From the NCBI RefSeq assembly GCF_015557435.1, contig NZ_JADNOH010000037.1, forward strand, positions 1 to 64,000: 64,000 nt of DNA. The letters run 5' to 3'. The notes under the pieces were generated by a model that saw nothing but the letters and a program-made list of their open reading frames with translations, searched no databases and was not told the origin of the DNA. The position numbers and the translations under genes are program-made. Shown one piece after another: positions 1 through 64,000 of the stretch (the stretch's first letter is position 1; each line of letters opens with the position of its first letter). This stretch comes from Collinsella aerofaciens (GTDB lineage Bacteria > Actinomycetota > Coriobacteriia > Coriobacteriales > Coriobacteriaceae).

Positions 1-6
1 TCGCAC

Positions 7-29
7 GGAGAGCACATTAAGTGCTCTCC
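7..29. repeat. Perfect inverted repeat (hairpin)
   Basis: The arms ggagagcac (7-15) and gtgctctcc (21-29) pair perfectly around a 5-nt loop. No T-run follows on either strand inside the window, so it may be a terminator cut by the window edge or another RNA or DNA hairpin. The rest of 1-249 holds no convincing gene; it is the T-rich upstream region of the methyltransferase. Confidence 0.5.
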
Positions 30-249
30 GGCTCGTGCGGAACTCGCGATCGACCTTATATATTTGTCCTCCCCGGGGCTCCCGCACAACGGGACCTCGG
101 TTGGGTTCTATCCCGATTGCAGTTGCTTCGCTCCTGCACCACTTGGTTGGTATGGCGGTTTGGCGTTGGAACGGTTCTTTTTCTGATATATGCTGGTTGC
201 GGTTCTTCTTTTGGGAGGGGCCGCTTTTTTGTTGTGAGGGGGATGGCCC

Positions 250-1137
250 GTGGCTGATGGGGTAATTCGTTCTGAGCTGCTTTCTGTGGATTGGAATGAT
301 GAATGGATGCGTTTGCAGGCTGCTCGGCATCGGGCTGATGACTCTTTTGAGTGGGATAAAAGAGCTCGGCATTTTCGGCCGCTGGAGACTGCCCCTTATG
401 CCCGGGATTTTATGGAGCTGTTGGCGCTCCGGCCTGGTGAGTCGGTGCTTGATATGGGGTGTGGGGCTGGTTCGATTGCTATTCCGCTTGCGCAGGCCGG
501 GCATCCTGTGATTGCTGCCGACTTTTCCCCTGCTATGTTGGGCACGCTTGATGCTGGCATTGAATACTATGGGCTCGAGGGTCGCATTGCACCGCTTGAG
601 CTTGCTTGGGATGATGACTGGGATTTGGTTGGACCGGTCGCAAAAGCGGTAGATGTTGCCTTTGCCAGCCGCTCGGTTACTACGACCAATCTGAAAGGTG
701 CGCTTGCCAAACTCGATCGTACGGCTCGCCGGCGTTGTGCTGTCACGATGGTCGCCAATTCCAGCCCGCGCTACGATCTGCATCTGATGAATGCCATCGG
801 CGCCTCGTTTACCTGCAGCAATGGCTTTGTGTATGCCTTTAATATCCTCATTCAGATGGGTGCCCTGCCGCAGGTTTCGTACTTTGAATCGCCTCGTCGC
901 GACACTTTCGATAGCCTCGAGGCGGGTGTGGCGGACTTTTCCCGCATGCTCGAGCATGGCAACGAGGATAAGGTCGACCGCCTGCGCGATTACATTGCCC
1001 AACACATGATTGAGAACCCCCATGCCGGCGAGCCAGGCTCCAAGGGTGCGCCGCAGGGACGCTTCATGCTCGATCATATCCGCAAGGTTCGCTGGGCGTT
1101 TATTGCCTGGGAGCCGGTCTCCGCGAGTCGTCCGTAG
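250..1137 (+). CDS. Class I SAM-dependent methyltransferase
   Basis: This 295-residue soluble protein should transfer a methyl group from S-adenosylmethionine; its substrate cannot be read from the sequence. The glycine-rich motif I VLDMGCGAG sits at residues 66-74, followed by VIAADFSP near 87-94, which matches the acidic-residue strand of the Rossmann fold. The N-terminal ~60 residues are probably a substrate or cap region, and the last ~100 are less typical of the family. The start is a GTG with a purine-rich Shine-Dalgarno (gaggggg) about 8 bases upstream. It stands alone, 168 bp before yhbY. Early codons are T-rich, unlike the later GC-rich part. Confidence 0.8.
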   Translation: MADGVIRSELLSVDWNDEWMRLQAARHRADDSFEWDKRARHFRPLETAPYARDFMELLALRPGESVLDMGCGAGSIAIPLAQAGHPVIAADFSPAMLGTLDAGIEYYGLEGRIAPLELAWDDDWDLVGPVAKAVDVAFASRSVTTTNLKGALAKLDRTARRRCAVTMVANSSPRYDLHLMNAIGASFTCSNGFVYAFNILIQMGALPQVSYFESPRRDTFDSLEAGVADFSRMLEHGNEDKVDRLRDYIAQHMIENPHAGEPGSKGAPQGRFMLDHIRKVRWAFIAWEPVSASRP

Positions 1138-1305
1138 CCCATCTATAAACTGCTCGCAGCCCGCACCGGCCACTCACCCGGCATCCGCATTCTTTTTGAA
1201 CTGGGCAAACGCGCTCCACACCACGCCGTTCCTGCGCTATCGTGGGACAGCTCACGTAGATTAAGGCCCCATCGCGGGGCGCCCATACATAGAAAGCGAG
1301 AACCC

Positions 1306-1605
1306 ATGGCACTGACAGGAGCACAGGTCAAGCAGCTTCGCAGCATGGCCCATCACCTCAACCCCGCCATCATCATCGGCAAGTCCGACGTCAACGAGGG
1401 CACCGTCGAGCAGACGGTCGCCTACCTGGAGAAGCATGAGCTCGTTAAGTGCTCCGTGCTCGACGGCTCCAGCCTTTCCGCCCGCGAGGCCGCCGAGGAG
1501 CTCGCCGAGCGCTGCCACGCCGAGGTCGTCCAGGTCATCGGCCGCAAGTTCTCGCTGTATCGCGAGTCCTCGCGCAAGGACATCGAAAAGATCAAGCTCG
1601 TCTAA
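1306..1605 (+). CDS. yhbY: YhbY-family (CRM domain) RNA-binding protein
   Basis: The 99 residues match a stand-alone CRS1-YhbY (CRM) domain in length and pattern. Seen: LTGAQVKQLRSMAHHLNPAI at the N-terminus, the IGKSDVNEG turn, and VQVIGRKFSLYR near the C-terminus. Known for the family: small basic proteins that bind pre-50S ribosomal particles and aid large-subunit assembly. It is a single-gene unit with a strong terminator 40 bp downstream. The Shine-Dalgarno is weak, but start and length agree with the family. Confidence 0.9.
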   Translation: MALTGAQVKQLRSMAHHLNPAIIIGKSDVNEGTVEQTVAYLEKHELVKCSVLDGSSLSAREAAEELAERCHAEVVQVIGRKFSLYRESSRKDIEKIKLV

Positions 1606-1643
1606 GAGCCAACGATCCGGCAAGCCAGCATACAGCAAGCCTG

Positions 1644-1678
1644 CGGGCGTCCGAGCAATTCGGACGCCCGTTTTTTAT
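1644..1678 (+). terminator. Rho-independent terminator after yhbY
   Basis: The arms cgggcgtccg (1644-1653) and cggacgcccg (1661-1670) form a perfect 10-bp stem with a 7-nt loop, followed by tttttt. It overlaps the last codons of the convergent SARP regulator gene. Confidence 0.9.
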
Positions 1679-4674
1679 CGCTCGACCAGCACGCGGTTAA
1701 GCCTACCCTCCACCAAGCGCTCGTACAGACGCCGCGTTTCGGGCTCGGGCACGCCATTGACCTGCTCCCTCAGGTGGTGCATATGCCCGCTGTACAGCTC
1801 GACAATATCGCGCCGCCGCCCCGCCGCGCCGTAGACGCGCATAGCGCAACGCACCATGTCCTCGCGCGCTGTCTCTTGGCGCAGCCCCGACTCCACCAGC
1901 CATACCGCCGACTGCAGGTCGTTTTCTTCTAGGGCGGCATTCGCTCCCCGAATCATGCAGTCGATATACTTCGATTCCATAATGCGCCGCATGCGCAAAA
2001 AGTAGGTGGGATTGCAGCCATTGGGAACATACAACGGACCGGCGTAGAGCTGCTCGATCTTGAGGCACAGCTCGACCAGATGGGGTCCGCGCGCACCCGT
2101 GCGATTTCCCAACACCTCACGACTAATCTGATCGAATAGCCTCACATCAGTCTTAACATAGTCACCGTTAAGCCCAATGCACTCATTTTGGATCAGCACA
2201 CACGATTTGCCGTCCGGCGTCGGCCCCAAGGCCGAGCGCAGGCGTGATATCGTCGAATACAGGTTGTTACGGGCGCTATTGAACTCTGCGTGGGGCCATA
2301 GCTCCATGGCCAGCGTCTCGCGGTCGACCAGCGCATCCATGCCCAGCGCAAGCCGTTCGGCGAGCGTTGCCGCTTTCTTGCGGCGCCACATCTTGTCCGT
2401 GATGGGAAACCCGTCGCGCTCGGCGCGAAACGCCCCAAACATGCGAATCTCGATATGGTCGACAGTATCGACGGCTTCGACCTCGCCAGCCTGAAACAGG
2501 CGCTCACCCTCCCCTTCCAGATCGTCACGCAGCGAATACCGCGATAGTTCGCGCACCGGGAGTTTCTTGCGGATTCTGGCCGCCGGCTCGCCCAGACAAT
2601 GCATGGCAAGGCGCGCAAAGAGCCGATACGATGGGTCCAAAATCCCTGCGCGGTTCATGGACATCCAAGCCGCAAGATCGCTGTCTCGCCCTGCACAGGC
2701 CAAGTGCAGCGCTACCATCCAAGCCTCCGCACCGCCAACCTGCGTCTGACTTATATCGAGCAGCTCCGCCTCCTCGCGCACCGAAACCATCGAGGTGTTA
2801 CGCAGATACGCCGCACGCTCCAGCAGCAACGCGTTGTCGCGCATGTACGCAATTGGCTCCTCAGCCAGTTTGAGTACCTGAACCGCGCGGAACTTCGCAT
2901 TGACCGGCCGTCCTTCCGCCAACGATTGCCAGCCTTCTAGCAACAGGCCAAACAGCTGAATCTGGTTATCGCGCATGCGCACGGCAAAACGATCGAGCTC
3001 GTTGAACGCCGCATCGTCGGTTACCGGCAAGCCGGAAAGGAGCCGCCGTGCCGCCAGCACCATGCGTACCCAGATAGCCGGCGCCTTAAGTCCGCGCACA
3101 TCGAGCGCGTCCCGCACCAGCGCCATCTCGTCGTCGCGCTCGTCGATCCCCGCAAACGACCCATCGAAGAGCTCCACCAGCATGCTATCGGCCCGTATAA
3201 AAGTCCCCGCGATATCGAGCTCGCAGTCATAGGCCTTGCGCGTTTTGAGCTGCTGCAGAGCACCACCGCCATCTCCCCGCTCGGCCAACCAGTGCTTGAC
3301 CCCGATATGCGCAAAGAGCATGTCGAGCGCCGTGTGTTCCGTCTCGATTTCCGGCACAGCAAGGTTCATGGGAAGCCCAAGCCCGTTGTCCCCATAGCAA
3401 ACTGCCGTAAGGGCCTGGGCGACCTTCCACGAAACGGGATCTATTTCACAGGCTGCCTGATCGCCCGCATGCTCAATGAGCGATGCCATACAGCGGGCGA
3501 GCTTTGTGTTGGACACGCTGACTGCCGCCAAATATACACCGAGCGCCTCGGCAGGCGTTGGCTCTGGGGCGGGATCGTCGGCATCGATCGTGCTCAACGC
3601 CGCCCGGCAGACATCGGCACCGTGCCCCGTCAGAGCAAGATCGACCCCATACTGCCCGGCAAGTTCAAGGACCACGCTACGGTCCAAAAAGGCGTCGGCT
3701 AGGTCCATCGCCGCATCACATCGACCTGCCTTGAGCAAAATTCGAGCTGCCCGCGGAACAAGCTCGGGACGGATCTCGGCCACCAACTTACGCAGACGCA
3801 GACGTCCGTTGTCCTCGGCGCCCAGGCACGTAAAGCTCCGGTCGGCGGGATCTAAACCAAAGATCGGGTAATCGCGTACAAGGTAAGACTGGTCGATCAT
3901 CGACAGCCTCACCCCGCAAGCCTCGAGTTCTGCAATATTGCCCTCGCCCATCAAGATCATGAGGCAGGCGACGCAGAACAGCGCATTATTATCGAGCGAA
4001 GCAAGATCGACAAGTGCCGCACCATACACGTTGACAATCTCGTTTTCGAGCAGACCGGCAACATCGCCCTGGCCGTACAGACCCGTCTGCAAAGCCGAAA
4101 CAAGCTCGGGCACACCCTGTGTGAGCTGGTAAAAGTCAAGCGATGTGCTAATCGAAAACGCCGATGCCCACGCCGAATACTCATAGGCATGCACCTTGAG
4201 CATTTGCGCATTGATCTTAACCGAGTCACCCAGCCCATGAATCAGCTGACGATTTGAAGGACGGCAGGAGATAAAGACCCCTACCCCCATAGCGCGCAGG
4301 CCGCGAATCCTGTCAATGAGGTCTTCGGTATCATGCTGATCGAGATTTGGCACATTATCAATCGCGACAAGGGAATGCGGCTTGTCTTTGAGCTCTTCGG
4401 TTACCACCTCGAGCTGCATAAACACCTCGCGCCCAATGGCTCGATCCGCCTCGATAATCCGAACGGGGCCTCGCGTCGGATCGCTTTTTACCTCTTGGGT
4501 GTACTGCAGCAGCACCGAGGTTTTCCCAAAGCCATCAGGCGCGTAGAGAACCACGATGCCGGCCTTTCGGCCCTTGGCGATAAGCTCATTCAGCAGACGC
4601 TCGCGTCGCACCATATAGCCTCCGCCCAGCGGCATCAGTTCGAGGTCGTCTATACTATCCAAATCGTTTACCAT
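1675..4674 (-). CDS. Large SARP-type transcriptional regulator with N-terminal P-loop ATPase
   Basis: This 999-residue protein joins an AAA/STAND-like NTPase to a C-terminal SARP output module. Seen: Walker A APDGFGKTS at 45-53, a Walker-B-like hydrophobic strand ending in D (VAIDN) near 103-107, a long helical middle, and from about residue 740 a winged-helix region (HIEIRMFGAF...WRRKKAATLAERLAL) followed by a TPR-like BTAD domain to the end. Known: AfsR/DnrI-like proteins bind direct repeats at target promoters and can need ATP. The ATG at 4674 is preferred over one 51 bases upstream because AGGAG lies 5 bases before it. No adjacent gene suggests its target. Confidence 0.8.
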   Translation of the reverse strand: MVNDLDSIDDLELMPLGGGYMVRRERLLNELIAKGRKAGIVVLYAPDGFGKTSVLLQYTQEVKSDPTRGPVRIIEADRAIGREVFMQLEVVTEELKDKPHSLVAIDNVPNLDQHDTEDLIDRIRGLRAMGVGVFISCRPSNRQLIHGLGDSVKINAQMLKVHAYEYSAWASAFSISTSLDFYQLTQGVPELVSALQTGLYGQGDVAGLLENEIVNVYGAALVDLASLDNNALFCVACLMILMGEGNIAELEACGVRLSMIDQSYLVRDYPIFGLDPADRSFTCLGAEDNGRLRLRKLVAEIRPELVPRAARILLKAGRCDAAMDLADAFLDRSVVLELAGQYGVDLALTGHGADVCRAALSTIDADDPAPEPTPAEALGVYLAAVSVSNTKLARCMASLIEHAGDQAACEIDPVSWKVAQALTAVCYGDNGLGLPMNLAVPEIETEHTALDMLFAHIGVKHWLAERGDGGGALQQLKTRKAYDCELDIAGTFIRADSMLVELFDGSFAGIDERDDEMALVRDALDVRGLKAPAIWVRMVLAARRLLSGLPVTDDAAFNELDRFAVRMRDNQIQLFGLLLEGWQSLAEGRPVNAKFRAVQVLKLAEEPIAYMRDNALLLERAAYLRNTSMVSVREEAELLDISQTQVGGAEAWMVALHLACAGRDSDLAAWMSMNRAGILDPSYRLFARLAMHCLGEPAARIRKKLPVRELSRYSLRDDLEGEGERLFQAGEVEAVDTVDHIEIRMFGAFRAERDGFPITDKMWRRKKAATLAERLALGMDALVDRETLAMELWPHAEFNSARNNLYSTISRLRSALGPTPDGKSCVLIQNECIGLNGDYVKTDVRLFDQISREVLGNRTGARGPHLVELCLKIEQLYAGPLYVPNGCNPTYFLRMRRIMESKYIDCMIRGANAALEENDLQSAVWLVESGLRQETAREDMVRCAMRVYGAAGRRRDIVELYSGHMHHLREQVNGVPEPETRRLYERLVEGRLNRVLVER

Positions 4675-5060
4675 GCCTGCTCCTCTACTCGACCGTATGG
4701 ACACCGTAACCGCAAGACCATACAAGCCGCACCATGAATAGGGCGGCCTTGTGTTTTAAGTTGTCTATCGGTACGCAAGCGGCAAGTTTTAGTACAGCGA
4801 GGGCCGATTGTTATTAATCCCCCGACTAATCGGTCTTTGAGCAGGTAAATGTACTTGTCGGCTTGTCCCATCCCAGTGGCAGTGTAACTCATATGAGCAT
4901 GGTTCACCCATGTCATTCAACTCGCCTAGCACCCGCTACCGTCTGCGACCTTTTAGTGGCATTTTTGCATAGAATCTGGTATGGAATGAATCAAGCTGTT
5001 GGGTATCCGTCATCCGTCAAGGCTTGCGGCAAGATTTTGGTCAAGCATACGACAAGGACA
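4675..5060. other. Intergenic region upstream of the SARP regulator
   Basis: About 390 bases between the regulator start and the nagB terminator hold no credible gene. It must contain the regulator's promoter, read leftward. The stretch is more AT-rich than its flanks, with direct and inverted fragments (ccgactaatcgg near 4820), but I cannot assign a -35/-10 pair with confidence. Confidence 0.5.
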
Positions 5061-5087
5061 GCAAAAGGCCCCCGCAAAGCGGAGGCC
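5061..5087 (-). terminator. Rho-independent terminator after nagB
   Basis: Read on the - strand, ggcctccgc and gcgggggcc pair (one G-U) around a TTT loop, followed by TTTTGC. It lies 35 bases beyond the nagB stop codon. Confidence 0.8.
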
Positions 5088-5121
5088 TTCGGCAAAGCTA
5101 TGTCGAGATGACGGGCGCGCG

Positions 5122-5850
5122 CTACTCGCAGAGCGAAAGGGCTGCCTCGTCGGCGACCACGACGCAGTTGGTGTGCAGCTGCAGGATCGAGGCCGGGCAC
5201 TCGGGCGTAACCGGACCATAGCACATGTCATGCACGGCCTGGGCCTTGGCCTCGCCGTTGGCGACGACCAGGATCATGCGGGCATACATGATGGTCTGGG
5301 TACCCATGGTGTAGGCCTGACGGGGCACGTCGTCGATGCTGTCGAACAGACGGCTGTTGGCCTGAATGGTGCTCTCGGTAAGGTCGACGCAGTGCGTACC
5401 CTTGGAGAAGTGGTCATCGGGCTCGTTGAAGCCGATGTGACCGTTGTTGCCAATGCCGAGCAGCTGCAGATCCGGGTAACCGGCGGCAGCGACGATCTTG
5501 TCGTACTCGGAGCAGGCAGCGGCGGCGTCGGGGTTAGAACCGTCGGGCACATGCGTGTTGTTCAGGTCGATGTTGATGTGATCGAAGAAGTTCTCACGCA
5601 TAAAATAGTGATAGCTCTGGGGATCGTCATGCGAAAGGCCACGATACTCGTCCAGGTTATAGGTGCTGACCTCGGCAAAGTCGACGTCGCCCTTCTCATA
5701 CCAAGCGGCAAGCTGCTTGTAGGCGCCAATCGGGGTGGAGCCGGTGGCAAGGCCCAGCACGCAATCGGGCTTGAGGATGACCTGCGCCGAGATGATATTG
5801 GCGGCCTTACGGCTCATATCCTCGTAGTCTTTAGCTTTAATGATCTTCAT
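5122..5850 (-). CDS. nagB: Glucosamine-6-phosphate deaminase NagB
   Basis: The 242-residue enzyme converts glucosamine-6-phosphate to fructose-6-phosphate and ammonia, the last step of amino-sugar catabolism. Seen: the phosphate-binding loop GLATGSTP at 33-40, the NLDEYRGL motif near 66-73 containing the catalytic Asp, and GIGNNGHIGFNEP with the ring-opening His. The Asn before GH is the form I recall from Gram-positive NagB; E. coli has Asp there. The start at MKIIKAKDYEDM is chosen because aaagga precedes it by about 7 bases; an upstream in-frame start would add 26 unlikely residues. glmM, the opposing biosynthetic reaction, lies two genes away. Confidence 0.95.
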   Translation of the reverse strand: MKIIKAKDYEDMSRKAANIISAQVILKPDCVLGLATGSTPIGAYKQLAAWYEKGDVDFAEVSTYNLDEYRGLSHDDPQSYHYFMRENFFDHINIDLNNTHVPDGSNPDAAAACSEYDKIVAAAGYPDLQLLGIGNNGHIGFNEPDDHFSKGTHCVDLTESTIQANSRLFDSIDDVPRQAYTMGTQTIMYARMILVVANGEAKAQAVHDMCYGPVTPECPASILQLHTNCVVVADEAALSLCE

Positions 5851-6011
5851 TACGCGTCCTTTCTCGTACAAGAGAGGCAAGGCTCCCCTTACAAGCGCTT
5901 GCCCGCGGCCCGCGTCGGCCGCAACCAACGTGTGCGGCCACCAGGGCGAGGTCGCGTAATGTATGTGTCTCGTGTCTAGCCGCGTCGAGGCCCCTGCCCG
6001 TCCACGGTGAC

Positions 6012-6031
6012 CCGAAGCCCTTTAGCTTCGG
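6012..6031. repeat. Short hairpin between nagB and the PTS gene
   Basis: The arms ccgaagc and gcttcgg form a 7-bp perfect stem with a 6-nt loop. It lies 18 bases from the longer hairpin at 6049-6082, and both sit in the leader side of nagB. There is no T-tract, so its role is uncertain. Confidence 0.4.
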
Positions 6032-6048
6032 ACAAATCCCATCTTGCC

Positions 6049-6082
6049 ACGGAGGGCGCCCTCTTTCAAGGGCGCCCTCCGT
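6049..6082. terminator. Strong 14-bp hairpin, probable terminator of the PTS EIIA gene
   Basis: The arms acggagggcgccct (6049-6062) and agggcgccctccgt (6069-6082) pair perfectly around a 6-nt loop, 40 bases past the EIIA stop. A U-tract is missing on both strands, so termination is inferred from position and stem strength; an attenuator ahead of nagB is an alternative. Confidence 0.5.
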
Positions 6083-6121
6083 AAACGTGTTTGAATTGTA
6101 GGCTAAAGGCCAAGCGCGCTC

Positions 6122-6619
6122 CTAGCGCTCGCGAGCGACGATGAGTTGGTCCATCTCCTCGACATGCTCGCCAACGGAGCCCTTGATGCTCGAGAACTCA
6201 ACAGAGTTGCACACCAAGATAGGAACCGTCACATCGTAGCCCTCGGCAGCGATTGCTTCGCGATCGAACTCGATGAGCACGTCACCCTTATGGACAATAT
6301 CGCCCACCTGCGCATGCACGGTAAAGTGCTTGCCCTCGAGCTGAACGGTATCGAGTCCAACGTGGATAAGCACATCCAGGCCATCGACCGTGTTAAGCGC
6401 AACAGCGTGTCCCGTGGGAAAAATAGCCTCGACCTTGGCATCGGCCGGTGCGATCACACGCGTTCCGGTGGGCTGAATCGCCACGCCCTGGCCCAAAAGA
6501 CCGGTGGCAAACGTTTGGTCATTGACCTCGGACAGTGGAATAACGTCGCCCGAGATGGGAGCATCCAGCGTAAGGACTCGACCACGCATACCAAAAGACC
6601 TTAGGACTTTAGTGAACAT
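6122..6619 (-). CDS. PTS glucose-type EIIA component (free-standing)
   Basis: This 165-residue cytoplasmic EIIA-Glc-type domain takes phosphate from HPr and passes it to an EIIB. Seen: the phospho-acceptor His86 in LIHVGLDT (84-91), the partner His71 in PTGHAVAL, and the beta-sandwich pattern APADAKVEAIF. No EIIB or EIIC is adjacent, so it probably serves permeases elsewhere and may, like Crr, have a signalling role (inference). The start is the ATG at 6619, preceded by gaggggga; a TTG 21 bases upstream is less likely. It lies between nagB and glmM on the same strand. Confidence 0.88.
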   Translation of the reverse strand: MFTKVLRSFGMRGRVLTLDAPISGDVIPLSEVNDQTFATGLLGQGVAIQPTGTRVIAPADAKVEAIFPTGHAVALNTVDGLDVLIHVGLDTVQLEGKHFTVHAQVGDIVHKGDVLIEFDREAIAAEGYDVTVPILVCNSVEFSSIKGSVGEHVEEMDQLIVARER

Positions 6620-6690
6620 GCTCCCCCTCGGACATACCAATCAACCAAATGAACTTTACCAGTTTACCACTTGGCAACCGTTTTTGACCA

Positions 6691-8028
6691 TTAGGGAAGT
6701 TCGCGCTTGACAACCTCAACGATGTCGTCGACAACACGCTGGGTCAGCTCATGCGTTTCGGCCTCGGCCATAACGCGGACCAGCGGCTCAGTGCCACTCG
6801 GGCGCACCAGAATGCGGCCGCGGCCGTCAAGCTCCTTCTCGGCGGCAGCGACGGCATCCCAGATGGGCCGGCAGTCGTCCAGGCCGGCCTTGTTGTCGGA
6901 ATGCACGTTGACGAGCACCTGCGGATACTTCTTCATGATGCCGGCAAGATCGGTGAGGGTGCGACCAGTGCGCTTGAGCACGGCCAGCAGCTGCAGGGCC
7001 GTCACCAGGCCGTCGCCGGTGGTGTTGTGCTCCAGGAAGATGATATGGCCGGACTGCTCGCCGCCGATGACGGCGCCGTCTGCGAGCATGCGCTCCAGAA
7101 CGTAGCGGTCGCCCACGGCGGTCTGGACCATCTCGAAGCCCTGCTCCTTCATAGCGATGGAGAAGCCCAGATTGCACATGACGGTCGAGACAATCTCGGA
7201 GTTGGCGAGCTTGCCACGAGCGGCGAGGTCGGAGCCACAGATGGCCAGGATGTAGTCACCGTCGATCTCGTTGCCCTCGCTGTCGACGAAGAGCACGCGG
7301 TCGGCATCGCCATCGTGGGCCAGGCCAATGTCGGCGTGGGTGCGCAGGACGAGCTCGCGCAGGGGCTCAAGATGGGTGGAGCCGCACTCGACGTTGATGT
7401 CGGTGCCGCAGTAGTCGGTGTTGATGGCATGGACCGTGGCGCCCAGGCGCTGCAATGCGGCGGGCGTGGTCTGGCAAGAGGCGCCGTGACCGCAGTCGAC
7501 GGCAACAACCAGGCCGTCGAGCCTCAGGCCGTCGAGCGTATCGATAGCGTGGTCGACGTATGCCTTGCGAGCATCCTTCATCTTGATGATGTGGCCCACA
7601 CCGGCGCCAGTCGGCAGCGTGTCGGCAGCCATGGCCTCCTCGGACATGACCCATGCGCTGATCTCCTCCTCGACGGCGTCGGGAAGCTTCATGCCCTTGC
7701 GGCTAAAGAACTTGATGCCGTTGAACTCCGGCGGATTGTGCGAAGCGGAAATGACGATGCCGCCGTCGAGCTCGTTCTGAACGGTGAGCAGCGCCACGGC
7801 CGGCGTAGGGATAACGCCGCAGCAGTGTGGACGGCCGCCCTCGGCCATGATGCCGGCGGTCAGAGCACTCTCGAGCATGGTGCCCGAAAGGCGCGTGTCG
7901 CGGCCGACGCAGATATCCGGACCAAGGAACTTGGTCGCCGCGCGGCCCAGGCGAAACGCGAGGTCGCACGAGAGGTCGGCATTGGCGACGCCACGAACGC
8001 CGTCGGTACCGAAGATGTTCTGGGGCAT
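6691..8028 (-). CDS. glmM: Phosphoglucosamine mutase GlmM
   Basis: The 445-residue protein interconverts glucosamine-6-phosphate and glucosamine-1-phosphate, feeding UDP-GlcNAc for peptidoglycan. Seen: IFGTDGVRG at the N-terminus, the active-site loop ISASHNPP with phosphoserine at residue 96, the metal loop DGDADR at 239-244, the sugar loop GGEQSGH, and the phosphate-binding RPSGTEP near the C-terminus, all in family order and at family length. AAGGAG precedes the ATG. Reading on from rplM-rpsI, the terminator at 8086-8121 separates it from that operon. Confidence 0.97.
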   Translation of the reverse strand: MPQNIFGTDGVRGVANADLSCDLAFRLGRAATKFLGPDICVGRDTRLSGTMLESALTAGIMAEGGRPHCCGVIPTPAVALLTVQNELDGGIVISASHNPPEFNGIKFFSRKGMKLPDAVEEEISAWVMSEEAMAADTLPTGAGVGHIIKMKDARKAYVDHAIDTLDGLRLDGLVVAVDCGHGASCQTTPAALQRLGATVHAINTDYCGTDINVECGSTHLEPLRELVLRTHADIGLAHDGDADRVLFVDSEGNEIDGDYILAICGSDLAARGKLANSEIVSTVMCNLGFSIAMKEQGFEMVQTAVGDRYVLERMLADGAVIGGEQSGHIIFLEHNTTGDGLVTALQLLAVLKRTGRTLTDLAGIMKKYPQVLVNVHSDNKAGLDDCRPIWDAVAAAEKELDGRGRILVRPSGTEPLVRVMAEAETHELTQRVVDDIVEVVKRELP

Positions 8029-8085
8029 AGGATTGCTCCTTCCCTAGCGGGCGATATGCAACCGCCCACCCTAGTCGAAAAAGAA

Positions 8086-8121
8086 AAGCGGGACCCGCCG
8101 AGGAATCGGCAGGCCCCGCTT
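8086..8121 (-). terminator. Terminator of the rplM-rpsI operon
   Basis: On the - strand aagcggggcc...ggtcccgctt forms a long interrupted stem closed by a GC-rich inner helix, followed by TTTTCTTTTTC. It lies 31 bases after the rpsI stop codon. Confidence 0.85.
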
Positions 8122-8151
8122 GTACATTGTATCTCGTAAGGAGATAAAACC

Positions 8152-8547
<396 letters not shown>

Positions 8548-8549
8548 CT

Positions 8550-8993
8550 TTAAGCCTCCAGCTCAATCTTCGTGGGGTTCTGGGCAGCGTGCGGATGCTC
8601 GGCACCAGCGTAGACCTTAAGCTTGGTCATCTGGGCACGGCCGAGGGTGGTCTTGGGCAGCATGCCGCGAACGGCGCGCTCGATGACCTTCTCCGGGTGC
8701 TTCTCCATAGCCTGGCGGAAGCTCTCAGCCTTGAGGCCGCCGTTGTAGCCGCTGTGGCGATAATAGGTCTTCGTGTCGGCCTTGTTACCGGTAAGCTGGA
8801 CCTTATCGGCGTTGATGACGACAACGAAGTCGCCGCAGTCGCTGTTGGGCGTGAACTGGGGCTTGTTCTTACCGCGCAGGATCATTGCGATCTGGGTGGC
8901 AAGACGGCCCAGGACAGCACCATCGGCGTCGACGAGAACCCAGTTGCGCTGGACCTCGCCCTGCTTGGCGTAGTGAGTCGATTTCGAAATCAC
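8550..8993 (-). CDS. rplM: 50S ribosomal protein L13
   Basis: The 147-residue protein matches L13: [35 protein letters not shown] and [12 protein letters not shown] are family signatures. The start is GTG at 8993 with GGAGGAG about 7 bases upstream. It is the first gene of the rplM-rpsI operon, with a clear promoter at 9060-9087 and a ~58-nt leader. L13 is an early assembly protein that represses its own mRNA in some bacteria. Confidence 0.98.
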
Positions 8994-8995
8994 TT

Positions 8996-9050
8996 AGACT
9001 CCTCCATGTACAGTACGTGTTGTTACAGAGATTCACGGGGCTCTGCAAGT
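8996..9050 (-). promoter_or_regulatory. rplM 5' leader with stem-loop, possible L13 autoregulatory site
   Basis: On the - strand ttgcagag and ctctgtaa form an 8-bp stem (one G-U) around a 10-nt loop, between the predicted transcription start and the Shine-Dalgarno. Leader RNAs controlling rplM are known in several phyla; function here is inferred from position only. Confidence 0.4.
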
Positions 9051-9059
9051 AACCCGTCC

Positions 9060-9087
9060 ATATTACCCCGCTCGCCGCCCGAGTCAA
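9060..9087 (-). promoter_or_regulatory. Sigma70-type promoter of rplM-rpsI
   Basis: On the - strand a -35 box TTGACT (9087-9082) and a -10 box TAATAT (9065-9060) are separated by 16 bases, which puts transcription start near 9052. Both hexamers are close to consensus and correctly placed for the ribosomal operon. Confidence 0.8.
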
Positions 9088-9151
9088 CAGGTATTTTGGC
9101 TCCGACCAGAGTTTCTGCACATGTCGTCCACGCCCGGTGTTTTCACGGGAC

Positions 9152-9195
9152 GGGGCCTAGAGATCCCTCGACGAGCAAATGGCCCTCTAGGCCCC
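9152..9195. terminator. Long hairpin downstream of the patatin-like gene
   Basis: The 11-bp perfect arms ggggcctagag (9152-9162) and ctctaggcccc (9185-9195) enclose 22 bases. It lies 33 bases past the lipase stop and upstream of the rplM promoter. With no T-run, it is a probable but unproven terminator. Confidence 0.45.
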
Positions 9196-9227
9196 TATCT
9201 GTTATCGCTTTTTGCGGGTCGACCACC

Positions 9228-10106
9228 TTAGCGCTCGACGAACTCCTGAATTTCCGCGAGCAGGCGCTTTGCCTCCCGGCGGCCCTGGATATACAGGTCG
9301 AGCAGCTTGGCCGTGTCATGCTCCACATGGCCGACCTCGACCGGCTTTTGCGGAGCCACGATTAGCGCACGATCCTCGCGCTCATACTTCCACAGGTGCA
9401 TGCGCTGGACGTTGTAGCGGTCGTGGCGCGCCTCGATGGCCTCGAGCAGATAGGGGTAGTCGCCATAGCGCGCACGCGCGGCCGGCATAAACTCGTAGGG
9501 CCCCTTTTCGTACGAGCGGTCCTGCGTGAGCACGACAATCGCGCGATCGTATCCGGCCTCCTCCAGCACGTGCTCCACGGGCACCGAATCTGCCACGCCG
9601 CCATCGACGTACTTGTGACCGTCGATCTCGACCGGCGGCGTCACCAGCGGCAACGAGGTTGAGGCGCGTACGCAGTCGATATCGAGCATGGCGTTTTTGA
9701 CGGGCAGGTAGGCAGCGGTGCCAAACAGCATGTCCGTCGCGACGGCATACATTTCGATGGGACTCGCGTCGAAGGTCTCGTTATCGAAGGGATCTAGACG
9801 GTCCTGCACGTCGTTGAAGATAAAGTCGTAGCCGACGATAGAGCCCGTGGATGCAAACGACGCGGCACCCATATAGCGGTTGTCATTGCAGAAGGCCAGA
9901 TTGATGCGGTTAACGCGGCCGATCTGGTGCGACTTGTAGTTCACGCCGTTGAGAGCGCCGGCCGATACGCCGAACACCGCCGGGATCTCGACACCGGCCT
10001 CCATGAGGACGTCGAGCACGCCTGCGGTAAATTGCCCACGGAAGCTGCCGCCCTCCAGAACGAGCGCGACCTTGCCGGCATTTTTCGCCTTATCTTCTGC
10101 AGTCAT
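9228..10106 (-). CDS. Patatin-like phospholipase
   Basis: This 292-residue protein belongs to the bacterial patatin-like acyl hydrolases. Seen: the oxyanion loop LEGGSFRGQFTAGVLD near residues 17-32, the nucleophile elbow GVSAG, and the catalytic Asp in VDGGVADSVP, giving the Ser-Asp dyad of the family. No signal peptide or membrane segment is visible, so it is probably cytoplasmic. AGGAGG lies 5 bases before the ATG. It is a single gene at the edge of the prophage insertion. Confidence 0.9.
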   Translation of the reverse strand: MTAEDKAKNAGKVALVLEGGSFRGQFTAGVLDVLMEAGVEIPAVFGVSAGALNGVNYKSHQIGRVNRINLAFCNDNRYMGAASFASTGSIVGYDFIFNDVQDRLDPFDNETFDASPIEMYAVATDMLFGTAAYLPVKNAMLDIDCVRASTSLPLVTPPVEIDGHKYVDGGVADSVPVEHVLEEAGYDRAIVVLTQDRSYEKGPYEFMPAARARYGDYPYLLEAIEARHDRYNVQRMHLWKYEREDRALIVAPQKPVEVGHVEHDTAKLLDLYIQGRREAKRLLAEIQEFVER

Positions 10107-10191
10107 GTTGACCTCCTGCCATTGCGTTTTGGCCTTCTTCTACCCAGTTTTGCGATGGAGGGCGCACTAGTTTTTGGAGTTGAGAAACGGG

Positions 10192-10269
10192 GCGGAAAGC
10201 GCGTCCCGTTCTGAGCGTGGATTCTGGGACGTAGTTTCCGCTGGGCGACAGTTGGGAAAGCGCGTCCCG
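10192..10269. repeat. Palindromic intergenic element plus extra half-site
   Basis: The half-site gcggaaagcgcgtccc (10192-10207) is inverted at 10226-10241 as gggacgtagtttccgc, with matching ends gcggaaa/tttccgc and cgtccc/gggacg. A direct third copy, gggaaagcgcgtcccg, lies at 10254-10269. It resembles a small dispersed chromosomal repeat; whether copies occur elsewhere cannot be seen here. Confidence 0.55.
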
Positions 10270-10294
10270 CCCTGCGTTGCCGCGGCGTTTGCTT

Positions 10295-10332
10295 AACGCT
10301 CGCGCCCTGCACAGAGTTCGATTCTCCGCGGT
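10295..10332. repeat. 38-bp direct repeat, copy 1
   Basis: The 38 bases from aacgctcgcgccc to ctccgcggt recur at 10488-10525 with a single g/a difference. The ttcgatt core resembles a tRNA T-loop, but no flanking bases complete a tRNA. Both copies lie on the host side of the inferred attL. Confidence 0.75.
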
Positions 10333-10487
10333 CTGGGGCTTCCGTTGACGGGTTGGGGCCGGGGCCAGACACCCGATCGGCATCGCATCTATATCTGGTT
10401 GAGGCTTTGCGCGGAGAATCCGCGTATTTGCTTCGCAAATACGCGCCGGCTTCGGCCGCCTGCCGGCGTCCTCGCCCGCGGGCTAAA

Positions 10488-10525
10488 AACGCTCACGCCC
10501 TGCACAGAGTTCGATTCTCCGCGGT
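10488..10525. repeat. 38-bp direct repeat, copy 2 (overlaps the integrase 3' end)
   Basis: This is the second copy of the repeat at 10295-10332. In the - strand reading frame of the integrase it encodes the last residues before the stop codon, which fits the view that this part of the reading frame is host DNA. Confidence 0.75.
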
Positions 10526-12043
10526 ATCTGATAAGTAATAAAAAAGCAGGTAGGTGCGTTTACCTACCTGCTTGTAACTATTGGTGGAGCTGGCGTTCAT
10601 TCGGTCGAACACCTCGCCACCTGGACCTATAGCGCCAGGCAGCGACGGATTATCGCCCAAGCCGGCAGAATCGTCAAACGTGAACGCCACGCGCAGGCCG
10701 TCGTCATCGTCGGGGCCGCCCAGCACCACGCGCGCCACGAACGTGCGCAGGAGCTGCGCGTCGTCCACCTCGGCGGCGGCCATGCCCTCAAGCCAGAACA
10801 GCGCGCGGTCGTAGTCAAGGCGGGCGGCCTCAAGGGCCTCGGCCGTGCGCAGCTCGTCCTTGAGGAGCGCCTGCCGCTGCTTCAGCGCGTCTATGCGCTC
10901 CTTGCCGCCCGGCGGCGCGATGCCCGACTCGATGGCCGCCCATATGTTGGAGAACGCCGTCTCGATCTTGGCCAGCTCGCCCTTTATGGTCTCGCTCAAG
11001 GGCTTCTCGTCGGCGCGCTCCTCCTCGGCGTCGGCCAGCATGCGAGCGATGCGCTCGCGGCTGTCGGCGCTGCCCAGGGCCTCGCGCACGGCGTCGGCCA
11101 CGCGCTTCTCCACGACATCGCGGCGCACGGTGCGCCCGCAGCTGCGGCAGCGGTAGTAGTGATAGGGCCTGCCCGACTTGCCCGTGCCGCTGGTGCCGGT
11201 CATCAGCCCGCCGTCGCGCCCGTCGTAGAGCTTGCCCGTGAGCGGGAAGTCCCACGCTTCGGTCTTGGCGCGGGGCCTGTGCGAGTCCTCAAGCATCCGT
11301 ATCACCCTCTCCTCGTCATCCATGGGAACGATGGCGGGCATGCCGCCGGGCACGACCACGCCCGCGTAGTGGTACTCCCCGCCGTTCTCCCGCCGCATCA
11401 GTATGCGGCGCACCGTCTGGAAGCGCCACTTGCCGCCGCGCTTGGTGCGGTACGGCTCCCAGGCGCGCACCACGTCGGCCACCGACTTGCCCGACAAGAC
11501 CATGCGCACGCCCAGGCGGATGGCGGCGGCCTCCTCCTCGTTGACCACGTAGCGCCCGTCCGCTATGTCCCAGCCGTAGCGCACGCAGCCGTTGGCCATG
11601 CACCGCTCGGCGTTCTTCTGTATGCCGTCGCGTATGCGCTCGCCGTCGAGCGCGCTCTCGTACTCCGCCAGCACCTCCAGCATGCCCAGCTGCAGCACGC
11701 CCGCCGAGCCGTCCGAGATGTCCTCGCCCGCGTACAGTATCTCGACGCGGCAGCGGCGCAGCATGATGCGCGCCATGGCCATCTCGTCGCGGTTGCGCAT
11801 GATGCGCGTCACCTTCCAGATGACCACGAAATCGAACAGCCCGCGCCTGGCGTCCGCCATCATGCGCTGGAACTCCGCGCGGTCGGTGTTGGTGCCGGTC
11901 TGCGCGTAGTCGCAGTACGTGGCCACCACGCGCAGGTCGTTCTCGGCGCAGTAGGCGCGGGACTTCTCCACCTGTATCTCTATGGACTCGCCGCGCTGGT
12001 TGTGGCTCGAGAAGCGGGCGTATATCGCCGCGCGCCCGCCCAC
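10493..12043 (-). CDS. int: Large serine recombinase (phage integrase)
   Basis: The 516-residue integrase has an N-terminal resolvase domain beginning IYARFSS, with the nucleophile Ser near residue 12 and the IQVEKSRAYC helix. A recombinase domain, a zinc-ribbon-like CRSCG, a coiled-coil segment (about 370-430) and a C-terminal tail follow. GTG at 12043 lies 2 bases after the repressor stop, with ggag upstream, so the two are co-transcribed. The last ~25 codons lie outside the inferred attL core (10581-10591), run through a terminator and end in a host repeat. In the excised phage the frame would instead continue into the sequence now at 45744-45821 (see findings). Confidence 0.92.
   Translation of the reverse strand: MGGRAAIYARFSSHNQRGESIEIQVEKSRAYCAENDLRVVATYCDYAQTGTNTDRAEFQRMMADARRGLFDFVVIWKVTRIMRNRDEMAMARIMLRRCRVEILYAGEDISDGSAGVLQLGMLEVLAEYESALDGERIRDGIQKNAERCMANGCVRYGWDIADGRYVVNEEEAAAIRLGVRMVLSGKSVADVVRAWEPYRTKRGGKWRFQTVRRILMRRENGGEYHYAGVVVPGGMPAIVPMDDEERVIRMLEDSHRPRAKTEAWDFPLTGKLYDGRDGGLMTGTSGTGKSGRPYHYYRCRSCGRTVRRDVVEKRVADAVREALGSADSRERIARMLADAEEERADEKPLSETIKGELAKIETAFSNIWAAIESGIAPPGGKERIDALKQRQALLKDELRTAEALEAARLDYDRALFWLEGMAAAEVDDAQLLRTFVARVVLGGPDDDDGLRVAFTFDDSAGLGDNPSLPGAIGPGGEVFDRMNASSTNSYKQVGKRTYLLFYYLSDTAENRTLCRA
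10538..10572 (-). terminator. Terminator hairpin inside the integrase 3' reading frame
   Basis: The perfect 11-bp arms agcaggtaggt (10545-10555) and acctacctgct (10562-10572) are followed on the - strand by six T. It precedes the present integrase stop codon by about 45 bases, which is abnormal for the gene and suggests the segment is host sequence. Confidence 0.75.
10576..10591. other. Inferred attL of prophage 1 (core ttggtggagct)
   Basis: The 11-bp core at 10581-10591 recurs at 45811-45821 with further partial identity upstream (14 of 16 bases). In both places it is read in the same - strand frame as Ser-Ser-Thr-Asn, so excision would restore an integrase ending at the stop codon at 45744 followed by its own terminator. 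Confidence 0.7.
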
Positions 12044-12045
12044 GG

Positions 12046-12726
12046 CTACTCCATCTCGTCGGCGGCCTGGAACCACACCACCGTGCCGATCACGCGCACG
12101 GGTCCGTCGTCCATGCCGAAAATCATGTCCTCGTAGTCCTCGAAGCTATCCGCCGACAGCATCAGCTTGGTGCTGCCCTTGTACCAGCGGCGCATGACCG
12201 CGCGGTAGTCCTCGGTCTCCACCACGGCGATGGACCCGTTGGCGGGCTGGCGGTCGGGGTCGACCAGCACGTGGCTGCCCTCGGGTATGACGCGGTTCAT
12301 GCAGTCGCCCTCGACCTCCAGGGCGAACGCGCGCGGATGCCCGGCGCACACCGAGGCGGGCACCTCAACGCGGTGCGCTATCTCCTCCTCGTCGGCGAGC
12401 GCGCCGGCGTGCACGCGCCCGAGCGTGAGCAGCGGCACGGTGGCGCTGCTGGCCACCACGGGCATGGCACCAGCGGGCATATAGGAGCTGCCCTTGGGCT
12501 TTTTGGTCACGGGGTCAATCTGATCCATTCCGCCGTCTTCTATAAGGTGTGACTTACTAATCTGATAGCAGGCCGCCATGCGCTCAATAGCTCCCATACG
12601 GGGTTCGGAGCGGCCATTTTCCCACTGCGAAACGGCGTTACCTGTCACACCTGCAATCTCACCCAGTTCATCCTGGGTAACGTCGAAAATCTGCCGTAAC
12701 TTCTTTATGTTGTCGGATATCGGCAT
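12046..12726 (-). CDS. LexA/CI-like phage repressor with atypical S24 domain
   Basis: The 226-residue repressor has a helix-turn-helix (about 6-60, with TQDELGEIAGVTGNAVSQWENG) and an S24 peptidase-fold C-terminal domain. An Ala-Gly pair resembling the self-cleavage site (RVHAGAL, 105-111) is present. The nucleophile position reads GDCMN (Cys142) rather than GDSM, and the usual general-base Lys position reads Val-Met (177-178). It should hold lysogeny by binding the operator region at 12727-12827; RecA-stimulated self-cleavage is doubtful. It is transcribed away from the Cro-like gene and runs on into int. Confidence 0.88.
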   Translation of the reverse strand: MPISDNIKKLRQIFDVTQDELGEIAGVTGNAVSQWENGRSEPRMGAIERMAACYQISKSHLIEDGGMDQIDPVTKKPKGSSYMPAGAMPVVASSATVPLLTLGRVHAGALADEEEIAHRVEVPASVCAGHPRAFALEVEGDCMNRVIPEGSHVLVDPDRQPANGSIAVVETEDYRAVMRRWYKGSTKLMLSADSFEDYEDMIFGMDDGPVRVIGTVVWFQAADEME

Positions 12727-12770
12727 CTTAACTCCTTCCAGGACTTAAATTTATTTTCAATTTTACCAAA

Positions 12771-12800
12771 ATTAATCTTGACCGTGTTCTGAAGATTAAT
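12771..12800. promoter_or_regulatory. Candidate operator overlapping the early promoter
   Basis: The inverted repeat attaatctt (12771-12779) / aagattaat (12792-12800) lies in the AT-rich gap between divergent repressor and Cro-like genes. It overlaps a good + strand promoter: TTGACC (12778-12783), 17 bases, TACAGT (12801-12806). Binding there would block early transcription. Confidence 0.65.
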
Positions 12801-12827
12801 TACAGTTATGGACAGAAAGGAGGGAGT

Positions 12828-13025
12828 ATGAAGTCACTCAAGCAGGCGCGCATGAGCAAGGGCGTAACCAAGAAGGCAATGGCTGAACATCTGGGCATTT
12901 CAGGACCTACATACGATGTTTATGAAGACCACCCCGACCGTATGCGCATCGAGACGGCTAAAAAGGCCGCCGACTTCTTGGGCTACAAACCCGAAGAAAT
13001 TTTTTTCGCTTCAAACTGTAATTAG
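12828..13025 (+). CDS. Small Cro-like helix-turn-helix protein
   Basis: This 65-residue protein is an almost bare helix-turn-helix: SKGVTKKAMAEHLGISGPTY is the recognition unit. It is transcribed divergently from the repressor across the operator, the position of Cro, so it probably starts the lytic programme (inference from position). aaaggaggg precedes the ATG. Confidence 0.85.
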   Translation: MKSLKQARMSKGVTKKAMAEHLGISGPTYDVYEDHPDRMRIETAKKAADFLGYKPEEIFFASNCN

Positions 13026-13053
13026 ATTTACCTATCAGAAAAGGAGACACCCC

Positions 13054-13392
13054 ATGACCACCAAGAGCCACCAGCCCGAGTTCGTCGATGAGATCATCGG
13101 CAAAACGCTCGACCACCTCATCGACGACCGCAAGCGCGTGGCCGTCAACTTCGAGCTGGCCGAGAACGGCTGCATGGAGGAGACGCACGTCAGCCTCAAG
13201 CGCCGCATCGCGGCCATGTGGGGCTTCCAGACGAGCGGCATCGAACTTTTGGAGGCGAGCACGACCCGGTTCGAGCTCGGCGGCATGCAGTTCAACGTCT
13301 ACAGCTCCGTGCAGTTCAGCGTGAACGGCAAGGGCTGGAGCACCGACTTCAAGCGCATCGAGCGCGACAGCGCCTACGACGTGAAGGAGTAG
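13054..13392 (+). CDS. Early phage protein of unknown function
   Basis: This 112-residue acidic protein has no recognised domain. The ATG at 13054 follows AAGGAG, and the protein ends 3 bases before the next start. A mixed alpha/beta composition is suggested by the N-terminal helix and the FELGGMQFNVYSSVQFSVNG strands. It is the first of a tightly packed early operon. Confidence 0.75.
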   Translation: MTTKSHQPEFVDEIIGKTLDHLIDDRKRVAVNFELAENGCMEETHVSLKRRIAAMWGFQTSGIELLEASTTRFELGGMQFNVYSSVQFSVNGKGWSTDFKRIERDSAYDVKE

Positions 13393-13395
13393 GCC

Positions 13396-13640
13396 ATGCT
13401 GAACGAGGTGACCGTACGGGGGGGTTCACCGCCCTCAACGTGAAGAGCGGCAAGTGCGTGCTGCAGTTTGAGCTGGACCCGAAGTTCCGCGACTTCATCC
13501 CCAAGCTGGTGGAGTTCACGGGGCAGATGCTCAACATCCACGTGTACGACGACCAGGAGGTGATGTTCGTGGATAGGGACACCGGTGAGGTCGCCTACGA
13601 GGACGCCCCGCTGCTTCTGCCGGGCGTCGCGGGCGAATGA
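13396..13640 (+). CDS. Early phage protein, read across a -1 frameshift at a G-run
   Basis: AAGGAG precedes the ATG at 13396, but the frame stops after 15 codons. The -1 frame from the run of seven G at 13418-13424 continues as TALNVKSGKCVLQFELDPKF and on to a stop at 13638, overlapping the next start. Joined, the product is about 81 residues. G GGG GGT at 13419-13425 fits the canonical -1 slippery heptamer. Programmed frameshift, a phase-variable tract, real damage or a read error are all possible. Function unknown. Confidence 0.6.
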
Positions 13641-13822
13641 CCCCGATACAGCGCGCCATGTGCGACGAGTGCGCCGCCATGATGCGCGAGTTCTACAAGG
13701 ACCCAGAGAACGAGAGGAAGTTCCAGGAATGGAAAAGATCAAGGGAAAGAGGGTGCGCGTCGCAGCCGGCAAGCGAAAGACGCGCACCGCAACGGTTCAC
13801 TTCCGAACCGAGACCAGTGTAA
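13637..13822 (+). CDS. Small phage protein with a CxxC motif
   Basis: The 61-residue frame overlaps the previous stop as ATGA, typical of translational coupling. The N-terminal half (MCDECAAMMREFYKDPENER) looks real; the C-terminal part lies inside the overlapping 13729 gene and is of lower quality. Function unknown. Confidence 0.5.
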   Translation: MTPIQRAMCDECAAMMREFYKDPENERKFQEWKRSRERGCASQPASERRAPQRFTSEPRPV

Positions 13823-13929
13823 CACCCGAGCAGCGCCGCGAGAGGCTGCAGGCCGTTTTCGCCGCCCTGTTCGTCTGCGCGTGCATCGCCGCCACATGGG
13901 CGCTGGAGGCAACGGTATGGCCGAGGTAG
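13729..13929 (+). CDS. Small single-span membrane protein
   Basis: The 66-residue product has a basic N-terminus (MEKIKGKRVRVAAGKRK) and one hydrophobic segment near the end (AVFAALFVCACIAATWAL), predicting a small membrane protein. gaggaag lies 8 bases upstream of the ATG. It overlaps genes on both sides, so it may be real together with, or instead of, the 13637 frame. Confidence 0.55.
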   Translation: MEKIKGKRVRVAAGKRKTRTATVHFRTETSVTPEQRRERLQAVFAALFVCACIAATWALEATVWPR

Positions 13930-14315
13930 ACGCCAAGGCCCAGGCCCTCGTGGCCAAGGCGTGCGGCTGGGTTGCCTCGAACCCCGATACATGGGCGAAG
14001 CTGCGCCGCATCTGCTACCGCCTGATGCTGGAGGGCCACGTCATCCAGCGCGACAACGTGTACACCCTGGCGTGCCAGAACGGCATGACCGTGAGCGAGG
14101 CCAGCGAGTTCAAGCGCGACCACAACCTGTGGAGCGTGCTGTCCCGCTACATGGTGCTGCAGCGCCCCTCCATGCTGGCCGCCGTGAGCTTCCGCCGCAC
14201 GCCGGTGGACTCCGTGGACCTGGTGGGCACGTGGGAGGCCATCGTGGGCCCAGCCGTTTTCGCCGCCTCCACGCTAACCGAGGCGCAGGGCATCTACGAC
14301 AGGGGCGCGCAATGA
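13917..14315 (+). CDS. Early phage protein of unknown function
   Basis: This 132-residue, mostly helical soluble protein has no recognised domain. It overlaps the end of the preceding gene and, through ATGA, the start of the RusA gene, so it is part of the same operon and probably acts near recombination or replication (position only). Confidence 0.7.
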   Translation: MAEVDAKAQALVAKACGWVASNPDTWAKLRRICYRLMLEGHVIQRDNVYTLACQNGMTVSEASEFKRDHNLWSVLSRYMVLQRPSMLAAVSFRRTPVDSVDLVGTWEAIVGPAVFAASTLTEAQGIYDRGAQ

Positions 14316-14677
14316 GGTGCACCGTCACGGTCGAGGGCCGAATGCCGAGCCTGAACGACTACATCAGCGCCGAGCGCGCCAACCGCTACAAGGCGGCGGC
14401 CATGAAGAAGCGCGAGACGGCGCGCGTGAGGGCGGCGGCCATGCAGCAGCGCGCGCCGCGCTTCGAGCGCCGGGTGACCGTGCGCACCACGTTCTACGAG
14501 CCCGACATGCGCCGCGACGCCGACAACGTGGGCTTCGCGCGCAAGTTCGTGCTCGACGGCCTGGTGGCGGCGGGCGTAATCAAGGACGACTCCCGCAAGT
14601 ACGTGGAGCAGTGCCCCGACAGGGTGCTCACCGACAGGGCGCGCCCCCGCGTGGTCGTGGAGGTGAGCGACGAGTGA
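14312..14677 (+). CDS. rusA: RusA-family Holliday junction resolvase
   Basis: The 121-residue protein matches RusA-type endonucleases, which cut four-way DNA junctions as dimers using Mg2+. Seen: SLNDYI near the N-terminus and the acidic metal motif DADN followed by the Lys-containing helix, LDGL and IKDDSRKYV, in the order D-x-DN...K...LDGL...DD expected of the family. The start overlaps the upstream stop (ATGA). With ERF and SSB downstream it makes a phage recombination set. Confidence 0.85.
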   Translation: MRCTVTVEGRMPSLNDYISAERANRYKAAAMKKRETARVRAAAMQQRAPRFERRVTVRTTFYEPDMRRDADNVGFARKFVLDGLVAAGVIKDDSRKYVEQCPDRVLTDRARPRVVVEVSDE

Positions 14678-15231
14678 CCCGCCGAGACAAGGGCAGGCCA
14701 CACAGGGCGTGGCGCAAGGCCGACCTCGACCGCATAGCCGAGCTGGCGGGAAAGGTGCCCGCCCGCGAGATTCGCCGCGAGCTGCGGCTGTCCAAGAACC
14801 AGTTGGATAACGCGCGGCGCGTGATCAACGCCAGCGGCGGCCACGTGTCCCTGCGCTGCTACCGCCACCGCCTGGAGCTGTGCCCGTCGTGCGGGTGCCG
14901 CAGGGCGACCCTCGGCAAGGACGGCATCTGCGAACCGTGCAGACGCCAGCAGCAGCTTGAGGCCATAGAGGCCCGCATAGCCGAGCTGCTGCCGAGGCTG
15001 ACCGCAGAGGAGCGCCGCACCTACGAGCGCACCGAGTGCGGCCGAGAGAGCCGCGCCGACCCCATGCCGCAGGCCCCGGACACCTCGGGCATGAGCCGCT
15101 ACGCCGCCGACAAGGCAGCAGAGGCGCACGACGAGGCCATGGAGCGGTGGCTGTGCCGCTACCTGTACCGCAGGGTCAAGGCGGCGCAGAAGCGCAAGGA
15201 GCGCATAGAGAAAAAAGTTCCGAAATCCTGA
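14674..15231 (+). CDS. Zinc-ribbon / helix-turn-helix early protein
   Basis: The 185-residue product begins at a GTG overlapping the RusA stop. The N-terminal half has a helix-turn-helix-like stretch (AREIRRELRLSKNQLDNARR), then a four-Cys zinc ribbon (CPSCGC...CEPC) near residues 70-90, then a long basic helical tail. It could be a transcriptional regulator; no specific family is recognised. Confidence 0.7.
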   Translation: MTRRDKGRPHRAWRKADLDRIAELAGKVPAREIRRELRLSKNQLDNARRVINASGGHVSLRCYRHRLELCPSCGCRRATLGKDGICEPCRRQQQLEAIEARIAELLPRLTAEERRTYERTECGRESRADPMPQAPDTSGMSRYAADKAAEAHDEAMERWLCRYLYRRVKAAQKRKERIEKKVPKS

Positions 15232-15273
15232 AAAGTTTTTATCACTTTTAGTTTTCCCAGTTAGGAGACCAAA

Positions 15274-15570
15274 ATGCTCACGGAAATCATCAGCAAGACC
15301 GTCGCGGACAAGACGGTGGACAGCATCCTGAAGCGCATCGAGCGCGCCGTCCCCGTGCCCGAGCCGGGCGACGGCGGCTTCGACGCCGCCATGCGCCAGG
15401 CGTTCAACATGGGGGCCGCCTGCATGGCCGCGCAAATCAAGAACGGCCCCGTGCCCACCAAGCGCATCGCGCTCATGGGCGAGGTGGCCCGCGTGGCGTG
15501 CCGCGCCCGCCTGGTGGGCATGGAGTGCCGCGTGGTCGTAGACGAGGAGGCCCGCGCATGCAATCGCTAG
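15274..15570 (+). CDS. Early phage protein of unknown function
   Basis: The 98-residue protein has an N-terminal helix (ISKTVADKTVDSILKRIERA) and no recognised motif. TTAGGAG lies 9 bases upstream of the ATG. A 42-bp AT-rich gap separates it from the previous gene, and its 3' end overlaps the ParB-like gene. Confidence 0.7.
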   Translation: MLTEIISKTVADKTVDSILKRIERAVPVPEPGDGGFDAAMRQAFNMGAACMAAQIKNGPVPTKRIALMGEVARVACRARLVGMECRVVVDEEARACNR

Positions 15571-16841
15571 AGGAGGTCGCGATCTGCGACGTGTACCCCT
15601 ACGAGCGCGCCGACGGCGAGCCGATGAACCCGCGCGACTTCACCACCAAGGAGAGCGCCGAGCACATCGCGGGCCTGGCCGCGCAGTTCAAGGCCAACCG
15701 CCTCAACCCCGGCCAGCCCGTCATGAAGCCCATCCTGTACAAGGAGGGCGGCATCTACTGGATCATCGACGGCGAGTGCCGCGTGCGCGCCATGAGGGCC
15801 ATCGGCACCGAGCGTTTCCTCGCCGAGGTCTACGACGACCTGGACGACGCCGAGCTGGCGCGCGTGGAGGCCGCCAAGGCCATGGTGGAGACCGACGCCA
15901 AGCTGGGGCTGACCGCCGAGGAGAAGTCGCGCGGCGTGCAGACCATGCTGGCGCTCGACATTCCCGACGAGGAGGTGGCCGTGGCCGCCCGCACCGACGC
16001 GGGCACCGTGGCCAAGGCGCGCCGCGCCACCCGCAGGGTGCAGGACGCCGCCTACGACATGACGCTCGACCGCCTGGCCGCCATCGCCGAGTTCGAGGGC
16101 GACGACGAGGCCGTGGCCGAGCTGCGCGACTGCAAGCAGTCCGAATGGCAGCGCGTGTACACGAGCCTGAAGGCCGAGGCCGAGAAGAGGCGCAACCGCG
16201 CCGAGGTGGTGGCGGTGCTTGCCGACGCGGGCGTCGAGTTCGTCGACGAATGCCCCGAGGGCTTCGCCGCATGCCGCACGTTTTCCGACTACCGCCCCGA
16301 CCTGGCGGCGCTGGACGCCTACGTGGCCGACAACGCGGGCGCGGGGCTTCTGGCCGAGGAGACGCCGTTCGGCGTGACCCTGCTGGCGCCGGTGGCCGAG
16401 GGGGCCGACGAGGCCGCACAGGCCGCAGCCCAGCGCAAGGCCGACTTCCAGGCCGCCTACGAGGACGGCGCGAAGGCCCGCCGCGAGTGGCTTGCCGCCC
16501 ACGCGGGCGACCTCAAGTCGATGCGCCGCACGGCTCTGGCTCTGACCGCGTTCGCCATGGAGGCCGAGGCCGTGGAATCGTTCGAGGAGCTGCTGGGCCG
16601 ACCCATCGACCGCACGCCCACCGAGCTGGCCGTGGCCATGGGCTGGCGGGCGGCGTGGAACATGAGCGGCTGGACGGCCTGGAGCCTCATGGAAGGCGGC
16701 AGCCCCGTGTACCTCAACCGAGCGACGGTCGAGAACGTGACCATCATCTACGAGGCCATGAAGGCCGACGGCTACGAGCCGAACGCGGCCGAGACGGAAA
16801 CCTACGAGGCGTGCATGGCGCGCCTGGGAAGCGAGGAGTAA
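15558..16841 (+). CDS. ParB/Spo0J N-terminal-domain protein
   Basis: This 427-residue protein carries a ParB-like nuclease/CTPase-type domain in its first ~200 residues: the segment IIDGECRVRAMRAIG corresponds to the GERR-type motif, with a helical DNA-binding region after it. No ParA gene is nearby, so plasmid-style partition is unlikely. Such single ParB-fold proteins are common in phage early regions, where their roles are poorly known. The long C-terminal part is acidic and helical with no assigned domain. The ATG overlaps the upstream gene by 13 bases. Confidence 0.8.
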   Translation: MQSLEEVAICDVYPYERADGEPMNPRDFTTKESAEHIAGLAAQFKANRLNPGQPVMKPILYKEGGIYWIIDGECRVRAMRAIGTERFLAEVYDDLDDAELARVEAAKAMVETDAKLGLTAEEKSRGVQTMLALDIPDEEVAVAARTDAGTVAKARRATRRVQDAAYDMTLDRLAAIAEFEGDDEAVAELRDCKQSEWQRVYTSLKAEAEKRRNRAEVVAVLADAGVEFVDECPEGFAACRTFSDYRPDLAALDAYVADNAGAGLLAEETPFGVTLLAPVAEGADEAAQAAAQRKADFQAAYEDGAKARREWLAAHAGDLKSMRRTALALTAFAMEAEAVESFEELLGRPIDRTPTELAVAMGWRAAWNMSGWTAWSLMEGGSPVYLNRATVENVTIIYEAMKADGYEPNAAETETYEACMARLGSEE

Positions 16842-17846
16842 ATGAGCGAAGCAGTTGAGGCCGAGATCATCGAGCCCGAGGAGGCGTCAGAGCTGACCGT
16901 GGCGTACTCCCCCGCCGTGATCGAGGCCAACTTCGACGCCCTGGAGGCGCACGTGCGCAGGCTGGTGGCCGACTACGAGGGCGCGACCTACGACATGGGC
17001 AAGGACGAGAACGTGAAGGCCGCCAAGCGCGACCGCGCCTACCTCAACGGCATCGCCAAGGAGATAGACGAGCGCCGCAAGGCAGTGAGCCGCGAGTACA
17101 CGAAGCCCCTGGCTGCGTTCGAGGACAGGTGCAAGGCCGTGGCGGGCATCGCCAAGCAGGCGGCCGACGGCATCAAGGCGCAGCTGGACGATGCCGAGGC
17201 CGAGCGCCAGGCGCGCGCATACGCGAAGCTGCAGGAGCACTACGAGGAGTTCGCCGGGCTGCTGGCCCCCGTCGTGCCCTATGAGCGTTTCCACGAGAAG
17301 CAGTGGACCAACAAGACCTTCGGCGAGGTGAAGGCATTCAAGGCCCTGGAGGCCAAGGTAGAGCGCCTGGCCCAGGACTGGGAAACCCTCAAGGCGCAGT
17401 TCCAGGGCGAGCCGTTCTACGACGAGGCCGAGCGCGAGCTGTTCGCCACCCTGGACCTGGGCGCGGCCATAACGGCGGCGCACAAGGCCGCCGAGGAGCG
17501 CCAGCGAATCGCCGAGCTGAAGGCGGCAATGGAGCCGGAACCCGTGGAAGAGCCCGAATCCGAAGCGGTGCCCGAGCCCGCGGAATGCCAGCCCGCAGAG
17601 TTCCCGCAGCCGCTTGAGCAGATGCCCGAGCCGCAGCCCGCGCCCATGCCCGCCCCGGTGCCGCCAGCGCCGCCCGCACCGGCACCCGTGGCCAAGGCGG
17701 GCGACCCGTGGACGGTCGTGGTGCCGTGCGCCACGCGCGAGCAGATGCAGGGCGTCGCGGCGGCCCTCAAGGCGCAGGGCGTCGTGGGCACCATCATGCA
17801 CGGCACGGTTGGCCAGGTTTACGAGCGAATGAACGGAGGCTACTAG
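16842..17846 (+). CDS. DUF1351-like phage protein, coiled-coil with a proline-rich linker
   Basis: The 334 residues have a long charged helical domain (about 20-230; YLNGIAKEIDERRKAVSREY is typical of DUF1351), then a Pro/Glu/Ala-rich linker (about 235-285), then a compact C-terminal domain (WTVVVPCATREQMQGVAAAL). Members of this family often sit beside phage recombinases, as here beside ERF. No enzymatic motif is seen. Confidence 0.7.
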   Translation: MSEAVEAEIIEPEEASELTVAYSPAVIEANFDALEAHVRRLVADYEGATYDMGKDENVKAAKRDRAYLNGIAKEIDERRKAVSREYTKPLAAFEDRCKAVAGIAKQAADGIKAQLDDAEAERQARAYAKLQEHYEEFAGLLAPVVPYERFHEKQWTNKTFGEVKAFKALEAKVERLAQDWETLKAQFQGEPFYDEAERELFATLDLGAAITAAHKAAEERQRIAELKAAMEPEPVEEPESEAVPEPAECQPAEFPQPLEQMPEPQPAPMPAPVPPAPPAPAPVAKAGDPWTVVVPCATREQMQGVAAALKAQGVVGTIMHGTVGQVYERMNGGY

Positions 17847-17847
17847 C

Positions 17848-18420
17848 ATGACCCAGGAACAGCAGCCCATCGACCTCATGGCGGCCGTTGCCCGCGTGCA
17901 GCGCGCCGTGGTGGTGCCCAAGGCCAAGTACAACGCTTTCGGCAAGTTCAGCTACCGCAGCTACGAGGACATAGTGGCCGCGCTGAAGGAGCCGTGCGCC
18001 AAGGAGGGCCTGGCGTTCTTCATGACCGACGAGCTGGTGCAGATAGGCGACCGCTACTACGTGAAGTCCACGGCGTGCGTGTTCCCCGCCGAGGGCGGCG
18101 AGGGCCTGCTGCAGGTGAGCGCCTACGCCCGCGAGGACGAGCACAAGAAGGGCTCCGACGACGCCCAGGTGACCGGCATGGCGTCGAGCTACGCCCGCAA
18201 GTACGCGCTGTGCGGGGCGTTCGCCATCGACGGGCAGAGCGACCCCGACGCCATGGAGGAGCAGCCCGCGCCCGAGGAGAAGCAGCCGCCCGCAGACGGC
18301 CCCTTCACGGCCCACTGCCGCAGCTGCGGGGCGCGCTACCAGTTCGCCAGCATGCCGCAGTACATGGAGTTCGTGGCCAACAGCCCGTGCTGCCCGCGCC
18401 CCGACTGGCAGGTCGAGTAG
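17848..18420 (+). CDS. erf: ERF-family single-strand annealing recombinase
   Basis: The 190-residue protein matches the ERF superfamily, which anneals complementary single strands during phage recombination. Seen: KYNAFGKFSYRSYEDIVAAL at about 27-46 and the family core DAQVTGMASSYARKYALCGAF near 109-129. A C-terminal extension contains CRSCG and CC, possibly a small zinc knuckle. It lies directly upstream of a small partner gene and ssb, the usual grouping. Confidence 0.85.
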   Translation: MTQEQQPIDLMAAVARVQRAVVVPKAKYNAFGKFSYRSYEDIVAALKEPCAKEGLAFFMTDELVQIGDRYYVKSTACVFPAEGGEGLLQVSAYAREDEHKKGSDDAQVTGMASSYARKYALCGAFAIDGQSDPDAMEEQPAPEEKQPPADGPFTAHCRSCGARYQFASMPQYMEFVANSPCCPRPDWQVE

Positions 18421-18774
18421 ATGCAGGCGCTCACCGAGGAGCTGGACGAGCTGACCGACAGGCTGGAGGCCGAGCTGAAGACCTGCAAGGAGTCCGGCTG
18501 CCAGTACGCCGAGAACGAGGCCGAGTACCGCAAGGCCCTGCGCATCGCCATCCTGAACGAGCGCCAGAAGGGCACGCCCGTCACCATCATCGGCGACGTG
18601 TGCCGGGGCCAGGAGCAGATAGCGGAGGCCAAGCGCCGCCGCGACTGCTCCGAGGCCATCTATAAGGCCTCGCAGGAGGCCATCAACGTAATCAAGCTGC
18701 GTATCCGCATGGTAGACGCGCAGATCACCCGCATCTGGAACAGCGGGGACGTAACCCAAGGAGGGTATCTATGA
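18421..18774 (+). CDS. Small helical protein between ERF and SSB
   Basis: The 117 residues are almost entirely predicted helix and coiled coil (EELDELTDRLEAELKTC at the N-terminus). It begins at the base after the ERF stop and overlaps the ssb start by 4 bases, so the three are translationally coupled. No family is recognised; a recombination accessory role is only positional. Confidence 0.7.
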   Translation: MQALTEELDELTDRLEAELKTCKESGCQYAENEAEYRKALRIAILNERQKGTPVTIIGDVCRGQEQIAEAKRRRDCSEAIYKASQEAINVIKLRIRMVDAQITRIWNSGDVTQGGYL

Positions 18775-19325
18775 GCATCAACCGCGTATGCATATCCGGC
18801 AACCTGACCCGCGACCCCGTGCTGCGCTCCACGTCTGGCGGCATGTCCGTGCTGTCCATGGGCGTGGCCGTCAACGACCGCCGCAAGAACCAGCAGACCG
18901 GGCAGTGGGAGGACTACCCGAACTTCGTGGACTGCACGCTGTTCGGCACCCGTGGCGAGAAGCTGGCGCAGTACCTCGCCAAAGGCAGCAAGGTGGCCAT
19001 CGAGGGCAAGCTGCGCTACCGCAGCTGGAACGACCAGCAGACCGGCCAGAAGCGCAGCGCGCTGGAGGTCGTGGTGGACGAGCTGGAGTTCATGAGCAGC
19101 CAGCAACAGCAGCAGGGCTACGCGCCGCAGCAGTACGCGCCCCAGGCGGCCCCGCAAGCGCCGCAGGCCCGCACGTACGGCCAGGGACGCCCCGCCCCGG
19201 CACCTGCGCCGCAGCAGCCCGCCTACGCGCCGCAGCCGGCCACTCAGCAGGCGTACGCGCCACAGCAGCCCGCGCCGCAGCAGCAGGCCATGCCCGATCT
19301 GTACGACGAGGATATCCCGTTTTAG
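18771..19325 (+). CDS. ssb: Single-stranded DNA-binding protein
   Basis: The 184-residue SSB has the OB-fold (residues 1-108): GNLTRDPVLRST, then VAVNDRRK, FVDCTLFGTRGEKLAQYLAKG and VAIEGKLRYRSW are standard. A Gln/Pro/Ala-rich linker of about 65 residues follows. The C-terminus ends DLYDEDIPF, the acidic tip that recruits replication and repair proteins. Its ATGA start overlaps the preceding stop. Confidence 0.95.
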   Translation: MSINRVCISGNLTRDPVLRSTSGGMSVLSMGVAVNDRRKNQQTGQWEDYPNFVDCTLFGTRGEKLAQYLAKGSKVAIEGKLRYRSWNDQQTGQKRSALEVVVDELEFMSSQQQQQGYAPQQYAPQAAPQAPQARTYGQGRPAPAPAPQQPAYAPQPATQQAYAPQQPAPQQQAMPDLYDEDIPF

Positions 19326-19344
19326 GGAAGGCGACGGCGACACT

Positions 19345-20040
19345 ATGGGCATGGTTATACACGACGACTTCTGGGCGGCCGCGCAGGCCATGCCCGAGAA
19401 GCAGCGCGCGCCGTTCATCTACGCCATCGTCGAGTACCGGTTCACGGGCAAGGAGCCGCAGGGCAGCCCCGCGTGGCTGCCTACCTTCCTGGTGCTCAAG
19501 GGCAGGCTCGACATGGGCGACGAGAAGAGCGAGCGCGCAAGGAAGGCGGCCAACGCCCGCTGGGGCAACAGGCCGGGGAAGGAAGACGCGGTGGACGATG
19601 CGGCGGCACGGGCGCAAGCCGATGCGCAAGCACATGCGGGAGCATATGCGGATACAGATGCAGCCGCACATGCGCAAGCAGATGCGGATGCACATGCAGG
19701 CGCATCGAGTTGCGGCAATGCAGAGGTTGAGGTTGAGTATATAGATAACCCCTTAATCCCCTTTGACGAAATCGTGCATGCGCTCAACGAGGCAGCCGGC
19801 ACCCGCTACCGCTCAAGCAGCGCCAAGACCCGCAGGCTGATACACGCCCGCTGGGCCGAGGGCTACCGCCTCCCCGACTTCCTGGCCGTCATCGACACGA
19901 TGGCAGCCGAGTGGGCGGGCGACCCGAAGATGGCCAAGTACCTGCGGCCCTCCACGCTGTTCTCGCCGAAGTTCGAGGACTACGTGAACAGCGGCCCGAG
20001 GACCCGGAAGGAGGCCGACGGCTATGCCGAGTACGACTGA
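19345..20040 (+). CDS. Phage replisome organizer / replication initiator-like protein
   Basis: The 231-residue protein has an N-terminal part (HDDFWAAAQAMPEKQRAPF) and a conserved phage C-terminal domain (about 137-215; LNEAAGTRYRSSSAKTRRLI...YLRPSTLFSPKFEDYV) found in replication organizers that load a DnaC-like protein. The domains are joined by a low-complexity linker of Ala with alternating Asp/His/Gln (about 87-121), encoded by a hexamer array. This recalls lambda O, whose linker DNA contains the origin. The helicase loader gene follows immediately. Confidence 0.8.
   Translation: MGMVIHDDFWAAAQAMPEKQRAPFIYAIVEYRFTGKEPQGSPAWLPTFLVLKGRLDMGDEKSERARKAANARWGNRPGKEDAVDDAAARAQADAQAHAGAYADTDAAAHAQADADAHAGASSCGNAEVEVEYIDNPLIPFDEIVHALNEAAGTRYRSSSAKTRRLIHARWAEGYRLPDFLAVIDTMAAEWAGDPKMAKYLRPSTLFSPKFEDYVNSGPRTRKEADGYAEYD
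19621..19704. repeat. Hexamer (iteron-like) array inside the replication gene, candidate origin
   Basis: Fourteen consecutive 6-base units read mostly NatgcR or NaagcA (for example gatgcg, catgcg, tatgcg, gatgca, caagca). A distinctly AT-rich stretch follows at about 19725-19765 in otherwise very GC-rich DNA. Array plus AT-rich segment inside the initiator gene is the lambda-type origin layout; function is inferred. Confidence 0.5.
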
Positions 20041-20752
20041 GTGCCCCCACTGCGGGGCGCAGCTGGAGGTCCGCTACGTGGTGCTGGCTGGCCGCCGCAC
20101 CTTCTGCGGCTGGAAGCCGTGCGGCTGCCCGGGTGCCGTGGCGGAGCGCGACGAGCGTTCGCGCCTTGAGGCCAGGGCCAAGGCCGAGGAGGCCGCAGCC
20201 AAACGCCGCCGGGCCTACGAGCGGGCCGGAATCAAGCCCCGCTTCATGACAGCCGCCTCCCCCATGGCCGAGGGCATTGCCGCGAAGGTTGAGCAAGGGC
20301 GCGGGGCGTACATCTGCGGCCCCGTGGGAACCGGCAAGACCCACCTGGCGAGCGCCGTGGCGCGGCTCCTGGTGGACGGCGGCACCAGCGTGAGGGTGAC
20401 CGACATGCTGGGCGTGCTGGCCGCCATCAAGGGCACCTACGGCGGCGACGGCACCGAGGACGGCGTGCTGTCCAGGCTCTCCCGCGTGGGGTGCCTGGTG
20501 CTGGACGACCTGGGCAAGGAGTCCCCCACCGACTGGACGCTGGGGCAGGTGTTCCGCGTCGTGAACGACAGGTACGAGAACATGAGGCCCGTGGTCGTGA
20601 CCACGCAGTACGGCAAGGGCGACCTCATACGCCGCCTGGCCAAGAACGGCGACGAGGAGACGGCGGTGGCCATCGTGAGCCGCCTGTCGGAGATGTGCGA
20701 CAAGTACGAGCTGCAAGGCAGGGACAGGAGGCTATCGAATGGCAAACGTTGA
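20024..20752 (+). CDS. DnaC/IstB-like helicase loader ATPase
   Basis: The 242-residue AAA+ ATPase should deliver replicative helicase to the phage origin. Seen: an N-terminal zinc-binding segment (CPHCG...CGWKPCGC), Walker A GPVGTGKT near 103-110, and Walker B CLVLDDLGKE near 158-167, with a C-terminal arginine-rich region. GGAGG lies upstream of the ATG, which overlaps the organizer gene by 17 bases. Confidence 0.9.
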   Translation: MPSTTECPHCGAQLEVRYVVLAGRRTFCGWKPCGCPGAVAERDERSRLEARAKAEEAAAKRRRAYERAGIKPRFMTAASPMAEGIAAKVEQGRGAYICGPVGTGKTHLASAVARLLVDGGTSVRVTDMLGVLAAIKGTYGGDGTEDGVLSRLSRVGCLVLDDLGKESPTDWTLGQVFRVVNDRYENMRPVVVTTQYGKGDLIRRLAKNGDEETAVAIVSRLSEMCDKYELQGRDRRLSNGKR

Positions 20753-21134
20753 CACGCTGCCCGAGATCCTGCGCCCCCTCATGGAGGGGCCGAGCATCGA
20801 GACGCCCAGGTGCGCCGTGTGCGGCGCGCCGTGGCCGCTCAACCGCCACCACATCGTGAGGCGCGGGGCGGGCAAGCTGTTCCGCGACGGGCGCGAGGTT
20901 CCCAAGCCCACGGTGATGCTGTGCGGCAGCGGCAACGGCAGCGGCTGCCACGGGCTGGCGCACGCCAACCGGCTGCACTTCCGCTGGGTCAGGGCCGAGC
21001 AGAGGTTCAACCGCCCCGCCCCGCCGGGCTCGGGGCACTGGGAGTACCTGCTGCTGCCGGAACCGACCAAGTACGCGGATGCCCTGGCCATGGACGGCTG
21101 GGGGCGGCTGCCGAGGGGCAGGCGGTGCATGTGA
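20739..21134 (+). CDS. HNH-like zinc-binding nuclease or recombination protein
   Basis: The 131-residue protein has CAVCGAPWPLNRHHIVRRG near residues 25-43 and CHGLAHANRLHFRW near 74-87, the CxxC...HH...CxxxH arrangement of HNH endonucleases and phage NinG-type proteins. It probably cuts or binds DNA. It overlaps the loader gene end by 14 bases and is co-transcribed. Confidence 0.75.
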   Translation: MANVDTLPEILRPLMEGPSIETPRCAVCGAPWPLNRHHIVRRGAGKLFRDGREVPKPTVMLCGSGNGSGCHGLAHANRLHFRWVRAEQRFNRPAPPGSGHWEYLLLPEPTKYADALAMDGWGRLPRGRRCM

Positions 21135-21379
21135 GCGGGTACGAGCCTTCAAGCGGGTGGAACCTGCCGCCGGGCTGCTTCGAGTCCGACCCCAGGGCAC
21201 CGTGGAACCGGCCCGACCCGTGGGAGGGCTGCACGTGCCGGGAGTGCCGCTTCTGCGGCCGTGTGCAGGGCGCTGGCGGCGAGGCCGTGTGCGCCTGCGA
21301 CGCCATGACTGGCGGCGGCCCCGACGTGGAGGCGGTGGACGAGACAAGCGAGGCATGCGAGTGCTTCGAGTTCGAATAG
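21131..21379 (+). CDS. Small cysteine-rich protein
   Basis: The 82-residue product starts at a GTG overlapping the previous stop (ATGTGA arrangement). Nine or more Cys fall in pairs (CTCRECRFC, CACD, CECF), which suggests metal binding. No family recognised. Confidence 0.6.
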   Translation: MSGYEPSSGWNLPPGCFESDPRAPWNRPDPWEGCTCRECRFCGRVQGAGGEAVCACDAMTGGGPDVEAVDETSEACECFEFE

Positions 21380-21390
21380 GAGACGAAACG

Positions 21391-21600
21391 ATGAAGAAGA
21401 TCTACGCGGTGGCCACGGAGAGCGACGTGGTGCTGGCATTCGAGAGCAGATCGGACGCAGACGAGTACGCAGGCGAGCACGACGGCATGGCGGTGCTGCC
21501 GGTGCCGTGCGTGGGGGCCTACGAGTACCCCTGCGAGAGGCCGGCCACCGACTGGGACCGAATCGCCGACGCTCTGCCGAAGGGAGGCGAGCAGGCATGA
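21391..21600 (+). CDS. Small phage protein of unknown function
   Basis: The 69 residues begin MKKIYAVATESDVVLAFESR and are mostly short strands and acidic loops. TAGGAG precedes the ATG. The end overlaps the next gene by ATGA. No domain recognised. Confidence 0.65.
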   Translation: MKKIYAVATESDVVLAFESRSDADEYAGEHDGMAVLPVPCVGAYEYPCERPATDWDRIADALPKGGEQA

Positions 21601-21788
21601 GGCTGTACATGTGCGCATGCGAACGCTGCGGCAAGGAGGTGCCGGCGACCCTGGCGGGTTACGCCAAGATGGTGCTGGGGAACAGCGCGCGAATCGACGG
21701 CAAGGCGAGGGCCTTGTGCCCGGAGTGCGCCGAGAGCCTGCGGGCGTGGTTCCTCGCAGGCGCGGTGAAGCCGGAAGGAAGGGAGTAG
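21597..21788 (+). CDS. Small zinc-finger-like protein
   Basis: The 63-residue product has CERCGKEV near the N-terminus and CPECAES near residue 41, a four-Cys zinc-ribbon spacing. It is coupled to its neighbour by ATGA. Probably a small DNA- or protein-binding factor; no name can be given. Confidence 0.6.
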   Translation: MRLYMCACERCGKEVPATLAGYAKMVLGNSARIDGKARALCPECAESLRAWFLAGAVKPEGRE

Positions 21789-21790
21789 AC

Positions 21791-22297
21791 ATGGGAATCA
21801 TCTGCGATACCTGCGGGCGCGATATCGACGCCCTGCGGCAGGACAACATGGGCGTAGACGCGCCGCTGTGCGAGGACTGCTGGGGCGAGCAGCAAAGTCA
21901 TACGGTAGCAGTGCCGCGTCGCGAGGCTCGCAACCTGAGGTTCGAGAACGCCCTACTGCGCGAAAAGCTGGACGCCGGAACCGAAGAGACGGCCGTGCAG
22001 AACCTGCGCAAGGGCATCGAGACGGCCTACGAGGCGAGCCGCGAGCGCGCCCTGGCGCTCACGAAGCTGGACGAGTGCGAGCTGTGGCTGGGGCGCTGCG
22101 AGCCGAGGGCGGCAGCGTCACCGACGCTCAAGGGCGCGGCCCAGGACGCCGCCATGCCTTGCCTCAAGGCCGAAGAGGCGCACGGTTTCGCGATGCCCGA
22201 CGTGAACGTGGAGGTGAAGGCCGAGGTAACGGCCGAGGAGCTGGCCAAGAGACTGCGCGGGGCCATGAAGCCGGCCATGCGGATGGCGGTGGAGTAG
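21791..22297 (+). CDS. Zinc-finger protein with an Acb2-like (anti-CBASS) helical segment
   Basis: The 168-residue protein starts with a CDTCG...CEDC zinc finger (5-30), then a coiled helix, then residues 83-100 SRERALALTKLDECELWL. That segment resembles the signature I recall for Acb2/DUF7681 phage proteins (SREQSLALTKLEEALMW type), which sequester cyclic nucleotides made by CBASS defence. This is memory-based motif matching, not a search. The C-terminal part is unassigned. gaaggg lies upstream, and the gene sits in the block of small accessory genes before TerS. Confidence 0.55.
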   Translation: MGIICDTCGRDIDALRQDNMGVDAPLCEDCWGEQQSHTVAVPRREARNLRFENALLREKLDAGTEETAVQNLRKGIETAYEASRERALALTKLDECELWLGRCEPRAAASPTLKGAAQDAAMPCLKAEEAHGFAMPDVNVEVKAEVTAEELAKRLRGAMKPAMRMAVE

Positions 22298-22299
22298 CC

Positions 22300-22485
22300 A
22301 TGGAGCAGCAGACCGAGAAGCCGAAGCGCCGACCCAGTATCGAGGTGCGCTGCCCGAAGTGCGGCATGCGCGAGATCTGGCACCACCTGCCCAAGGGCGG
22401 CGACCGCTGCCGCTGGTGCGGCCACCTGTTCGAGGACTTCACCTACCGCAAGGTCGGGCCGAGCGCGAAGGAGGGGGCGCGATGA
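22300..22485 (+). CDS. Small zinc-ribbon protein
   Basis: The 61-residue protein has a clear four-Cys ribbon: CPKCGMREIWHHLPKGGDRCRWCG. It starts 2 bases after the preceding stop and overlaps the next gene by 4 bases. Function unknown. Confidence 0.65.
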   Translation: MEQQTEKPKRRPSIEVRCPKCGMREIWHHLPKGGDRCRWCGHLFEDFTYRKVGPSAKEGAR

Positions 22486-22703
22486 CGAACTGGGAGCACC
22501 TTTTCGGCACGCCCGAGCGGGCCATCCACACGGAGACGGAGTTCCACTCGTGGCCCTTCTTCATCGCCGTGTATGAGACGAGCCGCATGAGCAGCTGCAC
22601 TACCAGCAAGCGGCTGCTGGCCAGCTTCTGCGAGGAGGCCGACTACCTGGAATGGCTCAAGGCCGAGTACGACGACGGCACCATCGAGTGGGAGGAGCGA
22701 TGA
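22482..22703 (+). CDS. Small phage protein of unknown function
   Basis: The 73-residue, acidic, aromatic-rich protein (HSWPFFIAVYETS, YLEWLKAEYDD) starts in an ATGA overlap after gaaggaggg. No recognised domain. Confidence 0.6.
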   Translation: MTNWEHLFGTPERAIHTETEFHSWPFFIAVYETSRMSSCTTSKRLLASFCEEADYLEWLKAEYDDGTIEWEER

Positions 22704-22834
22704 ACCGCCCGGGATGCAACTGGGGGTGCCTGCTGTTCATAGCGGCGGCAATCGCCATAGACGCGGCGGCCATCTACGCCATAAGGGCGCTGGCGCTCGG
22801 GCTCATGGCCATGGCCGTGGCGGCGTGCGGATAG
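22700..22834 (+). CDS. Very small membrane protein
   Basis: The 44 residues are almost entirely one or two hydrophobic segments (LLFIAAAIAIDAAAIYAI and LALGLMAMAVAA) after a short polar start. GGAGGAG precedes the ATG, which overlaps the upstream stop. It is the last gene before the terminator; function unknown. Confidence 0.5.
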   Translation: MNRPGCNWGCLLFIAAAIAIDAAAIYAIRALALGLMAMAVAACG

Positions 22835-22861
22835 GGGCAACCGAATACGGAAACAGGCAGA

Positions 22862-22888
22862 GGGCCGTCCTTCGGGGCGGCCTTTTCC
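22862..22888 (+). terminator. Terminator ending the early operon
   Basis: ggccgtcc and gggcggcc pair (one G-U) around a ttcg tetraloop, followed by ttttcc. It separates early genes from the packaging module and is followed at once by one of the repeated GGCGACAC elements. Confidence 0.8.
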
Positions 22889-22916
22889 GTGCCCGGCGAC
22901 ACGCTTGCGACCATAT
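22889..22916 (+). promoter_or_regulatory. Repeated promoter-like element 1 (before TerS)
   Basis: GTGCCC, then the shared block GGCGACAC (22895-22902), then CCATAT 16 bases after the first hexamer. The same block recurs at 28086, 31986 and 43791, twice more just after a terminator. It may be a phage middle or late promoter that uses an activator. Confidence 0.4.
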
Positions 22917-22946
22917 GGGCCGAGAGATAAGGGAAGGAGGCCGCAG

Positions 22947-23378
22947 GTGCCCAAGAAGGACAAGCCGCTCACGGCGAAGCAGGAGGCGTTCGCCCGCGAG
23001 ATGGCCAAGCCCCGCGCAAAGCAGCAGGACGCGTACCGCGCGGCCTACGACTGCAAGCGCATGAACTACAACTCGATAAGCTGCGCCGCCTCCAAGCTGA
23101 TGCGAGACCCACGAATCGCGCACAGAATCCAGGAAATCCGCGACGCGGCCGCCAAGGACTGCCGATGGGAGCTGCAGGACGCCGCCGCCCCGCTGTTCGA
23201 GGTGCTGGACGGCGCGCTGCCCATCTTCCGCCGCCAGGCGGCCGAGGGCAGCATCAACGGCGACGCACGCCTGGCCATAACCGAGAGCGTGAAGCTGCTC
23301 AACGACATGTTCGGCGTGGACGGCGCGAAGGCCGCCATGGCGGAGGCGGGGGTGACCATCGTTGACGACCTCGGTTAG
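22947..23378 (+). CDS. terS: Terminase small subunit
   Basis: The 143-residue protein begins LTAKQEAFAREMA and continues with a helix-turn-helix (AYRAAYDCKRMNYNSI...KLMRDPRIAHRI), the pattern of the Terminase_2/TerS family that recognises phage DNA for packaging. The GTG start has AAGGAGG 6 bases upstream. Its 3' end overlaps TerL, and it opens the late region. Confidence 0.85.
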   Translation: MPKKDKPLTAKQEAFAREMAKPRAKQQDAYRAAYDCKRMNYNSISCAASKLMRDPRIAHRIQEIRDAAAKDCRWELQDAAAPLFEVLDGALPIFRRQAAEGSINGDARLAITESVKLLNDMFGVDGAKAAMAEAGVTIVDDLG

Positions 23379-24645
23379 GCTCTCGGACGTCGTGGCCTCC
23401 GTGTTCGCCGGCGTGTGGCGCTCCATCAAGGCGCACGAGTTCACGCACTACTGGTTCAAGGGCGGGCGCAACTCCACCAAGTCGTCGTTCATATCCATCG
23501 CCATCGTGCTGCTGGTCATGCTCAACCCGGAGGCCAACGCCGTCGTGCTGCGCAAGGTCGGCAACACGCTGCGCACGTCCGTGTACGAGCAGATAGGCTG
23601 GGCGTGCGACGTGCTCGGCGTGGCCCGCCTGTTCGACTTCGGCCTGTCGCCCATGGAGGTGACGTACCGCCCCACCGGGCAGGTCATACGCTTTGTGGGA
23701 TGCGACAAGCCCAAGAAGCTGAAGTCGGCGAAGTTCCGCACCGGCTACTGCGCCGTGGTGTGGTTCGAGGAGGTCGACGAGTTCGACGGCATGGACGAGG
23801 TGCGCAGCGTGCTGGCCACGTTCCTGCGCGGCGGCGACATGTTCTGGGTCTTCTACAGCTACAACCCTCCCCGCTCGGCTCGCAACTGGGTGAACAAGGA
23901 GGCGCGCGACCTGGAGGCCCACCCGGGCGAGGACGGGCGCTTCATATGCCACACCACGTACCTGGACGTCATAGACGAGCACCCCGAGTGGATAAGCGCC
24001 ACGGCGCTGGCGGAGGCCGAGCGCAGCCGCCGCAAGACGCCCGAGTCCTACCGCTGGCAATGGCTCGGCGAGGTCATCGGCACGGGCTCCGAGGTGTTCC
24101 CCGACGAGCTGCTGGACATACGCCCCATAACGGACGAGGAGCGCGCGTCCATCTCCCTGCGCTCGTTCGGCGTGGACGCGGGCAGCGTGCACCCGTGGGT
24201 GTTCATGGAGGCGGGATACGACGAGAACGAGCGCGTGCTGTACCTGCTGGACGAGGAGAGCCGCCAGGGCACCGAGGCCATCGACGTCAAGACCGCCGAG
24301 CTGGTGGCGGCCAAGCTGCAGGCGGCCGAGGACCCCGCCGCCGACGTGTGGTGCGACAGCGCGGCGCGCGGCATGATCCTCTACTACCAGGAGCAGGGCA
24401 TCGGCGCGCAGAAATCGCTCAAGCAGGGCCTAAACGCGCCCAAGAACCGCATCAGGTGGATGCAGAACCTCACGCGCATAGTCATCGACCCCGACCGCTG
24501 CCCGCTCGCCGCCAAGGAGTTCCCCGAGTACGAGTACGTGTCAAACGGGCAGGGCGACATAACCGAGACACTGCCGAAGGTGAACGACGACGCGATAGAC
24601 GCGGCGGGCTACGCCGCAGGACTGTGGATAAGGAGCAACCTCTGA
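23362..24645 (+). CDS. terL: Terminase large subunit
   Basis: The 427-residue packaging motor has an N-terminal ATPase with a Walker-A-like GGRNSTKSS near 34-42 and a Walker B/catalytic-acid stretch AVVWFEEVDEF near 131-141. The C-terminal RNase-H-fold nuclease shows FGVDAGS near 269-275, DVWCDSAARGM and a late DDAID. This is the PBSX/T4-like TerL group. TTG at 23362 is the likely start, coupled to TerS. Confidence 0.9.
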   Translation: MTTSVRLSDVVASVFAGVWRSIKAHEFTHYWFKGGRNSTKSSFISIAIVLLVMLNPEANAVVLRKVGNTLRTSVYEQIGWACDVLGVARLFDFGLSPMEVTYRPTGQVIRFVGCDKPKKLKSAKFRTGYCAVVWFEEVDEFDGMDEVRSVLATFLRGGDMFWVFYSYNPPRSARNWVNKEARDLEAHPGEDGRFICHTTYLDVIDEHPEWISATALAEAERSRRKTPESYRWQWLGEVIGTGSEVFPDELLDIRPITDEERASISLRSFGVDAGSVHPWVFMEAGYDENERVLYLLDEESRQGTEAIDVKTAELVAAKLQAAEDPAADVWCDSAARGMILYYQEQGIGAQKSLKQGLNAPKNRIRWMQNLTRIVIDPDRCPLAAKEFPEYEYVSNGQGDITETLPKVNDDAIDAAGYAAGLWIRSNL

Positions 24646-26159
24646 TGGAGAAGCGAGGCAACACGGGCTACGCCGAGGCGTGGCTGCGCCGCATGGGATA
24701 CCAGCCGGACACCCGCATGCAGGGCATGGTGGGCGTATGGTTCGGCTGGTTCGCGGCGAACAACAGCTGGTACCACTACAGCGAGCGGCGCGGCTTCCGC
24801 GTGTACAAGCGCGAGCGCGCCAGCCTGCACCCGGCGGCGCTCGTGGCCGACGAGTGGGCCAGCCTGCTCATGAACGAGAGCACGATCATCTCCAGCACGA
24901 GCGACGAGCGCCGCGCCTGGATGGCGCGTTACTTCGCCAACCCCACGGCGACGGGCGGCGTCGGCGACGAGGGGCCCGAGGGCGGCCAGGACGCGCCGCA
25001 GCCGACAGAGGACGGCGACGCGCCCACATCGTTCGCCATGGACAACGCCGACTTCATAGCCCGCGCGTTCGCCATGGGCACGGGCGCGTGGGTCATCGAG
25101 CCGCGAGGCGTGACCGACAGCACCTACACGCCCGACGCCGAGCTGCGCATCGTGCGCTACGACGCCACGCAGATAGTCCCGCTCACGTGGAGCGCCGACG
25201 ACTGCACGCAGTGCGCGTTCGTGGGCCGCGTGGAGGTCGCCGGGCGCGACTACGACCAGTGCCAGGCGCACGTGCTCAAGGGCGGCACCTACCACATCCT
25301 CACGCAGCTGTTCGACACCCGCACGCACAAGCAGGTGGCGGTCGAGGGCATCAGCGCCGACATGGACACGCGCTGCACCCGCCCGCTTTTCGCGCTGGTG
25401 CGCCCCGCCGTGTCGAACCGCTTCTACGACTACTGCGCGATGGGCGCGAGCGTGTACTGCAACGCCGTGGGGGCCATGAAGGTGGTCGACGAGGCCGCCA
25501 CCTCCCTGCTCGACCACATTCGCGTGGGCCGCCCGCGCACGTTCGTGGACAAGACCCTCATAGAGTCCAAGACCGACAAGGGGCCGGACGGCAGCCTCAC
25601 GAAGACCTACTACGCCTTCGGCGAGGCCGACGACACCATCTTCAGCATGAACCCCGGCGACGAGGGGTCGGCCAAGATTCAGACCGTTCAGAGCGACCTC
25701 AAGGCCGACGAGAACGCCAGCGCCATCAACACGGGCCTGCGCCTGCTGTCGGTGGCGTGCGGCTTCGGCAACGGCTACTTCTCCTGGGAGTCGCACACGG
25801 GCCTGAAGACCGCCAAGGAGGTGGCGGCCGACAACTCGCAGCTGATGCGATCCATCCACCGGCACGAGAACGCCCTGCGCAAGTCCATCGTGCGCCTCGT
25901 GAACGGCATGGCCGACGCGTGCCGCAGCATCAAGGGCGAGGCCGTGCCCTACGGCGACGTCACCGTGGACTTCGACGACTCCATCATCAGCGACACGCAG
26001 AGCGCGCGCGAGATGGCCATGAGCGAGGTCGGCGCGGGCATCATGGCCCCGTGGGAGTACCGCCGCCGCTTCTACGGCGAGACCAGCAACGAGGCCAAGG
26101 CCAACGTGCCCGAGCAGCAGGGCGGCGCGTTCGACATGCTGGGCGACGGGCTCGCCTGA
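24645..26159 (+). CDS. Portal protein
   Basis: The 504-residue protein lies between TerL and the MuF-type gene and has the features of the SPP1 gp6-like portal family: an N-terminal clip/wing region, then a stem, ending with the C-terminal ETSNEAKANVPEQQ. Known role: a dodecameric ring at one capsid vertex through which DNA passes. AAGGAG precedes the ATG. Family assignment rests on position and overall pattern. Confidence 0.85.
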   Translation: MEKRGNTGYAEAWLRRMGYQPDTRMQGMVGVWFGWFAANNSWYHYSERRGFRVYKRERASLHPAALVADEWASLLMNESTIISSTSDERRAWMARYFANPTATGGVGDEGPEGGQDAPQPTEDGDAPTSFAMDNADFIARAFAMGTGAWVIEPRGVTDSTYTPDAELRIVRYDATQIVPLTWSADDCTQCAFVGRVEVAGRDYDQCQAHVLKGGTYHILTQLFDTRTHKQVAVEGISADMDTRCTRPLFALVRPAVSNRFYDYCAMGASVYCNAVGAMKVVDEAATSLLDHIRVGRPRTFVDKTLIESKTDKGPDGSLTKTYYAFGEADDTIFSMNPGDEGSAKIQTVQSDLKADENASAINTGLRLLSVACGFGNGYFSWESHTGLKTAKEVAADNSQLMRSIHRHENALRKSIVRLVNGMADACRSIKGEAVPYGDVTVDFDDSIISDTQSAREMAMSEVGAGIMAPWEYRRRFYGETSNEAKANVPEQQGGAFDMLGDGLA

Positions 26160-27880
26160 TGCTGGGGCCGGACTACATAGAGCACTTCACCGACGCAGCG
26201 CAGGGGGCCATGGACGAATACACCCTGCGCCTGGTGTGCATCTACGCCGCGCTCATAGGCTCCATCGACTTCGAGGGCGACAGCGCCTACTCGCAGGCCG
26301 CCCGCAAGGCGGCGCTTGCCGCCAAGGACGTGCAGAAGGCCATGAACGAGGAGGGCCGCAGAGCCGCGCGCGAGGCTGCCAAGGCTGCGGCCGAGGCCGT
26401 GGCCAAGAGCGCCGAGGCCGACCTGGCCACGCTGGGCACGGCCATGGGCGCGCTGTCCAAGACGATGCAGTGGAGACTGCACAACTCAACGCGGGCCACG
26501 GCGGCGGGAGTGCAGGACGTCGTGAGCCGCGACAACCTGAAGATGCCCGCCAACGTGCAGCGCGCCTACCTCGAAGTCGTGGCGCAGGCCGTGGCTCGGG
26601 TGAACTCGGGCATGGCGGGCTACGAGCAGGCCACCCGCGAGGCCGTGCTGAAGCTGGCGCGGCGCGGCGTGTCCGTCGTGGACTACAAGAGCGGGGTGTG
26701 GGCGCAGCCCGACGTGGCCATGCGCCGCCACATTCGCACGCAGGCGGTGCAGGCCGGCAGCCGCAACACGCTGGAGCTGCTTGAAGAGACCGGGCACGAC
26801 CTCGTGCAGACCTCCTCGCACGGCGGGGCGCGCGAGAGCCACGCCAAGTGGCAGGGCCGCGTGTTCAGTCTGTCGGGCAAGTCCAAGAAGTACCCGCCGT
26901 TCTACCGCGAGACGGGCTACGGCTCTGTCGATGGCCTGTGCGGCGCGAACTGCAAGCACGACTTCGGCATCTACGTGGAGGGCCAGCAGCTGCGGTACGA
27001 GCGCGATCCCGATGGCGGCGACGAGAAGCGCGAGGAGCGATACCAGGCAGAGCAGAAGCAGCGCGAGCTTGAGCGCGGCATACGCGCCGCCAAGCGCGAG
27101 GCAACGGCCCTGGAGGCCGCCGGGCTCGACAACACCAAGGAGCGCCTGCGCCTGGGCAAGCTGCAGAAGCGCCAGCGCGAGCACATAGCCGCCCATCCCT
27201 ACCTGTCCCGCGAGCGCACGCGCGAGGCCGCCGTGGAATCGAAGGAGCGCATCTACCCGCTTGCCACGGACAAGACCTGGGTGCGCGAGAAGTTCATGCC
27301 GGGCAAGGGCGCGGGCACCGCCGCAGACGTGAGCCGCCGCGCCGTGAACGGCAGGGCCTACCACGACAAGGTGGCGTCCCTCCCCATCCCGAAGCGCGCA
27401 AGCGAGGCCGTGTACGCCGAGAGCCGCCGCATCCTGCGCGACCGCGACGGCACGGGATACGAACGCATGTCCGTCGTGTCGTGGAAGAAGGGCGAGCGCG
27501 TCACCGACACCTTCGGACACGGCCTGAAGAGCCAGGCGTGCGGCCTGACCGCCAAGCAGGTGGAGGCGTGCAGGCGCACCAAGGGCGGCGTGGTGCTGAT
27601 TCACAACCACCCCATGAGCTCGCCGCCGTCGTGGACCGACATTCGAACGGTGGCGGAAAACGACTGGGTGCGCAGCTCGGTGGTGGCGTGCCACGATGGT
27701 ACAATCTACGAAATCAAGGTGAACGACCGCAGCGTCGTACAAGCGTACGAGGAGCTGCGAGAGCTGGCGAAAAGAGAGTGCCCGAACGCGGGCGGCGACG
27801 TTATCGACCAGCTTGCCACCGAAATGCTCTACGAGCGAAACGAGGAAGCGAAATGGTTCAGGCTGACAAAAAAGAAGTGA
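26159..27880 (+). CDS. Phage minor capsid protein fused to a JAMM-like metallopeptidase domain
   Basis: The 573-residue product has a helical phage minor-capsid (MuF-like) N-terminal region (about 1-330) with GLCGANCKHDFGIYVEG, typical of that family. Near the C-terminus IHNHPMSSPPSWTDI places His482, His484, Ser491 and Asp494 in an H-x-H-P...S-x-x-D arrangement, the zinc ligands of JAMM/MPN and RadC-fold proteins. The enzyme could process a protein during assembly or after DNA ejection (inference). The start overlaps the portal stop by one base. Confidence 0.8.
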   Translation: MLGPDYIEHFTDAAQGAMDEYTLRLVCIYAALIGSIDFEGDSAYSQAARKAALAAKDVQKAMNEEGRRAAREAAKAAAEAVAKSAEADLATLGTAMGALSKTMQWRLHNSTRATAAGVQDVVSRDNLKMPANVQRAYLEVVAQAVARVNSGMAGYEQATREAVLKLARRGVSVVDYKSGVWAQPDVAMRRHIRTQAVQAGSRNTLELLEETGHDLVQTSSHGGARESHAKWQGRVFSLSGKSKKYPPFYRETGYGSVDGLCGANCKHDFGIYVEGQQLRYERDPDGGDEKREERYQAEQKQRELERGIRAAKREATALEAAGLDNTKERLRLGKLQKRQREHIAAHPYLSRERTREAAVESKERIYPLATDKTWVREKFMPGKGAGTAADVSRRAVNGRAYHDKVASLPIPKRASEAVYAESRRILRDRDGTGYERMSVVSWKKGERVTDTFGHGLKSQACGLTAKQVEACRRTKGGVVLIHNHPMSSPPSWTDIRTVAENDWVRSSVVACHDGTIYEIKVNDRSVVQAYEELRELAKRECPNAGGDVIDQLATEMLYERNEEAKWFRLTKKK

Positions 27881-28017
27881 CGCCAGAGGACTGGGTGCTC
27901 GTCATAGATGACAGCGCCTCCGAGTCGAAAGCCGCCGAAAAGCTGACCAAAGAAGAGCGCGAGGAGCTTTTCGCCAAGTCCCGCAAGGTTCTGCGCGACG
28001 CGGGGCTGATGAAGTAG
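27853..28017 (+). CDS. Small head-region protein of unknown function
   Basis: The 54-residue, acidic, charged protein overlaps the end of the minor capsid gene by 28 bases and is followed by a terminator. No domain. The overlap and lack of a strong ribosome-binding site keep confidence moderate. Confidence 0.55.
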   Translation: MVQADKKEVTPEDWVLVIDDSASESKAAEKLTKEEREELFAKSRKVLRDAGLMK

Positions 28018-28049
28018 ACCAAGCGACAACCGAGTAGACGCACGGCATC

Positions 28050-28080
28050 AAGGCCGCCCATCACGGGCGGCCTTTTCTTT
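28050..28080 (+). terminator. Terminator in the head module
   Basis: Perfect 10-bp arms aaggccgccc and gggcggcctt with a 5-nt loop, followed by ttttcttt. It is immediately followed by a repeated GGCGACAC element. Confidence 0.85.
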
Positions 28081-28107
28081 TGCCTGGCGACACCTCGGGG
28101 AAGATGC
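28080..28107 (+). promoter_or_regulatory. Repeated promoter-like element 2 (before scaffold/capsid)
   Basis: TTGCCT, the shared GGCGACACCTCG block, then AGATGC at 16-base spacing. Compare 22889 and 43785. A promoter here would restart transcription after the terminator for the scaffold and capsid genes. Confidence 0.45.
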
Positions 28108-28217
28108 GGTCACGCGATGGGGCGGCGACAACATGCCCCGCACGCGACCGCGGCGACAACGGCGGGCCATCCAAGCGCGCAGGGAAGCGCGACAACCAAA
28201 CACGGAAGGAGCAAGCG

Positions 28218-28778
28218 ATGGCGGACGACAACAAGCCCCAGGGCAACGAGGGCGGCGACAACGGCCAGCAGACCGAGCCCGCGAAGGAGGTCGTGTCCTA
28301 CGCGAAGTACAAGCGCGAGACCGACGAGTACCAGGAGCAGGTGAAGGCCCTCAAGGCCGAGCTGGAGCAGCGCGACAAGCAGATCGAGGAGTTCACCGCC
28401 AAGGCGGGCAACGCCGACGAACTGCAGGCCGCGCTCGACAAGGCCAAGGCCGACAACGAGGCGTACAAGGCCGACGCCGAGAAGCGCGAGGCCGACATGC
28501 GCCGCGACTTCGCCATCGACACCAAGCTGGCGCAGATGGGGGTGCGCAACGCCAAGGCGGCGCGCGCGATCATCCCGAACATCGCTGACGCGAAGCTGGA
28601 CGAGCAGGGCAACCTCACGGGCATCGACTTCGAGGCCCTGAAGAAGGATAACGCCTACATGTTCACCGACCAGCCCCGCGAGAGCGCGGGCGGCGACCCC
28701 AAGGGCGGCGCAGGCTCCGACGGCCTGGCCGACTTCCGCGCAGCTTTCGGACTCACCGACGAATCTTCAAAGGAGTAA
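28218..28778 (+). CDS. Capsid scaffolding protein (GP20-like)
   Basis: The 186-residue, highly charged, coiled-coil protein (EYQEQVKALKAELEQRDKQI) with a flexible N-terminus and the C-terminal DGLADFRAAFGL tail is typical of scaffolds that template procapsid assembly. It lies directly before the major capsid gene with 3 bases between them. GGAAGGAG precedes the ATG. Confidence 0.85.
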   Translation: MADDNKPQGNEGGDNGQQTEPAKEVVSYAKYKRETDEYQEQVKALKAELEQRDKQIEEFTAKAGNADELQAALDKAKADNEAYKADAEKREADMRRDFAIDTKLAQMGVRNAKAARAIIPNIADAKLDEQGNLTGIDFEALKKDNAYMFTDQPRESAGGDPKGGAGSDGLADFRAAFGLTDESSKE

Positions 28779-28781
28779 ATC

Positions 28782-29663
28782 ATGCCAAACAGCATCGAAC
28801 TGCCCAAGGGCTACGAGAACGTGCTCATGGAGGCGTACCGCAAGGAATCCCTGACCGCAGTGCTTGAGAGCGCCGCGCCGCAGGGCAACATCGCGCAGAT
28901 GGAGCAGCTGGGCGAGTTCTACTACCCCGTCTACTCCATGGGTGGCCTGGGCGACGTGCAGGCCAACGGGCGACTGCCGCAGAACAGCGGCGCGTCCCTG
29001 ACTTGGAAGCCCATCAGCGCCAACTACGACCGCGGCACCATCCTGGAAATCGACCAGAAAGTGGACGCCCAGTCCTTCAATCTGGCGTTCGGCAACGCCG
29101 CCGCGCACTTCAACCGCACCAAGGTGGTGCCCGAGGGAGACGCGTTCGTGTTCTCCACGCTGTGCGCAGGCACCGGCATCACCAAGGAGCAGAAGACCTA
29201 CTCCGACGGCGCGGACATGCTCAAGGGCCTGAACGCCGCCATGTGCGACATGGACGAGAAGGAGGTGCCGGAAGAGGGCCGCGTGCTGTTCATCACCCCC
29301 ACCCTGCTGGGTATGGTGAAGGACCTGGACACCACCAAGTCCCGAGAGGCGCTGGACGGCTTCTCCTCCATCGTGAAGGTGCCGCAGTCCCGCTTCTACA
29401 GCGCCATCGACCTTTTGGACGGCACCACCAAGGACGAGGAGATCGGCCACTACAAGAAGGGCACCGGCGCGGTGGACATGAACTTCCTCATCGTCCACAA
29501 GGACGCCGTGGTGCTGCGCTGGAATTTCGCGCACGGCAAGGTCATCGACGCCGAGGACAACCAGCAGGGCTTCGGCCACCTGTTCAAGTACCGCAAGTAC
29601 GGCGTGTGCGGCGTCCGCGAGAACCTGGCGCACTACATCACCGCAGGCATGAAGGCCGCATAG
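28782..29663 (+). CDS. Major capsid protein
   Basis: The 293-residue protein follows the scaffold in the usual place and has an HK97-fold-like pattern: an N-terminal helical arm, a loop rich in Gly/Asn (SMGGLGDVQANGRLPQNSG), a P-domain helix (GADMLKGLNAAM) and VLFITPTLLGMVK. No prohead protease is encoded in this phage, unlike prophage 2. AAGGAG precedes the ATG. Confidence 0.85.
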   Translation: MPNSIELPKGYENVLMEAYRKESLTAVLESAAPQGNIAQMEQLGEFYYPVYSMGGLGDVQANGRLPQNSGASLTWKPISANYDRGTILEIDQKVDAQSFNLAFGNAAAHFNRTKVVPEGDAFVFSTLCAGTGITKEQKTYSDGADMLKGLNAAMCDMDEKEVPEEGRVLFITPTLLGMVKDLDTTKSREALDGFSSIVKVPQSRFYSAIDLLDGTTKDEEIGHYKKGTGAVDMNFLIVHKDAVVLRWNFAHGKVIDAEDNQQGFGHLFKYRKYGVCGVRENLAHYITAGMKAA

Positions 29664-29677
29664 GAAGGAGGCGCGAC

Positions 29678-29833
29678 ATGCGCACAGTTGGACTGGCCTT
29701 CGAGAAGGAGGCCCCGAAGAAGGCCAAGCCCGCCAAGGGCAAGGCGGAAAAGCCCGAGGCGAAGGCCGCAGACGAGCAGCCCGCCAAGGGCAAGGCGGAA
29801 AAGCCCGAGGCGGCCGAGGACGATGGAAACTAG
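29678..29833 (+). CDS. Small Lys/Ala-rich protein with an internal repeat
   Basis: The 51-residue, highly charged product contains PAKGKAEKPEA twice, encoded by a near-perfect 33-base DNA duplication (29734-29819 region). AAGGAGG precedes the ATG. It resembles the basic tails seen beside capsid genes; function unknown. Confidence 0.6.
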   Translation: MRTVGLAFEKEAPKKAKPAKGKAEKPEAKAADEQPAKGKAEKPEAAEDDGN

Positions 29834-30182
29834 AGCCCCGACCCACGAGGACTACCTGGCAGCCGGGCGCGGGGAGCTGTCCGCCGAGGAGTTCAAGGCG
29901 GCGCTCCCCCACGCCACGGCAGCCGTGCGCGACCTGATCTTCCCCAACGAGCCGGACGGCTCCGAGGAGTGGGCGCGCGCGGTCATGGCGGCCTGCGAGG
30001 TCGACGCCGCATACGGATGCTCGGGCGGCATCATGGAGGGCGGCGGCTTCACCGTCGGCTCGTTCTCGTGGAACCCCGGTACCGAAGGGGCCAGCACCTA
30101 CCGCAGCGACATGGAGGCCGCCGTCCGCCGCGAGCTGCTTGGAACGCCGCTGCTCTACGCGGGCATCGGGGGTACCAGATGA
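29823..30182 (+). CDS. Head-tail connector (gp6-like)
   Basis: The 119-residue protein lies right after the capsid genes, where the head-completion adaptor is expected. The N-terminal part (YLAAGRGELSAEEFKAALPH) and the Gly-rich middle match the general pattern of this connector group. Assignment is mainly by position. Confidence 0.7.
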   Translation: METRAPTHEDYLAAGRGELSAEEFKAALPHATAAVRDLIFPNEPDGSEEWARAVMAACEVDAAYGCSGGIMEGGGFTVGSFSWNPGTEGASTYRSDMEAAVRRELLGTPLLYAGIGGTR

Positions 30183-30508
30183 TGCGGGTGCCGCGCTCGG
30201 CGCGGCCCTCCACCATGTCCGTCAAGGTGCCCAGGGAGGGCGGCTACGGCGGCGAGTTCGAGCAGCCCGTCGAGGTGCGCCGCGTGCGCTTCGAGCCCGT
30301 CTCGGCGTGGCTCGTGCGCGAATACGCCCTGGGCGACGGCGCGCAGGGCCTCGTGATAGCAGACGGCGCGGACAGCCCCGGCATGTTCGACGTGCCCGTG
30401 GGCAGCCGCGTGAGCATCGACGGGGGCGAGTGGATGAACGTGGCGAGGTGCACGCCCCGCCGCGCGTTCGGCACCCGTCCCCACCACTGGGAACTGGAGG
30501 TGAGGTAG
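30179..30508 (+). CDS. Minor capsid / head-closure protein
   Basis: The 109-residue protein is rich in beta structure (VEVRRVRFEPVSAWL...VGSRVSIDGGEWMNV), fitting the minor capsid 1 / head-closure family placed between connector and tail-completion genes. It overlaps the connector gene (ATGATG, with alternative starts at 30179 or 30182). Confidence 0.7.
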   Translation: MMRVPRSARPSTMSVKVPREGGYGGEFEQPVEVRRVRFEPVSAWLVREYALGDGAQGLVIADGADSPGMFDVPVGSRVSIDGGEWMNVARCTPRRAFGTRPHHWELEVR

Positions 30509-30510
30509 CC

Positions 30511-30861
30511 ATGCCCGCAGCAGTTACGGTCGACCTGACCAAGCTCATGAAGCGTTTCAGCGCGAAGGAGCTGGAGGCCAAGCAGGTGAAGTTCGCCATG
30601 AGCGTGGCCGAGGACATGAACGCGTTCACGCCAGAGGACACCAAGCGCATGCACAACTCCATGCAGGCCGCCTCCGACTTCAGGCAGGGCCTCGTCATAT
30701 GGGACGCCGACTACGCCGCCTACGTGCGCGACCTGCCCGACAGCTCCATCAAGCACGGCAAGAACCCGAGGGCCAAGGCCGACTGGCCGAAGGCCGCGAA
30801 GGAAGCGCACGGCGAGGACTGGGAGCGCCTGGCCGTCGACCTCCTGACCGAGGGGGCGTGA
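30511..30861 (+). CDS. Minor capsid protein (gp10-like neck protein)
   Basis: The 116-residue protein has the signature MHNSMQAASDFRQGLVIWDADYAAYV and a C-terminal WPKAAKEAHGEDW, as in minor capsid 2 / gp10-type neck proteins joining head to tail. GGAGGTGAGG precedes the ATG. Confidence 0.75.
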   Translation: MPAAVTVDLTKLMKRFSAKELEAKQVKFAMSVAEDMNAFTPEDTKRMHNSMQAASDFRQGLVIWDADYAAYVRDLPDSSIKHGKNPRAKADWPKAAKEAHGEDWERLAVDLLTEGA

Positions 30862-30862
30862 C

Positions 30863-31261
30863 ATGGCCCCGGACGTGATGGAGGCGGCGAAGGCCGCCAT
30901 AGAGGCCCTGGGCTACGGCCCGGTGCTCCTCACCCGCCTGGCAGCATCGCGCGGCCACGACGACGCGGTGGTGCTGAGGCCCATGCCCACGGCCGACGCG
31001 GTGCGCCACATGGACGGCACCCGCCGTGTCGGATACGTGCTGCAGGTCATCGTGAAGGACACCTCCGAGGCCAAGGCCATGGGCGACGCCTACGACCTGG
31101 CCGACGCGTTGGACGGGGCCGACCTGTCCTCGCCCACCGGCTCCTACGGCTTCACCAGCGCGGCGCTGTACACAGAGCCGCAGGAGATAACGCCGCCGGA
31201 GGGCGGGCCGTACCTGTGGGAGTTCCGAATCAAAGCGACCATAACCATAGAGAAGGGATAA
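30863..31261 (+). CDS. Tail-completion / minor capsid 3-like protein
   Basis: The 132-residue protein starts one base after the previous stop and ends just before the tail tube gene, the slot of the tail terminator. Strand-rich segments (RVGYVLQVIVKD, YLWEFRIKATITIE) fit. Assigned by order. Confidence 0.7.
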   Translation: MAPDVMEAAKAAIEALGYGPVLLTRLAASRGHDDAVVLRPMPTADAVRHMDGTRRVGYVLQVIVKDTSEAKAMGDAYDLADALDGADLSSPTGSYGFTSAALYTEPQEITPPEGGPYLWEFRIKATITIEKG

Positions 31262-31263
31262 CG

Positions 31264-31980
31264 ATGGCAAAGAACCAAGACCTGGGCTTCGCGCCCAACT
31301 ATATGAGCGCGCTGGAGATCGACACCACGCCAGACGCGGCCAGCCCCACGTGGGCCATCTTCTCGCGCGGCATCACCGAGGTGAAGCCGACCACCAACGA
31401 GACCACCGAGACCAAGGACTACTACGACGGCTACGGCACTCCCACCGACAAGGTGAAGAGCGTGCAGCCGCAGTACGAGGTCACAGGCGACCGCTGCTAC
31501 GGCGACCCCGCGCAGGACTTCGTTGCCAGCCTGGCGCTTGAGACCGGCGAGGGCCGCACGGGCCACTTCCGCCACACCGACCCCAACGGCGACGTGGTGG
31601 AGGGCGACTGCACCTACCTGGGCTTGACCGTCGGCTCGCAGCAGGGCGCGGCGTCCGACCCCGGCGCGTTCTCCTGCACAATCTCGGGCGCTGGCGCTAT
31701 GCGCTACATCCCCGCCAACAAGCTCAAGCAGCCCACGGGCGTCACCTGCACCGCGCCGACCGGCCCGGCCGTGGGCAAGTCCATGAAGCTCGCGCCGACC
31801 GTCACGCCCGCCGAGGCGAACGCCAAGTGCTTCTTCGCATCGGGCAACACCGACGTGGCCACCGTCGACAGCGACGGCAACGTGACGGGCGTGGCCGCAG
31901 GCGAGGCGGTCATCACCGTGCGCTGCGCGTCCAAGCCGAGCATCTGCACGCAGGTGAAGGTCACCGTGGCGGCGAAGTAG
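31264..31980 (+). CDS. Major tail protein with C-terminal Ig-like (Big_2) domain
   Basis: The 238-residue tail-tube protein has a tube domain (about 1-155) and a C-terminal bacterial Ig-like domain (about 160-238): VTPAEANAKCFFASGNTDVATVDSDGNVTGVAAGEAVITV is the Big_2 repeat. Such domains project from tail tubes and may bind surface sugars. AGAAGGG lies upstream. Confidence 0.85.
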   Translation: MAKNQDLGFAPNYMSALEIDTTPDAASPTWAIFSRGITEVKPTTNETTETKDYYDGYGTPTDKVKSVQPQYEVTGDRCYGDPAQDFVASLALETGEGRTGHFRHTDPNGDVVEGDCTYLGLTVGSQQGAASDPGAFSCTISGAGAMRYIPANKLKQPTGVTCTAPTGPAVGKSMKLAPTVTPAEANAKCFFASGNTDVATVDSDGNVTGVAAGEAVITVRCASKPSICTQVKVTVAAK

Positions 31981-31985
31981 CCGCA

Positions 31986-31993
31986 GGCGACAC
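31986..31993 (+). promoter_or_regulatory. GGCGACAC element copy 3
   Basis: The 8-base block shared with 22895, 28086 and 43791 occurs just after the tail tube gene, but without the TTGCCY box or a preceding terminator. It may be degenerate or fortuitous. Confidence 0.3.
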
Positions 31994-32015
31994 CAGACAT
32001 AACCTCCTGGACATG

Positions 32016-32050
32016 GGGGCGCGGGCTAGTGAGCGGCCCGCGCCCCTTTT
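32016..32050 (+). terminator. Terminator after the major tail gene
   Basis: Perfect 10-bp arms ggggcgcggg and cccgcgcccc with an 11-nt loop, followed by tttt. A terminator after the highly expressed tail tube gene is common in siphoviruses. Confidence 0.8.
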
Positions 32051-32088
32051 CTATGCCCGACGCTCACCGCTCACGAAAGGGGCAACAA

Positions 32089-32592
32089 ATGGAGCTTCTG
32101 AAAAACATCCGCGCGTACGAGGACGTGTTCTTCGAGGACCCCGAGGAGAACCCCGACACGCCGCGCTTCCGCGTGTGGTTCGACGACAAGCACATCGAGG
32201 AGTACCTGGCCAAGGTCGGCAACGCCATCGACCGCGCGCAGGCCAACGAGCAGATGGCCCGCGAGGCCGACACCCCCGAGAAGGCGGCCGAGGCCAACGC
32301 CGCGCAGGCCCGCCTCATGAAGCGCACCATCTCGGCGTTCATCGGCACCGAGGGCTGGGAGCAGCTGCTCGCGTGGATGGGCGGCGACGAGGGCCCCATC
32401 GCGCCCGAGGAGAACATCCGCATCCTGGGCGAGGTCTTCGCCACGTTCCTCAACATGTTGGCGCGCCACGCGACCAGCGAGCAGCTGATGGCGTGCGGCC
32501 TTGCATACAGCGAGCGCGCCGATCAGGTCCAGGCGCTCAACCGCGCCCAGCGCCGCGCCAAGGCCAAGCGCAAGAAGAAGGGCGGCAAGTAA
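32089..32592 (+). CDS. Tail assembly chaperone-like protein
   Basis: The 167-residue acidic, helical protein lies between the tail tube and the Gp15-like gene, the position of the first tail assembly chaperone. Its C-terminal basic tail (NRAQRRAKAKRKKKGGK) is notable. GAAAGGGG precedes the ATG. It overlaps the next gene by one base; no slippery site is needed. Confidence 0.75.
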   Translation: MELLKNIRAYEDVFFEDPEENPDTPRFRVWFDDKHIEEYLAKVGNAIDRAQANEQMAREADTPEKAAEANAAQARLMKRTISAFIGTEGWEQLLAWMGGDEGPIAPEENIRILGEVFATFLNMLARHATSEQLMACGLAYSERADQVQALNRAQRRAKAKRKKKGGK

Positions 32593-33248
32593 TGCTGCCA
32601 GCCGCGCTCACGGCCGAGCGGGTGCGGCTGCCCGACGGCACGAGCGCCACGCGCTACCCGTGGAACGGCGAGGAGGTGCTGGTGCGCGACGACGCGCTCA
32701 CGATCATCCGCGTCATCGAGGTGCTGACCGACGAGGGCAAGTCCGACGACCAGCGCCGGGACGAGTTCCTGGCGCTGTTCTTCGTGGACTGGGCGGACGC
32801 GTGGTGCGCATGCGACTACGACGCCGCCGAGTTCGTGCGGATGCGCGACGCGGCGGTATGGGACATGTGCGGACTCGACCTGACCGGCGACCGCCCGCAC
32901 GAGACCCCGCTGTGGGACTTGGAGGAGGACGCGGCGCGCATACGCACCAGCTTCCGCCAGGCCTACGGCATCGAGTGGGACGAGGTGCGCGGTCGCATCA
33001 GCTTTGCCGAGTTCGTGGCACTCGTGGGCGGCTGCCCGCAGGACACGCCGCTCGGCGCGGCCATCCACTACCGCAACCCGGCGACCAAGCCGAAGCCAAC
33101 CAAATACAACAGGCAGGAGGTCGAGGCCTGGAACGCCGCCCACAAGGCGTTCGAACTCGGCAAAGGCCGCAGCTCACACGGCTCTGAGGAAGGAAGCGAC
33201 GCGGCGATGCGCGATGTGTTCGCCGCGCTCAAGAGAGCGACGAGGTGA
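32592..33248 (+). CDS. Gp15-family phage protein (second tail chaperone position)
   Basis: The 218-residue protein has the Gp15 pattern: an N-terminal domain with ITIIRVIEVLTDE..., repeated acidic helices and SFRQAYGIEWDEVRGRISFAEFVALVGG, a typical C-terminal motif before the tape measure gene. It probably guides the tape measure protein during tail assembly. The start is in a TAATG overlap. Confidence 0.8.
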   Translation: MLPAALTAERVRLPDGTSATRYPWNGEEVLVRDDALTIIRVIEVLTDEGKSDDQRRDEFLALFFVDWADAWCACDYDAAEFVRMRDAAVWDMCGLDLTGDRPHETPLWDLEEDAARIRTSFRQAYGIEWDEVRGRISFAEFVALVGGCPQDTPLGAAIHYRNPATKPKPTKYNRQEVEAWNAAHKAFELGKGRSSHGSEEGSDAAMRDVFAALKRATR

Positions 33249-35941
33249 GCATGGACGGCAACGTCATCATCAAAGCGGTGCTCGACACCGTTGACGTATC
33301 CAAGAACATCAAGGCCCTGGAGCGCGACCTCCAGGGCATCTCCTGGAAGAACATAACCGAGGGCGACGAGAAGGCCGCGAAGCTGTCGTCCTCGTTCAAG
33401 AAGGCCGGCACGGCCGCCACGGTGACGCTGACCGCGCCCGTGGTGGCCGCCGGCAAGGCCGTATTCGGCGTGGCCAGCGACTACGAGCAGGCCAACGCCC
33501 GCATAGCCGCCGCGTTCGGCGTGTCCGGCGAGGAGGCCGAGCGTTTCAGCGGCATAGGCAAGCGCATATACGAGGGTGGCTGGGGCCAGTCCCTGGACGA
33601 GGTCAACGATGCGCTGATCCAGTGCAAGTCCACCCTTCGCGACGTGTCCGACGAGGACCTGCAGACCGTCACCACCAACGCACTCATGCTGTCGGACACC
33701 TTCGGCGCAGACGTGAACGAGTCCATACGCGGCACCAACGCCCTCATGGAGGGCTTCGGGCTGTCCGCCACCGAGGCCAGCGACCTGCTGACGGCGGGCA
33801 TGCAGCGCGGCCTGAACTACACCGACGAGCTGGGCGACAACCTGAGCGAATACTCCGTGCGATGGGGCGAGGCGGGAATGAGCGCCAGCGAGTACTTCTC
33901 GCTGCTCGAAGCGGGCACGTCCAACGGCGCGTACAACCTGGACAAGGTGGGCGACTACCTCAACGAGTTCCTGACGGCGCTGTCCGACGGCCGCATGGAG
34001 GAATCCATCGGCTCGTTCAGCGAGGGCACGCAGGAGGTCTTCGAGAACTTCAAGAACGGCAGCGCCACCGCCAAGGACATGCTGCAGGCGGTGCTGGGCG
34101 ACCTCACGCAGATGCCAAACGAGTACGACAAGGCCGCGCTGGCCTCCACCCTGTGGTCCTCGCTGGGCGAGGACAATGCCATGGGCATGATCGAGTCCCT
34201 GGCGGGCGTGCAGGACAGCTTCGGCGACGTGGCGGGCGCTGCGCAGCAGGCCCAGGAGGCCGCCTCCGACAGCTTCGCCGTGAAATCGCAGGAGGCCATG
34301 CGCGAGCTGCAGGGCTCCATCGAGCCGCTTGGCGAGCCATTGCTCAACATCGCCACCAACGTGGCGGGTGTCGTCAAGTCGTTCTCCGAGTGGTTCGCCG
34401 GCATCGGCGAGGGCGGCCAGACCGCCGTGCTGGCGATCGCCACGATAGCGGCCGCCATAGGCCCCGTGCTGTCGACGGTCGGCACCGTCGTGGACACCGT
34501 GCCGAAAATCGGAGCGGCCTTCCAGGTGGTCGGCAAGCTGGGCACCGGCGCGCTGGGGCTCATAGCCGCGCATCCCGTGGTAGCGGCCATAGCGGCCATC
34601 ATCGCCGCCGTGGTGCTGCTGTGGAACAACTGCGAGGAGTTCCGCGACGCGGTGACCGCCGTGTGGGATGCCGTGTGCGCCGCGTTCGAGGTGGCCACCC
34701 AGGTGGCGGGCGACGTGGCCCAAAGCGTCGGCGAGTTATTCTCGCAGCTCGGCGAGACGCTGGGCGGCGTGTGGGACGGCATCTGCTCCACGGTGCAGGG
34801 GGCCATCGACGCCATAGCCGGGTTCTTCCAAGGCCTGGCCGGCACCGCCTCGTCCATCTGGGACGGCATCTGCAACGTGGTGCAGGTCGCCGTGATGCTG
34901 CTGGGCGAGATTCTGAACCTGGCCATCGAGACGCTGCTCATACCCTGGAACTTCATCTGGGAGAACTTCGGCGAGCAGCTGACGGCGGCATGGGACGCAA
35001 TCTGCAGCGCGGTGGGAAGCTACATCGACGCGGTGAGCCAGGTCATCACCGACGCGGTGACGGCGCTCTCCGAATGGTGGGGCGCGACGTGGGAAGGCAT
35101 CAGCGGCACCGCCAGCGCCATATGGGAGGCCATCTACGGCGCGGTGAGCGCATACATCCAGTACGTTAGCGACGTGATAGGCGCAGCCCTTTTGGTCATC
35201 CAGGGCGTGTGGGACACGGTGTGGGGCGCGGTGAGCTCCACCGCCTCCAGCATATGGGATGCCATCAGCTCGGCGATAGGCGCGGCCATCAATGCCATCA
35301 GCTCCACCATATCGGCGGTGCTGTCGGCAATTCAGGCGGTGTGGGACTCCATATGGGGTGCCGTGAGCAGCACGGCGTCGAGCGTGTGGGGCGGCATCAG
35401 CTCCACCATATCCAGCATCGTGAACGGCATCCGCGACACGATCTCCAGCGTGTTCAACGCCGCCAAGGACACCGTGAGCAGCGTGTGGAACTCCATCAAG
35501 AGCGCCATCGAGACGCCGATACAGAACGCCCGCGACACCGTGCGCAACGTCATCGACTCCATCAAGGGGTTCTTCAACTTCTCGTGGTCGCTGCCCCACC
35601 TGAAGCTGCCGCACCTGTCCATCTCCGGCAGCTTCAGCATCGCCCCGCCGAGCGTGCCGCACTTCGGCGTCGACTGGTACGCCAAGGGCGCCGTGTTCAA
35701 CGGCCCCAGCGTCATCGGCGTCGGCGAGGCGGGCCCCGAGGGCGTGGTGCCGTTCAACGAGCGCGGCGCGCGCCCGCTGGCCGAGGGCATCGCCAAGCTG
35801 CTCGACGGCAAGGGCGGCGCGGCCCATGGCGACACGAACGTGACAATCAACCTGTACGCGACCGTGCGGGAGGAGGCCGACATCGAGAAAATCTCCCGCC
35901 AGATAGCCAAGGAAATCAAACGGCAGGAGTGCTTCGCATGA
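33245..35941 (+). CDS. Tape measure protein
   Basis: At 898 residues it is the longest gene of prophage 1. The N-terminal region (FKKAGTAATVTLTAPVVAAGKA...) is followed by hydrophobic segments (about 390-470) and a long array of Trp-containing repeats such as AVWDSIWGAVSSTASSVWGG. A C-terminal Gly-rich end (GVGEAGPEGVVPF) is conserved in many tape measures. It sets tail length and aids DNA entry. GTG 33245 or ATG 33251 may be used; gaggtg supports the latter. Confidence 0.92.
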   Translation: MSMDGNVIIKAVLDTVDVSKNIKALERDLQGISWKNITEGDEKAAKLSSSFKKAGTAATVTLTAPVVAAGKAVFGVASDYEQANARIAAAFGVSGEEAERFSGIGKRIYEGGWGQSLDEVNDALIQCKSTLRDVSDEDLQTVTTNALMLSDTFGADVNESIRGTNALMEGFGLSATEASDLLTAGMQRGLNYTDELGDNLSEYSVRWGEAGMSASEYFSLLEAGTSNGAYNLDKVGDYLNEFLTALSDGRMEESIGSFSEGTQEVFENFKNGSATAKDMLQAVLGDLTQMPNEYDKAALASTLWSSLGEDNAMGMIESLAGVQDSFGDVAGAAQQAQEAASDSFAVKSQEAMRELQGSIEPLGEPLLNIATNVAGVVKSFSEWFAGIGEGGQTAVLAIATIAAAIGPVLSTVGTVVDTVPKIGAAFQVVGKLGTGALGLIAAHPVVAAIAAIIAAVVLLWNNCEEFRDAVTAVWDAVCAAFEVATQVAGDVAQSVGELFSQLGETLGGVWDGICSTVQGAIDAIAGFFQGLAGTASSIWDGICNVVQVAVMLLGEILNLAIETLLIPWNFIWENFGEQLTAAWDAICSAVGSYIDAVSQVITDAVTALSEWWGATWEGISGTASAIWEAIYGAVSAYIQYVSDVIGAALLVIQGVWDTVWGAVSSTASSIWDAISSAIGAAINAISSTISAVLSAIQAVWDSIWGAVSSTASSVWGGISSTISSIVNGIRDTISSVFNAAKDTVSSVWNSIKSAIETPIQNARDTVRNVIDSIKGFFNFSWSLPHLKLPHLSISGSFSIAPPSVPHFGVDWYAKGAVFNGPSVIGVGEAGPEGVVPFNERGARPLAEGIAKLLDGKGGAAHGDTNVTINLYATVREEADIEKISRQIAKEIKRQECFA

Positions 35942-36651
35942 TATACAACGGCTTCGACTTCGCGCCGTGGTTCGACACCCGGCTCGTGACCCGCTCGCTG
36001 CTGCCCGAGTACGAAATCGCCACGCGCGACGTGCCCGGGCAGCCCGGCTCGCGCTTCATGCGCGCAGAGCTGAAACCCCTGACGATAGACGTGGCGGCGG
36101 CGTGGAGGGCGCGCCCCGCCGACGACATGGCGGCCCTTCGCCGCCTCATGGCCTCGCGCCTGCTGTGCCTCAAGGAGGCCGAGCTGTGGCTGGACGACGA
36201 GAGGCACCTGGGCCTGCGCTACATGGCCGTGCTGACCTCGCCGGGCGCGCTCGACACGTTGTGGCACACCGGCGAGGCCACGCTGACGTTCACGGCATAC
36301 GACCCCGTGGCCTACGGGGCCGAGGGGCGCGCAACCGTGTCGGGCACCTCGGGCGTGCAGGTGGGCGGGACGTTCCGCACCTACCCCACCGTGACCGTCA
36401 GGCCCGGCGGCAGCACGTCGGCGCTGCGGCTGACGAACATGGGCACGGGCGAGTTCGTGCAGATCGACAAGGCGGTGACGGCATCGAGCGCGGTGGTCAT
36501 CGACATGGCCGCCCCGCAGGCCACGGTGGACGGCAGCCCCGCGCCCGTGACCTTCGAGAGTGACTTCTTCCCGCTGGAGCCGGGGGCCAACAGCCTCAAG
36601 CTGTCCAGCGGCACCGCGACGGTACAGTGGACGGAAAGGTACGTGGGCTGA
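35938..36651 (+). CDS. Distal tail protein (Dit)
   Basis: The 237-residue protein has the Dit N-terminal belt (MIYNGFDFAPWFDTRLVTRS) and a C-terminal galectin-like part (TGEFVQIDKAVTASS...ATVQWTERYVG). It caps the tail tube and links to the baseplate. The C-terminal half is clearly homologous to prophage 2 Dit (55506-56243). ATGA overlap with the tape measure gene. Confidence 0.85.
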   Translation: MIYNGFDFAPWFDTRLVTRSLLPEYEIATRDVPGQPGSRFMRAELKPLTIDVAAAWRARPADDMAALRRLMASRLLCLKEAELWLDDERHLGLRYMAVLTSPGALDTLWHTGEATLTFTAYDPVAYGAEGRATVSGTSGVQVGGTFRTYPTVTVRPGGSTSALRLTNMGTGEFVQIDKAVTASSAVVIDMAAPQATVDGSPAPVTFESDFFPLEPGANSLKLSSGTATVQWTERYVG

Positions 36652-39203
36652 TGATTCTGTGGGTATGCGACCGCTGGGAGGCGTACAAGGGACCCATCAA
36701 GACGCTGTTCGAGTGCGAGGACACGCGCGAGGTCAACGGCGAGAACGCCCTGAGCATCACAACGCTGGCGCGCCTGGACAAGGGCGACCGCCTGGTGTGG
36801 CGCGACCTCAAGGGCCGCTGGCACGAGAACATCGTGGACGGCGTGGAAGAGGAGCGCGCAAGCGCGGGCATCCTCTACACGTACTACTGCCCGACCTCGG
36901 CGCAAATCGAGCTCCTGGGCGACTACCTGGAGGACAAGCGCCCCTACGACGTGAGCGCCTACGCCGCGCTGGCCTCGGCGCTGTCCTCCTCGCGCTGGCA
37001 GGTCGGAACCGTGGCCGACCTCGGGCAGGCCGGCACGAACTTCTACCACACCAACGCATGGGCGGCCATCCACGACGTGGCAGACACTTGGGGCGGCGAG
37101 CTGTCGTTCGAAATCCAGGTGAGCGGCACCAAGGTGACCGCACGCCGCGTGTGCATGGCCAAGCAGGTCGGCGAGGACAACGGCAAGCGTTTCACCTACG
37201 CCAAGGACCTCGTGAGCGTCAAGCGCAGCGTGGACGAGGGCAACGTGTGCACCGCCCTGTACGGCTACGGCAAGTCCCTGCAGACCGCCGACGAGGACGG
37301 CAACCTGACGGGCGGCTACGACCGCAAGCTGACCTTCGGCGACGTGAACGGCGGGCAGAACTGGGTGGGGTCGGCCGACGCGCTGGCGCGCTGGGGACGG
37401 CCCGACGGCAAGGGCGGCAAGGCGCACGTGTTCGGCGACGTGGAGTTCTCCGACTGCGAGGACACCGCCGAGCTGAAGAAGCTCACCGAGGCGCAGCTGG
37501 CGCAGTCGTGCGTGCCCACCGTGTCCTACACCGTGGACGCCGTGGCGCTTGCGCGCGCCGGCGAGGGCTTCGAGGGCGCGGACGAGGGCGACCTGGTGAC
37601 CGTGGTGGACAAGGTGTACGACCCGCCGCTGCGCGTGCGCACCCGCATCACCAAGGTGGTGGAGGATCAGCTGCGCCCCGGCGAGGTCACCTACACGTTC
37701 GGCAACTACCAGACGGTCGCCGAGCTGATGGCCGCGCAGAAGTCGGCCACCAAGTCCACCGCCTCGACCATCCGGGCGACCGTGACCGAGGCCGTGAACG
37801 CCTCGAACAAGGCATCGACCGGCAAATGGGGCGAGAGCCTGGCGGCCGCCGAGGAGCGCCAGAAGGCGTACGCCAAGGAGGTCGGCGGCGCCGCCCAGGA
37901 CTACACCGACCAGATAAGGGACGAGCTGGACAAGGCCCTCAAGGAGTACGCCGACAACGGGGACACCACGCTGGAGGAGGCACTGAAGAAGTACTCCGAC
38001 GACGGCAACCTGGACCTGGACGAGGTGCTGCGCCTGTACACCGACACGTCGATAGAGCAAAGCGAGAGCGTGCTCAAGCAGATAGACGAGGCCAACAAGG
38101 AGTACCTGGAAGGCGTCACGGGCAAGCTGGACGAACGGCTGACGAGCGCCGAGGGCGAGGTGGATGGGCTGCAGAAACAGCTCGACCAGCTGCCGACGGA
38201 TATCCGCAAGAAGATCGTTGGCATGCTCAACAGCGAGGTGAACACCACGGGCGGCTGGGTGTACGAGGAGCCCGGCCAAGGCATCCTGGTGTACGACAAA
38301 AAGCCCGAGAGCGCCACCAAGTGCGTCAAGATAGGCGGCGGAATCATCGGCGTGGCCAACTCCAAGTACTCCAGCGGCGCGTGGAAGTGGCGCACGGCCA
38401 TAACCGGCGACGGCGTGACCGCCGACGAGCTGACCACGGGCCGCATCAAAGGCGGGAACTCGTACTGGGACCTCGACAGCGGGGCCTTCTACCTGCGCGA
38501 CGGCTCCATCTTCATGACCGACAGCAACGGCAACAGGGTCTATATCAACGCCACCAACGGCTTCCAGATATACGACAAGAACGGCTCCATCATCGCGGGC
38601 ACCGTGCTGGTGGGCAGCACCTCCATGTTCCGCTGCAACATGGTCGGCACGTCGTCAACCAACTACATCACCACCGGCACGACGACGAACAACCACCCGG
38701 GAGCGTCGTTCGTGAACGGCTCGACCGAGTACTGCACCATCGAGGCCGTCCACGCGAAGGACAGCCCCACGGCGAGCTCGACCGACGGCGTGGGCATATC
38801 CACCTGCGGCTACGGCTTCCTGGCAGTCAACCGCTACTACCGCCAGACGTGGCTGACGACCCCCTACTACGCGGGCTACATGAGCCATCCCGACGAGCAG
38901 CTGTACATGAAGAGCGGCAACAGCAACGCGGGCGGCTCGGCGTACGTGAAGCTGCAGGAGAACTCCAACAACTACGTGTACCTGGATAGCAGCCGCGCAG
39001 ACATTGGGTCGTCGGGCACCGCCAGGATACTCGCCCCGAAGTTCGCCATAGGAACCAGTCCGAGCAGCGGCGGCACCTACGGGTACACGGGCTCCACGCA
39101 GTTCATCGGGTGCATCACCAACAACGGCAACAACTGGACGTGGGGCACCATCAACGTGGTGAACGGAATCATCACCGGCATGAGCAGCATCACGGGAAAC
39201 TAG
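36651..39203 (+). CDS. Tail-tip / prophage tail protein (Tal-like) with adhesin-like C-terminus
   Basis: The 850-residue protein has a hub domain (1-370) with AKDLVSVKRSVDEGN and GGYDRKLTFGDVNGG, nearly identical motifs to those in prophage 2 (53353-55515). A coiled-coil region (370-540) and a Gly/Ser/Thr-rich C-terminus (540-850, strand-rich) follow. It forms the tail tip and probably carries host-binding or wall-penetrating function. ATG 36651 overlaps the Dit stop. Confidence 0.85.
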   Translation: MILWVCDRWEAYKGPIKTLFECEDTREVNGENALSITTLARLDKGDRLVWRDLKGRWHENIVDGVEEERASAGILYTYYCPTSAQIELLGDYLEDKRPYDVSAYAALASALSSSRWQVGTVADLGQAGTNFYHTNAWAAIHDVADTWGGELSFEIQVSGTKVTARRVCMAKQVGEDNGKRFTYAKDLVSVKRSVDEGNVCTALYGYGKSLQTADEDGNLTGGYDRKLTFGDVNGGQNWVGSADALARWGRPDGKGGKAHVFGDVEFSDCEDTAELKKLTEAQLAQSCVPTVSYTVDAVALARAGEGFEGADEGDLVTVVDKVYDPPLRVRTRITKVVEDQLRPGEVTYTFGNYQTVAELMAAQKSATKSTASTIRATVTEAVNASNKASTGKWGESLAAAEERQKAYAKEVGGAAQDYTDQIRDELDKALKEYADNGDTTLEEALKKYSDDGNLDLDEVLRLYTDTSIEQSESVLKQIDEANKEYLEGVTGKLDERLTSAEGEVDGLQKQLDQLPTDIRKKIVGMLNSEVNTTGGWVYEEPGQGILVYDKKPESATKCVKIGGGIIGVANSKYSSGAWKWRTAITGDGVTADELTTGRIKGGNSYWDLDSGAFYLRDGSIFMTDSNGNRVYINATNGFQIYDKNGSIIAGTVLVGSTSMFRCNMVGTSSTNYITTGTTTNNHPGASFVNGSTEYCTIEAVHAKDSPTASSTDGVGISTCGYGFLAVNRYYRQTWLTTPYYAGYMSHPDEQLYMKSGNSNAGGSAYVKLQENSNNYVYLDSSRADIGSSGTARILAPKFAIGTSPSSGGTYGYTGSTQFIGCITNNGNNWTWGTINVVNGIITGMSSITGN

Positions 39204-39224
39204 ACCAGCGAGAGAGGAAACGGA

Positions 39225-39545
39225 ATGTTCTACCACCTTGTGCAGCAGCCCGAAGCGCCGCAGGCGCTCGACGGCGCGCCGAAGCCGCCCGAGGCGCTTC
39301 CGGTGTTCGAGTGCATCAGCGACCCGGCCACGGCGCGGGCCATCGTGGAATCGGAAGACGTGTTCGAGTTCGACGGCAAGGGCGGCTTCACGCTCGTGTC
39401 CAGCCCCGTGGCCGTCATGGACGCGGAAGGCGGCGAGGCCAACGCCGTGGACTTCTCGGCGCTCACCGACGAGGAGATATGCGGGGTCCACAGAGCGCAG
39501 CCCGGCGACATATCGCGGACACTTGCGGCCGAAGGAAAGGAATGA
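39225..39545 (+). CDS. Small tail-region protein of unknown function
   Basis: The 106-residue, acidic, Pro-rich protein (EAPQALDGAPKPPEALPVF) lies between tail tip and baseplate genes. GAGAGGAAACG precedes the ATG. No domain; a counterpart at the same place in prophage 2 (52943-53344) is also unassigned. Confidence 0.65.
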   Translation: MFYHLVQQPEAPQALDGAPKPPEALPVFECISDPATARAIVESEDVFEFDGKGGFTLVSSPVAVMDAEGGEANAVDFSALTDEEICGVHRAQPGDISRTLAAEGKE

Positions 39546-39548
39546 GGC

Positions 39549-40451
39549 ATGGCAACGCACGAGCTTACGCTCAACCTCAAGAAGACCAACATAGCGCCGC
39601 CCGTCATCACCGTGCACCAGGGCGACAGCGCCGAGGTCCTGAAGGCCGCCATCTACGACGGCGACAAGAAGGCGGCCCTGACGGGCTGCAAGGTGCACCT
39701 CATGGCTGCGAAGCCCGACCACACCTACGTGGAGCAGCAGTTCACGGGCATCAGCGACAACGTGGCCACCGTGACCGTCAACCCCGCCGTCTTCGGCGTG
39801 GCCGGGCTGCTCAAGGTGTGCTACGTGCGCGTGCGGAACGCGGCAGGGCTGGACGCCACCACCGAGAACGTCCTGGTGAACGTGCTGCCCTCGGCGAGCG
39901 CGTCGGGCGAGATATCCGGCCCGTACGTCGATGCGGTGGAGGCGATCATCGCGAACCTCGAAGGGCAGCTAGCCGACGTGAGCGCGCTGAACGCGCAGAT
40001 GCAGAAGGCCGAGGCCTCCCGCGCGAGCGCGGAAAACCAGCGCGCCACGAACGAGAAGGCACGCCAGACCGCCGAAACCAGGCGCGCAGAGGCCGAGAAG
40101 AAGCGAGCCACGGCGGAAAGCGACCGCGTGACCGAGGCGTCGCAGCTGAAGACGGCCTCGCAAGCCGCCACGGCTGCGGCAAACGGCGCGGCCTCGAACG
40201 CCGGCGCGGCGGCAAACATCGCCCTGCAGATAGCCAACAGCGTGGCGCAGGGCAGCGCGGGCAGCTCGGACATGGCCAAGCAGAAGCAGCAGATAGCCGA
40301 CCTGTACGGCAAGCTGGCCGACGCCACGGACGCGTTCATCTACGACGACGGCACCGTGTACTGCCCCGCCTCCAAGGCCAGTGCATCTGGCAGCACCATC
40401 ACGTTCGGGAGCACCTGCACGGCGTCCGGCACAACCCTCAACCTCAAGTAG
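39549..40451 (+). CDS. Baseplate upper-protein-like (BppU-like) coiled-coil protein
   Basis: The 300-residue protein has an N-terminal beta domain (1-120; LNLKKTNIAPPVITVHQGDS) as in BppU proteins and a long Ala-rich coiled coil (140-260) with Arg/Glu/Ala heptads. It probably trimerises to anchor the DGR-diversified receptor-binding protein encoded next. The homolog in prophage 2 is at 51942-52946. Confidence 0.75.
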   Translation: MATHELTLNLKKTNIAPPVITVHQGDSAEVLKAAIYDGDKKAALTGCKVHLMAAKPDHTYVEQQFTGISDNVATVTVNPAVFGVAGLLKVCYVRVRNAAGLDATTENVLVNVLPSASASGEISGPYVDAVEAIIANLEGQLADVSALNAQMQKAEASRASAENQRATNEKARQTAETRRAEAEKKRATAESDRVTEASQLKTASQAATAAANGAASNAGAAANIALQIANSVAQGSAGSSDMAKQKQQIADLYGKLADATDAFIYDDGTVYCPASKASASGSTITFGSTCTASGTTLNLK

Positions 40452-40463
40452 AAAGGCAACGAA

Positions 40464-41372
40464 ATGGCACAAGCGAAAACCCTGTCAGTGGGCGGCATCG
40501 GCTACGAGGTCATCGACGATACCGCGCGCAGCAACGCGCAGACGGCGCTCAACAACGCCGAGTACAACCGCCAGGGCCAAATCGGCAAGTACGGCGGGCA
40601 GAACATCGCCACCATCCTGGCGGGAGAGATCGGCAGCGGCAGCGTGTACGACGCGCTGCATAAGCGCATCGCCGCCGCGAACTTCGCAGGCCTGCGCGTG
40701 GGCGACTACCTGGACGTGCCGCTTGTGAGCGCATCCGCCGTCACCACACAGCAATCTGTGCGGTTCCTGCTTGCCCACATCGACCCGTACCTTTACTGCG
40801 GCGACAACAGCAAGGGACACCATATCGCGTTCGTGGCCTCCGCGCCCATCGCCGTGGCCAAGACCGTGACCGGCGTTGCCAACGACAGCTTCCTGATGTG
40901 GAACACGACCAACACGAACCAGGGCACCGCCGACCAGAAATGCCCCTACCCCAACAGCAACCTCAAGGCGTGGGAGACGGCCTTCGAGGCGTGCCTGCCC
41001 GAGGGGCTGACCAAGTACCTGCTTACCCAGCGCGTGCTGCTTGAGGAGCGGTACAGCGCCAGCGGCGCGCTCAACGACTCCAACTCGTGGAGCTGGCAGG
41101 ATATCGGCAAGGTGTTCTCGCTGTCGGAGATGGAGGTGTACGGCTGCCCCGTGTGGGGGACGCCAGGCTGGTCGGTCGGCTTCGACTGCCAGTTTGACCT
41201 GTTCCGAGACACGGCGCACCGAGTCAACGGAAGTCGGGACGGTTGGTGGCTGCGTTCCGTTGCGTCGGGCTCCGCGTCCAGCGTGTGCTATGTCAGCGAC
41301 AACGGCTATGCCACCTGCCACTCGGCGGCGTACGTCTGGGTTCGCCCCCGCCCCGGCTTCCTCGTCGGCTAG
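40464..41372 (+). CDS. DGR1 target: C-type-lectin-like variable tail protein
   Basis: The 302-residue protein has an N-terminal domain and a C-terminal domain ending in the variable region (about 259-299): GWWLRSVASGSASS...VWVRPRPGFLVG. The frame WWLRS...V.VRP is typical of DUF6273/CLec-fold DGR targets, in which diversified side chains form the ligand site. Position beside the BppU-like gene suggests a receptor-binding tip. The VR is at 41239-41361. GAAAGGC lies before the ATG. The protein is homologous over its length to the prophage 2 target. Confidence 0.9.
   Translation: MAQAKTLSVGGIGYEVIDDTARSNAQTALNNAEYNRQGQIGKYGGQNIATILAGEIGSGSVYDALHKRIAAANFAGLRVGDYLDVPLVSASAVTTQQSVRFLLAHIDPYLYCGDNSKGHHIAFVASAPIAVAKTVTGVANDSFLMWNTTNTNQGTADQKCPYPNSNLKAWETAFEACLPEGLTKYLLTQRVLLEERYSASGALNDSNSWSWQDIGKVFSLSEMEVYGCPVWGTPGWSVGFDCQFDLFRDTAHRVNGSRDGWWLRSVASGSASSVCYVSDNGYATCHSAAYVWVRPRPGFLVG
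41239..41361 (+). repeat. DGR1 variable repeat (VR)
   Basis: The 123 bp align without gaps to the TR at 41977-42099 (offset 738). There are 12 differences, all where the TR has adenine (23 A in the TR), and none at any other base. The changed codons include Asn to Gly, Ser, Asp, Tyr, Thr and His, Tyr to Cys, and Thr to Ala. Confidence 0.95.
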
Positions 41373-41380
41373 CCAGCCGA
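41365..41380. other. Stem-loop 3 nt after VR1 (possible DGR homing hairpin)
   Basis: tcggct and agccga pair perfectly (6 bp) around the 4-nt loop agcc. It spans the target stop codon and starts 3 nt past the VR. In the Bordetella phage DGR a hairpin at this place is needed for efficient retrohoming. Confidence 0.6.
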
Positions 41381-41400
41381 GTGCTCTATACTCTGCTTTT

Positions 41401-41452
41401 AGGCGACCGCCTTGCGCGGTCGCCTCCTGCCCGCGAAGCGGGCCGTTTTTTT
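41401..41452 (+). terminator. Double hairpin and terminator between target and avd
   Basis: First hairpin: aggcgaccg/cggtcgcct (41401-41409/41417-41425). Second: gcccgc-gaa-gcgggc (41429-41443), followed by seven T. It should limit read-through from tail genes into avd. The second DGR has the same two-hairpin arrangement. Confidence 0.75.
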
Positions 41453-41476
41453 CGCCAGTTTCCCCAGGAGGTGCAC

Positions 41477-41947
41477 GTGAGCGGCGTCTACCAGCGCAAC
41501 CGCGAGGTGTCCGAGTACAAGTTCTTCACGCAGGCCATCGCCATCCGCGTGGAGGTCAACAAGCTGATGGCGTCCTCCTCCGTGGTTCCGAAGGCCTACC
41601 GTCTGCTGAACGCGGTGCCGACCGTGGAGACGGCACGCAGCATCGTGTACAACGTCAACCGCGCCGACTGCTTCTATCCCAACAGCTCGTTCAACGCGCT
41701 GGAGAGGAAACGCTACCTGACGCTGGCCATAGCGGACTGCGAGCAGCTTATGCTGGACATGCAGTGCCTCATGGATATCGGCCTGCCCGTGAACGCCAAC
41801 CGCTTCGAGGGGCTGGCGGCCATGGTCGAGGAGGAGATCAGGCTGCTGAAGGGCGCGCGCAAGAACGTGCGCGTCACCGGCAAGAAGTCCACCGAGGAGC
41901 GCATAGCCGAGGCCGAGGCCGAGCTAGAGCGCCTGCGTTCGCTATAA
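41477..41947 (+). CDS. avd: DGR1 accessory variability determinant (Avd-like)
   Basis: The 156-residue basic helical protein matches the Avd/four-helix-bundle class: SGVYQRNREVSEYKFFTQAI at the N-terminus, ARSIVYNVNRADCFYP in the middle and a basic C-terminus. Known: Avd forms a pentameric barrel that binds the reverse transcriptase and DGR RNA. It is homologous to 50497-50907. GTG 41477 is chosen by homology and the AGGAG 7 bases upstream. TATAAT spans its stop codon. Confidence 0.88.
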   Translation: MSGVYQRNREVSEYKFFTQAIAIRVEVNKLMASSSVVPKAYRLLNAVPTVETARSIVYNVNRADCFYPNSSFNALERKRYLTLAIADCEQLMLDMQCLMDIGLPVNANRFEGLAAMVEEEIRLLKGARKNVRVTGKKSTEERIAEAEAELERLRSL

Positions 41948-41948
41948 T
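41943..41948 (+). promoter_or_regulatory. Consensus -10 box at the avd stop, candidate DGR1 RNA promoter
   Basis: TATAAT overlaps the avd stop codon, 28 bases before the TR. No clear -35 is seen. In DGR2 the same place carries TAGAAT (50499-50494). Paired position in both systems suggests a TR-RNA promoter. Confidence 0.4.
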
Positions 41949-41976
41949 GGGCGGCGGTCGCGCCTTGTTTATCGGT

Positions 41977-42099
41977 ACAATTGGTGGCTGCGTTCCGTTG
42001 CGTCGGGCTCCGCGTCCAACGTGTGCTATGTCAACAACAACGGCAATGCCAACTACAACTCGGCGACGAACGTCTGGGTTCGCCCCCGCCCCGGATTCC
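41977..42099 (+). repeat. DGR1 template repeat (TR)
   Basis: Template copied into the VR at 41239. Read in the target frame it is rich in AAC and AAT (Asn) codons, the design that gives widest coding change when adenines are mutated. It lies between avd and RT, the common TR position. Confidence 0.95.
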
Positions 42100-42311
42100 C
42101 TTATTGCCAGACCGAGTAGGCCCCAGGGCCGAAAGCAGAGCGCGAAGAGGAAGGAAGGCGCGACCGTCGGGCATGCGCCCGTAAATACGCACCCCGCGAG
42201 GGTGGCCGGACGCTGCTTGCATGGCGCGGCGCTCCGTGGCTTCGCCGCGTTTCATGGCCATACCTCAAGCGGCTGCCAGAGCCACATTGCAAGCCGCGCG
42301 GGGTGCCTCCT
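42100..42311 (+). ncRNA. DGR1 RNA spacer: conserved structured region between TR and RT
   Basis: This 212-nt non-coding stretch is strongly similar to the TR-RT spacer of DGR2. Shared features are ATTGCCAGACCG just after the TR, GAGGAAGGAAGG, a GGGC-(4 nt)-GCCC hairpin (42169-42180), an outer 10-bp pairing gcaccccgcg/cgcggggtgc (42189-42198/42297-42306), and an inner CGCGGCG/CGCCGCG stem (42225-42231/42243-42249). The inner stem shows a compensatory C-G to U-A change in DGR2. Likely it recruits Avd-RT and primes cDNA synthesis. Confidence 0.75.
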
Positions 42312-43514
42312 GTGAACTCCGAGCAAAGGCGGGCGGCGCGCCGCAAGCGCCGCGAGGAGAAGCGCGCGCAGGCCAAGGCCGAGCGCGTCAAGGCGTGCAC
42401 CCTTGAGACGGTGGCCGACCTCAACAGCCTGTGCAAGGCATCGAAGCAGGCCGCGCGGGGCGTGATGTGGAAGTCGTCCACGCAGCGGTACATGAGAAGC
42501 TACCTGCGCAACGCCGTCCTGTCCCGCCGCGACCTTTTGGAGGGGCGCGACATATGCCGGGGCTTCATACGGTTCGACCTGTGGGAGCGCGGCAAGCTGC
42601 GCCATATCAGCGCCGTGCACTTCCCCGAGCGCGTGGTGCAGAAGTCCCTGGCACAAAACGCGCTCGTTCCCGCCATAGCCCCCACCCTCATAGCCGCCAA
42701 CTCCGCGAACATAAAGGGGCGCGGCACCGACTACGCCCTGAAACTGCTCAAGCGCCACCTGGCCGACAACTGGAGGAGGCACGGTGGCGATGGCTACATA
42801 CTGCTTGGCGACTTTTCCGACTACTTCGCCCGCATAGCGCACGGCCCCGTCAAGGAGCAGGTTGCCGCCGCGCTGCTCGACCCGCGCGTGATCGCCCTTG
42901 AGCACCGCCTGATTGACGCGCAGGGCGAGGTGGGCCTGGGGCTGGGCAGCGAGCCGAACCAGATATGCGCGGTGGCACACCCCAACCGCATCGACCACTA
43001 CGTGACCGAGATGCTGCGCCCCGAGGCGTACGGGCGGTACATGGACGACTTCTACCTCATACACGAGAGCAAGGAGTACCTGCAGGTGTGCCTGCTGCTG
43101 ATAGGGCGCAAGTGCGCCGAGCTGGGCATAGAGCTGAACCCGCGCAAGACCCGCGTGGTGAAGCTGTCGCGCGGCTTCACGTGGCTGAAGAAGCGCATCT
43201 TCTACACGGAGACGGGCCGCATAGTCGTGAAGCCGTGCCGAGACTCCATAACGCGGGAGCGCCGCAAGCTCAAGAAGATGGCCCGCATGGTCGCCGATGG
43301 CATCATGACCCCCGAGCAGGTGGAGCAGAGCTACCAGAGCTGGCGCGGAGGCATGAAGCGGCTGGACGCGCACCGCAGCGTGCGGGCCATGGACGCGCTG
43401 TACCGCAGCCTGTTCGGAAATCCCGCGGGGGGGGTTGCTCAATGCAATCCAAACCTGGAGGCGACACGGATGGGAACATGCCCCTACCCTAGCAACAGAA
43501 GGAGCGACCCATGA
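42312..43514 (+). CDS. DGR1 reverse transcriptase
   Basis: The 400-residue RT has the palm motif YMDDFY near 243-248, an acidic motif A region (ILLGDFSDYF, about 163-172) and GLGLGSEPNQ near 208-217, corresponding to the (I/L)GxxxSQ-like motif that separates DGR RTs from group II intron and retron RTs. No maturase, endonuclease or retron features are seen. GTG 42312 aligns with the ATG of the DGR2 RT; a GTG 9 bases upstream is possible. The C-terminus is ~30 residues longer than the DGR2 RT, after a run of eight G. Confidence 0.95.
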   Translation: MNSEQRRAARRKRREEKRAQAKAERVKACTLETVADLNSLCKASKQAARGVMWKSSTQRYMRSYLRNAVLSRRDLLEGRDICRGFIRFDLWERGKLRHISAVHFPERVVQKSLAQNALVPAIAPTLIAANSANIKGRGTDYALKLLKRHLADNWRRHGGDGYILLGDFSDYFARIAHGPVKEQVAAALLDPRVIALEHRLIDAQGEVGLGLGSEPNQICAVAHPNRIDHYVTEMLRPEAYGRYMDDFYLIHESKEYLQVCLLLIGRKCAELGIELNPRKTRVVKLSRGFTWLKKRIFYTETGRIVVKPCRDSITRERRKLKKMARMVADGIMTPEQVEQSYQSWRGGMKRLDAHRSVRAMDALYRSLFGNPAGGVAQCNPNLEATRMGTCPYPSNRRSDP

Positions 43515-43756
43515 CGGAACAGGAAATCGCCGGGGAGATCAACGGCTACAAACAGCAGCTTGAGCAGAGCGACTACAAGGTCATGAAGGCGGTGGAGCGC
43601 ATCTTCTCCGCATCGTCCATCACCGACCTGCTCTCGGCCATCGCCGCAGCTGCCAAGGAGGTGGCCGAGATCATCTCGCAGCGCCAGACGTGGCGCGACC
43701 GCATCAACGAGCTGGAAGCCATGGAGCCCGACCAGCCGGAAGCGCCGCAGGAGTAG
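43511..43756 (+). CDS. Small phage protein after the DGR, unknown
   Basis: The 81-residue acidic, helical protein (EIAGEINGYKQQLEQSDYKV) starts with ATGA overlap on the RT stop and AGAAGGAG upstream. A terminator follows. It has no recognised domain. Confidence 0.65.
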   Translation: MTEQEIAGEINGYKQQLEQSDYKVMKAVERIFSASSITDLLSAIAAAAKEVAEIISQRQTWRDRINELEAMEPDQPEAPQE

Positions 43757-43758
43757 CG

Positions 43759-43786
43759 AGCGCCCCTTCGGGGGCGCTTTTCTTTT
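43759..43786 (+). terminator. Terminator before the lysis module
   Basis: Perfect 8-bp arms agcgcccc and ggggcgct with a ttcg loop, followed by tttctttt. A GGCGACAC element begins right after it. Confidence 0.85.
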
Positions 43787-43812
43787 GCCCGGCGACACCT
43801 CGCGGACAATCG
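43785..43812 (+). promoter_or_regulatory. Repeated promoter-like element 4 (before lysis genes)
   Basis: TTGCCC, GGCGACACCTCG and CAATCG at 16-base spacing. The element is nearly identical to the one at 28080 over the first 20 bases and again follows a terminator, so it probably starts the lysis transcript. Confidence 0.45.
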
Positions 43813-43842
43813 CGGCAGCGATTCGAGGAGGTGAGAAAACGA

Positions 43843-44256
43843 ATGACCGACGTGCTGGAAATCTTCGCGCCGTACGGCCCCGGGTCGCTTTTCGGCGCGC
43901 TGCTCGTCCTAGTGGTCCTGTACTTCGGCAAGCAGTTCCTCGAAGAGTTCAAGGCCCAGAACGAGCGCAAGGCGAACATCGACCTCAAGCGCGAAGAGCG
44001 AAAGCAGGACGAGGTGAACGAGCGGGCGCAGCGCGACCGCGAGCGCAGCCAGATGGAGGGCCGCATCGCCGCGCAGATGGAGCGCAGCAACGCGCTGATG
44101 GAGGCTATGAAGGCGCTCATGGAGTCCGTCGTGACCTCCAACGAGGTGCTGCACGCCGACCTGGCGAACAGCCAGGCGCGCAGCCAGGGCATGGCGGCGA
44201 AGGTCGACCACATCGCCGACCGCGTTGACCTGCTCTACAAGGAATCGGCTCGATAG
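43843..44256 (+). CDS. Membrane-anchored coiled-coil protein of the lysis region
   Basis: The 137-residue protein has one N-terminal transmembrane helix (LFGALLVLVVLYFG) followed by a strongly charged coiled coil (ERKANIDLKREERKQDEVNE). Prophage 2 has a clear homolog at 48050-48496 with the same QRDRERSxMEGRIAAQMERSN core. It may act in lysis or as a membrane spacer; the family role is not established. Confidence 0.75.
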   Translation: MTDVLEIFAPYGPGSLFGALLVLVVLYFGKQFLEEFKAQNERKANIDLKREERKQDEVNERAQRDRERSQMEGRIAAQMERSNALMEAMKALMESVVTSNEVLHADLANSQARSQGMAAKVDHIADRVDLLYKESAR

Positions 44257-44269
44257 AAAGGAATCCGAA

Positions 44270-44575
44270 ATGACAGAAATGCAAGCAATCGCAGCCATCG
44301 TGCTGTCTTTCGCCGTGCCGTTCGCGGTGCAGCTGATCAAGACCGAGGCCATGACCGGCAAGGCCGCGCGCATCCTGGCGCTGGGCTGCTCGCTCCTGGC
44401 GGGCGTCGTGACCGGCTTCGTGGGCGGCGTGCCCGCAGACCCGGGCGCATGGGTCACGTGCGCCTTCGCCGTGGTAGGCGGCGTGCAGGCGGCCTACACG
44501 CTGTTCAAGAGCGTCGGCATCACGTCCAAGTGGCTCGATGCCCTGCTGGGCGTGACCGTAGGCGGGAAGGAGTAG
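44270..44575 (+). CDS. Holin
   Basis: The 101-residue protein has two or three hydrophobic helices (AIAAIVLSFAVPFAVQLI, LALGCSLLAGVVTGFVGG, CAFAVVGGVQAAYTLF) and a short charged tail, directly before the endolysin. It fits a class II-type holin that opens the membrane at lysis. GAAAGGAA precedes the ATG. Confidence 0.82.
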   Translation: MTEMQAIAAIVLSFAVPFAVQLIKTEAMTGKAARILALGCSLLAGVVTGFVGGVPADPGAWVTCAFAVVGGVQAAYTLFKSVGITSKWLDALLGVTVGGKE

Positions 44576-44578
44576 GCA

Positions 44579-45391
44579 ATGGCTAAACTGTTCATCATCT
44601 GCGGCCACGGCGCTGGCGACCCCGGCTGCTGCGCAGGCGGCTGCACCGAGGCCGAGCGCGTTCGCGCCCTGGGCCAGCGAATCAAGGAACTGGGCGGTTC
44701 CGAGGTCGAGCTGGGCGATACGTCCCGCAACTGGTACGCCGACGGCGGGCTTAACCGCCTGAGCACCGACGCGCCAGTGGTGGAGCTGCACATGGACGCC
44801 AGCGGCATCGCCACGGCCCACGGCGCGCACGTCATCATCAAGGAGGGCTTTGAGCCTGACGAGTACGACAATGCGCTGGCCGACAAGCTGGCGGCGTTCA
44901 TGCCCGGGCGCTCCGAGAAGCTGGTGCGCCGTTCCGACCTCGCGAACCCGAACCGAGCCGCCGCGCGCGGCATCAACTACCGCCTGTGCGAGAACGGCTT
45001 CATCGACAACGACGGCGACCGCGAGAAGTTCAACGGCAACCTGGACGAGCTGGCGCGCATCTACCTGGAATGCTTCGGCATCACTGCTGGAAGCGCCCCA
45101 GCAGCCGTCCCGCAGCCGCAGCCTGCGCAGCAGGAAACGACCGAGAACTTCGGCGGCACCTACCGCTGCACTGTGGACTACCTGCGCGTGCGCGACGCCC
45201 CCGGCCTGGGCGGCACCGAGGTGGCGCACTATTCCAGCGGCGAGACCGTGACGCTGGATAACTGGTACAAGATCGCCGACGGCTACGTGTGGGGCCGATA
45301 CACGGGCTACAGCGGCGCAACGCGCTACATCGCCGTAGGCAAGGCCACGGGCAAGCCAGAGGCCGACGACTATCTGGTGAAGGTGGGATAG
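44579..45391 (+). CDS. Endolysin: N-acetylmuramoyl-L-alanine amidase with SH3b domain
   Basis: The 270-residue lysin has an Amidase_3 catalytic domain (1-165): HGAGDPG at 9-15 with zinc ligand His9, Glu in TEAERV near 25, and ELHMDAS near residue 70. A Pro/Gln linker and a C-terminal SH3b wall-binding domain (170-262; TVDYLRVRDAPGLGG...VWGRYTGYSGATRYIAVG) follow. It cleaves the bond between stem peptide and glycan. It follows the holin by 3 bases. Confidence 0.92.
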   Translation: MAKLFIICGHGAGDPGCCAGGCTEAERVRALGQRIKELGGSEVELGDTSRNWYADGGLNRLSTDAPVVELHMDASGIATAHGAHVIIKEGFEPDEYDNALADKLAAFMPGRSEKLVRRSDLANPNRAAARGINYRLCENGFIDNDGDREKFNGNLDELARIYLECFGITAGSAPAAVPQPQPAQQETTENFGGTYRCTVDYLRVRDAPGLGGTEVAHYSSGETVTLDNWYKIADGYVWGRYTGYSGATRYIAVGKATGKPEADDYLVKVG

Positions 45392-45394
45392 GCC

Positions 45395-45706
45395 ATGCCG
45401 TACCCGAGCCCCGCAGACGAGGAGCGCAACGGCGGGTGCGGCCCCATCCTCGCGGCGGTCGTCCTGCTGTTCATCGTCCTGGCCGCCGCCAGCTGCGCGT
45501 CGCAGGCCATGGGAGCGCAAGACGTGACCGTGAGGCAAGCCCGCACGGACGGCCCCATATACGACCTGCCCGAGGGCATCGGCCAGGAAATCGTGTGCGA
45601 CGAGCACAACCGCGAGTACCTGCTGCTTACCACCGAGCAGGGCGGCGTGTTCCTCATGCCGTACATGGACGAGGACGGCGAGCAGGAGATCATGCCGCAG
45701 GCCTAG
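45395..45706 (+). CDS. Small lipoprotein-like / membrane-anchored lysis-end protein
   Basis: The 103-residue protein has a hydrophobic segment AAVVLLFIVLAAASC ending in a lipobox-like LAAASC, then a polar domain (EYLLLTTEQGGVFLMPYMDEDG) resembling DUF6440-type proteins. It is the last gene of prophage 1 and could act in lysis or as a lysogenic surface protein (inference). Confidence 0.65.
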   Translation: MPYPSPADEERNGGCGPILAAVVLLFIVLAAASCASQAMGAQDVTVRQARTDGPIYDLPEGIGQEIVCDEHNREYLLLTTEQGGVFLMPYMDEDGEQEIMPQA

Positions 45707-45711
45707 AACGC

Positions 45712-45743
45712 AAAGAAGCCGCCCCGTATGGAGCGGCTTCTTT
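45712..45743. terminator. Bidirectional terminator at the right end of prophage 1
   Basis: Perfect 11-bp arms aaagaagccgc and gcggcttcttt around a 10-nt loop. It ends the lysis transcript on the + strand. Read on the - strand it lies directly after the stop codon (45744) that would end the integrase in the excised phage, so it would also be the native int terminator. Confidence 0.8.
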
Positions 45744-45805
45744 CTATCTGACGAGCAATACGAACGCCCGCCTAACGACGAACACGCGTATGTGTTCGCC
45801 TACTG

Positions 45806-45821
45806 AACAGTTGGTGGAGCT
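45806..45821. other. Inferred attR of prophage 1 (core ttggtggagct)
   Basis: The core at 45811-45821 matches 10581-10591. On the - strand it reads Ser-Ser-Thr-Asn in the same frame as in the integrase, then CSVGEHIRVFVV and on to the stop at 45744. Confidence 0.7.
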
Positions 45822-45848
45822 TATGAGAAAAACGGCGAACTCCACCAA
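45811..45848. repeat. Inverted att-like arms ttggtggag / ctccaccaa
   Basis: Nine-base perfect arms at 45811-45819 and 45840-45848 with 20 bases between them: 38 bp in all, the size and symmetry of a serine-recombinase attachment site. The right arm may mark the left end of prophage 2. Confidence 0.5.
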
Positions 45849-46001
45849 TACCGCCACCCGCGCGGCTATCCAACTCGATACTTGCATTGTAAGGGTATCG
45901 AAAAACTGGTTTGTTGTCGTTGGAACGTGCCAGAAATAGCCATTTCTGGTGTTTGCAAAACACCAGATGGGCGGCTTGCTGTAAGCCCGTATAACGGCAT
46001 A

Positions 46002-46034
46002 AAGCGGGGCACCCCTTGTCAGGGTACCCCGCTT
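46002..46034 (-). terminator. Terminator after the prophage 2 lysin
   Basis: aagcgggg...ccccgctt with an inner paired segment and one internal mismatch lies 6 bases past the lysin stop on the - strand. A short T-rich stretch (cgctttatg) follows. Confidence 0.6.
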
Positions 46035-46039
46035 GAACA

Positions 46040-47104
46040 CTAATAAGAAAGCTTCTGGCCGGGGTAGATCGTATAAGGTGCCCCAATGCCGTTCTTGCTT
46101 GCGATGGTGTGCCAGTCGATGCCGAGCGAAGCGCCAATCTCGCTGAGCGTGTCGCCGCTCTTGACGGTGTAGACGCGCGCAGAGCCAACGCCCGCCCTCT
46201 GGTTGACGATTGCCTGAACCTCTTTGAAGCGGTCGCCCAGAACGTCGCTGCGCGTCGGCACAACGCCGAACATTCCGCGCTCCACATCGTCTGCGAGCTG
46301 AGAAGCGGAAGCGCCGTCAATGTAGTTGATGAGGTCTTGCACCTCTTGGTAACGGTCGCCGAGCTTTTCGCGGCGCTCATCATCAACGCCATACTCGCCG
46401 CGCATGACCGCCGCTGCAAGGTCAAGCGTCGTGCCCTCCGGCGAAGGCTCGGCGACCTCTGCGGGCGGAACGTCGGGAGCTGCCGCGCCGGACGGGTTGG
46501 CGAACTTGCCCCACGCTTCGCGCGTCATATAGGCGATATCGAGATCAAGCGGCGCGTTGAAGCCATCGAGACGGCCATTCGAAGTGTATTGGTGGATTGC
46601 GCAGCTACCCCAAGCGCCGAAGCCGCCATCGGGAAGCCACGGCGAAGATTGGTAGCCGGTGCGGTTGTTGTTGGCGTACTGCGCAACCCATAGCGCGTGA
46701 TTCGGTGCAATCTTCGACCAATCTTCTTCGGTGCAAACGCTACGGCTCATGTAGACGATGCAGCGAACGCCGGTCTGATCGTAGACGTAATCGAGGAACT
46801 GCTTTGCCTTGTCGGTTCCGATGCGCCCGTACATCTCATAATCGAGAACGGGAATACCGTTGCCGAAGTAGTTACGGCAGCTTGCGACGAAATGCTTAGC
46901 CTGAGCGATGGGGTCTTCTCCGTTCATGAAGTGATAGAAGCCCCAGAGCTTGCCGAGCTTGATAGCCTGCTGAATCCACGGGTCGCAGGTGTTGTGAACG
47001 ATAGTGGTTCCCTCGGTCGCCTTGCAGATAACGAAATCGCAAGGCACCTGCGCGAGGTCAAGCCCGCGCTGGTAGTTGGAAATGTCAATGCCGTTGAGTG
47101 CCAT
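46040..47104 (-). CDS. Endolysin: GH25 muramidase with two Cpl-7 repeats and LysM
   Basis: The 354-residue lysin has an N-terminal GH25 lysozyme domain (1-200): GIDISNYQRGLDL at the start and catalytic acids in VLDYEMY (Asp88, Glu90). Two Cpl-7-type wall-binding repeats follow (about 222-255 and 265-300; pattern LA..V..GxxG...R...LGDRY.EVQ.xIN), then a LysM domain (about 310-354; YTVKSGDTLSEIG). It cuts the glycan strand, a different bond from the prophage 1 amidase. GGGGGCTTCT-type ribosome site upstream. Confidence 0.93.
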   Translation of the reverse strand: MALNGIDISNYQRGLDLAQVPCDFVICKATEGTTIVHNTCDPWIQQAIKLGKLWGFYHFMNGEDPIAQAKHFVASCRNYFGNGIPVLDYEMYGRIGTDKAKQFLDYVYDQTGVRCIVYMSRSVCTEEDWSKIAPNHALWVAQYANNNRTGYQSSPWLPDGGFGAWGSCAIHQYTSNGRLDGFNAPLDLDIAYMTREAWGKFANPSGAAAPDVPPAEVAEPSPEGTTLDLAAAVMRGEYGVDDERREKLGDRYQEVQDLINYIDGASASQLADDVERGMFGVVPTRSDVLGDRFKEVQAIVNQRAGVGSARVYTVKSGDTLSEIGASLGIDWHTIASKNGIGAPYTIYPGQKLSY

Positions 47105-47795
47105 AGAAGCCCCCTCTGATGCAGTAGAAGTAATGAAAATCGACCTTCTCTAGCTCTTCGAGCGTGAAGGCGCGCGCCGAGTTCCCGGCGCTCGCCGGGT
47201 CGCGTATCCAGTAGCCGTCATCGTCGGCGCGCCAGATCAGCACGACGTGCCCGCCGTAGTCCCTATCGCCTAGCGTTCCGCTCATGCCAGCGAAGGCAAG
47301 CCATCCGTCAGACACGTTCTGAAGGACGGGCGCGAGATCGTAAGAAATCGGCGTGCTCTCAATGCCGTATTCCGGGTAATGCTCGGCAATCCACGCGCAG
47401 AACTTGCCGGGGTCGTTCACGCCATCGGTAAGGCAGGCGTCGCCCACGAACGATGCGAGCGTGAGCGGCGTAATGTCCTGAAGCGTCATGTATTTGATAG
47501 CCATAGCGGCGCACGTAAGGCCGCAGCCGTAGTCGCCGATGGTGCCGCCCGCATAGGGTATGTAGTCCCATTGCGGGTCTGTCTGAAGCCATAGCGGCAT
47601 GCTGTTACCCTCGGCAATCGGCCTATCGACAACGATTGCTAGGCGGTCTTCCTCAGCCGCCGCGTATCCCTCTTCGCGCGCTTCAGCGAGCGCGCCCGCG
47701 TCGCTCTCGATATGGCCGACGATGAGCCAGCCGCAGAAGAGCATTGACGCGAGCGCGCCGGAAAGCACGAGGGCGACAGCCTTTAGCCTACTCAT
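47085..47795 (-). CDS. Membrane-anchored C39-like (papain-fold) cysteine peptidase
   Basis: The 236-residue protein has an N-terminal transmembrane helix (about 7-27) and a C39-like peptidase domain: GDYGCGLTCAAMA (Cys91) and GGHVVLIW carrying the His, then DPASAG with the third residue. It overlaps the lysin gene by 20 bases. Papain-fold enzymes here may cut wall peptides or a bacteriocin-like leader; either is unproven. It is an unusual member of a phage lysis cassette. Confidence 0.75.
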   Translation of the reverse strand: MSRLKAVALVLSGALASMLFCGWLIVGHIESDAGALAEAREEGYAAAEEDRLAIVVDRPIAEGNSMPLWLQTDPQWDYIPYAGGTIGDYGCGLTCAAMAIKYMTLQDITPLTLASFVGDACLTDGVNDPGKFCAWIAEHYPEYGIESTPISYDLAPVLQNVSDGWLAFAGMSGTLGDRDYGGHVVLIWRADDDGYWIRDPASAGNSARAFTLEELEKVDFHYFYCIRGGFYGTQRH

Positions 47796-48048
47796 CGCGC
47801 TTCGGCTCGGTGTATGTGAGCGCTTGCGCGGAATCGCCCACGCCAGCCGTGGTCGGGTCAGTCACGATGCCCAGAATCGCGAGCACGGCGAAAAGCGCGT
47901 TGATGATCGCTGCCAACTGCTCGTTCAGAACGCCGAAGTCCCACTGATAGCCGAACGGCGCGGCGACAACCTGCACGAGCAGCAGAACAGCGGGAATGAG
48001 GGTCAGCCAAAACGTCTTGTTCTTAATTCGTGCGGTGAAGTTAATCAT
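47788..48048 (-). CDS. Holin (phage holin 1-like)
   Basis: The 86-residue protein begins MINFTARIKNKTFWLTLIPA, a well-known holin N-terminus in Firmicutes and Actinobacteria phages. It has two hydrophobic segments (FWLTLIPAVLLLVQVVA and INALFAVLAILGIV) and a polar tail. AAGGAG lies 8 bases before this start, so an upstream in-frame ATG is rejected. Confidence 0.88.
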   Translation of the reverse strand: MINFTARIKNKTFWLTLIPAVLLLVQVVAAPFGYQWDFGVLNEQLAAIINALFAVLAILGIVTDPTTAGVGDSAQALTYTEPKRDE

Positions 48049-48049
48049 T

Positions 48050-48496
48050 TCAGTTCTCCTTTTCATAGATGAGGTCTACGCGGTCGTAGATGTGATCGAC
48101 TTTGTTTGCCATGTCGTGCGAGTGCTCGCGCGATTCCCTGATTTCGTCGTGCAGCGCTTCAGTGGAAGCCCTGAGAGATTCCATAGCGGCTTGCAGCCCT
48201 TCCGAAATGTTGTTGCTTCGCTCCATCTGCGCAGCGATACGGCCTTCCATCTCCGAGCGCTCGCGGTCGCGCTGCGCGCGCTCGTTGAGTTCGTCGCGCT
48301 TGCGCTCTTCGCGCTTCAGCTCTAGCTCTGACTGTCGCGCCGCGTTTCGCTCTTCAAGCTCCGCCTTGCGCTCGTTGTTGCGCTGGTACTCGTTAAGCAG
48401 CTGCTTTGCGAGGATTCCGAAGCCGATAGCGATAAGGAACGCGAAGAACCATTCGGCACCGAACGCCGCTGCATGGTCTAAAACGCTCTCCGCCAC
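48050..48496 (-). CDS. Membrane-anchored coiled-coil protein of the lysis region
   Basis: The 148-residue protein has one transmembrane helix (WFFAFLIAIGFGILA) and a long charged coiled coil with QRDRERSEMEGRIAAQMERSN. It is homologous to 43843-44256 of prophage 1, and like it precedes the holin gene. Function unknown. Confidence 0.75.
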   Translation of the reverse strand: MAESVLDHAAAFGAEWFFAFLIAIGFGILAKQLLNEYQRNNERKAELEERNAARQSELELKREERKRDELNERAQRDRERSEMEGRIAAQMERSNNISEGLQAAMESLRASTEALHDEIRESREHSHDMANKVDHIYDRVDLIYEKEN

Positions 48497-48497
48497 G

Positions 48498-48944
48498 TCA
48501 GCCCTCCGTCACCTCTCGCCAGACGGTTTCGGTGCCGACAGCCCCCGGCTCCCATACGTTGTTGGCAACGAGGGATTCCCAGACCTTGCCGTTGTGCTTC
48601 ACGCGGGCACCGAGCGGGTAGGGATTCGTAGAATCGGGCTGCACCCATTCGGGCACTTCCTCTGTCGGCGTGTCGGGCGTTCCGGCTTCAAGCACCTTCG
48701 CCCAAAGGCTCGGCGCTGCCGTGGGCGACCAATCGGGCTGCGAAGTGTGAGCCTGAAGGCACGTGTAAAGCACGCCCTCGAAGCGCACGCGCTCGCCCTC
48801 GGCGTAGGCGTGGCCGTCTCCGTCCCACTCTGCGAAAAGCGCAGGGCACTTCGCCGCCACGTCGCTAGAGAGCGACGGCGCTTGACCGTCGAAAATGGCG
48901 ATGATCGCGCGAAGCTTGCCCTCTTCCTCTTCGGTGAATGTCAT
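48498..48944 (-). CDS. Carbohydrate-binding phage protein (chitin-binding type 3-like)
   Basis: The 148-residue protein has two modules with Trp/Tyr signatures of ChtBD3-like domains: GVLYTCLQAHTSQPDWSPTA...LWAKV and GKVWESLVANNVWEPGAVG...WREV. These bind polysaccharide in many tail and lysis proteins. aaagggga precedes the ATG at 48944. Confidence 0.78.
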   Translation of the reverse strand: MTFTEEEEGKLRAIIAIFDGQAPSLSSDVAAKCPALFAEWDGDGHAYAEGERVRFEGVLYTCLQAHTSQPDWSPTAAPSLWAKVLEAGTPDTPTEEVPEWVQPDSTNPYPLGARVKHNGKVWESLVANNVWEPGAVGTETVWREVTEG

Positions 48945-48964
48945 GTGTTCCCCTTTCTCTCGCA

Positions 48965-48994
48965 ACAAAAAAGCCCCCGCTAATGCGAGGGCTT
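48965..48994 (-). terminator. Terminator after the DGR2 reverse transcriptase
   Basis: On the - strand aagccctcgc/gcgggggctt with a 4-nt loop and one mismatch is followed by six T. It separates the DGR2 RT (ends 49019) from the lysis genes. Confidence 0.8.
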
Positions 48995-49018
48995 CGATAC
49001 CTTGCCATGTCGGCTTCC

Positions 49019-50128
49019 TCAGCCGAAAAGCTCCTTGTATAGCGCGTCCATGCGCTTTACCGTCTCGTGCGCGCTAAGGCGCTTCATGCTGCCGCGCCAC
49101 GACTGGTAGGATTGGTTGACCTGCTCGACGGTCATAATCCCCTTGGCGACCAGCGCGGCTTGCTTCTTCAGCTTGCGCCGCTGCCGCGTCACGGAGGAAC
49201 GGCACGGGCGAACGACAACCTTTCCGCCCTCGCCATATGAAAACCTCTTCTTCAGGAACACGAAGCCGCGCGTCAGCTTCACAACGCGCGTCTTCTTGCG
49301 GTTGATGATGATTCCCAGATCGTCGCAGAGCGCTTCGATGCGCGAAAGAGCGTCCCAAAGCGTCTGCTTGTCAAGAGCTATGCAATAGCTATCGTCCATG
49401 TATCGCCCGCTCGCCAAGATGCCCGGAAGGGACAGCATCAGATGGTCAACGGGCGAAGGCAGGGCGACGGCTAGAATCTGGTTCGGCTCGCTGCCAAGAC
49501 CCAAGCCGCGCGCGCCGTGAGCGTCTATCTGGTCGCTCATGACGCGCTTAACGCGCTCATCGTCAATGGCGCGGTCGATAAGGCGCTTGCATGCGTCGTG
49601 GTCGATGTTTGCGAAGTAGTCCGCGAAATCGACCTGCAAGATGTAGCCTTCCGTTCCGTGCTTTCGGTGGTGCTCGACAAGCTGGCGCTTCATGCGCCGA
49701 ATCGCGTAGTCGGTGCCGCGCCCCTTGACGTTCGCGGTGCATCCCTCGGCGAGGGTAGGCCAGATCGCGGGTGCTAGGGCGTGACGGCTCAACGATTTCT
49801 GTATGACGCGCTCTGAGAAGTGGACAGAGCAGATGTGACGAAGCTTGCCGCGCTCGAACAAGTCAAACTCTATGAAGCCGCGCCGGAAGTCTGCGCCCAT
49901 GAGAAGGTCGCGCCGCGCTCTCATGATGTTAGGAATGACGCGCGCCATGTAGCGCTGCACGCTCGATTTCCAGCGCACGCCAGCGGCAGCGCCGTTGGCG
50001 GCATCGTATAGGTTATCGAGATCGGCGACGGCTTCTAGCGTGCATCCCTCGATGCGCTTAGCCCTGTTTTCCGCGCGCTTGGCATCGCGCCTTGCTCGGC
50101 GCGCAGCCCTGCGCTCTTCAGAGTTCAT
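49019..50128 (-). CDS. DGR2 reverse transcriptase
   Basis: The 369-residue RT carries YMDDSY near 243-248, motif A (ILQVDFADYF) and GLGLGSEPNQ, as in DGR1. The RTs align along their length (for example NVKGRGTDYA, KKTRVVKLTRGF, QSYQSWRGSMKRL). The ATG at 50128 is chosen because the reading frame upstream covers the TR and the conserved spacer; NSEERRAARRARRDAKR aligns with the DGR1 N-terminus. It ends cleanly after MDALYKELFG. Confidence 0.95.
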   Translation of the reverse strand: MNSEERRAARRARRDAKRAENRAKRIEGCTLEAVADLDNLYDAANGAAAGVRWKSSVQRYMARVIPNIMRARRDLLMGADFRRGFIEFDLFERGKLRHICSVHFSERVIQKSLSRHALAPAIWPTLAEGCTANVKGRGTDYAIRRMKRQLVEHHRKHGTEGYILQVDFADYFANIDHDACKRLIDRAIDDERVKRVMSDQIDAHGARGLGLGSEPNQILAVALPSPVDHLMLSLPGILASGRYMDDSYCIALDKQTLWDALSRIEALCDDLGIIINRKKTRVVKLTRGFVFLKKRFSYGEGGKVVVRPCRSSVTRQRRKLKKQAALVAKGIMTVEQVNQSYQSWRGSMKRLSAHETVKRMDALYKELFG

Positions 50129-50339
50129 GAGGGCACCCCGCACGGCTCGCAATCGGCATCCAGCAGCCGCTTGACGGTTGACCATGAAACGCGGTCGAAC
50201 ACCGAGAACCGCGCCATGCAAGCAGCGAACGGCAACCGTCGCGGGGTGCATATTTACGGGCTTGCGCCCGATGGTCGCCCCTTCCTTCCTCAAATGCACG
50301 GCGCGCGGCGCTTCCGGCCGCACGGTCTGGCAATGCTTG
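50129..50339 (-). ncRNA. DGR2 RNA spacer: conserved structured region between TR and RT
   Basis: Homologous to 42100-42311. Elements on the - strand, written with + coordinates: ATTGCCAGACCG after the TR; GAGGAAGGAAGG; the GGGC hairpin (50258-50269) with a different loop; outer pairing gcaccccgc/gcggggtgc (50241-50249/50133-50141); inner stem CGCGGT/ACCGCG (50190-50195/50208-50213). The inner stem keeps pairing while its sequence changes relative to DGR1. Confidence 0.75.
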
Positions 50340-50468
50340 GGAATCACGGCAGCGGGCGCACCCAGTCGTTCGTCGGGGCATTGTTGTTGGCATTGCCGTT
50401 GCTGTTGACATTGCACGCGCTAGACGAAGACCCGCCCATGACCGACCGCAGCCACCAATTGACGCGAT
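50340..50468 (-). repeat. DGR2 template repeat (TR)
   Basis: 129 bp aligned to the VR at 51038-51166 (offset 698). Of 25 adenines (- strand), 15 are changed in the VR and no other base is. The reading frame is AAC/AAT rich and contains one TGA (50346-50344), which in the VR has become TGC. Confidence 0.95.
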
Positions 50469-50493
50469 GATTTCCAAGGGACAACGCGCGAAC

Positions 50494-50499
50494 ATTCTA
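50494..50499 (-). promoter_or_regulatory. -10-like TAGAAT at the avd2 stop, candidate DGR2 RNA promoter
   Basis: TAGAAT spans the avd2 stop codon and lies 25 bases before TR2, paralleling TATAAT in DGR1. No -35 is evident. Confidence 0.35.
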
Positions 50500-50907
50500 C
50501 CCCTTTCCAATGAGCTTCACGCCCGCGCGAGCGCCCTTTATGAGCTTTATATCGTTCTCGATGCTCTCTGAGATCTCTTCGAACTTAGCCACCTTGACGG
50601 GTAGCTTCATCGCCAGAAGGCATTGCAGGTCTTGGTAAAGCTGGTTTAGGTCTGCCAAGGCAAGCGTCATGTAATGCTTGCGTTCCTCGACGTTCCGCTG
50701 TGTGTTCGGGTAGAAGGCATCAGCCTTCACGAGGTTGAACACCACGCTTCGCGCCGTCTCCGCCATGGGGACGGCGAAGATGAAGCGATAGGATTTGGGC
50801 ACCGCGCCCGAAGTGACAAGCCGCGTCACTTCGTTTCGAATCGAAACCGCAGTGTTGAAATACTCGAACGTGCTTAGGTTGCGGTTCCGCACATATACGC
50901 CGCTCAA
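50497..50907 (-). CDS. avd: DGR2 accessory variability determinant (Avd-like)
   Basis: The 136-residue protein is homologous to DGR1 Avd: SGVYVRNRNLSTFEYFNTAV, ARSVVFNLVKADAFYPNT and IKGARAGVKLIGKG correspond block by block. It is basic and helical. The TTG at 50907 is the start suggested by alignment; a Shine-Dalgarno at ideal distance is not evident, so the start is less certain than in DGR1. Confidence 0.87.
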   Translation of the reverse strand: MSGVYVRNRNLSTFEYFNTAVSIRNEVTRLVTSGAVPKSYRFIFAVPMAETARSVVFNLVKADAFYPNTQRNVEERKHYMTLALADLNQLYQDLQCLLAMKLPVKVAKFEEISESIENDIKLIKGARAGVKLIGKG

Positions 50908-50936
50908 TTTGCAACATCCCCCCCTCCGTGATTTTC

Positions 50937-50998
50937 AAAAAAATACTTCGCCCGCGCTTCGCGCGGGGAAGTATAGGCGCATGCGCAAGGCATGCGCC
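50937..50998 (-). terminator. Double hairpin and terminator between DGR2 target and avd
   Basis: In transcript order: hairpin ggcgcatgc-(5)-gcatgcgcc (50976-50998), then a long stem atacttccccgcgc-gaa-gcgcgggcgaagtat (50974-50943), then seven T (50943-50937). Same design as DGR1, including a GAA loop. Confidence 0.75.
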
Positions 50999-51015
50999 AG
51001 ACCTGTACTATGTAC

Positions 51016-51032
51016 GGCTGATTTTATCAGCC
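51016..51032. other. Stem-loop 5 nt after VR2 (possible DGR homing hairpin)
   Basis: Arms ggctga and tcagcc pair perfectly (6 bp) around a 5-nt loop, overlapping the target stop codon and starting 5 nt beyond the VR. It matches the place of the stem-loop at 41365-41380. Confidence 0.6.
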
Positions 51033-51929
51033 TAGGAGGAAGCACGGCAGCGGGCGCACCCAGTCGTACGTCGGGGCATAGCCGTAGGCATAGCCGTAGC
51101 CGCCGACATAGCACGCGCCAGACGAAGACCCGCCCATGACCGACCGCAGCCACCAAGTGACGCGACCGCCCACGATGCGGCTTGCGGTGTCCGTGAAGAT
51201 GGGGAACTGCGAATCGAAGCCGACAGAGTAGCCCTTGCTGCCCCATACCGGGCACCCGTAAACCTCCATCTCTGAGGGCGACCAAATCTTGCCCAAGTCC
51301 GCCCAGCTCCAACCGCTCGCTTCAGTGAGCTTGCCGGAAGAAGAATAGCGCTCTTCGAGAAGCACGCGCTGCGCGAGAATGGCGCTCTGAAGCGTGGACG
51401 GCAGAGCGGGCAAGAAATCGTTGATCTCCCAATCGTGGAGCTTCGAGCACAAGTAAGGGTGCTTCTCTTCGGCGGTGCCGTTGTTGTCGTTCGTCTCGCG
51501 CCACTGAAGGTAGCTCGTGTTAGAAGCCTTGTCGCCCGTCACGGAGACTGGCGCTTTCGGCACCATGACGATATGGTGCCCCTTCGCGGTGTCGTCGCAC
51601 TGGTAATACTGGTCGATAGCGCCGATGCGGTAACGCACCGTCTGCGCGGGCACGTTAGCGCCCTCGGAAACGGGAACGTCGATGTAGTCGCCGATACGAA
51701 GACCGGCGAAGTTGGCGTTTCGCGCGCGGTTGCGAAGCCACGTGTAAATGTCGGTGTCGCCGATCTCGTTAGCGAAGACCGAAGCGAGCGAGCGCCCCGC
51801 GTAAGCGTTGATGTTGTGCTGGCGGTCGTATTCCTCGGCGGTCGTGACGGCGTTTGCCGAGTTGCGCGCCGAAGTGTCCTTGATGTTCTTAGCCGAGCCG
51901 CCGACGTTGAGAACGGAAATGTCAGCCAT
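51027..51929 (-). CDS. DGR2 target: C-type-lectin-like variable tail protein
   Basis: The 300-residue protein is homologous to the prophage 1 target (shared NFAGLRIGDYIDVPV, LAQRVLLEERYSSSG, SPSEMEVYGCPVWG). It ends in a variable domain WWLRSVMGGSSSG...YDWVRPLPCFLLG. The diversified positions are strongly Tyr/Gly-rich. It lies next to the BppU-like gene, so a baseplate receptor-binding role is inferred. AAGGAGG precedes the ATG. Confidence 0.9.
   Translation of the reverse strand: MADISVLNVGGSAKNIKDTSARNSANAVTTAEEYDRQHNINAYAGRSLASVFANEIGDTDIYTWLRNRARNANFAGLRIGDYIDVPVSEGANVPAQTVRYRIGAIDQYYQCDDTAKGHHIVMVPKAPVSVTGDKASNTSYLQWRETNDNNGTAEEKHPYLCSKLHDWEINDFLPALPSTLQSAILAQRVLLEERYSSSGKLTEASGWSWADLGKIWSPSEMEVYGCPVWGSKGYSVGFDSQFPIFTDTASRIVGGRVTWWLRSVMGGSSSGACYVGGYGYAYGYAPTYDWVRPLPCFLLG
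51038..51166 (-). repeat. DGR2 variable repeat (VR)
   Basis: 129 bp aligned to TR2 with 15 substitutions, all at template adenines. Encoded changes: Asn to Thr, Tyr or Gly, Ser to Gly, and a TGA template codon to Cys near the C-terminus. Confidence 0.95.
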
Positions 51930-51941
51930 GAAAGAACCTCC

Positions 51942-52946
51942 TTAGTTGAGTGTCGCAGTCTCTCCCGAAACGCTCGACTGAGAAAGCGTGATGCTCTCGC
52001 CAGATTGAGCCGTGACCCTGCTTGAAGGCACGTAGAGCGTTTCGCCGAGGTATAGGTAATCGTCCTGAAGCTCAGTAACCGCATGCGCAAGCGTCGCATT
52101 CTCTTCGCGCAGCTCTTGCACCTCGTCATCTGACGGCGGTTCGATAGCCGCGATAGAGTTTGCGATGTTAAACGCGTTCTGCGCGGCGGCGGTGGCATCC
52201 TCTGCCGCGCCGTTTGCAGTCTCAGCAGCGGCGTTCGCGCTCGCGGCAGCGGTGTTCGCCGCGCTCGCGGCGGCGTTGGCGCTTGCGGTCGCAGCGTCGG
52301 CGTTCTGCTTCGCCGTGTTGGCGGCAGACGCGGCGTTGTTCGCAGCCGTGGTCGCAGCGTCCGCGTTCTGCTTCGCCGTGTTTGCGGCAGATGCGGCGGT
52401 GTTGGCGGCATCTGCCGCGTTGTTCGCGTTCGTCGCGGCGCTGTTGGCTGTGCTCGCCGCAGTGTTTGCCTTGCCAGCGGCGGTATTCGCCGCGCTCGCC
52501 GCGCTGTTTGCGTTCTTTACCGCCGTCTCTCCACGGTCGATGAGGTCTTGCACGGCATCATCCCAGTTCTGCGCGGGCTGCTGCCCGTCAAGAGCGCTGC
52601 GCAGGATTTCAATTGCGAAGCGCTCCGTCGAATAGGTCTTGCCGCTCTTCGTGATCGTGAAATAGGCTTCGTCGGTGTAGCCGGACACGCTGCAAAGCTT
52701 CGATTCGTCAACCGTGATCGTGGCGGAGTTTCCGCTCACCGAGCACTGGCCGCGATAGTAGTTCCGCTTGTTAGGCAGAAGCACGACAAGCCATGCCGTA
52801 GCGCCGGAAAGCGAGAACTCAGCGCCGTTGTCGTAGATAAGAGCCTTGATGGTGGTTCCGCCATCGTCGCCCTGACCAACCTTGATGCAGGTTCCCGCGC
52901 CCTCCTTCGAGATATCGAGTTCAAGCGTCCGTGTGTTGCTCATCAC
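51942..52946 (-). CDS. Baseplate upper-protein-like protein with long Ala/Asn coiled coil
   Basis: The 334-residue protein has an N-terminal beta domain (1-130; LELDISKEGAGTCIKVGQGD) and a remarkable tandem coiled coil (about 145-265) of repeating AANTAA / ANxAA units, then a short C-terminal domain. It resembles the prophage 1 BppU-like protein and should support the DGR target trimer. The start is one of two adjacent ATGs overlapping the next gene. Confidence 0.78.
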   Translation of the reverse strand: MMSNTRTLELDISKEGAGTCIKVGQGDDGGTTIKALIYDNGAEFSLSGATAWLVVLLPNKRNYYRGQCSVSGNSATITVDESKLCSVSGYTDEAYFTITKSGKTYSTERFAIEILRSALDGQQPAQNWDDAVQDLIDRGETAVKNANSAASAANTAAGKANTAASTANSAATNANNAADAANTAASAANTAKQNADAATTAANNAASAANTAKQNADAATASANAAASAANTAAASANAAAETANGAAEDATAAAQNAFNIANSIAAIEPPSDDEVQELREENATLAHAVTELQDDYLYLGETLYVPSSRVTAQSGESITLSQSSVSGETATLN

Positions 52947-53344
52947 TCGCCGCCTTCCTCGCCGGTTCCGTAAGCGAGCGCGCGGAGGGCTTCGAGCGCT
53001 TCGGCGAAGCTCATAGCAGATCGCGCCTTGCTAGACACGGGCTGCACGTCCGCGCTCGCGGCGACGGCTGGCACGCTCGCAGCCAAAGCGTCGAACACAT
53101 CGACAACCGCCCTCATTCGGTCATCGACGTACAAGGGCTGAACGAGCGTGAAGGGCTGATCGTCGTTGATTGGCTCCTTCACGTCTTCCGGCTGCACGAC
53201 GGTTCGGTTTCCGTCTTCATCAACTGCAATGAAAATCATTCCGTTGCTCGCGGCGCGGTTGATAAGCTCTTCGTCGTATTCGGTCACCATCGCTTCGCAG
53301 TTGCCTATCGGGTCGTGCAGCATGTGATAAAGGGTCTTGCTCAT
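52943..53344 (-). CDS. Small tail-region protein of unknown function
   Basis: The 133-residue acidic protein starts MSKTLYHMLHDPIGNCEAMV with AGGAGG upstream. It lies between tail tip and BppU-like genes like the prophage 1 gene at 39225. No domain recognised. Confidence 0.7.
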   Translation of the reverse strand: MSKTLYHMLHDPIGNCEAMVTEYDEELINRAASNGMIFIAVDEDGNRTVVQPEDVKEPINDDQPFTLVQPLYVDDRMRAVVDVFDALAASVPAVAASADVQPVSSKARSAMSFAEALEALRALAYGTGEEGGE

Positions 53345-53352
53345 CGTTCCTC

Positions 53353-55515
53353 CTAGTCGAAGTTGCATACCGTGCAGAAGCCGTCTACAAAGTCGATGCT
53401 TCGCGTTGCGTTCCACCATGTAATCGTGCCGTCGCCGTCATCCTGAATCTTGCTGATGTAATGCAACGTGCAATCTTTCGTAATCGCATGCGTTGTCGTG
53501 GTGCTCTCACTGCTAGATGCAGCGGCGGAAATAAGCGGCGTGGTGATTCGTATATGCTGGTTTCCCGTCAACTGAAGACCGGTCGTTAGCTGTCCGGTGC
53601 TAACGTTTCGCATGTGCGCTGAGAAGTCGATAGTCCCGATCTGCGTTCCGTCTTCGTAGCCTTTAATCTCGCCACTGGCAAGACGAATGAGGTTTGAAGC
53701 AGAACCGCATTCGAACGTACCGTTAGCGTCGATATTGTTTGCCGTCATGTAGTTTGTCGTAAGCGAACCGGTGTTGAGGTTCCACGTGCTGCGACCGTAT
53801 CTGTCGCTGATGATGCCCGTTTCAATGTAGTTGGCATTGATGTAGAGCAGACCACCGCTAAGGTAGATTCCCTGTGTCTGCCCGTTGTTGGTCAGCTTGT
53901 TGAATATGTCGCGTTGCGTCTGAGCATCGACGGCTGAGCTTGCCGCATCGTCGGCGATTTTCTGAACGGTCTTGCCGCCAACCTCGGTGCTTGCGGAAAG
54001 CGAGAACTCGCCGCTTGTCAAATCCCAGCGGTTTTTGCCCTTCTCGTCGGTCAGAAGACCGGCACGCACGCGCTCGGCTCTCATGGTTCCCGTGTTGATC
54101 GCGTCGGCGCTCACCATAGCGCCTGTCAGGAAGGTTCGCCAGTCCCATTGACCGTCAGAAGTGAGGTTCGCGGCAAGTCGCATGCCCATACCGTTAATGT
54201 TGACAGCCCACATGCCCGAAGTCGCTTTGACCGGCAAACCTGTTTCAGCGTCGATGGGTACATTGCTCCACATCGTGCCAAGCTCGAATGTCTCGACCTT
54301 ATAGGTTCCAACGGCGTTGAACTGAGCGTTTAGCGCGGCCTGAAGCTGCTGAAGCCACGAAACCGACGTGCCCGCCGCAGCGTCATAGATTGCGTTTTGC
54401 TGGCTGTTGCTCTTTAACGCGTTGCTCACGCTCTGCCACATGTCGGCCATGTTGTCAGTAAGAGTGCCGAACGTAACGGTCGCGTCTCCGGTGAGCAAGT
54501 CGCGCTCAATCTGAGACACGCGGCCATGAAGGCGCACGCCCTCGGCAGAAAAGCCCTTGTCGATGATCGCAACGTCATCGCCAACGCCCACGCCCTCCCA
54601 CGAGCGCCCGAAGGCGTATAGGTCGATAACCGAAGCGGTGTAGGTTACTTTCGGCTCCTTCACTTGCTCCAAGTAGTCTTTCGTTTCCTGCAAGAGCTGC
54701 GCCGCATCCTCGCACTGCTCGTTGACGTATGACGCGACGGCGGGAAGAATGCCGCCCTCGCCGTCAGGGTGCCCCCAGACGGCTGTTGCTTCGGCATCCT
54801 CCACGTAGTCTTTGCCGCCGTTGATATCGCCGAAGGTGAGACGGCGACCGTAGCCACCGCTCTCAGTCTCAACGCCCTTGCCGTAGCCGTAGACGCGCGT
54901 CTTCGGGTTGTCGCTCGCAACCGAGCGCTTGACGGAAACGAGGTCTTTAGTCCACGTGAACCGCTTTGCACTGCTCTGGTTTCCGCGCTTCGCGCGCACG
55001 CCCACGCGGCGGCTAACTATGCCCGCGCCGTCGTGGACGATGAGCGTTTCAAGCTCGCCGCCCCACGTCTCGATGATTCCGGCCAATCCCTCGCGCACGC
55101 TCTCATGGTAGAAGGTGCGCGAAGCGCTGCCGCCCTGATCGCACGTGCCGACCTCCCAGCGCGTGTCTGCGATAATGGACGTGAGGGCTACCGACACGCT
55201 GCCAGAAGGCCGCTTATCGTCCAGCCAGTCATCCCACGTCTCGTTAACCGAGTTGATGCAGACGGCTTGCGTCTCTGGCGCGCCGTCATCGTCGTGTACG
55301 CGGTCGATGGTGTCAACGATGTGCTCGTGGCACACGCCCTGAAGGTCAATCCAGACTACGCGGTCGCCCTTCACGAGGTCTTCGGCGCACGTGATGTTCA
55401 GTTCGTCGGTTCCGTCCAGCGCGTCGGTGTGCGTCGCAGCGCTCACCGTGAGCCGCCCCAGATTGTCGCCCCAGCGGTTGAAGCGGGTGAAGCCGATACG
55501 TCTTATTAAAGCCAT
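53353..55515 (-). CDS. Tail-tip / prophage tail protein (Tal-like)
   Basis: The 720-residue protein shares hub-domain motifs with prophage 1 (TKDLVSVKRSVASDN; GGYGRRLTFGDINGGKDYV; WGGELETLI). The middle is coiled coil, and a C-terminal strand-rich region (440-720) contains repeated Asn/Gly/Thr-rich segments. It forms the tail tip. ATG 55515 is chosen; a start 12 bases upstream is possible. It overlaps Dit by 10 bases. Confidence 0.85.
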   Translation of the reverse strand: MALIRRIGFTRFNRWGDNLGRLTVSAATHTDALDGTDELNITCAEDLVKGDRVVWIDLQGVCHEHIVDTIDRVHDDDGAPETQAVCINSVNETWDDWLDDKRPSGSVSVALTSIIADTRWEVGTCDQGGSASRTFYHESVREGLAGIIETWGGELETLIVHDGAGIVSRRVGVRAKRGNQSSAKRFTWTKDLVSVKRSVASDNPKTRVYGYGKGVETESGGYGRRLTFGDINGGKDYVEDAEATAVWGHPDGEGGILPAVASYVNEQCEDAAQLLQETKDYLEQVKEPKVTYTASVIDLYAFGRSWEGVGVGDDVAIIDKGFSAEGVRLHGRVSQIERDLLTGDATVTFGTLTDNMADMWQSVSNALKSNSQQNAIYDAAAGTSVSWLQQLQAALNAQFNAVGTYKVETFELGTMWSNVPIDAETGLPVKATSGMWAVNINGMGMRLAANLTSDGQWDWRTFLTGAMVSADAINTGTMRAERVRAGLLTDEKGKNRWDLTSGEFSLSASTEVGGKTVQKIADDAASSAVDAQTQRDIFNKLTNNGQTQGIYLSGGLLYINANYIETGIISDRYGRSTWNLNTGSLTTNYMTANNIDANGTFECGSASNLIRLASGEIKGYEDGTQIGTIDFSAHMRNVSTGQLTTGLQLTGNQHIRITTPLISAAASSSESTTTTHAITKDCTLHYISKIQDDGDGTITWWNATRSIDFVDGFCTVCNFD

Positions 55516-56243
55516 CGTTCCACCCACTCAAGAATCGCGGTGCCGTTGGTGATGTTCAGGTGGCATCGTCCGTTGATCTCGAAGTAATCCGAATCAATCG
55601 TCACCGGCGCTGTCTGGTTGTTGACCGTCGCGTGCTCGGTCGCCATGTCAAGCCGTATGGTGCTCGAAGACGTGAGCGCCGTATTGATAGCCACGAACTC
55701 GCCGGTATCGACGTTCGTAATCCGCCACGTGCTGCCAGCAGATGGCTTCGCCGTGACCTTCAGGTAAGCGGGTCGGTTGCCGCCAGCGTTTACGTAGATG
55801 TTGCCAGCCGAAACCTCCATGCGGCGCTTCTGTCCGTAATAGTCCGGGTCGCCGATGTGAAAAGTCACGGTTGTTGTCGGGCATTCGTCCGTGATCTCGT
55901 CTAAGTCGGTGCTGCCGCTCACGATTGCGAGCAAGTAGCGCGTCGGGTCATCGGGTAGGTAGAGCGGCGCGGGTTCGTCAGTCCAGAGAGCCGCCGCGAG
56001 CTTGTGCCGCATCTCCGCGACCTCGCGGCGGTCTTCAGTCCTAAGCCAAATCTCAACGGGCAGGTCGTAGCCGCCACGGTAGGCGCTCTTGAAGACCTCG
56101 CCATGCCGCCCCGGCACGCTCTCGAACGTCGCGTTGACGGTCGCCATGATGGGGCGGCGCACCTTGCAGTAAACCAGCTTCGATAGGTCGGTGCCGTTGA
56201 AGATGATTCGGTCGTGCTGGTTCCTAGTCCGTCTAAGTTGCAA
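55506..56243 (-). CDS. Distal tail protein (Dit)
   Basis: The 245-residue protein has a Dit-like N-terminal belt (IIFNGTDLSKLVYCKVRRPI) and a galectin-like C-terminus (TGEFVAINTALTSSS...ILEWVERWL) homologous to prophage 1 Dit. It probably starts at a TTG preceded by a G-rich Shine-Dalgarno (ggggggtg), as no ATG lies nearby. Confidence 0.85.
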   Translation of the reverse strand: MQLRRTRNQHDRIIFNGTDLSKLVYCKVRRPIMATVNATFESVPGRHGEVFKSAYRGGYDLPVEIWLRTEDRREVAEMRHKLAAALWTDEPAPLYLPDDPTRYLLAIVSGSTDLDEITDECPTTTVTFHIGDPDYYGQKRRMEVSAGNIYVNAGGNRPAYLKVTAKPSAGSTWRITNVDTGEFVAINTALTSSSTIRLDMATEHATVNNQTAPVTIDSDYFEINGRCHLNITNGTAILEWVERWL

Positions 56244-58887
56244 CTGGCACCCCCCTTTGCTTCAGCTTGCTTGCGATGCCAGCGCCGATCTGCTGGCCTG
56301 TCTCGTATGCGTCCACGCCGTCAGCGACCGTGGCGTAAACCGTCACGGCGACGTTAACGGGCTGGCTCGGCGCGTCGGCGAACCGAGAGAACGCGCGGTT
56401 TACCGACGTTTCGATGAAGCCTTGCAACTGCTTCTCAGGCGCGATGAACTCGCCGCCAGCTTCGCCAACGCCGACGATTGACGGCTCATCGAAGTAGCCG
56501 CCGCGCGCATACCAACTAATGCTCACGCTCGGTAGCGAAATCGGGCCAAACTCGTTCCAACTGACGTTGAAGTGCGGAAGCTTCGGCTTCGGAATGCTGA
56601 TCTTGATTCCGCCAAAGGCGTTCATGATCTTCTGCGGAATGCTAGAAATCGCGTTCCACGCGCTTTCAATCGGGTTCTCGATGAAGCCCCTGATGCTGTC
56701 GAAAACGCCCCGCACCTTCGAGCCAAGGCCGGGGAATCCCAGCTTGTCGCCGATTCGGTCTGCGATGCTAACCGCCGTGCTCTCGGCAGCGTCAAGCTTC
56801 GAGCCGATGTTGTCTTTAATCGCGTTGAAGGCGTTTGCCGCTTGGCTCTTCGCCGTCTCCCAGTCGCCGTTCATCGCGGCTTGCAGAGCGCCAGCCGCAG
56901 AGCTGCCAACCGTCTTCGCGGTGTTCATGTCGTTCTGCACCGTGGAAGCGATTTGCCCGAAGGCCGAATCGGTGTTGCCGGTTAGGTTGTTCCACCAGTT
57001 AGACACGGTATCGACCGCGCCTTGTGCGAGGTTCCCGACGTTGGTTTTAAGGTCGTTCCAAGCGTTCGAAGCGCCGGTTTTGATGTTCTCCCAAGTGTCG
57101 GAAGCGCCTTGCTTCAGCTGCTCCCACTTCTCGCCAACGCCGGTGCAGAAATCAGAAACGCCGGTGCTGACCTGCTCCCAGATTCCGCCCCAGAACTCAG
57201 GCACGCCAGCGAAGAAATCCTGCACGGCTTGCCACTTCTCCGAAATCCAGCCGGTGAAGTCAGACCACATCTGCTTACCCGTCTCGGTCTGCGTGAAGAA
57301 CCACGTAAGGCCAGCGACGGCGGCTGACACGGCGGCTACGCCAAGGCCGATAGGATGCGCGGCGATAAGACCGGTAAAGCCCGTCCAACCGCTAGAGAGC
57401 GTGCCGGTGAGCATGGTTCCCAGACCGCCCGCCTTGGTGACGATGTTAGAGAAGCCGGTTCCTATCTTGCTCAGAAAGCCCGTGTCGCCCATGAGCTTCT
57501 TAGCGCCGCCCCAAAGCTCGCCAGCGGTCTTGAAGGCGCTTCCCACGCCCTCTGCGGCTTCCATCGTCTTACCAATGGCGGTTGTCACGCCGCCGAAGGC
57601 GACCGCGCCGAGCGCGAGGTTATTAACAAGCGTCTGCTGCTCTGGCGTTAGGTTCTTGTACCAGCCCGTTACGGATTCGAGCGCGGGCGCGAGAGTGTTA
57701 AGAAGGCTCGTCCCGATCTCGGTTACGGCGGTCTTGACTGGCATTGCCGCTTCGCCGAGTTCCTGCATGCTCTGGTTCATCTCGTTCTGCGCGTCGCGCG
57801 AAGCGAGAAGGTCTTTGTTCGTCTCTTGGTACTGCCGTCCCGCGTCCGCGTAAAGCCCGGTAAGCGTCTCGGTGATGAGCTGCGACCGCTCCTGCTCGCT
57901 TCCGCACGCGGCAAGAGCAGCGTTAAAAGCGTCTTCTTTTGTCTGACCCTCGGCGACCGCCTGATTGAAAGCGGCCTGAGCCGAAGAGTGACCGGACAGC
58001 GCGGCGCTCCACTGCTCGGCTGATGCCGTAGACCAGTTGAGAGCGTCGGCAAGACCGCCAGTGACGGTGCCCGTGTGCGCCGTCTCCTGCGCTGCTTCCG
58101 CCAAGTTCTGAAGCGGCAGAGCGTCGCCGAATGTCGCGTAAGCGCCAGCGGCAATGTCCGTCCACTGCTGCAATTCCTGCTCGTTGGTTGTCAGGCGCGC
58201 TAGGTTCTGGCTCGCTTCCGTGGCAGATGAAGAATCGCCAAGGATGCGGTAGAAGCTCGCATAGGTCGAAGATGCTTGCTCGGCGGTGCCGCCAGCGCTC
58301 ACCCATGCCGTTTCGAGCTGCCCGCTCTGCTGTATCGCTTCCTCTTGGCTCGATGCAAGGCCGGTAAGCGCGCCAGCCGCACCGATGATGCCGCCAGACA
58401 ATGCCGTTCCCGCGCTTGAAATCTTAGACCCGGCGTTTGAAAGCTTGTCGGCGTTGTCCTCGATGGTCTGACCAACCTTGTAAAGCGCCGTGCGCGATGC
58501 GTCCGCTTCGCGCGCCGTGTCCGCAAGCTCGCTGCCGTAGCTGTCAAGCTGGCGCTCGCACTGCATGATCGCGCGCTTCAGGCTGTCGTACTGCCGCTCC
58601 TCCTGAGCCGTGAGCTGCGCGCCGCTCTGCTTCTTGCTCTCCAACTGCGCGAGCGCTTGCTTGTAAGCATCAAGCTTCTGCTTCGTCTCGCCGTAGGCAG
58701 AGTTGAGCGCCTTTACCTTCTGCTCTAGCAGCTCGGTGTTTCCGGGGTCGAACTTCAGCGCCTTGTTGATATCGCGCAAATCGCTTTGGGTGTCGCGCGA
58801 TGCCTGCTGAACCTTCTTCAGGGCGCTTTGAAGCTCGGTCGTGTCGCCGCCGAACTTGATAACAAGCCCCTTGTAAGTGACCGCCAC
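56233..58887 (-). CDS. Tape measure protein
   Basis: The 884-residue protein begins MAVTYKGLVIKFGGDTTELQ and has coiled coils (30-150), hydrophobic segments (about 155-200 and 425-545), Trp-repeat segments (GVSDFCTGVGEKWEQLKQGA...TWENI) and a C-terminal GVGEAGGEFIAPEKQLQ. It sets tail length. It differs in sequence from prophage 1 apart from general style. Confidence 0.92.
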   Translation of the reverse strand: MAVTYKGLVIKFGGDTTELQSALKKVQQASRDTQSDLRDINKALKFDPGNTELLEQKVKALNSAYGETKQKLDAYKQALAQLESKKQSGAQLTAQEERQYDSLKRAIMQCERQLDSYGSELADTAREADASRTALYKVGQTIEDNADKLSNAGSKISSAGTALSGGIIGAAGALTGLASSQEEAIQQSGQLETAWVSAGGTAEQASSTYASFYRILGDSSSATEASQNLARLTTNEQELQQWTDIAAGAYATFGDALPLQNLAEAAQETAHTGTVTGGLADALNWSTASAEQWSAALSGHSSAQAAFNQAVAEGQTKEDAFNAALAACGSEQERSQLITETLTGLYADAGRQYQETNKDLLASRDAQNEMNQSMQELGEAAMPVKTAVTEIGTSLLNTLAPALESVTGWYKNLTPEQQTLVNNLALGAVAFGGVTTAIGKTMEAAEGVGSAFKTAGELWGGAKKLMGDTGFLSKIGTGFSNIVTKAGGLGTMLTGTLSSGWTGFTGLIAAHPIGLGVAAVSAAVAGLTWFFTQTETGKQMWSDFTGWISEKWQAVQDFFAGVPEFWGGIWEQVSTGVSDFCTGVGEKWEQLKQGASDTWENIKTGASNAWNDLKTNVGNLAQGAVDTVSNWWNNLTGNTDSAFGQIASTVQNDMNTAKTVGSSAAGALQAAMNGDWETAKSQAANAFNAIKDNIGSKLDAAESTAVSIADRIGDKLGFPGLGSKVRGVFDSIRGFIENPIESAWNAISSIPQKIMNAFGGIKISIPKPKLPHFNVSWNEFGPISLPSVSISWYARGGYFDEPSIVGVGEAGGEFIAPEKQLQGFIETSVNRAFSRFADAPSQPVNVAVTVYATVADGVDAYETGQQIGAGIASKLKQRGVPVAT

Positions 58888-58977
58888 GTAATCACCCCTC
58901 TTCGGTTGTCAAAGTCCCATGAGTGCTTGAAGCAACGCGCCCTCGCGGGTGCGCTGCCGTCAAGAACTCACTTCATG

Positions 58978-59223
58978 TCATGACCAGAACGCGGCTTCGG
59001 CCTTGCGCGCCTTCTCGTCCTCGTCGTAGTGCGCCGCAGCGTCTGCGTAGAACGCGTTGATTTCCAAAAGGTCTTGCACCTGCCGGTAGCTCATCATCTG
59101 AAGGTCTGAGAGCGTCAGGCCGCATTGCTGGCAGTTGTAGATGTATCGCGCGTCGCACGCGTCTTGCAGGTTACTTGGAAGCGGCGGCGCTGGCCTTTTC
59201 GGCTTCCTCGGCTTCCACTGCAT
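58978..59223 (-). CDS. Second tail assembly chaperone, probably made by frameshift
   Basis: The 81-residue frame (CGLTLSDLQMMSYRQVQDLL) matches the Gp15/chaperone T-type segment before the tape measure gene. Its ATG has no good ribosome-binding site and lies inside the upstream gene. A +1 (or -2) shift at TTT TTT CCA (A-run 59240-59245 on the + strand) would fuse it to the first chaperone. Confidence 0.7.
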   Translation of the reverse strand: MQWKPRKPKRPAPPLPSNLQDACDARYIYNCQQCGLTLSDLQMMSYRQVQDLLEINAFYADAAAHYDEDEKARKAEAAFWS

Positions 59224-59581
59224 CTTGCGCGGCGCTTGGAAAAAAGTTGTCCATCACAATACGCATCACGTCGGTAGCCCAACCGTCCTTGCGCTCCAAG
59301 TCGTAGCCATCGGCGGGGAAGGACGAAACCCACTCATCGAACTTCTCATCGAACTGAGGGTTTGCCGTCTTGATGCACGCGTAGAAGATTTCGAGAAGCG
59401 GCACGAGCGGTGGGAATCCGAACTTGTCCAAGTTCTCCAAGATCGCGCCGGTATCCTCGTTAATGTCCTTCGGTCTCATGGTGCCGTTGGGCTTCACGAC
59501 ATTGAAGCAGCGGGAAAAGGCAATCGGAGTGAATGCGTTGAAGGTCGCTTCGAACTCCTTTTCGCCAACCTTGATAAGCAT
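59171..59581 (-). CDS. Tail assembly chaperone
   Basis: The 136-residue protein (MLIKVGEKEFEATFNAFTPI) fits the first chaperone between the tail tube and tape measure genes. AGGAGG precedes the ATG at 59581. Its end overlaps the second chaperone frame by 53 bases. Confidence 0.82.
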   Translation of the reverse strand: MLIKVGEKEFEATFNAFTPIAFSRCFNVVKPNGTMRPKDINEDTGAILENLDKFGFPPLVPLLEIFYACIKTANPQFDEKFDEWVSSFPADGYDLERKDGWATDVMRIVMDNFFPSAAQDAVEAEEAEKASAAASK

Positions 59582-59591
59582 TCGAAACCTC

Positions 59592-60188
59592 CTAGACCGT
59601 CGGTTCGGTCTTGTGCTCAAGCTCGATATTGACCGCATCAAAGAAGGTGTCGTAGTCGGCAAGCCCGGTGAAGCTGTCATAGCCGCTCGTGCGAATGTCG
59701 GTGCTCGGGATAGTGACCGGTCGCCACGTGAACGGATAATCAAGCTGCGTGATCTCGGGCGTGTCCTGAACGGTGTTAAGCTCCTGTGTCGGCTTCGAGA
59801 GCTGGCACATGAGAAGGCAGCGGCGGCGACCGAGCACGTGCCCCGGCTGCTCGCACATAAAGGCGAACTTCTTGGGCGTGCGGTCGGCGCTCAGGATGGT
59901 TCGCCCGTCCTGCGCGATTTCGTAGCCCACGAGGTCTGCGATGAGCTGCCGCAGCTCGGCGGTGCTCTCGGTGTCGTAGAAGCTCATGGTTCCAGAGCCG
60001 CCGTTGTCCTGCTGCTTGTCAAGCCACGGCTCGTTGTCGGCGTAGCTCGTTGCCGTCTCAACGGTCGGCTCCATGCTGATAGCTACGGTTCCCGCGACAT
60101 GCACGGGGTCTTCGTAGGTAAGTGCGTCTTCGTCGGTGCAGATCGCGAAATGCGAGTTCTTCACGCCGAAGAATCCGTTTCGTGCCAT
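59592..60188 (-). CDS. Major tail (tube) protein
   Basis: The 198-residue protein (MARNGFFGVKNSHFAICTDE, ...SFYDTESTAELRQLIADLVG...) fits the phi13-like tail tube family, which forms stacked hexamers. No Ig-like domain is present, unlike prophage 1. AGGAG precedes the ATG. Confidence 0.82.
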   Translation of the reverse strand: MARNGFFGVKNSHFAICTDEDALTYEDPVHVAGTVAISMEPTVETATSYADNEPWLDKQQDNGGSGTMSFYDTESTAELRQLIADLVGYEIAQDGRTILSADRTPKKFAFMCEQPGHVLGRRRCLLMCQLSKPTQELNTVQDTPEITQLDYPFTWRPVTIPSTDIRTSGYDSFTGLADYDTFFDAVNIELEHKTEPTV

Positions 60189-60198
60189 TTGGTCTCTC

Positions 60199-60528
60199 CT
60201 AACTCTCTGCGACGTTCACGGTGAACGCCGCTTCGGTAAGCTCTTCTGAATCAATCTCTGTGATGCCAAGCGTGTAAGGGCACTCGGCGGCTTCGAGTGC
60301 GGCGCGTATGCGCTTCTCGGTCGCGTAGTCCCGGTGCCGCGTGTAGAGCGCGATATCGTAGGGCATCCACGAAAGATAGGTGCCGTTGTCCGCGTAGGCC
60401 GCTTCGTTGTAGCCCGCAACAAGGCAGATGAAGGGCGGTGCCGGTTCCTCGCCGTCAGCGAAGCGCTGGTTAGCCCACGGGATGCCGAGCGAATCGAGAA
60501 CGCCGCAGAGCGCCTTTAGCTCAATCAT
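60199..60528 (-). CDS. Tail terminator-like protein
   Basis: The 109-residue protein lies between neck and tail tube genes, where the tail-completion protein is found. Strand-rich: PFICLVAGYN, MPYDIALYTR, AAFTVNVAES. Assigned by order. Confidence 0.72.
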   Translation of the reverse strand: MIELKALCGVLDSLGIPWANQRFADGEEPAPPFICLVAGYNEAAYADNGTYLSWMPYDIALYTRHRDYATEKRIRAALEAAECPYTLGITEIDSEELTEAAFTVNVAES

Positions 60529-60896
60529 CGTCCGTCGCCCCCCATCTCCGCGAACTCTCGCGCCACTTGGTCTGCAACCTTCCTGATAACGCCGTCGCCG
60601 GGAACGGTGCCGTAATCCTCGCCGGTCTGGTTCGTGATCTGGTGGCCGTTCTCCAACAGGTGCGTTAGCTGGTATCGCCGGTTGTGCACGGTGCATTCGG
60701 TGCCCGTCTCATCGGTCTTAACGTCGGCCTTCCAGCCCTTCTTGTAAGCGCCGGTGCGCACCTTGCTTTCTTGCTTCAACAGCTTCACGGCGCGCCTTCC
60801 GGCTTCGCCCGCGTTCTCAGCGAGCGCGGAAACGTTATCGTCCACGCACTCTTTCATGCAGCTTCGTATGAACCGCTCGATGCTCTGCTCAGCCAC
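60525..60896 (-). CDS. HK97 gp10-like neck protein
   Basis: The 123-residue protein has the signature TGAYKKGWKADV...RYQLTHLLENGH, typical of HK97 gp10-like head-tail joining proteins. It overlaps neighbours by 4 and 8 bases, showing a compact operon. Confidence 0.85.
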   Translation of the reverse strand: MAEQSIERFIRSCMKECVDDNVSALAENAGEAGRRAVKLLKQESKVRTGAYKKGWKADVKTDETGTECTVHNRRYQLTHLLENGHQITNQTGEDYGTVPGDGVIRKVADQVAREFAEMGGDGR

Positions 60897-61200
60897 GGTC
60901 GCCCACCACCTCAGCGAGCGTCAGGCGCACGAAGTCGGGGCTTGACCTGTCAACGCGCGCGACCGTGAGCCGCGCGCCGTCGAACTCGACTAGCCGCTCT
61001 CCGTTGTAGGCGCTCTTTCGAATCTGCAACACTGCTTCGGGGTGAATGCCAGCGGCAGCGGCGGCGTAGTAGGCGGCATCGCCCATAGAGAAGACGTTGC
61101 AGAACACCTTTCGCTTTGTTTCCTCCGTCTGCTGCACGCCGTATTCGTCCTTCTTGACGGTCTTAGCGATGAGCTGGCACGTGCCAGCCCACATGCTCAT
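60889..61200 (-). CDS. Head-tail adaptor / head-closure protein
   Basis: The 103-residue protein begins MWAGTCQLIAKTVKKDEYGV and contains VFCNVFSMGDAAYYAAAAAG, the pattern of head-closure (SPP1 gp16-like) proteins. Overlaps both neighbours. Confidence 0.8.
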   Translation of the reverse strand: MSMWAGTCQLIAKTVKKDEYGVQQTEETKRKVFCNVFSMGDAAYYAAAAAGIHPEAVLQIRKSAYNGERLVEFDGARLTVARVDRSSPDFVRLTLAEVVGDRG

Positions 61201-61499
61201 GACGCGCCCCCGAACTCCGAGCTGCCGCGCATCATGGTTAGCAGATCGTCGAAGCTCTGAGTAAGGCGGTCGGCATCGGGGTTGTCCATGCCGAAGTTCG
61301 CCTTGCAGTAGACCTTCACCGCGAGCCGAACCGTGCTGTTCGAATCGTCGGCGGCTACGGAATCGGCAACGCCGCCCGCGCGCATCGCGGCGCGGGCGGC
61401 TTCGATGAGGTCTTCGATCTCAGCGTCAAAGTCGGTGCATTCGGCGGGAATCCTCAGCGCTTCGCGGCACGCGTCAAGCAGCGTCGGCTTCTCTGCCAT
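61197..61499 (-). CDS. Head-tail connector (gp6-like)
   Basis: The 100-residue protein (LLDACREALRIPAECTDFDAEIEDLIEAAR) has the DNA-packaging/gp6-like pattern: an N-terminal acidic helix then RLAVKVYCKANFGMDNP. It follows the capsid gene in the HK97 order. Confidence 0.85.
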   Translation of the reverse strand: MAEKPTLLDACREALRIPAECTDFDAEIEDLIEAARAAMRAGGVADSVAADDSNSTVRLAVKVYCKANFGMDNPDADRLTQSFDDLLTMMRGSSEFGGAS

Positions 61500-61509
61500 G
61501 CGGCACCTC

Positions 61510-62793
61510 CTAAGCCTTAACGGCGGTGCCGATGGTGAGCTGGCCGAAAGACTTAGGCACGACAAGCCCGCCGTCGAAGAGCAGGTATCCGTCAAAGCAG
61601 CGCTTCTGCGTACCCGGCTCGACGTAGGGCGTAATGTCCACGCCGTCGAAGATGTTTCCACGGAACAGGTCGGGATAGCCCGCCTTGATGATACCGTCCG
61701 CCATCGAATCGTCGCGCTTTACGAGCTTGCCGAAGATATGCCCCTCAACGGCGGGGTCTTCGGTCTTCTCGTCCACGAAGTAAGAGCGCCCGTTGGCATC
61801 CTCGACCATAGCAATGTGGTTCCAAATGGTGTTGCCGTTGGCGTAAATAATGCAGCCCTTCGGCGCAGGGTTGCCGTAGGTGTAGAGCATTCCCAGAAGC
61901 TTGGTGATATCAGCCTTCTTCAGGGTGCCAGCGGTGGCGCAGTTAATCTTGTTGCCGGAATCCATGCCGAGCGTGCCGTCAACCGTCTTGGCGTGGACAC
62001 GCGCGTTGGCGGCGACGGCAAGGCGCGCGCCAGTCTCGTTAACGATGTACTGCTCAAAGCCGCTGATAGACTGAACCGCCATCTTGCGGCTCATCTTGAC
62101 GGTCTTCTTGATCTCCTCGCCCGTAAGGGTGATGATGTCGAACTCGTTCTGCTCCTCATCGGTGGGCGCTGCGCCCTCATCGGTCTTCGCCGCGTCGCCA
62201 GCCTTGATGCTCTTATGGCGGATAAGCTCGAACTGATGCGGGAAGTTGTCCTTGTGGATGTCGCCGTAGAGAACAGCCGTGTTGTCAATCAGCGTGAAAA
62301 TCTGCGTCTGAAGCTCGACGGGGATAACCGCATCGGTGTTGCTGGTCAGATGCGTGAACGCCGTGCGCTGCTCGATAAGGTGGTTGTACGCGTCGCGCTC
62401 AACCTGCGTAAGCTCGGTGCCACCGATGAGCTGCACGCCGGAACGGCTGGCAATGTCCTTCACCCACGCGCGGCGGGCGGCGGCGTTGTAGTCGGTGGTG
62501 TCGCGCACCTGCGGAAGAGCACCGCGAGCGCTCGCGGAAGTCCCCAGCGGCACGGAATCGACACGTCGGGCGGTGCCGTTCTCGATAGCGGCGCGCGCGG
62601 CTGCAACGGTCGCGGTGTGGCTGTCGCGGCGCTGAGCGGCGGCGGCGTTGCGCTTCTCGATCTCGGCGGTAAGCGCGCTCATGCGCTCTGCGTCCTGCTC
62701 GGTCGGCTCGGTGTCGGTGCCGTCATCGGCCTTGTACTTATCGACAAGACCCTGAAGCTCGTTAAGCAGGTCATCCATAGTCATTTCGTCCAT
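61510..62793 (-). CDS. HK97-family major capsid protein
   Basis: The 427-residue precursor has an N-terminal helical delta region (1-110) to be removed by the protease upstream, then the HK97 fold: AVIPVELQTQIFTLID, PHQFELI, GYLLFDGGLVVPKSFGQLT. This is the protease-matured type, unlike prophage 1. AAAGG precedes the ATG at 62793. Confidence 0.92.
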   Translation of the reverse strand: MDEMTMDDLLNELQGLVDKYKADDGTDTEPTEQDAERMSALTAEIEKRNAAAAQRRDSHTATVAAARAAIENGTARRVDSVPLGTSASARGALPQVRDTTDYNAAARRAWVKDIASRSGVQLIGGTELTQVERDAYNHLIEQRTAFTHLTSNTDAVIPVELQTQIFTLIDNTAVLYGDIHKDNFPHQFELIRHKSIKAGDAAKTDEGAAPTDEEQNEFDIITLTGEEIKKTVKMSRKMAVQSISGFEQYIVNETGARLAVAANARVHAKTVDGTLGMDSGNKINCATAGTLKKADITKLLGMLYTYGNPAPKGCIIYANGNTIWNHIAMVEDANGRSYFVDEKTEDPAVEGHIFGKLVKRDDSMADGIIKAGYPDLFRGNIFDGVDITPYVEPGTQKRCFDGYLLFDGGLVVPKSFGQLTIGTAVKA

Positions 62794-62797
62794 TGTT

Positions 62798-63433
62798 CTA
62801 AACCTTTCTGCTCTTGGCGATTGCCAGTGTCGCCCTCGCAACGGCAAGGGCACTCTTACGGCGCGCAAGCTCCTTGCGCGACTGCTCAATCGCTCCGTTG
62901 AGCAGGTTTCTTGCTGATATCTCAGTGTTCGGGTCAGCCGGAAGACTGACGGCGGACACGTCGAAAACCTTTTTGACGCGCGTAATGGTCGTGGTATGCG
63001 TCTCGCGGTCGTATTCGTCTGCCGCTACCGTGAAAGCCCATGACATGCGCGTGATAAGACCGGCCTTTATCTCTTCGAAGAGATCGCGCGCGCCCTGAGA
63101 GCGCGACAGGTCGGCGGCGATGAAAAGCCCGTGCTCGTCCGGCTCCACAATGAGCGTCCCGTTGCTCATGCGGGCGTACACTCTGCCCGCATGGTCGAAC
63201 TGAAGGATAACGTCGCTCATGTCCGCTTCGCGGAAGGCATCGGGGCTGATAACCTCGATGTATTTTGTGCCGTCGAAATCCTCGAACAGAACGTATGGGT
63301 CGTTGAAAGTAGAAGCGTAGCCCTCAACGTAGTATTCCGTGTCAAAGCGCTTCTTGGTTGCGCCGTCAGCCGCCCGCACGTTGAGCGGAACGGCAAGGGA
63401 ACGGTATTGCCGCTCACTCGGTTTCGCTGGCAT
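62798..63433 (-). CDS. Prohead maturation protease (HK97 family)
   Basis: The 211-residue protease has the U35-type pattern: VEGYASTFNDPYVLFE, DVILQFDHAGRVYARM (with His), and LSRSQGARDLFEEIKAGLITRMSWAF (with Ser). It trims the capsid precursor. It overlaps the portal end by 20 bases. Confidence 0.92.
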   Translation of the reverse strand: MPAKPSERQYRSLAVPLNVRAADGATKKRFDTEYYVEGYASTFNDPYVLFEDFDGTKYIEVISPDAFREADMSDVILQFDHAGRVYARMSNGTLIVEPDEHGLFIAADLSRSQGARDLFEEIKAGLITRMSWAFTVAADEYDRETHTTTITRVKKVFDVSAVSLPADPNTEISARNLLNGAIEQSRKELARRKSALAVARATLAIAKSRKV

Positions 63434-64000
63434 CGTCTACCTCCTTCTTGTCGCCGTAGCCGCTGCTCGCGTCGATTGCGGCTATATTCGCGTTCGTCTC
63501 TGCGGCTTGCGCCGCCTGTTCCGCCGTATGCTCGCTGATAAGTTCTAGGTCGATGTACTCGCCGCGTATCACGTGGCGCTCTCCGCCCTCGTAGTGCGGG
63601 GATTGGAAAACATCGGCTACCTGATTGCCGTTCCAGATACCACGGTCGAAAAGCGCGACGGAAACGTTAAGCTTCGTCGTGTTGCTGGCGAACTCTAGGC
63701 GGTTCGCGCTGAACATGATTGAGTTTCCGTGCGCTATCTCGTTCGCCGTGTACGTCATGGAGGTGATAACGAAGCCGAGCTGAACAGCGAACGGCTCGAT
63801 GCGTCCTTCGTAGTAGCTGTTGAAGGTGTCTTCGTCCGCGCAGTTCGTGACGATATCCTCATTGGAGCCGAAGAAGCGGTAAGCGCTCTTCTCGATTCGC
63901 TCCATCTGCGCCGCATCGACCGTGTAGCTTGTCGGCGTGATCTGCTCAACGTCAGAAAACAGCTTGTCATAGACCGCGATTCCGCCCGCGTTGTCAGCGG
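63414..64000 (-). CDS. Portal protein, C-terminal fragment (runs off the window)
   Basis: The open frame continues to the window edge and includes ADNAGGIAVYDKLFSDVEQI near the edge, then YRFFGSNEDIV and AHGNSIMFSANRLEFAS..., typical of the HK97-type portal C-terminal half. The N-terminus lies beyond 64000. Confidence 0.88.
   Translation of the reverse strand, partial: ADNAGGIAVYDKLFSDVEQITPTSYTVDAAQMERIEKSAYRFFGSNEDIVTNCADEDTFNSYYEGRIEPFAVQLGFVITSMTYTANEIAHGNSIMFSANRLEFASNTTKLNVSVALFDRGIWNGNQVADVFQSPHYEGGERHVIRGEYIDLELISEHTAEQAAQAAETNANIAAIDASSGYGDKKEVDDASETE

Follow-up and report, generated by a model that had tools for sequence, protein, structure and literature searches.

A complete diversity-generating retroelement with an RT-2 RNA spacer in the second of two adjacent prophages of Collinsella aerofaciens

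The layout of the diversity-generating retroelement (DGR) described here is already known, and active DGRs have been published for Eggerthella lenta and Faecalibacterium. The DGRs of E. lenta prophages belong to clades 3, 4, 7 and 10 and are active in DSM2243phi4, and in one such DGR, laid out like ours and from the same bacterial order, the variable repeat (VR) changed at 10 sites during culture (PMC8778435). Variation among reads at the VR has been reported for Faecalibacterium prophage DGRs (PMC11792537). For the DGR of BPP-1, a folded spacer has been described that brings in bRT-Avd and serves to prime the cDNA (PMC12875486), and transfer halts in a GC stretch before the IMH (PMC3240598).

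We analysed a window of 64,000 nucleotides from a Collinsella aerofaciens contig (C6, 95,973 bp) that carries two prophages, of which the first holds a DGR termed DGR1. Analysis of the second confirmed that 49019-51929 on the minus strand is a complete DGR (DGR2) with all parts present, and its genes follow one another on that strand as the earlier note had claimed, from target through Avd, template repeat (TR) and spacer to reverse transcriptase (RT):

51942-52946, minus strand: BppU-N baseplate/tail protein (PF10651, E=4.6e-7), directly upstream of the target
51027-51929, minus strand: target gene, 300 aa, DUF6273 (PF19789, E=2.9e-9), with the VR as its 3' end
51038-51166, minus strand: VR, 89% identical to the TR
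50951-50967, minus strand: putative terminator-like hairpin between target and avd, CCCGCGC-gaa-GCGCGGG followed by TTTTTTT
50497-50907, minus strand: Avd (accessory variability determinant), 136 aa, between target and TR
50340-50468, minus strand: TR, adenine-rich, with AAY codons
50113-50335, minus strand: RT-2 RNA (RF03077), the structured spacer from the TR to the RT start codon, 102.5 bits, E=2.7e-24
49019-50128, minus strand: DGR reverse transcriptase, 369 aa, with a YMDD motif

Like the DGRs of E. lenta, DGR2 has a 3' VR in the target, avd between target and TR, and a TR of about 130 bp upstream of the RT. Unlike them, it belongs to another phage and has another RT lineage and sequence, and activity, which was shown there, is something that we infer for DGR2. 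With the BPP-1 DGR (bRT, Avd, Mtd, IMH), it shares the component set, adenine mutagenesis, an IMH/IMH*-type difference, a stem-loop after the VR and a structured spacer 3' of the TR (PMC12875486, PMC3240598). It differs from BPP-1 in its distantly related RT, in a DUF6273 target instead of Mtd, and in a spacer that is an RT-2 RNA of about 212 nt.

A repeat search found direct repeats of 128 nt (50340-50467 and 51038-51165), and the 129-bp alignment of TR and VR reported earlier, with 15 substitutions all at template adenines, was reproduced. No mismatch fell at any of the other 104 positions (hypergeometric P about 2e-13 for the restriction of 15/15 mismatches to adenines), and the substitutions from TR to VR comprised seven A>G, six A>T and two A>C. 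The earlier figure of 15 mutagenised adenines out of 25 was, however, too high, since two of the 15 mismatches appear not to result from mutagenesis, which leaves 13 of 23. One of these, the 3' A>C (VR 51042, TR 50344), is on comparison with relatives a fixed mark. The other, an A>G at the 5' border of the repeat (51166), is probably no product of mutagenesis either, because close relatives show inherited border bases at this site, with G or another inherited base in the VR and A, G or T in the TR. Read in the target frame, nearly all TR adenines are first or second bases of codons such as AAY and AGC, and random change therefore creates no stop codons; the sole third-position adenine is that of the mark, where the TR reads TGA and the VR TGC. 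A search of the rest of the genome for further VRs matching this TR returned none, the matches being its own VR and the DGR1 repeats only.

Evidence on recent activity came from comparison with natural relatives. Over 4 kb, DGR2 is 96.4% identical to a cassette on L005, a viral contig from a metagenome. The two have the same TR (0/129), while their VRs are unlike at 11 of the 25 A sites and at 0 of 104 other sites; the genes differ by 4.1% (target), 0.5% (avd) and 3.5% (RT). The same skew towards A sites was seen in a second viral contig (RT 92% identical) and in Gordonibacter sp. An230 (93%), and a cassette with an A-specific TR/VR pair is present in about 30 relatives. This natural variation of the VR with a constant TR indicates that the DGR2 cassette was recently active, and supports RT-dependent mutagenic retrohoming. 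From the window by itself, which represents one strain, the age of the mutations cannot be told, and DGR2 could on that account be a decayed relic with old VR differences and a dead RT. We consider this very unlikely, given that RT and Avd are open and conserved, that the structure of the spacer RNA is kept, and that the 96%-identical relative combines an identical TR with a VR changed at A sites only. Judged from sequence, the reading of DGR2 as a functional DGR of prophage 2 has a probability of roughly 95%.

We then considered the 3' end of the VR and the segment that follows it, which contain the features below.

51042, minus strand: fixed VR mark, C opposite A at TR 50344 (TGATTCC>TGCTTCC), at the position of the IMH/IMH* difference
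51016-51032, minus strand: hairpin 1, GGCTGAT-aaa-ATCAGCC, 7-bp stem and 3-nt loop, just past the VR and over the stop codon
50976-50998, minus strand: hairpin 2, 9-bp GC-rich stem and loop CTTGC

The mark is A in the TR and C in the VR (ATTCC and CTTCC, respectively) in 31 of the 31 relatives that have that TR adenine. Among internal TR adenines across 32 DGR loci, 457 were unchanged, 182 had become G, 116 T and 90 C. Given that just 11% of the internal A sites carry C, 31/31 would arise by chance with a probability of about 1e-30 if sites are independent. Selection on the protein alone is insufficient to account for the mark, because the change would be synonymous in DGR1-type loci. We read the A/C mark, which follows a GC-rich stretch, as the IMH/IMH* difference, and its invariance offers a rule, open to testing, on the direction in which information passes. 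Hairpins similar to hairpin 1 occur in many relatives. Most Coriobacteriia relatives have counterparts of hairpin 2 at +32 to +44, with a GC stem of 9-11 bp and a nearly invariant CTTGC loop, which most share although the stem sequences differ. By analogy, hairpin 2 probably corresponds to the stem-loop that BPP-1 has downstream of the IMH, from which its function is also suggested (PMC3240598). Unlike BPP-1, DGR2 has two hairpins and a CTTGC loop, and the hairpin loops after its VR do not fit the 4-nt GRNA consensus of that study.

The spacer between TR and RT matched the RT-2 covariance model over its full length (1-222 of 222; gathering cut-off of RF03077, 40 bits), as did the spacer of DGR1 (42102-42326, plus strand, 134.7 bits). 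This TR-RT spacer of 212 nt has diverged less than the RT gene (6.2 vs 11.5% difference, for example). When the Rfam structure was imposed on 23 homologues, 84.9% of cells paired and 25 of the 42 pairs had changed on both sides; 0 of 500 shuffles gave covariation as high, and no slid register came close. Across 397 genomes of the order, there were 26 RT-2 matches in 23 genomes, all 26 lying between a TR and a DGR RT that a separate protein search had identified, and the RT-2 loci of the order yielded TR/VR pairs mismatched specifically at adenines. No RT-2 was seen in those of the 397 scanned genomes that have no such RT. Matches in other gut phages were placed likewise (4/4 between TR and DGR RT), and the same arrangement was found outside the order in Roseburia phage Shimadzu, Faecalibacterium phage Pioen, two uncultured gut phages and a Treponema genome. 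RT-2 does not cover all DGRs, because four distant RT loci (L016, L030, L032 and L038) had no match above the cut-off.

Taken by analogy, RT-2 is very probably the counterpart of the BPP-1 spacer RNA. The Rfam entry for RF03077 ('RT-2 RNA', sRNA) states no DGR role, and in the literature covered, the one paper naming it lists it for a structure update. The link between RT-2 and DGRs may already have been described, and the link together with the invariant mark may be new to a specialist. We see the balance as even on whether it is both true and undescribed that RT-2 forms the 3' spacer domain of template RNAs in a large class of phage DGRs that also carries the invariant A/C mark, the class comprising Coriobacteriia, Roseburia and Faecalibacterium phages and a Treponema genome. 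Such a link would give a catalogued RNA a role and make DGRs findable through an RNA model, and about 30 homologues are on offer to test the function of the spacer.

If DGR2 is functional, the TR and the structured RT-2 spacer would be transcribed as a template RNA, which RT and Avd would presumably bind. Once primed, this template would be copied into cDNA with wrong bases incorporated at adenines, and homing would then put the cDNA in place of the VR at the 3' end of the tail-fibre-like target gene, with variation in the residues arising from AAY codons. Transfer would be expected to halt within the GC-rich stretch that precedes the A/C mark on its 5' side, and the TR would therefore remain the donor and the VR the recipient, with the TGA stop not copied in. 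The hairpins past the VR probably aid homing, as in BPP-1.

Mapping of the prophages bore out the proposal that the second DGR sits on a different, adjacent prophage. The relevant positions are given here without strand.

10590-45811: prophage 1, 35 kb, serine integrase at 10493-12076, carries DGR1
45812-45819: att core TGGTGGAG at the prophage 1/2 junction, also at 10582-10589 and C6:78701
C6:45820-78700: prophage 2, 33 kb, tyrosine integrase at 70621-71808, carries DGR2, in the window from 45820 to 64000
64694-66442: TerL of prophage 2

A tmRNA gene lies at C6:78701-79064 (minus strand). In congeners, the host sequence that breaks off at 10589 here continues directly into the tmRNA gene at its 3' end, and 10590-78700 is therefore inserted DNA. 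The site was recognised from these empty sites and the tmRNA gene; a search for a long direct repeat as attachment site found none. The att core at 45812, an 8-mer with 8 copies on the same strand, is suggestive, and the exact join of the prophages is placed provisionally at 45.8 kb. Both prophages have their lysis (late) ends facing each other at the junction, and the closeness and convergence of the two DGRs thus result from tandem integration at the tmRNA 3' end with late ends facing. The draft state of the assembly (102 contigs) and the similar gene order in opposite orientation might point to a recent duplication or an assembly artefact, but we regard this as a remote prospect. The two RTs are 58% identical and fall in separate clades, codon composition differs between the prophages, both ends map to a single tmRNA site that is empty in congeners, and the DGR2 cassette occurs by itself in two viral contigs and in Gordonibacter sp. 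An230.

Several other observations were made on the prophages. A serine-integrase and a tyrosine-integrase prophage apparently share one tmRNA 3' end in tandem (C6:10582-78708). The serine integrase ORF of prophage 1 (10493-12076, minus strand) contains that prophage's att core in its 3' end, so that the last ~29 integrase codons are host-derived in the lysogen and would be different in the excised phage; an integration-dependent change of this integrase is possible. Positions 10416-10494 hold a short REP-like repeat with many copies per genome across the genus. The prophages are 75-85% identical at 43981-44237 and 48066-48322, a small gene adjoining the lysis module, hinting at exchange between prophages 1 and 2 or at common ancestry of the gene.

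The two DGRs share the type of target (DUF6273) and the accessory protein (Avd), as had been noted, and their independence, also part of that description, was upheld by separate, strongly supported RT lineages and by a VR2 that follows TR2. In the RT tree, DGR1 falls in one clade with congeneric phages (100/100) and DGR2 in another with the two viral contigs and Gordonibacter (100/98), and the two are therefore separate acquisitions. At each of the 24 informative non-A sites, VR2 has the base of TR2 and never that of TR1. TR1 and TR2 are 76% identical, as are the two spacer RNAs, and each TR might for that reason diversify the VR of the other within a single shared system. This is hardly probable, since there are 27 non-A mismatches between TR1 and VR2 and 25 between TR2 and VR1, with six in the last 20 nt, and sequence comparison gave no sign of cross-conversion, VR2 containing no TR1-like tract. 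Of the suggestion that the host carries two receptor-diversifying systems, the presence of two independent systems stands; it is two phages that carry them, and the receptor role is presumptive. The pairing within 11 kb, singled out as notable, does involve two DGRs on two phages, but is less remarkable than claimed, because two DGRs of RT-2 type also occur together in 2 of 22 other RT-2-type genomes of the order and because the closeness stems from tandem integration. DGR2 beside an independent DGR1 provides a natural setting for interference between two DGRs in one cell.

Profile matches place the target as the final gene of the tail module, after the BppU-N protein and tail genes. A BFVD search with its predicted structure found resemblance to phage DUF6273, tail-collar fibre and receptor-binding proteins, and its relative in Roseburia phage Shimadzu is annotated as a tail fibre. 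No solved C-type-lectin structure, the fold that is usual but not essential in DGR targets, matched the model with any weight, the VR part of the model having low pLDDT; the sole strong PDB match was the IgA peptidase 9qa6 (TMq 0.47). From the gene position and the named relatives, we infer a role in receptor binding. Avd2 is 51% identical to Avd1, and avd lies beside the RT in every relative examined. A sequence search of Avd against the PDB gave no credible match and its assignment came from the fold, the AlphaFold model being a four-helix bundle (pLDDT 87) with Foldseek matches to 2RLD (S23 family) and BPP-1 Avd 4DWL (prob 1.00, TM 0.75 on target). Sub-threshold Pfam/PADLOC matches of Avd to DUF1877 and Cas4 were discarded.

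The RT most likely starts at the ATG at 50128, the longer ORF to 50416 crossing the spacer RNA into the TR. It matched RVT_1 (E=6e-9) and phrog_1423 reverse transcriptase (E=1.8e-61), and its best solved relative is 8UB7 (E=1.7e-11), which we take to be bRT, the enzyme of the BPP-1 DGR; the YMDD motifs align, and LGSEPNQ corresponds to IGSLTSQ in 8UB7. Close relatives of the RT all lie within TR/VR cassettes. Generic RT profiles match as well, but a retron, DRT defence or group II intron RT can practically be dismissed, with group II at 56 of 300 bits, Drt models at <=21 bits against cut-offs >=200 and retrons far below cut-off, and with an adenine-specific TR/VR pair, Avd and a tail target alongside an RT whose best solved relative is 8UB7.

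Among named phages, none was near-identical to the DGR2 phage. Roseburia phage Shimadzu (LR596903) has the annotated tail fibre, Avd and RT in matching order (RT 47% identical), with an A-specific TR/VR pair, RT-2 RNA and the A>C mark; unlike prophage 2, it is a phage of a different bacterial phylum, and its target is longer. Faecalibacterium phage Pioen (PP479940) likewise has RT-2 between TR and RT, an A-specific VR and the A>C mark, and differs in an RT that is 31% identical. A relative genome (G262) has an RT 63% identical to that of DGR2, and RT-2 RNA is present. Phage nd12, with a weak RT match, had no TR/VR pair and no RT-2 and was excluded as a DGR. Two genomes of one genus (G212 and G213; loci L111 and L114) carry an apparently closely related DGR with the same RT and RT-2 scores, in which 22 and 26 of 37 TR adenines, respectively, are changed in the VR, and form a natural pair for DGR turnover.
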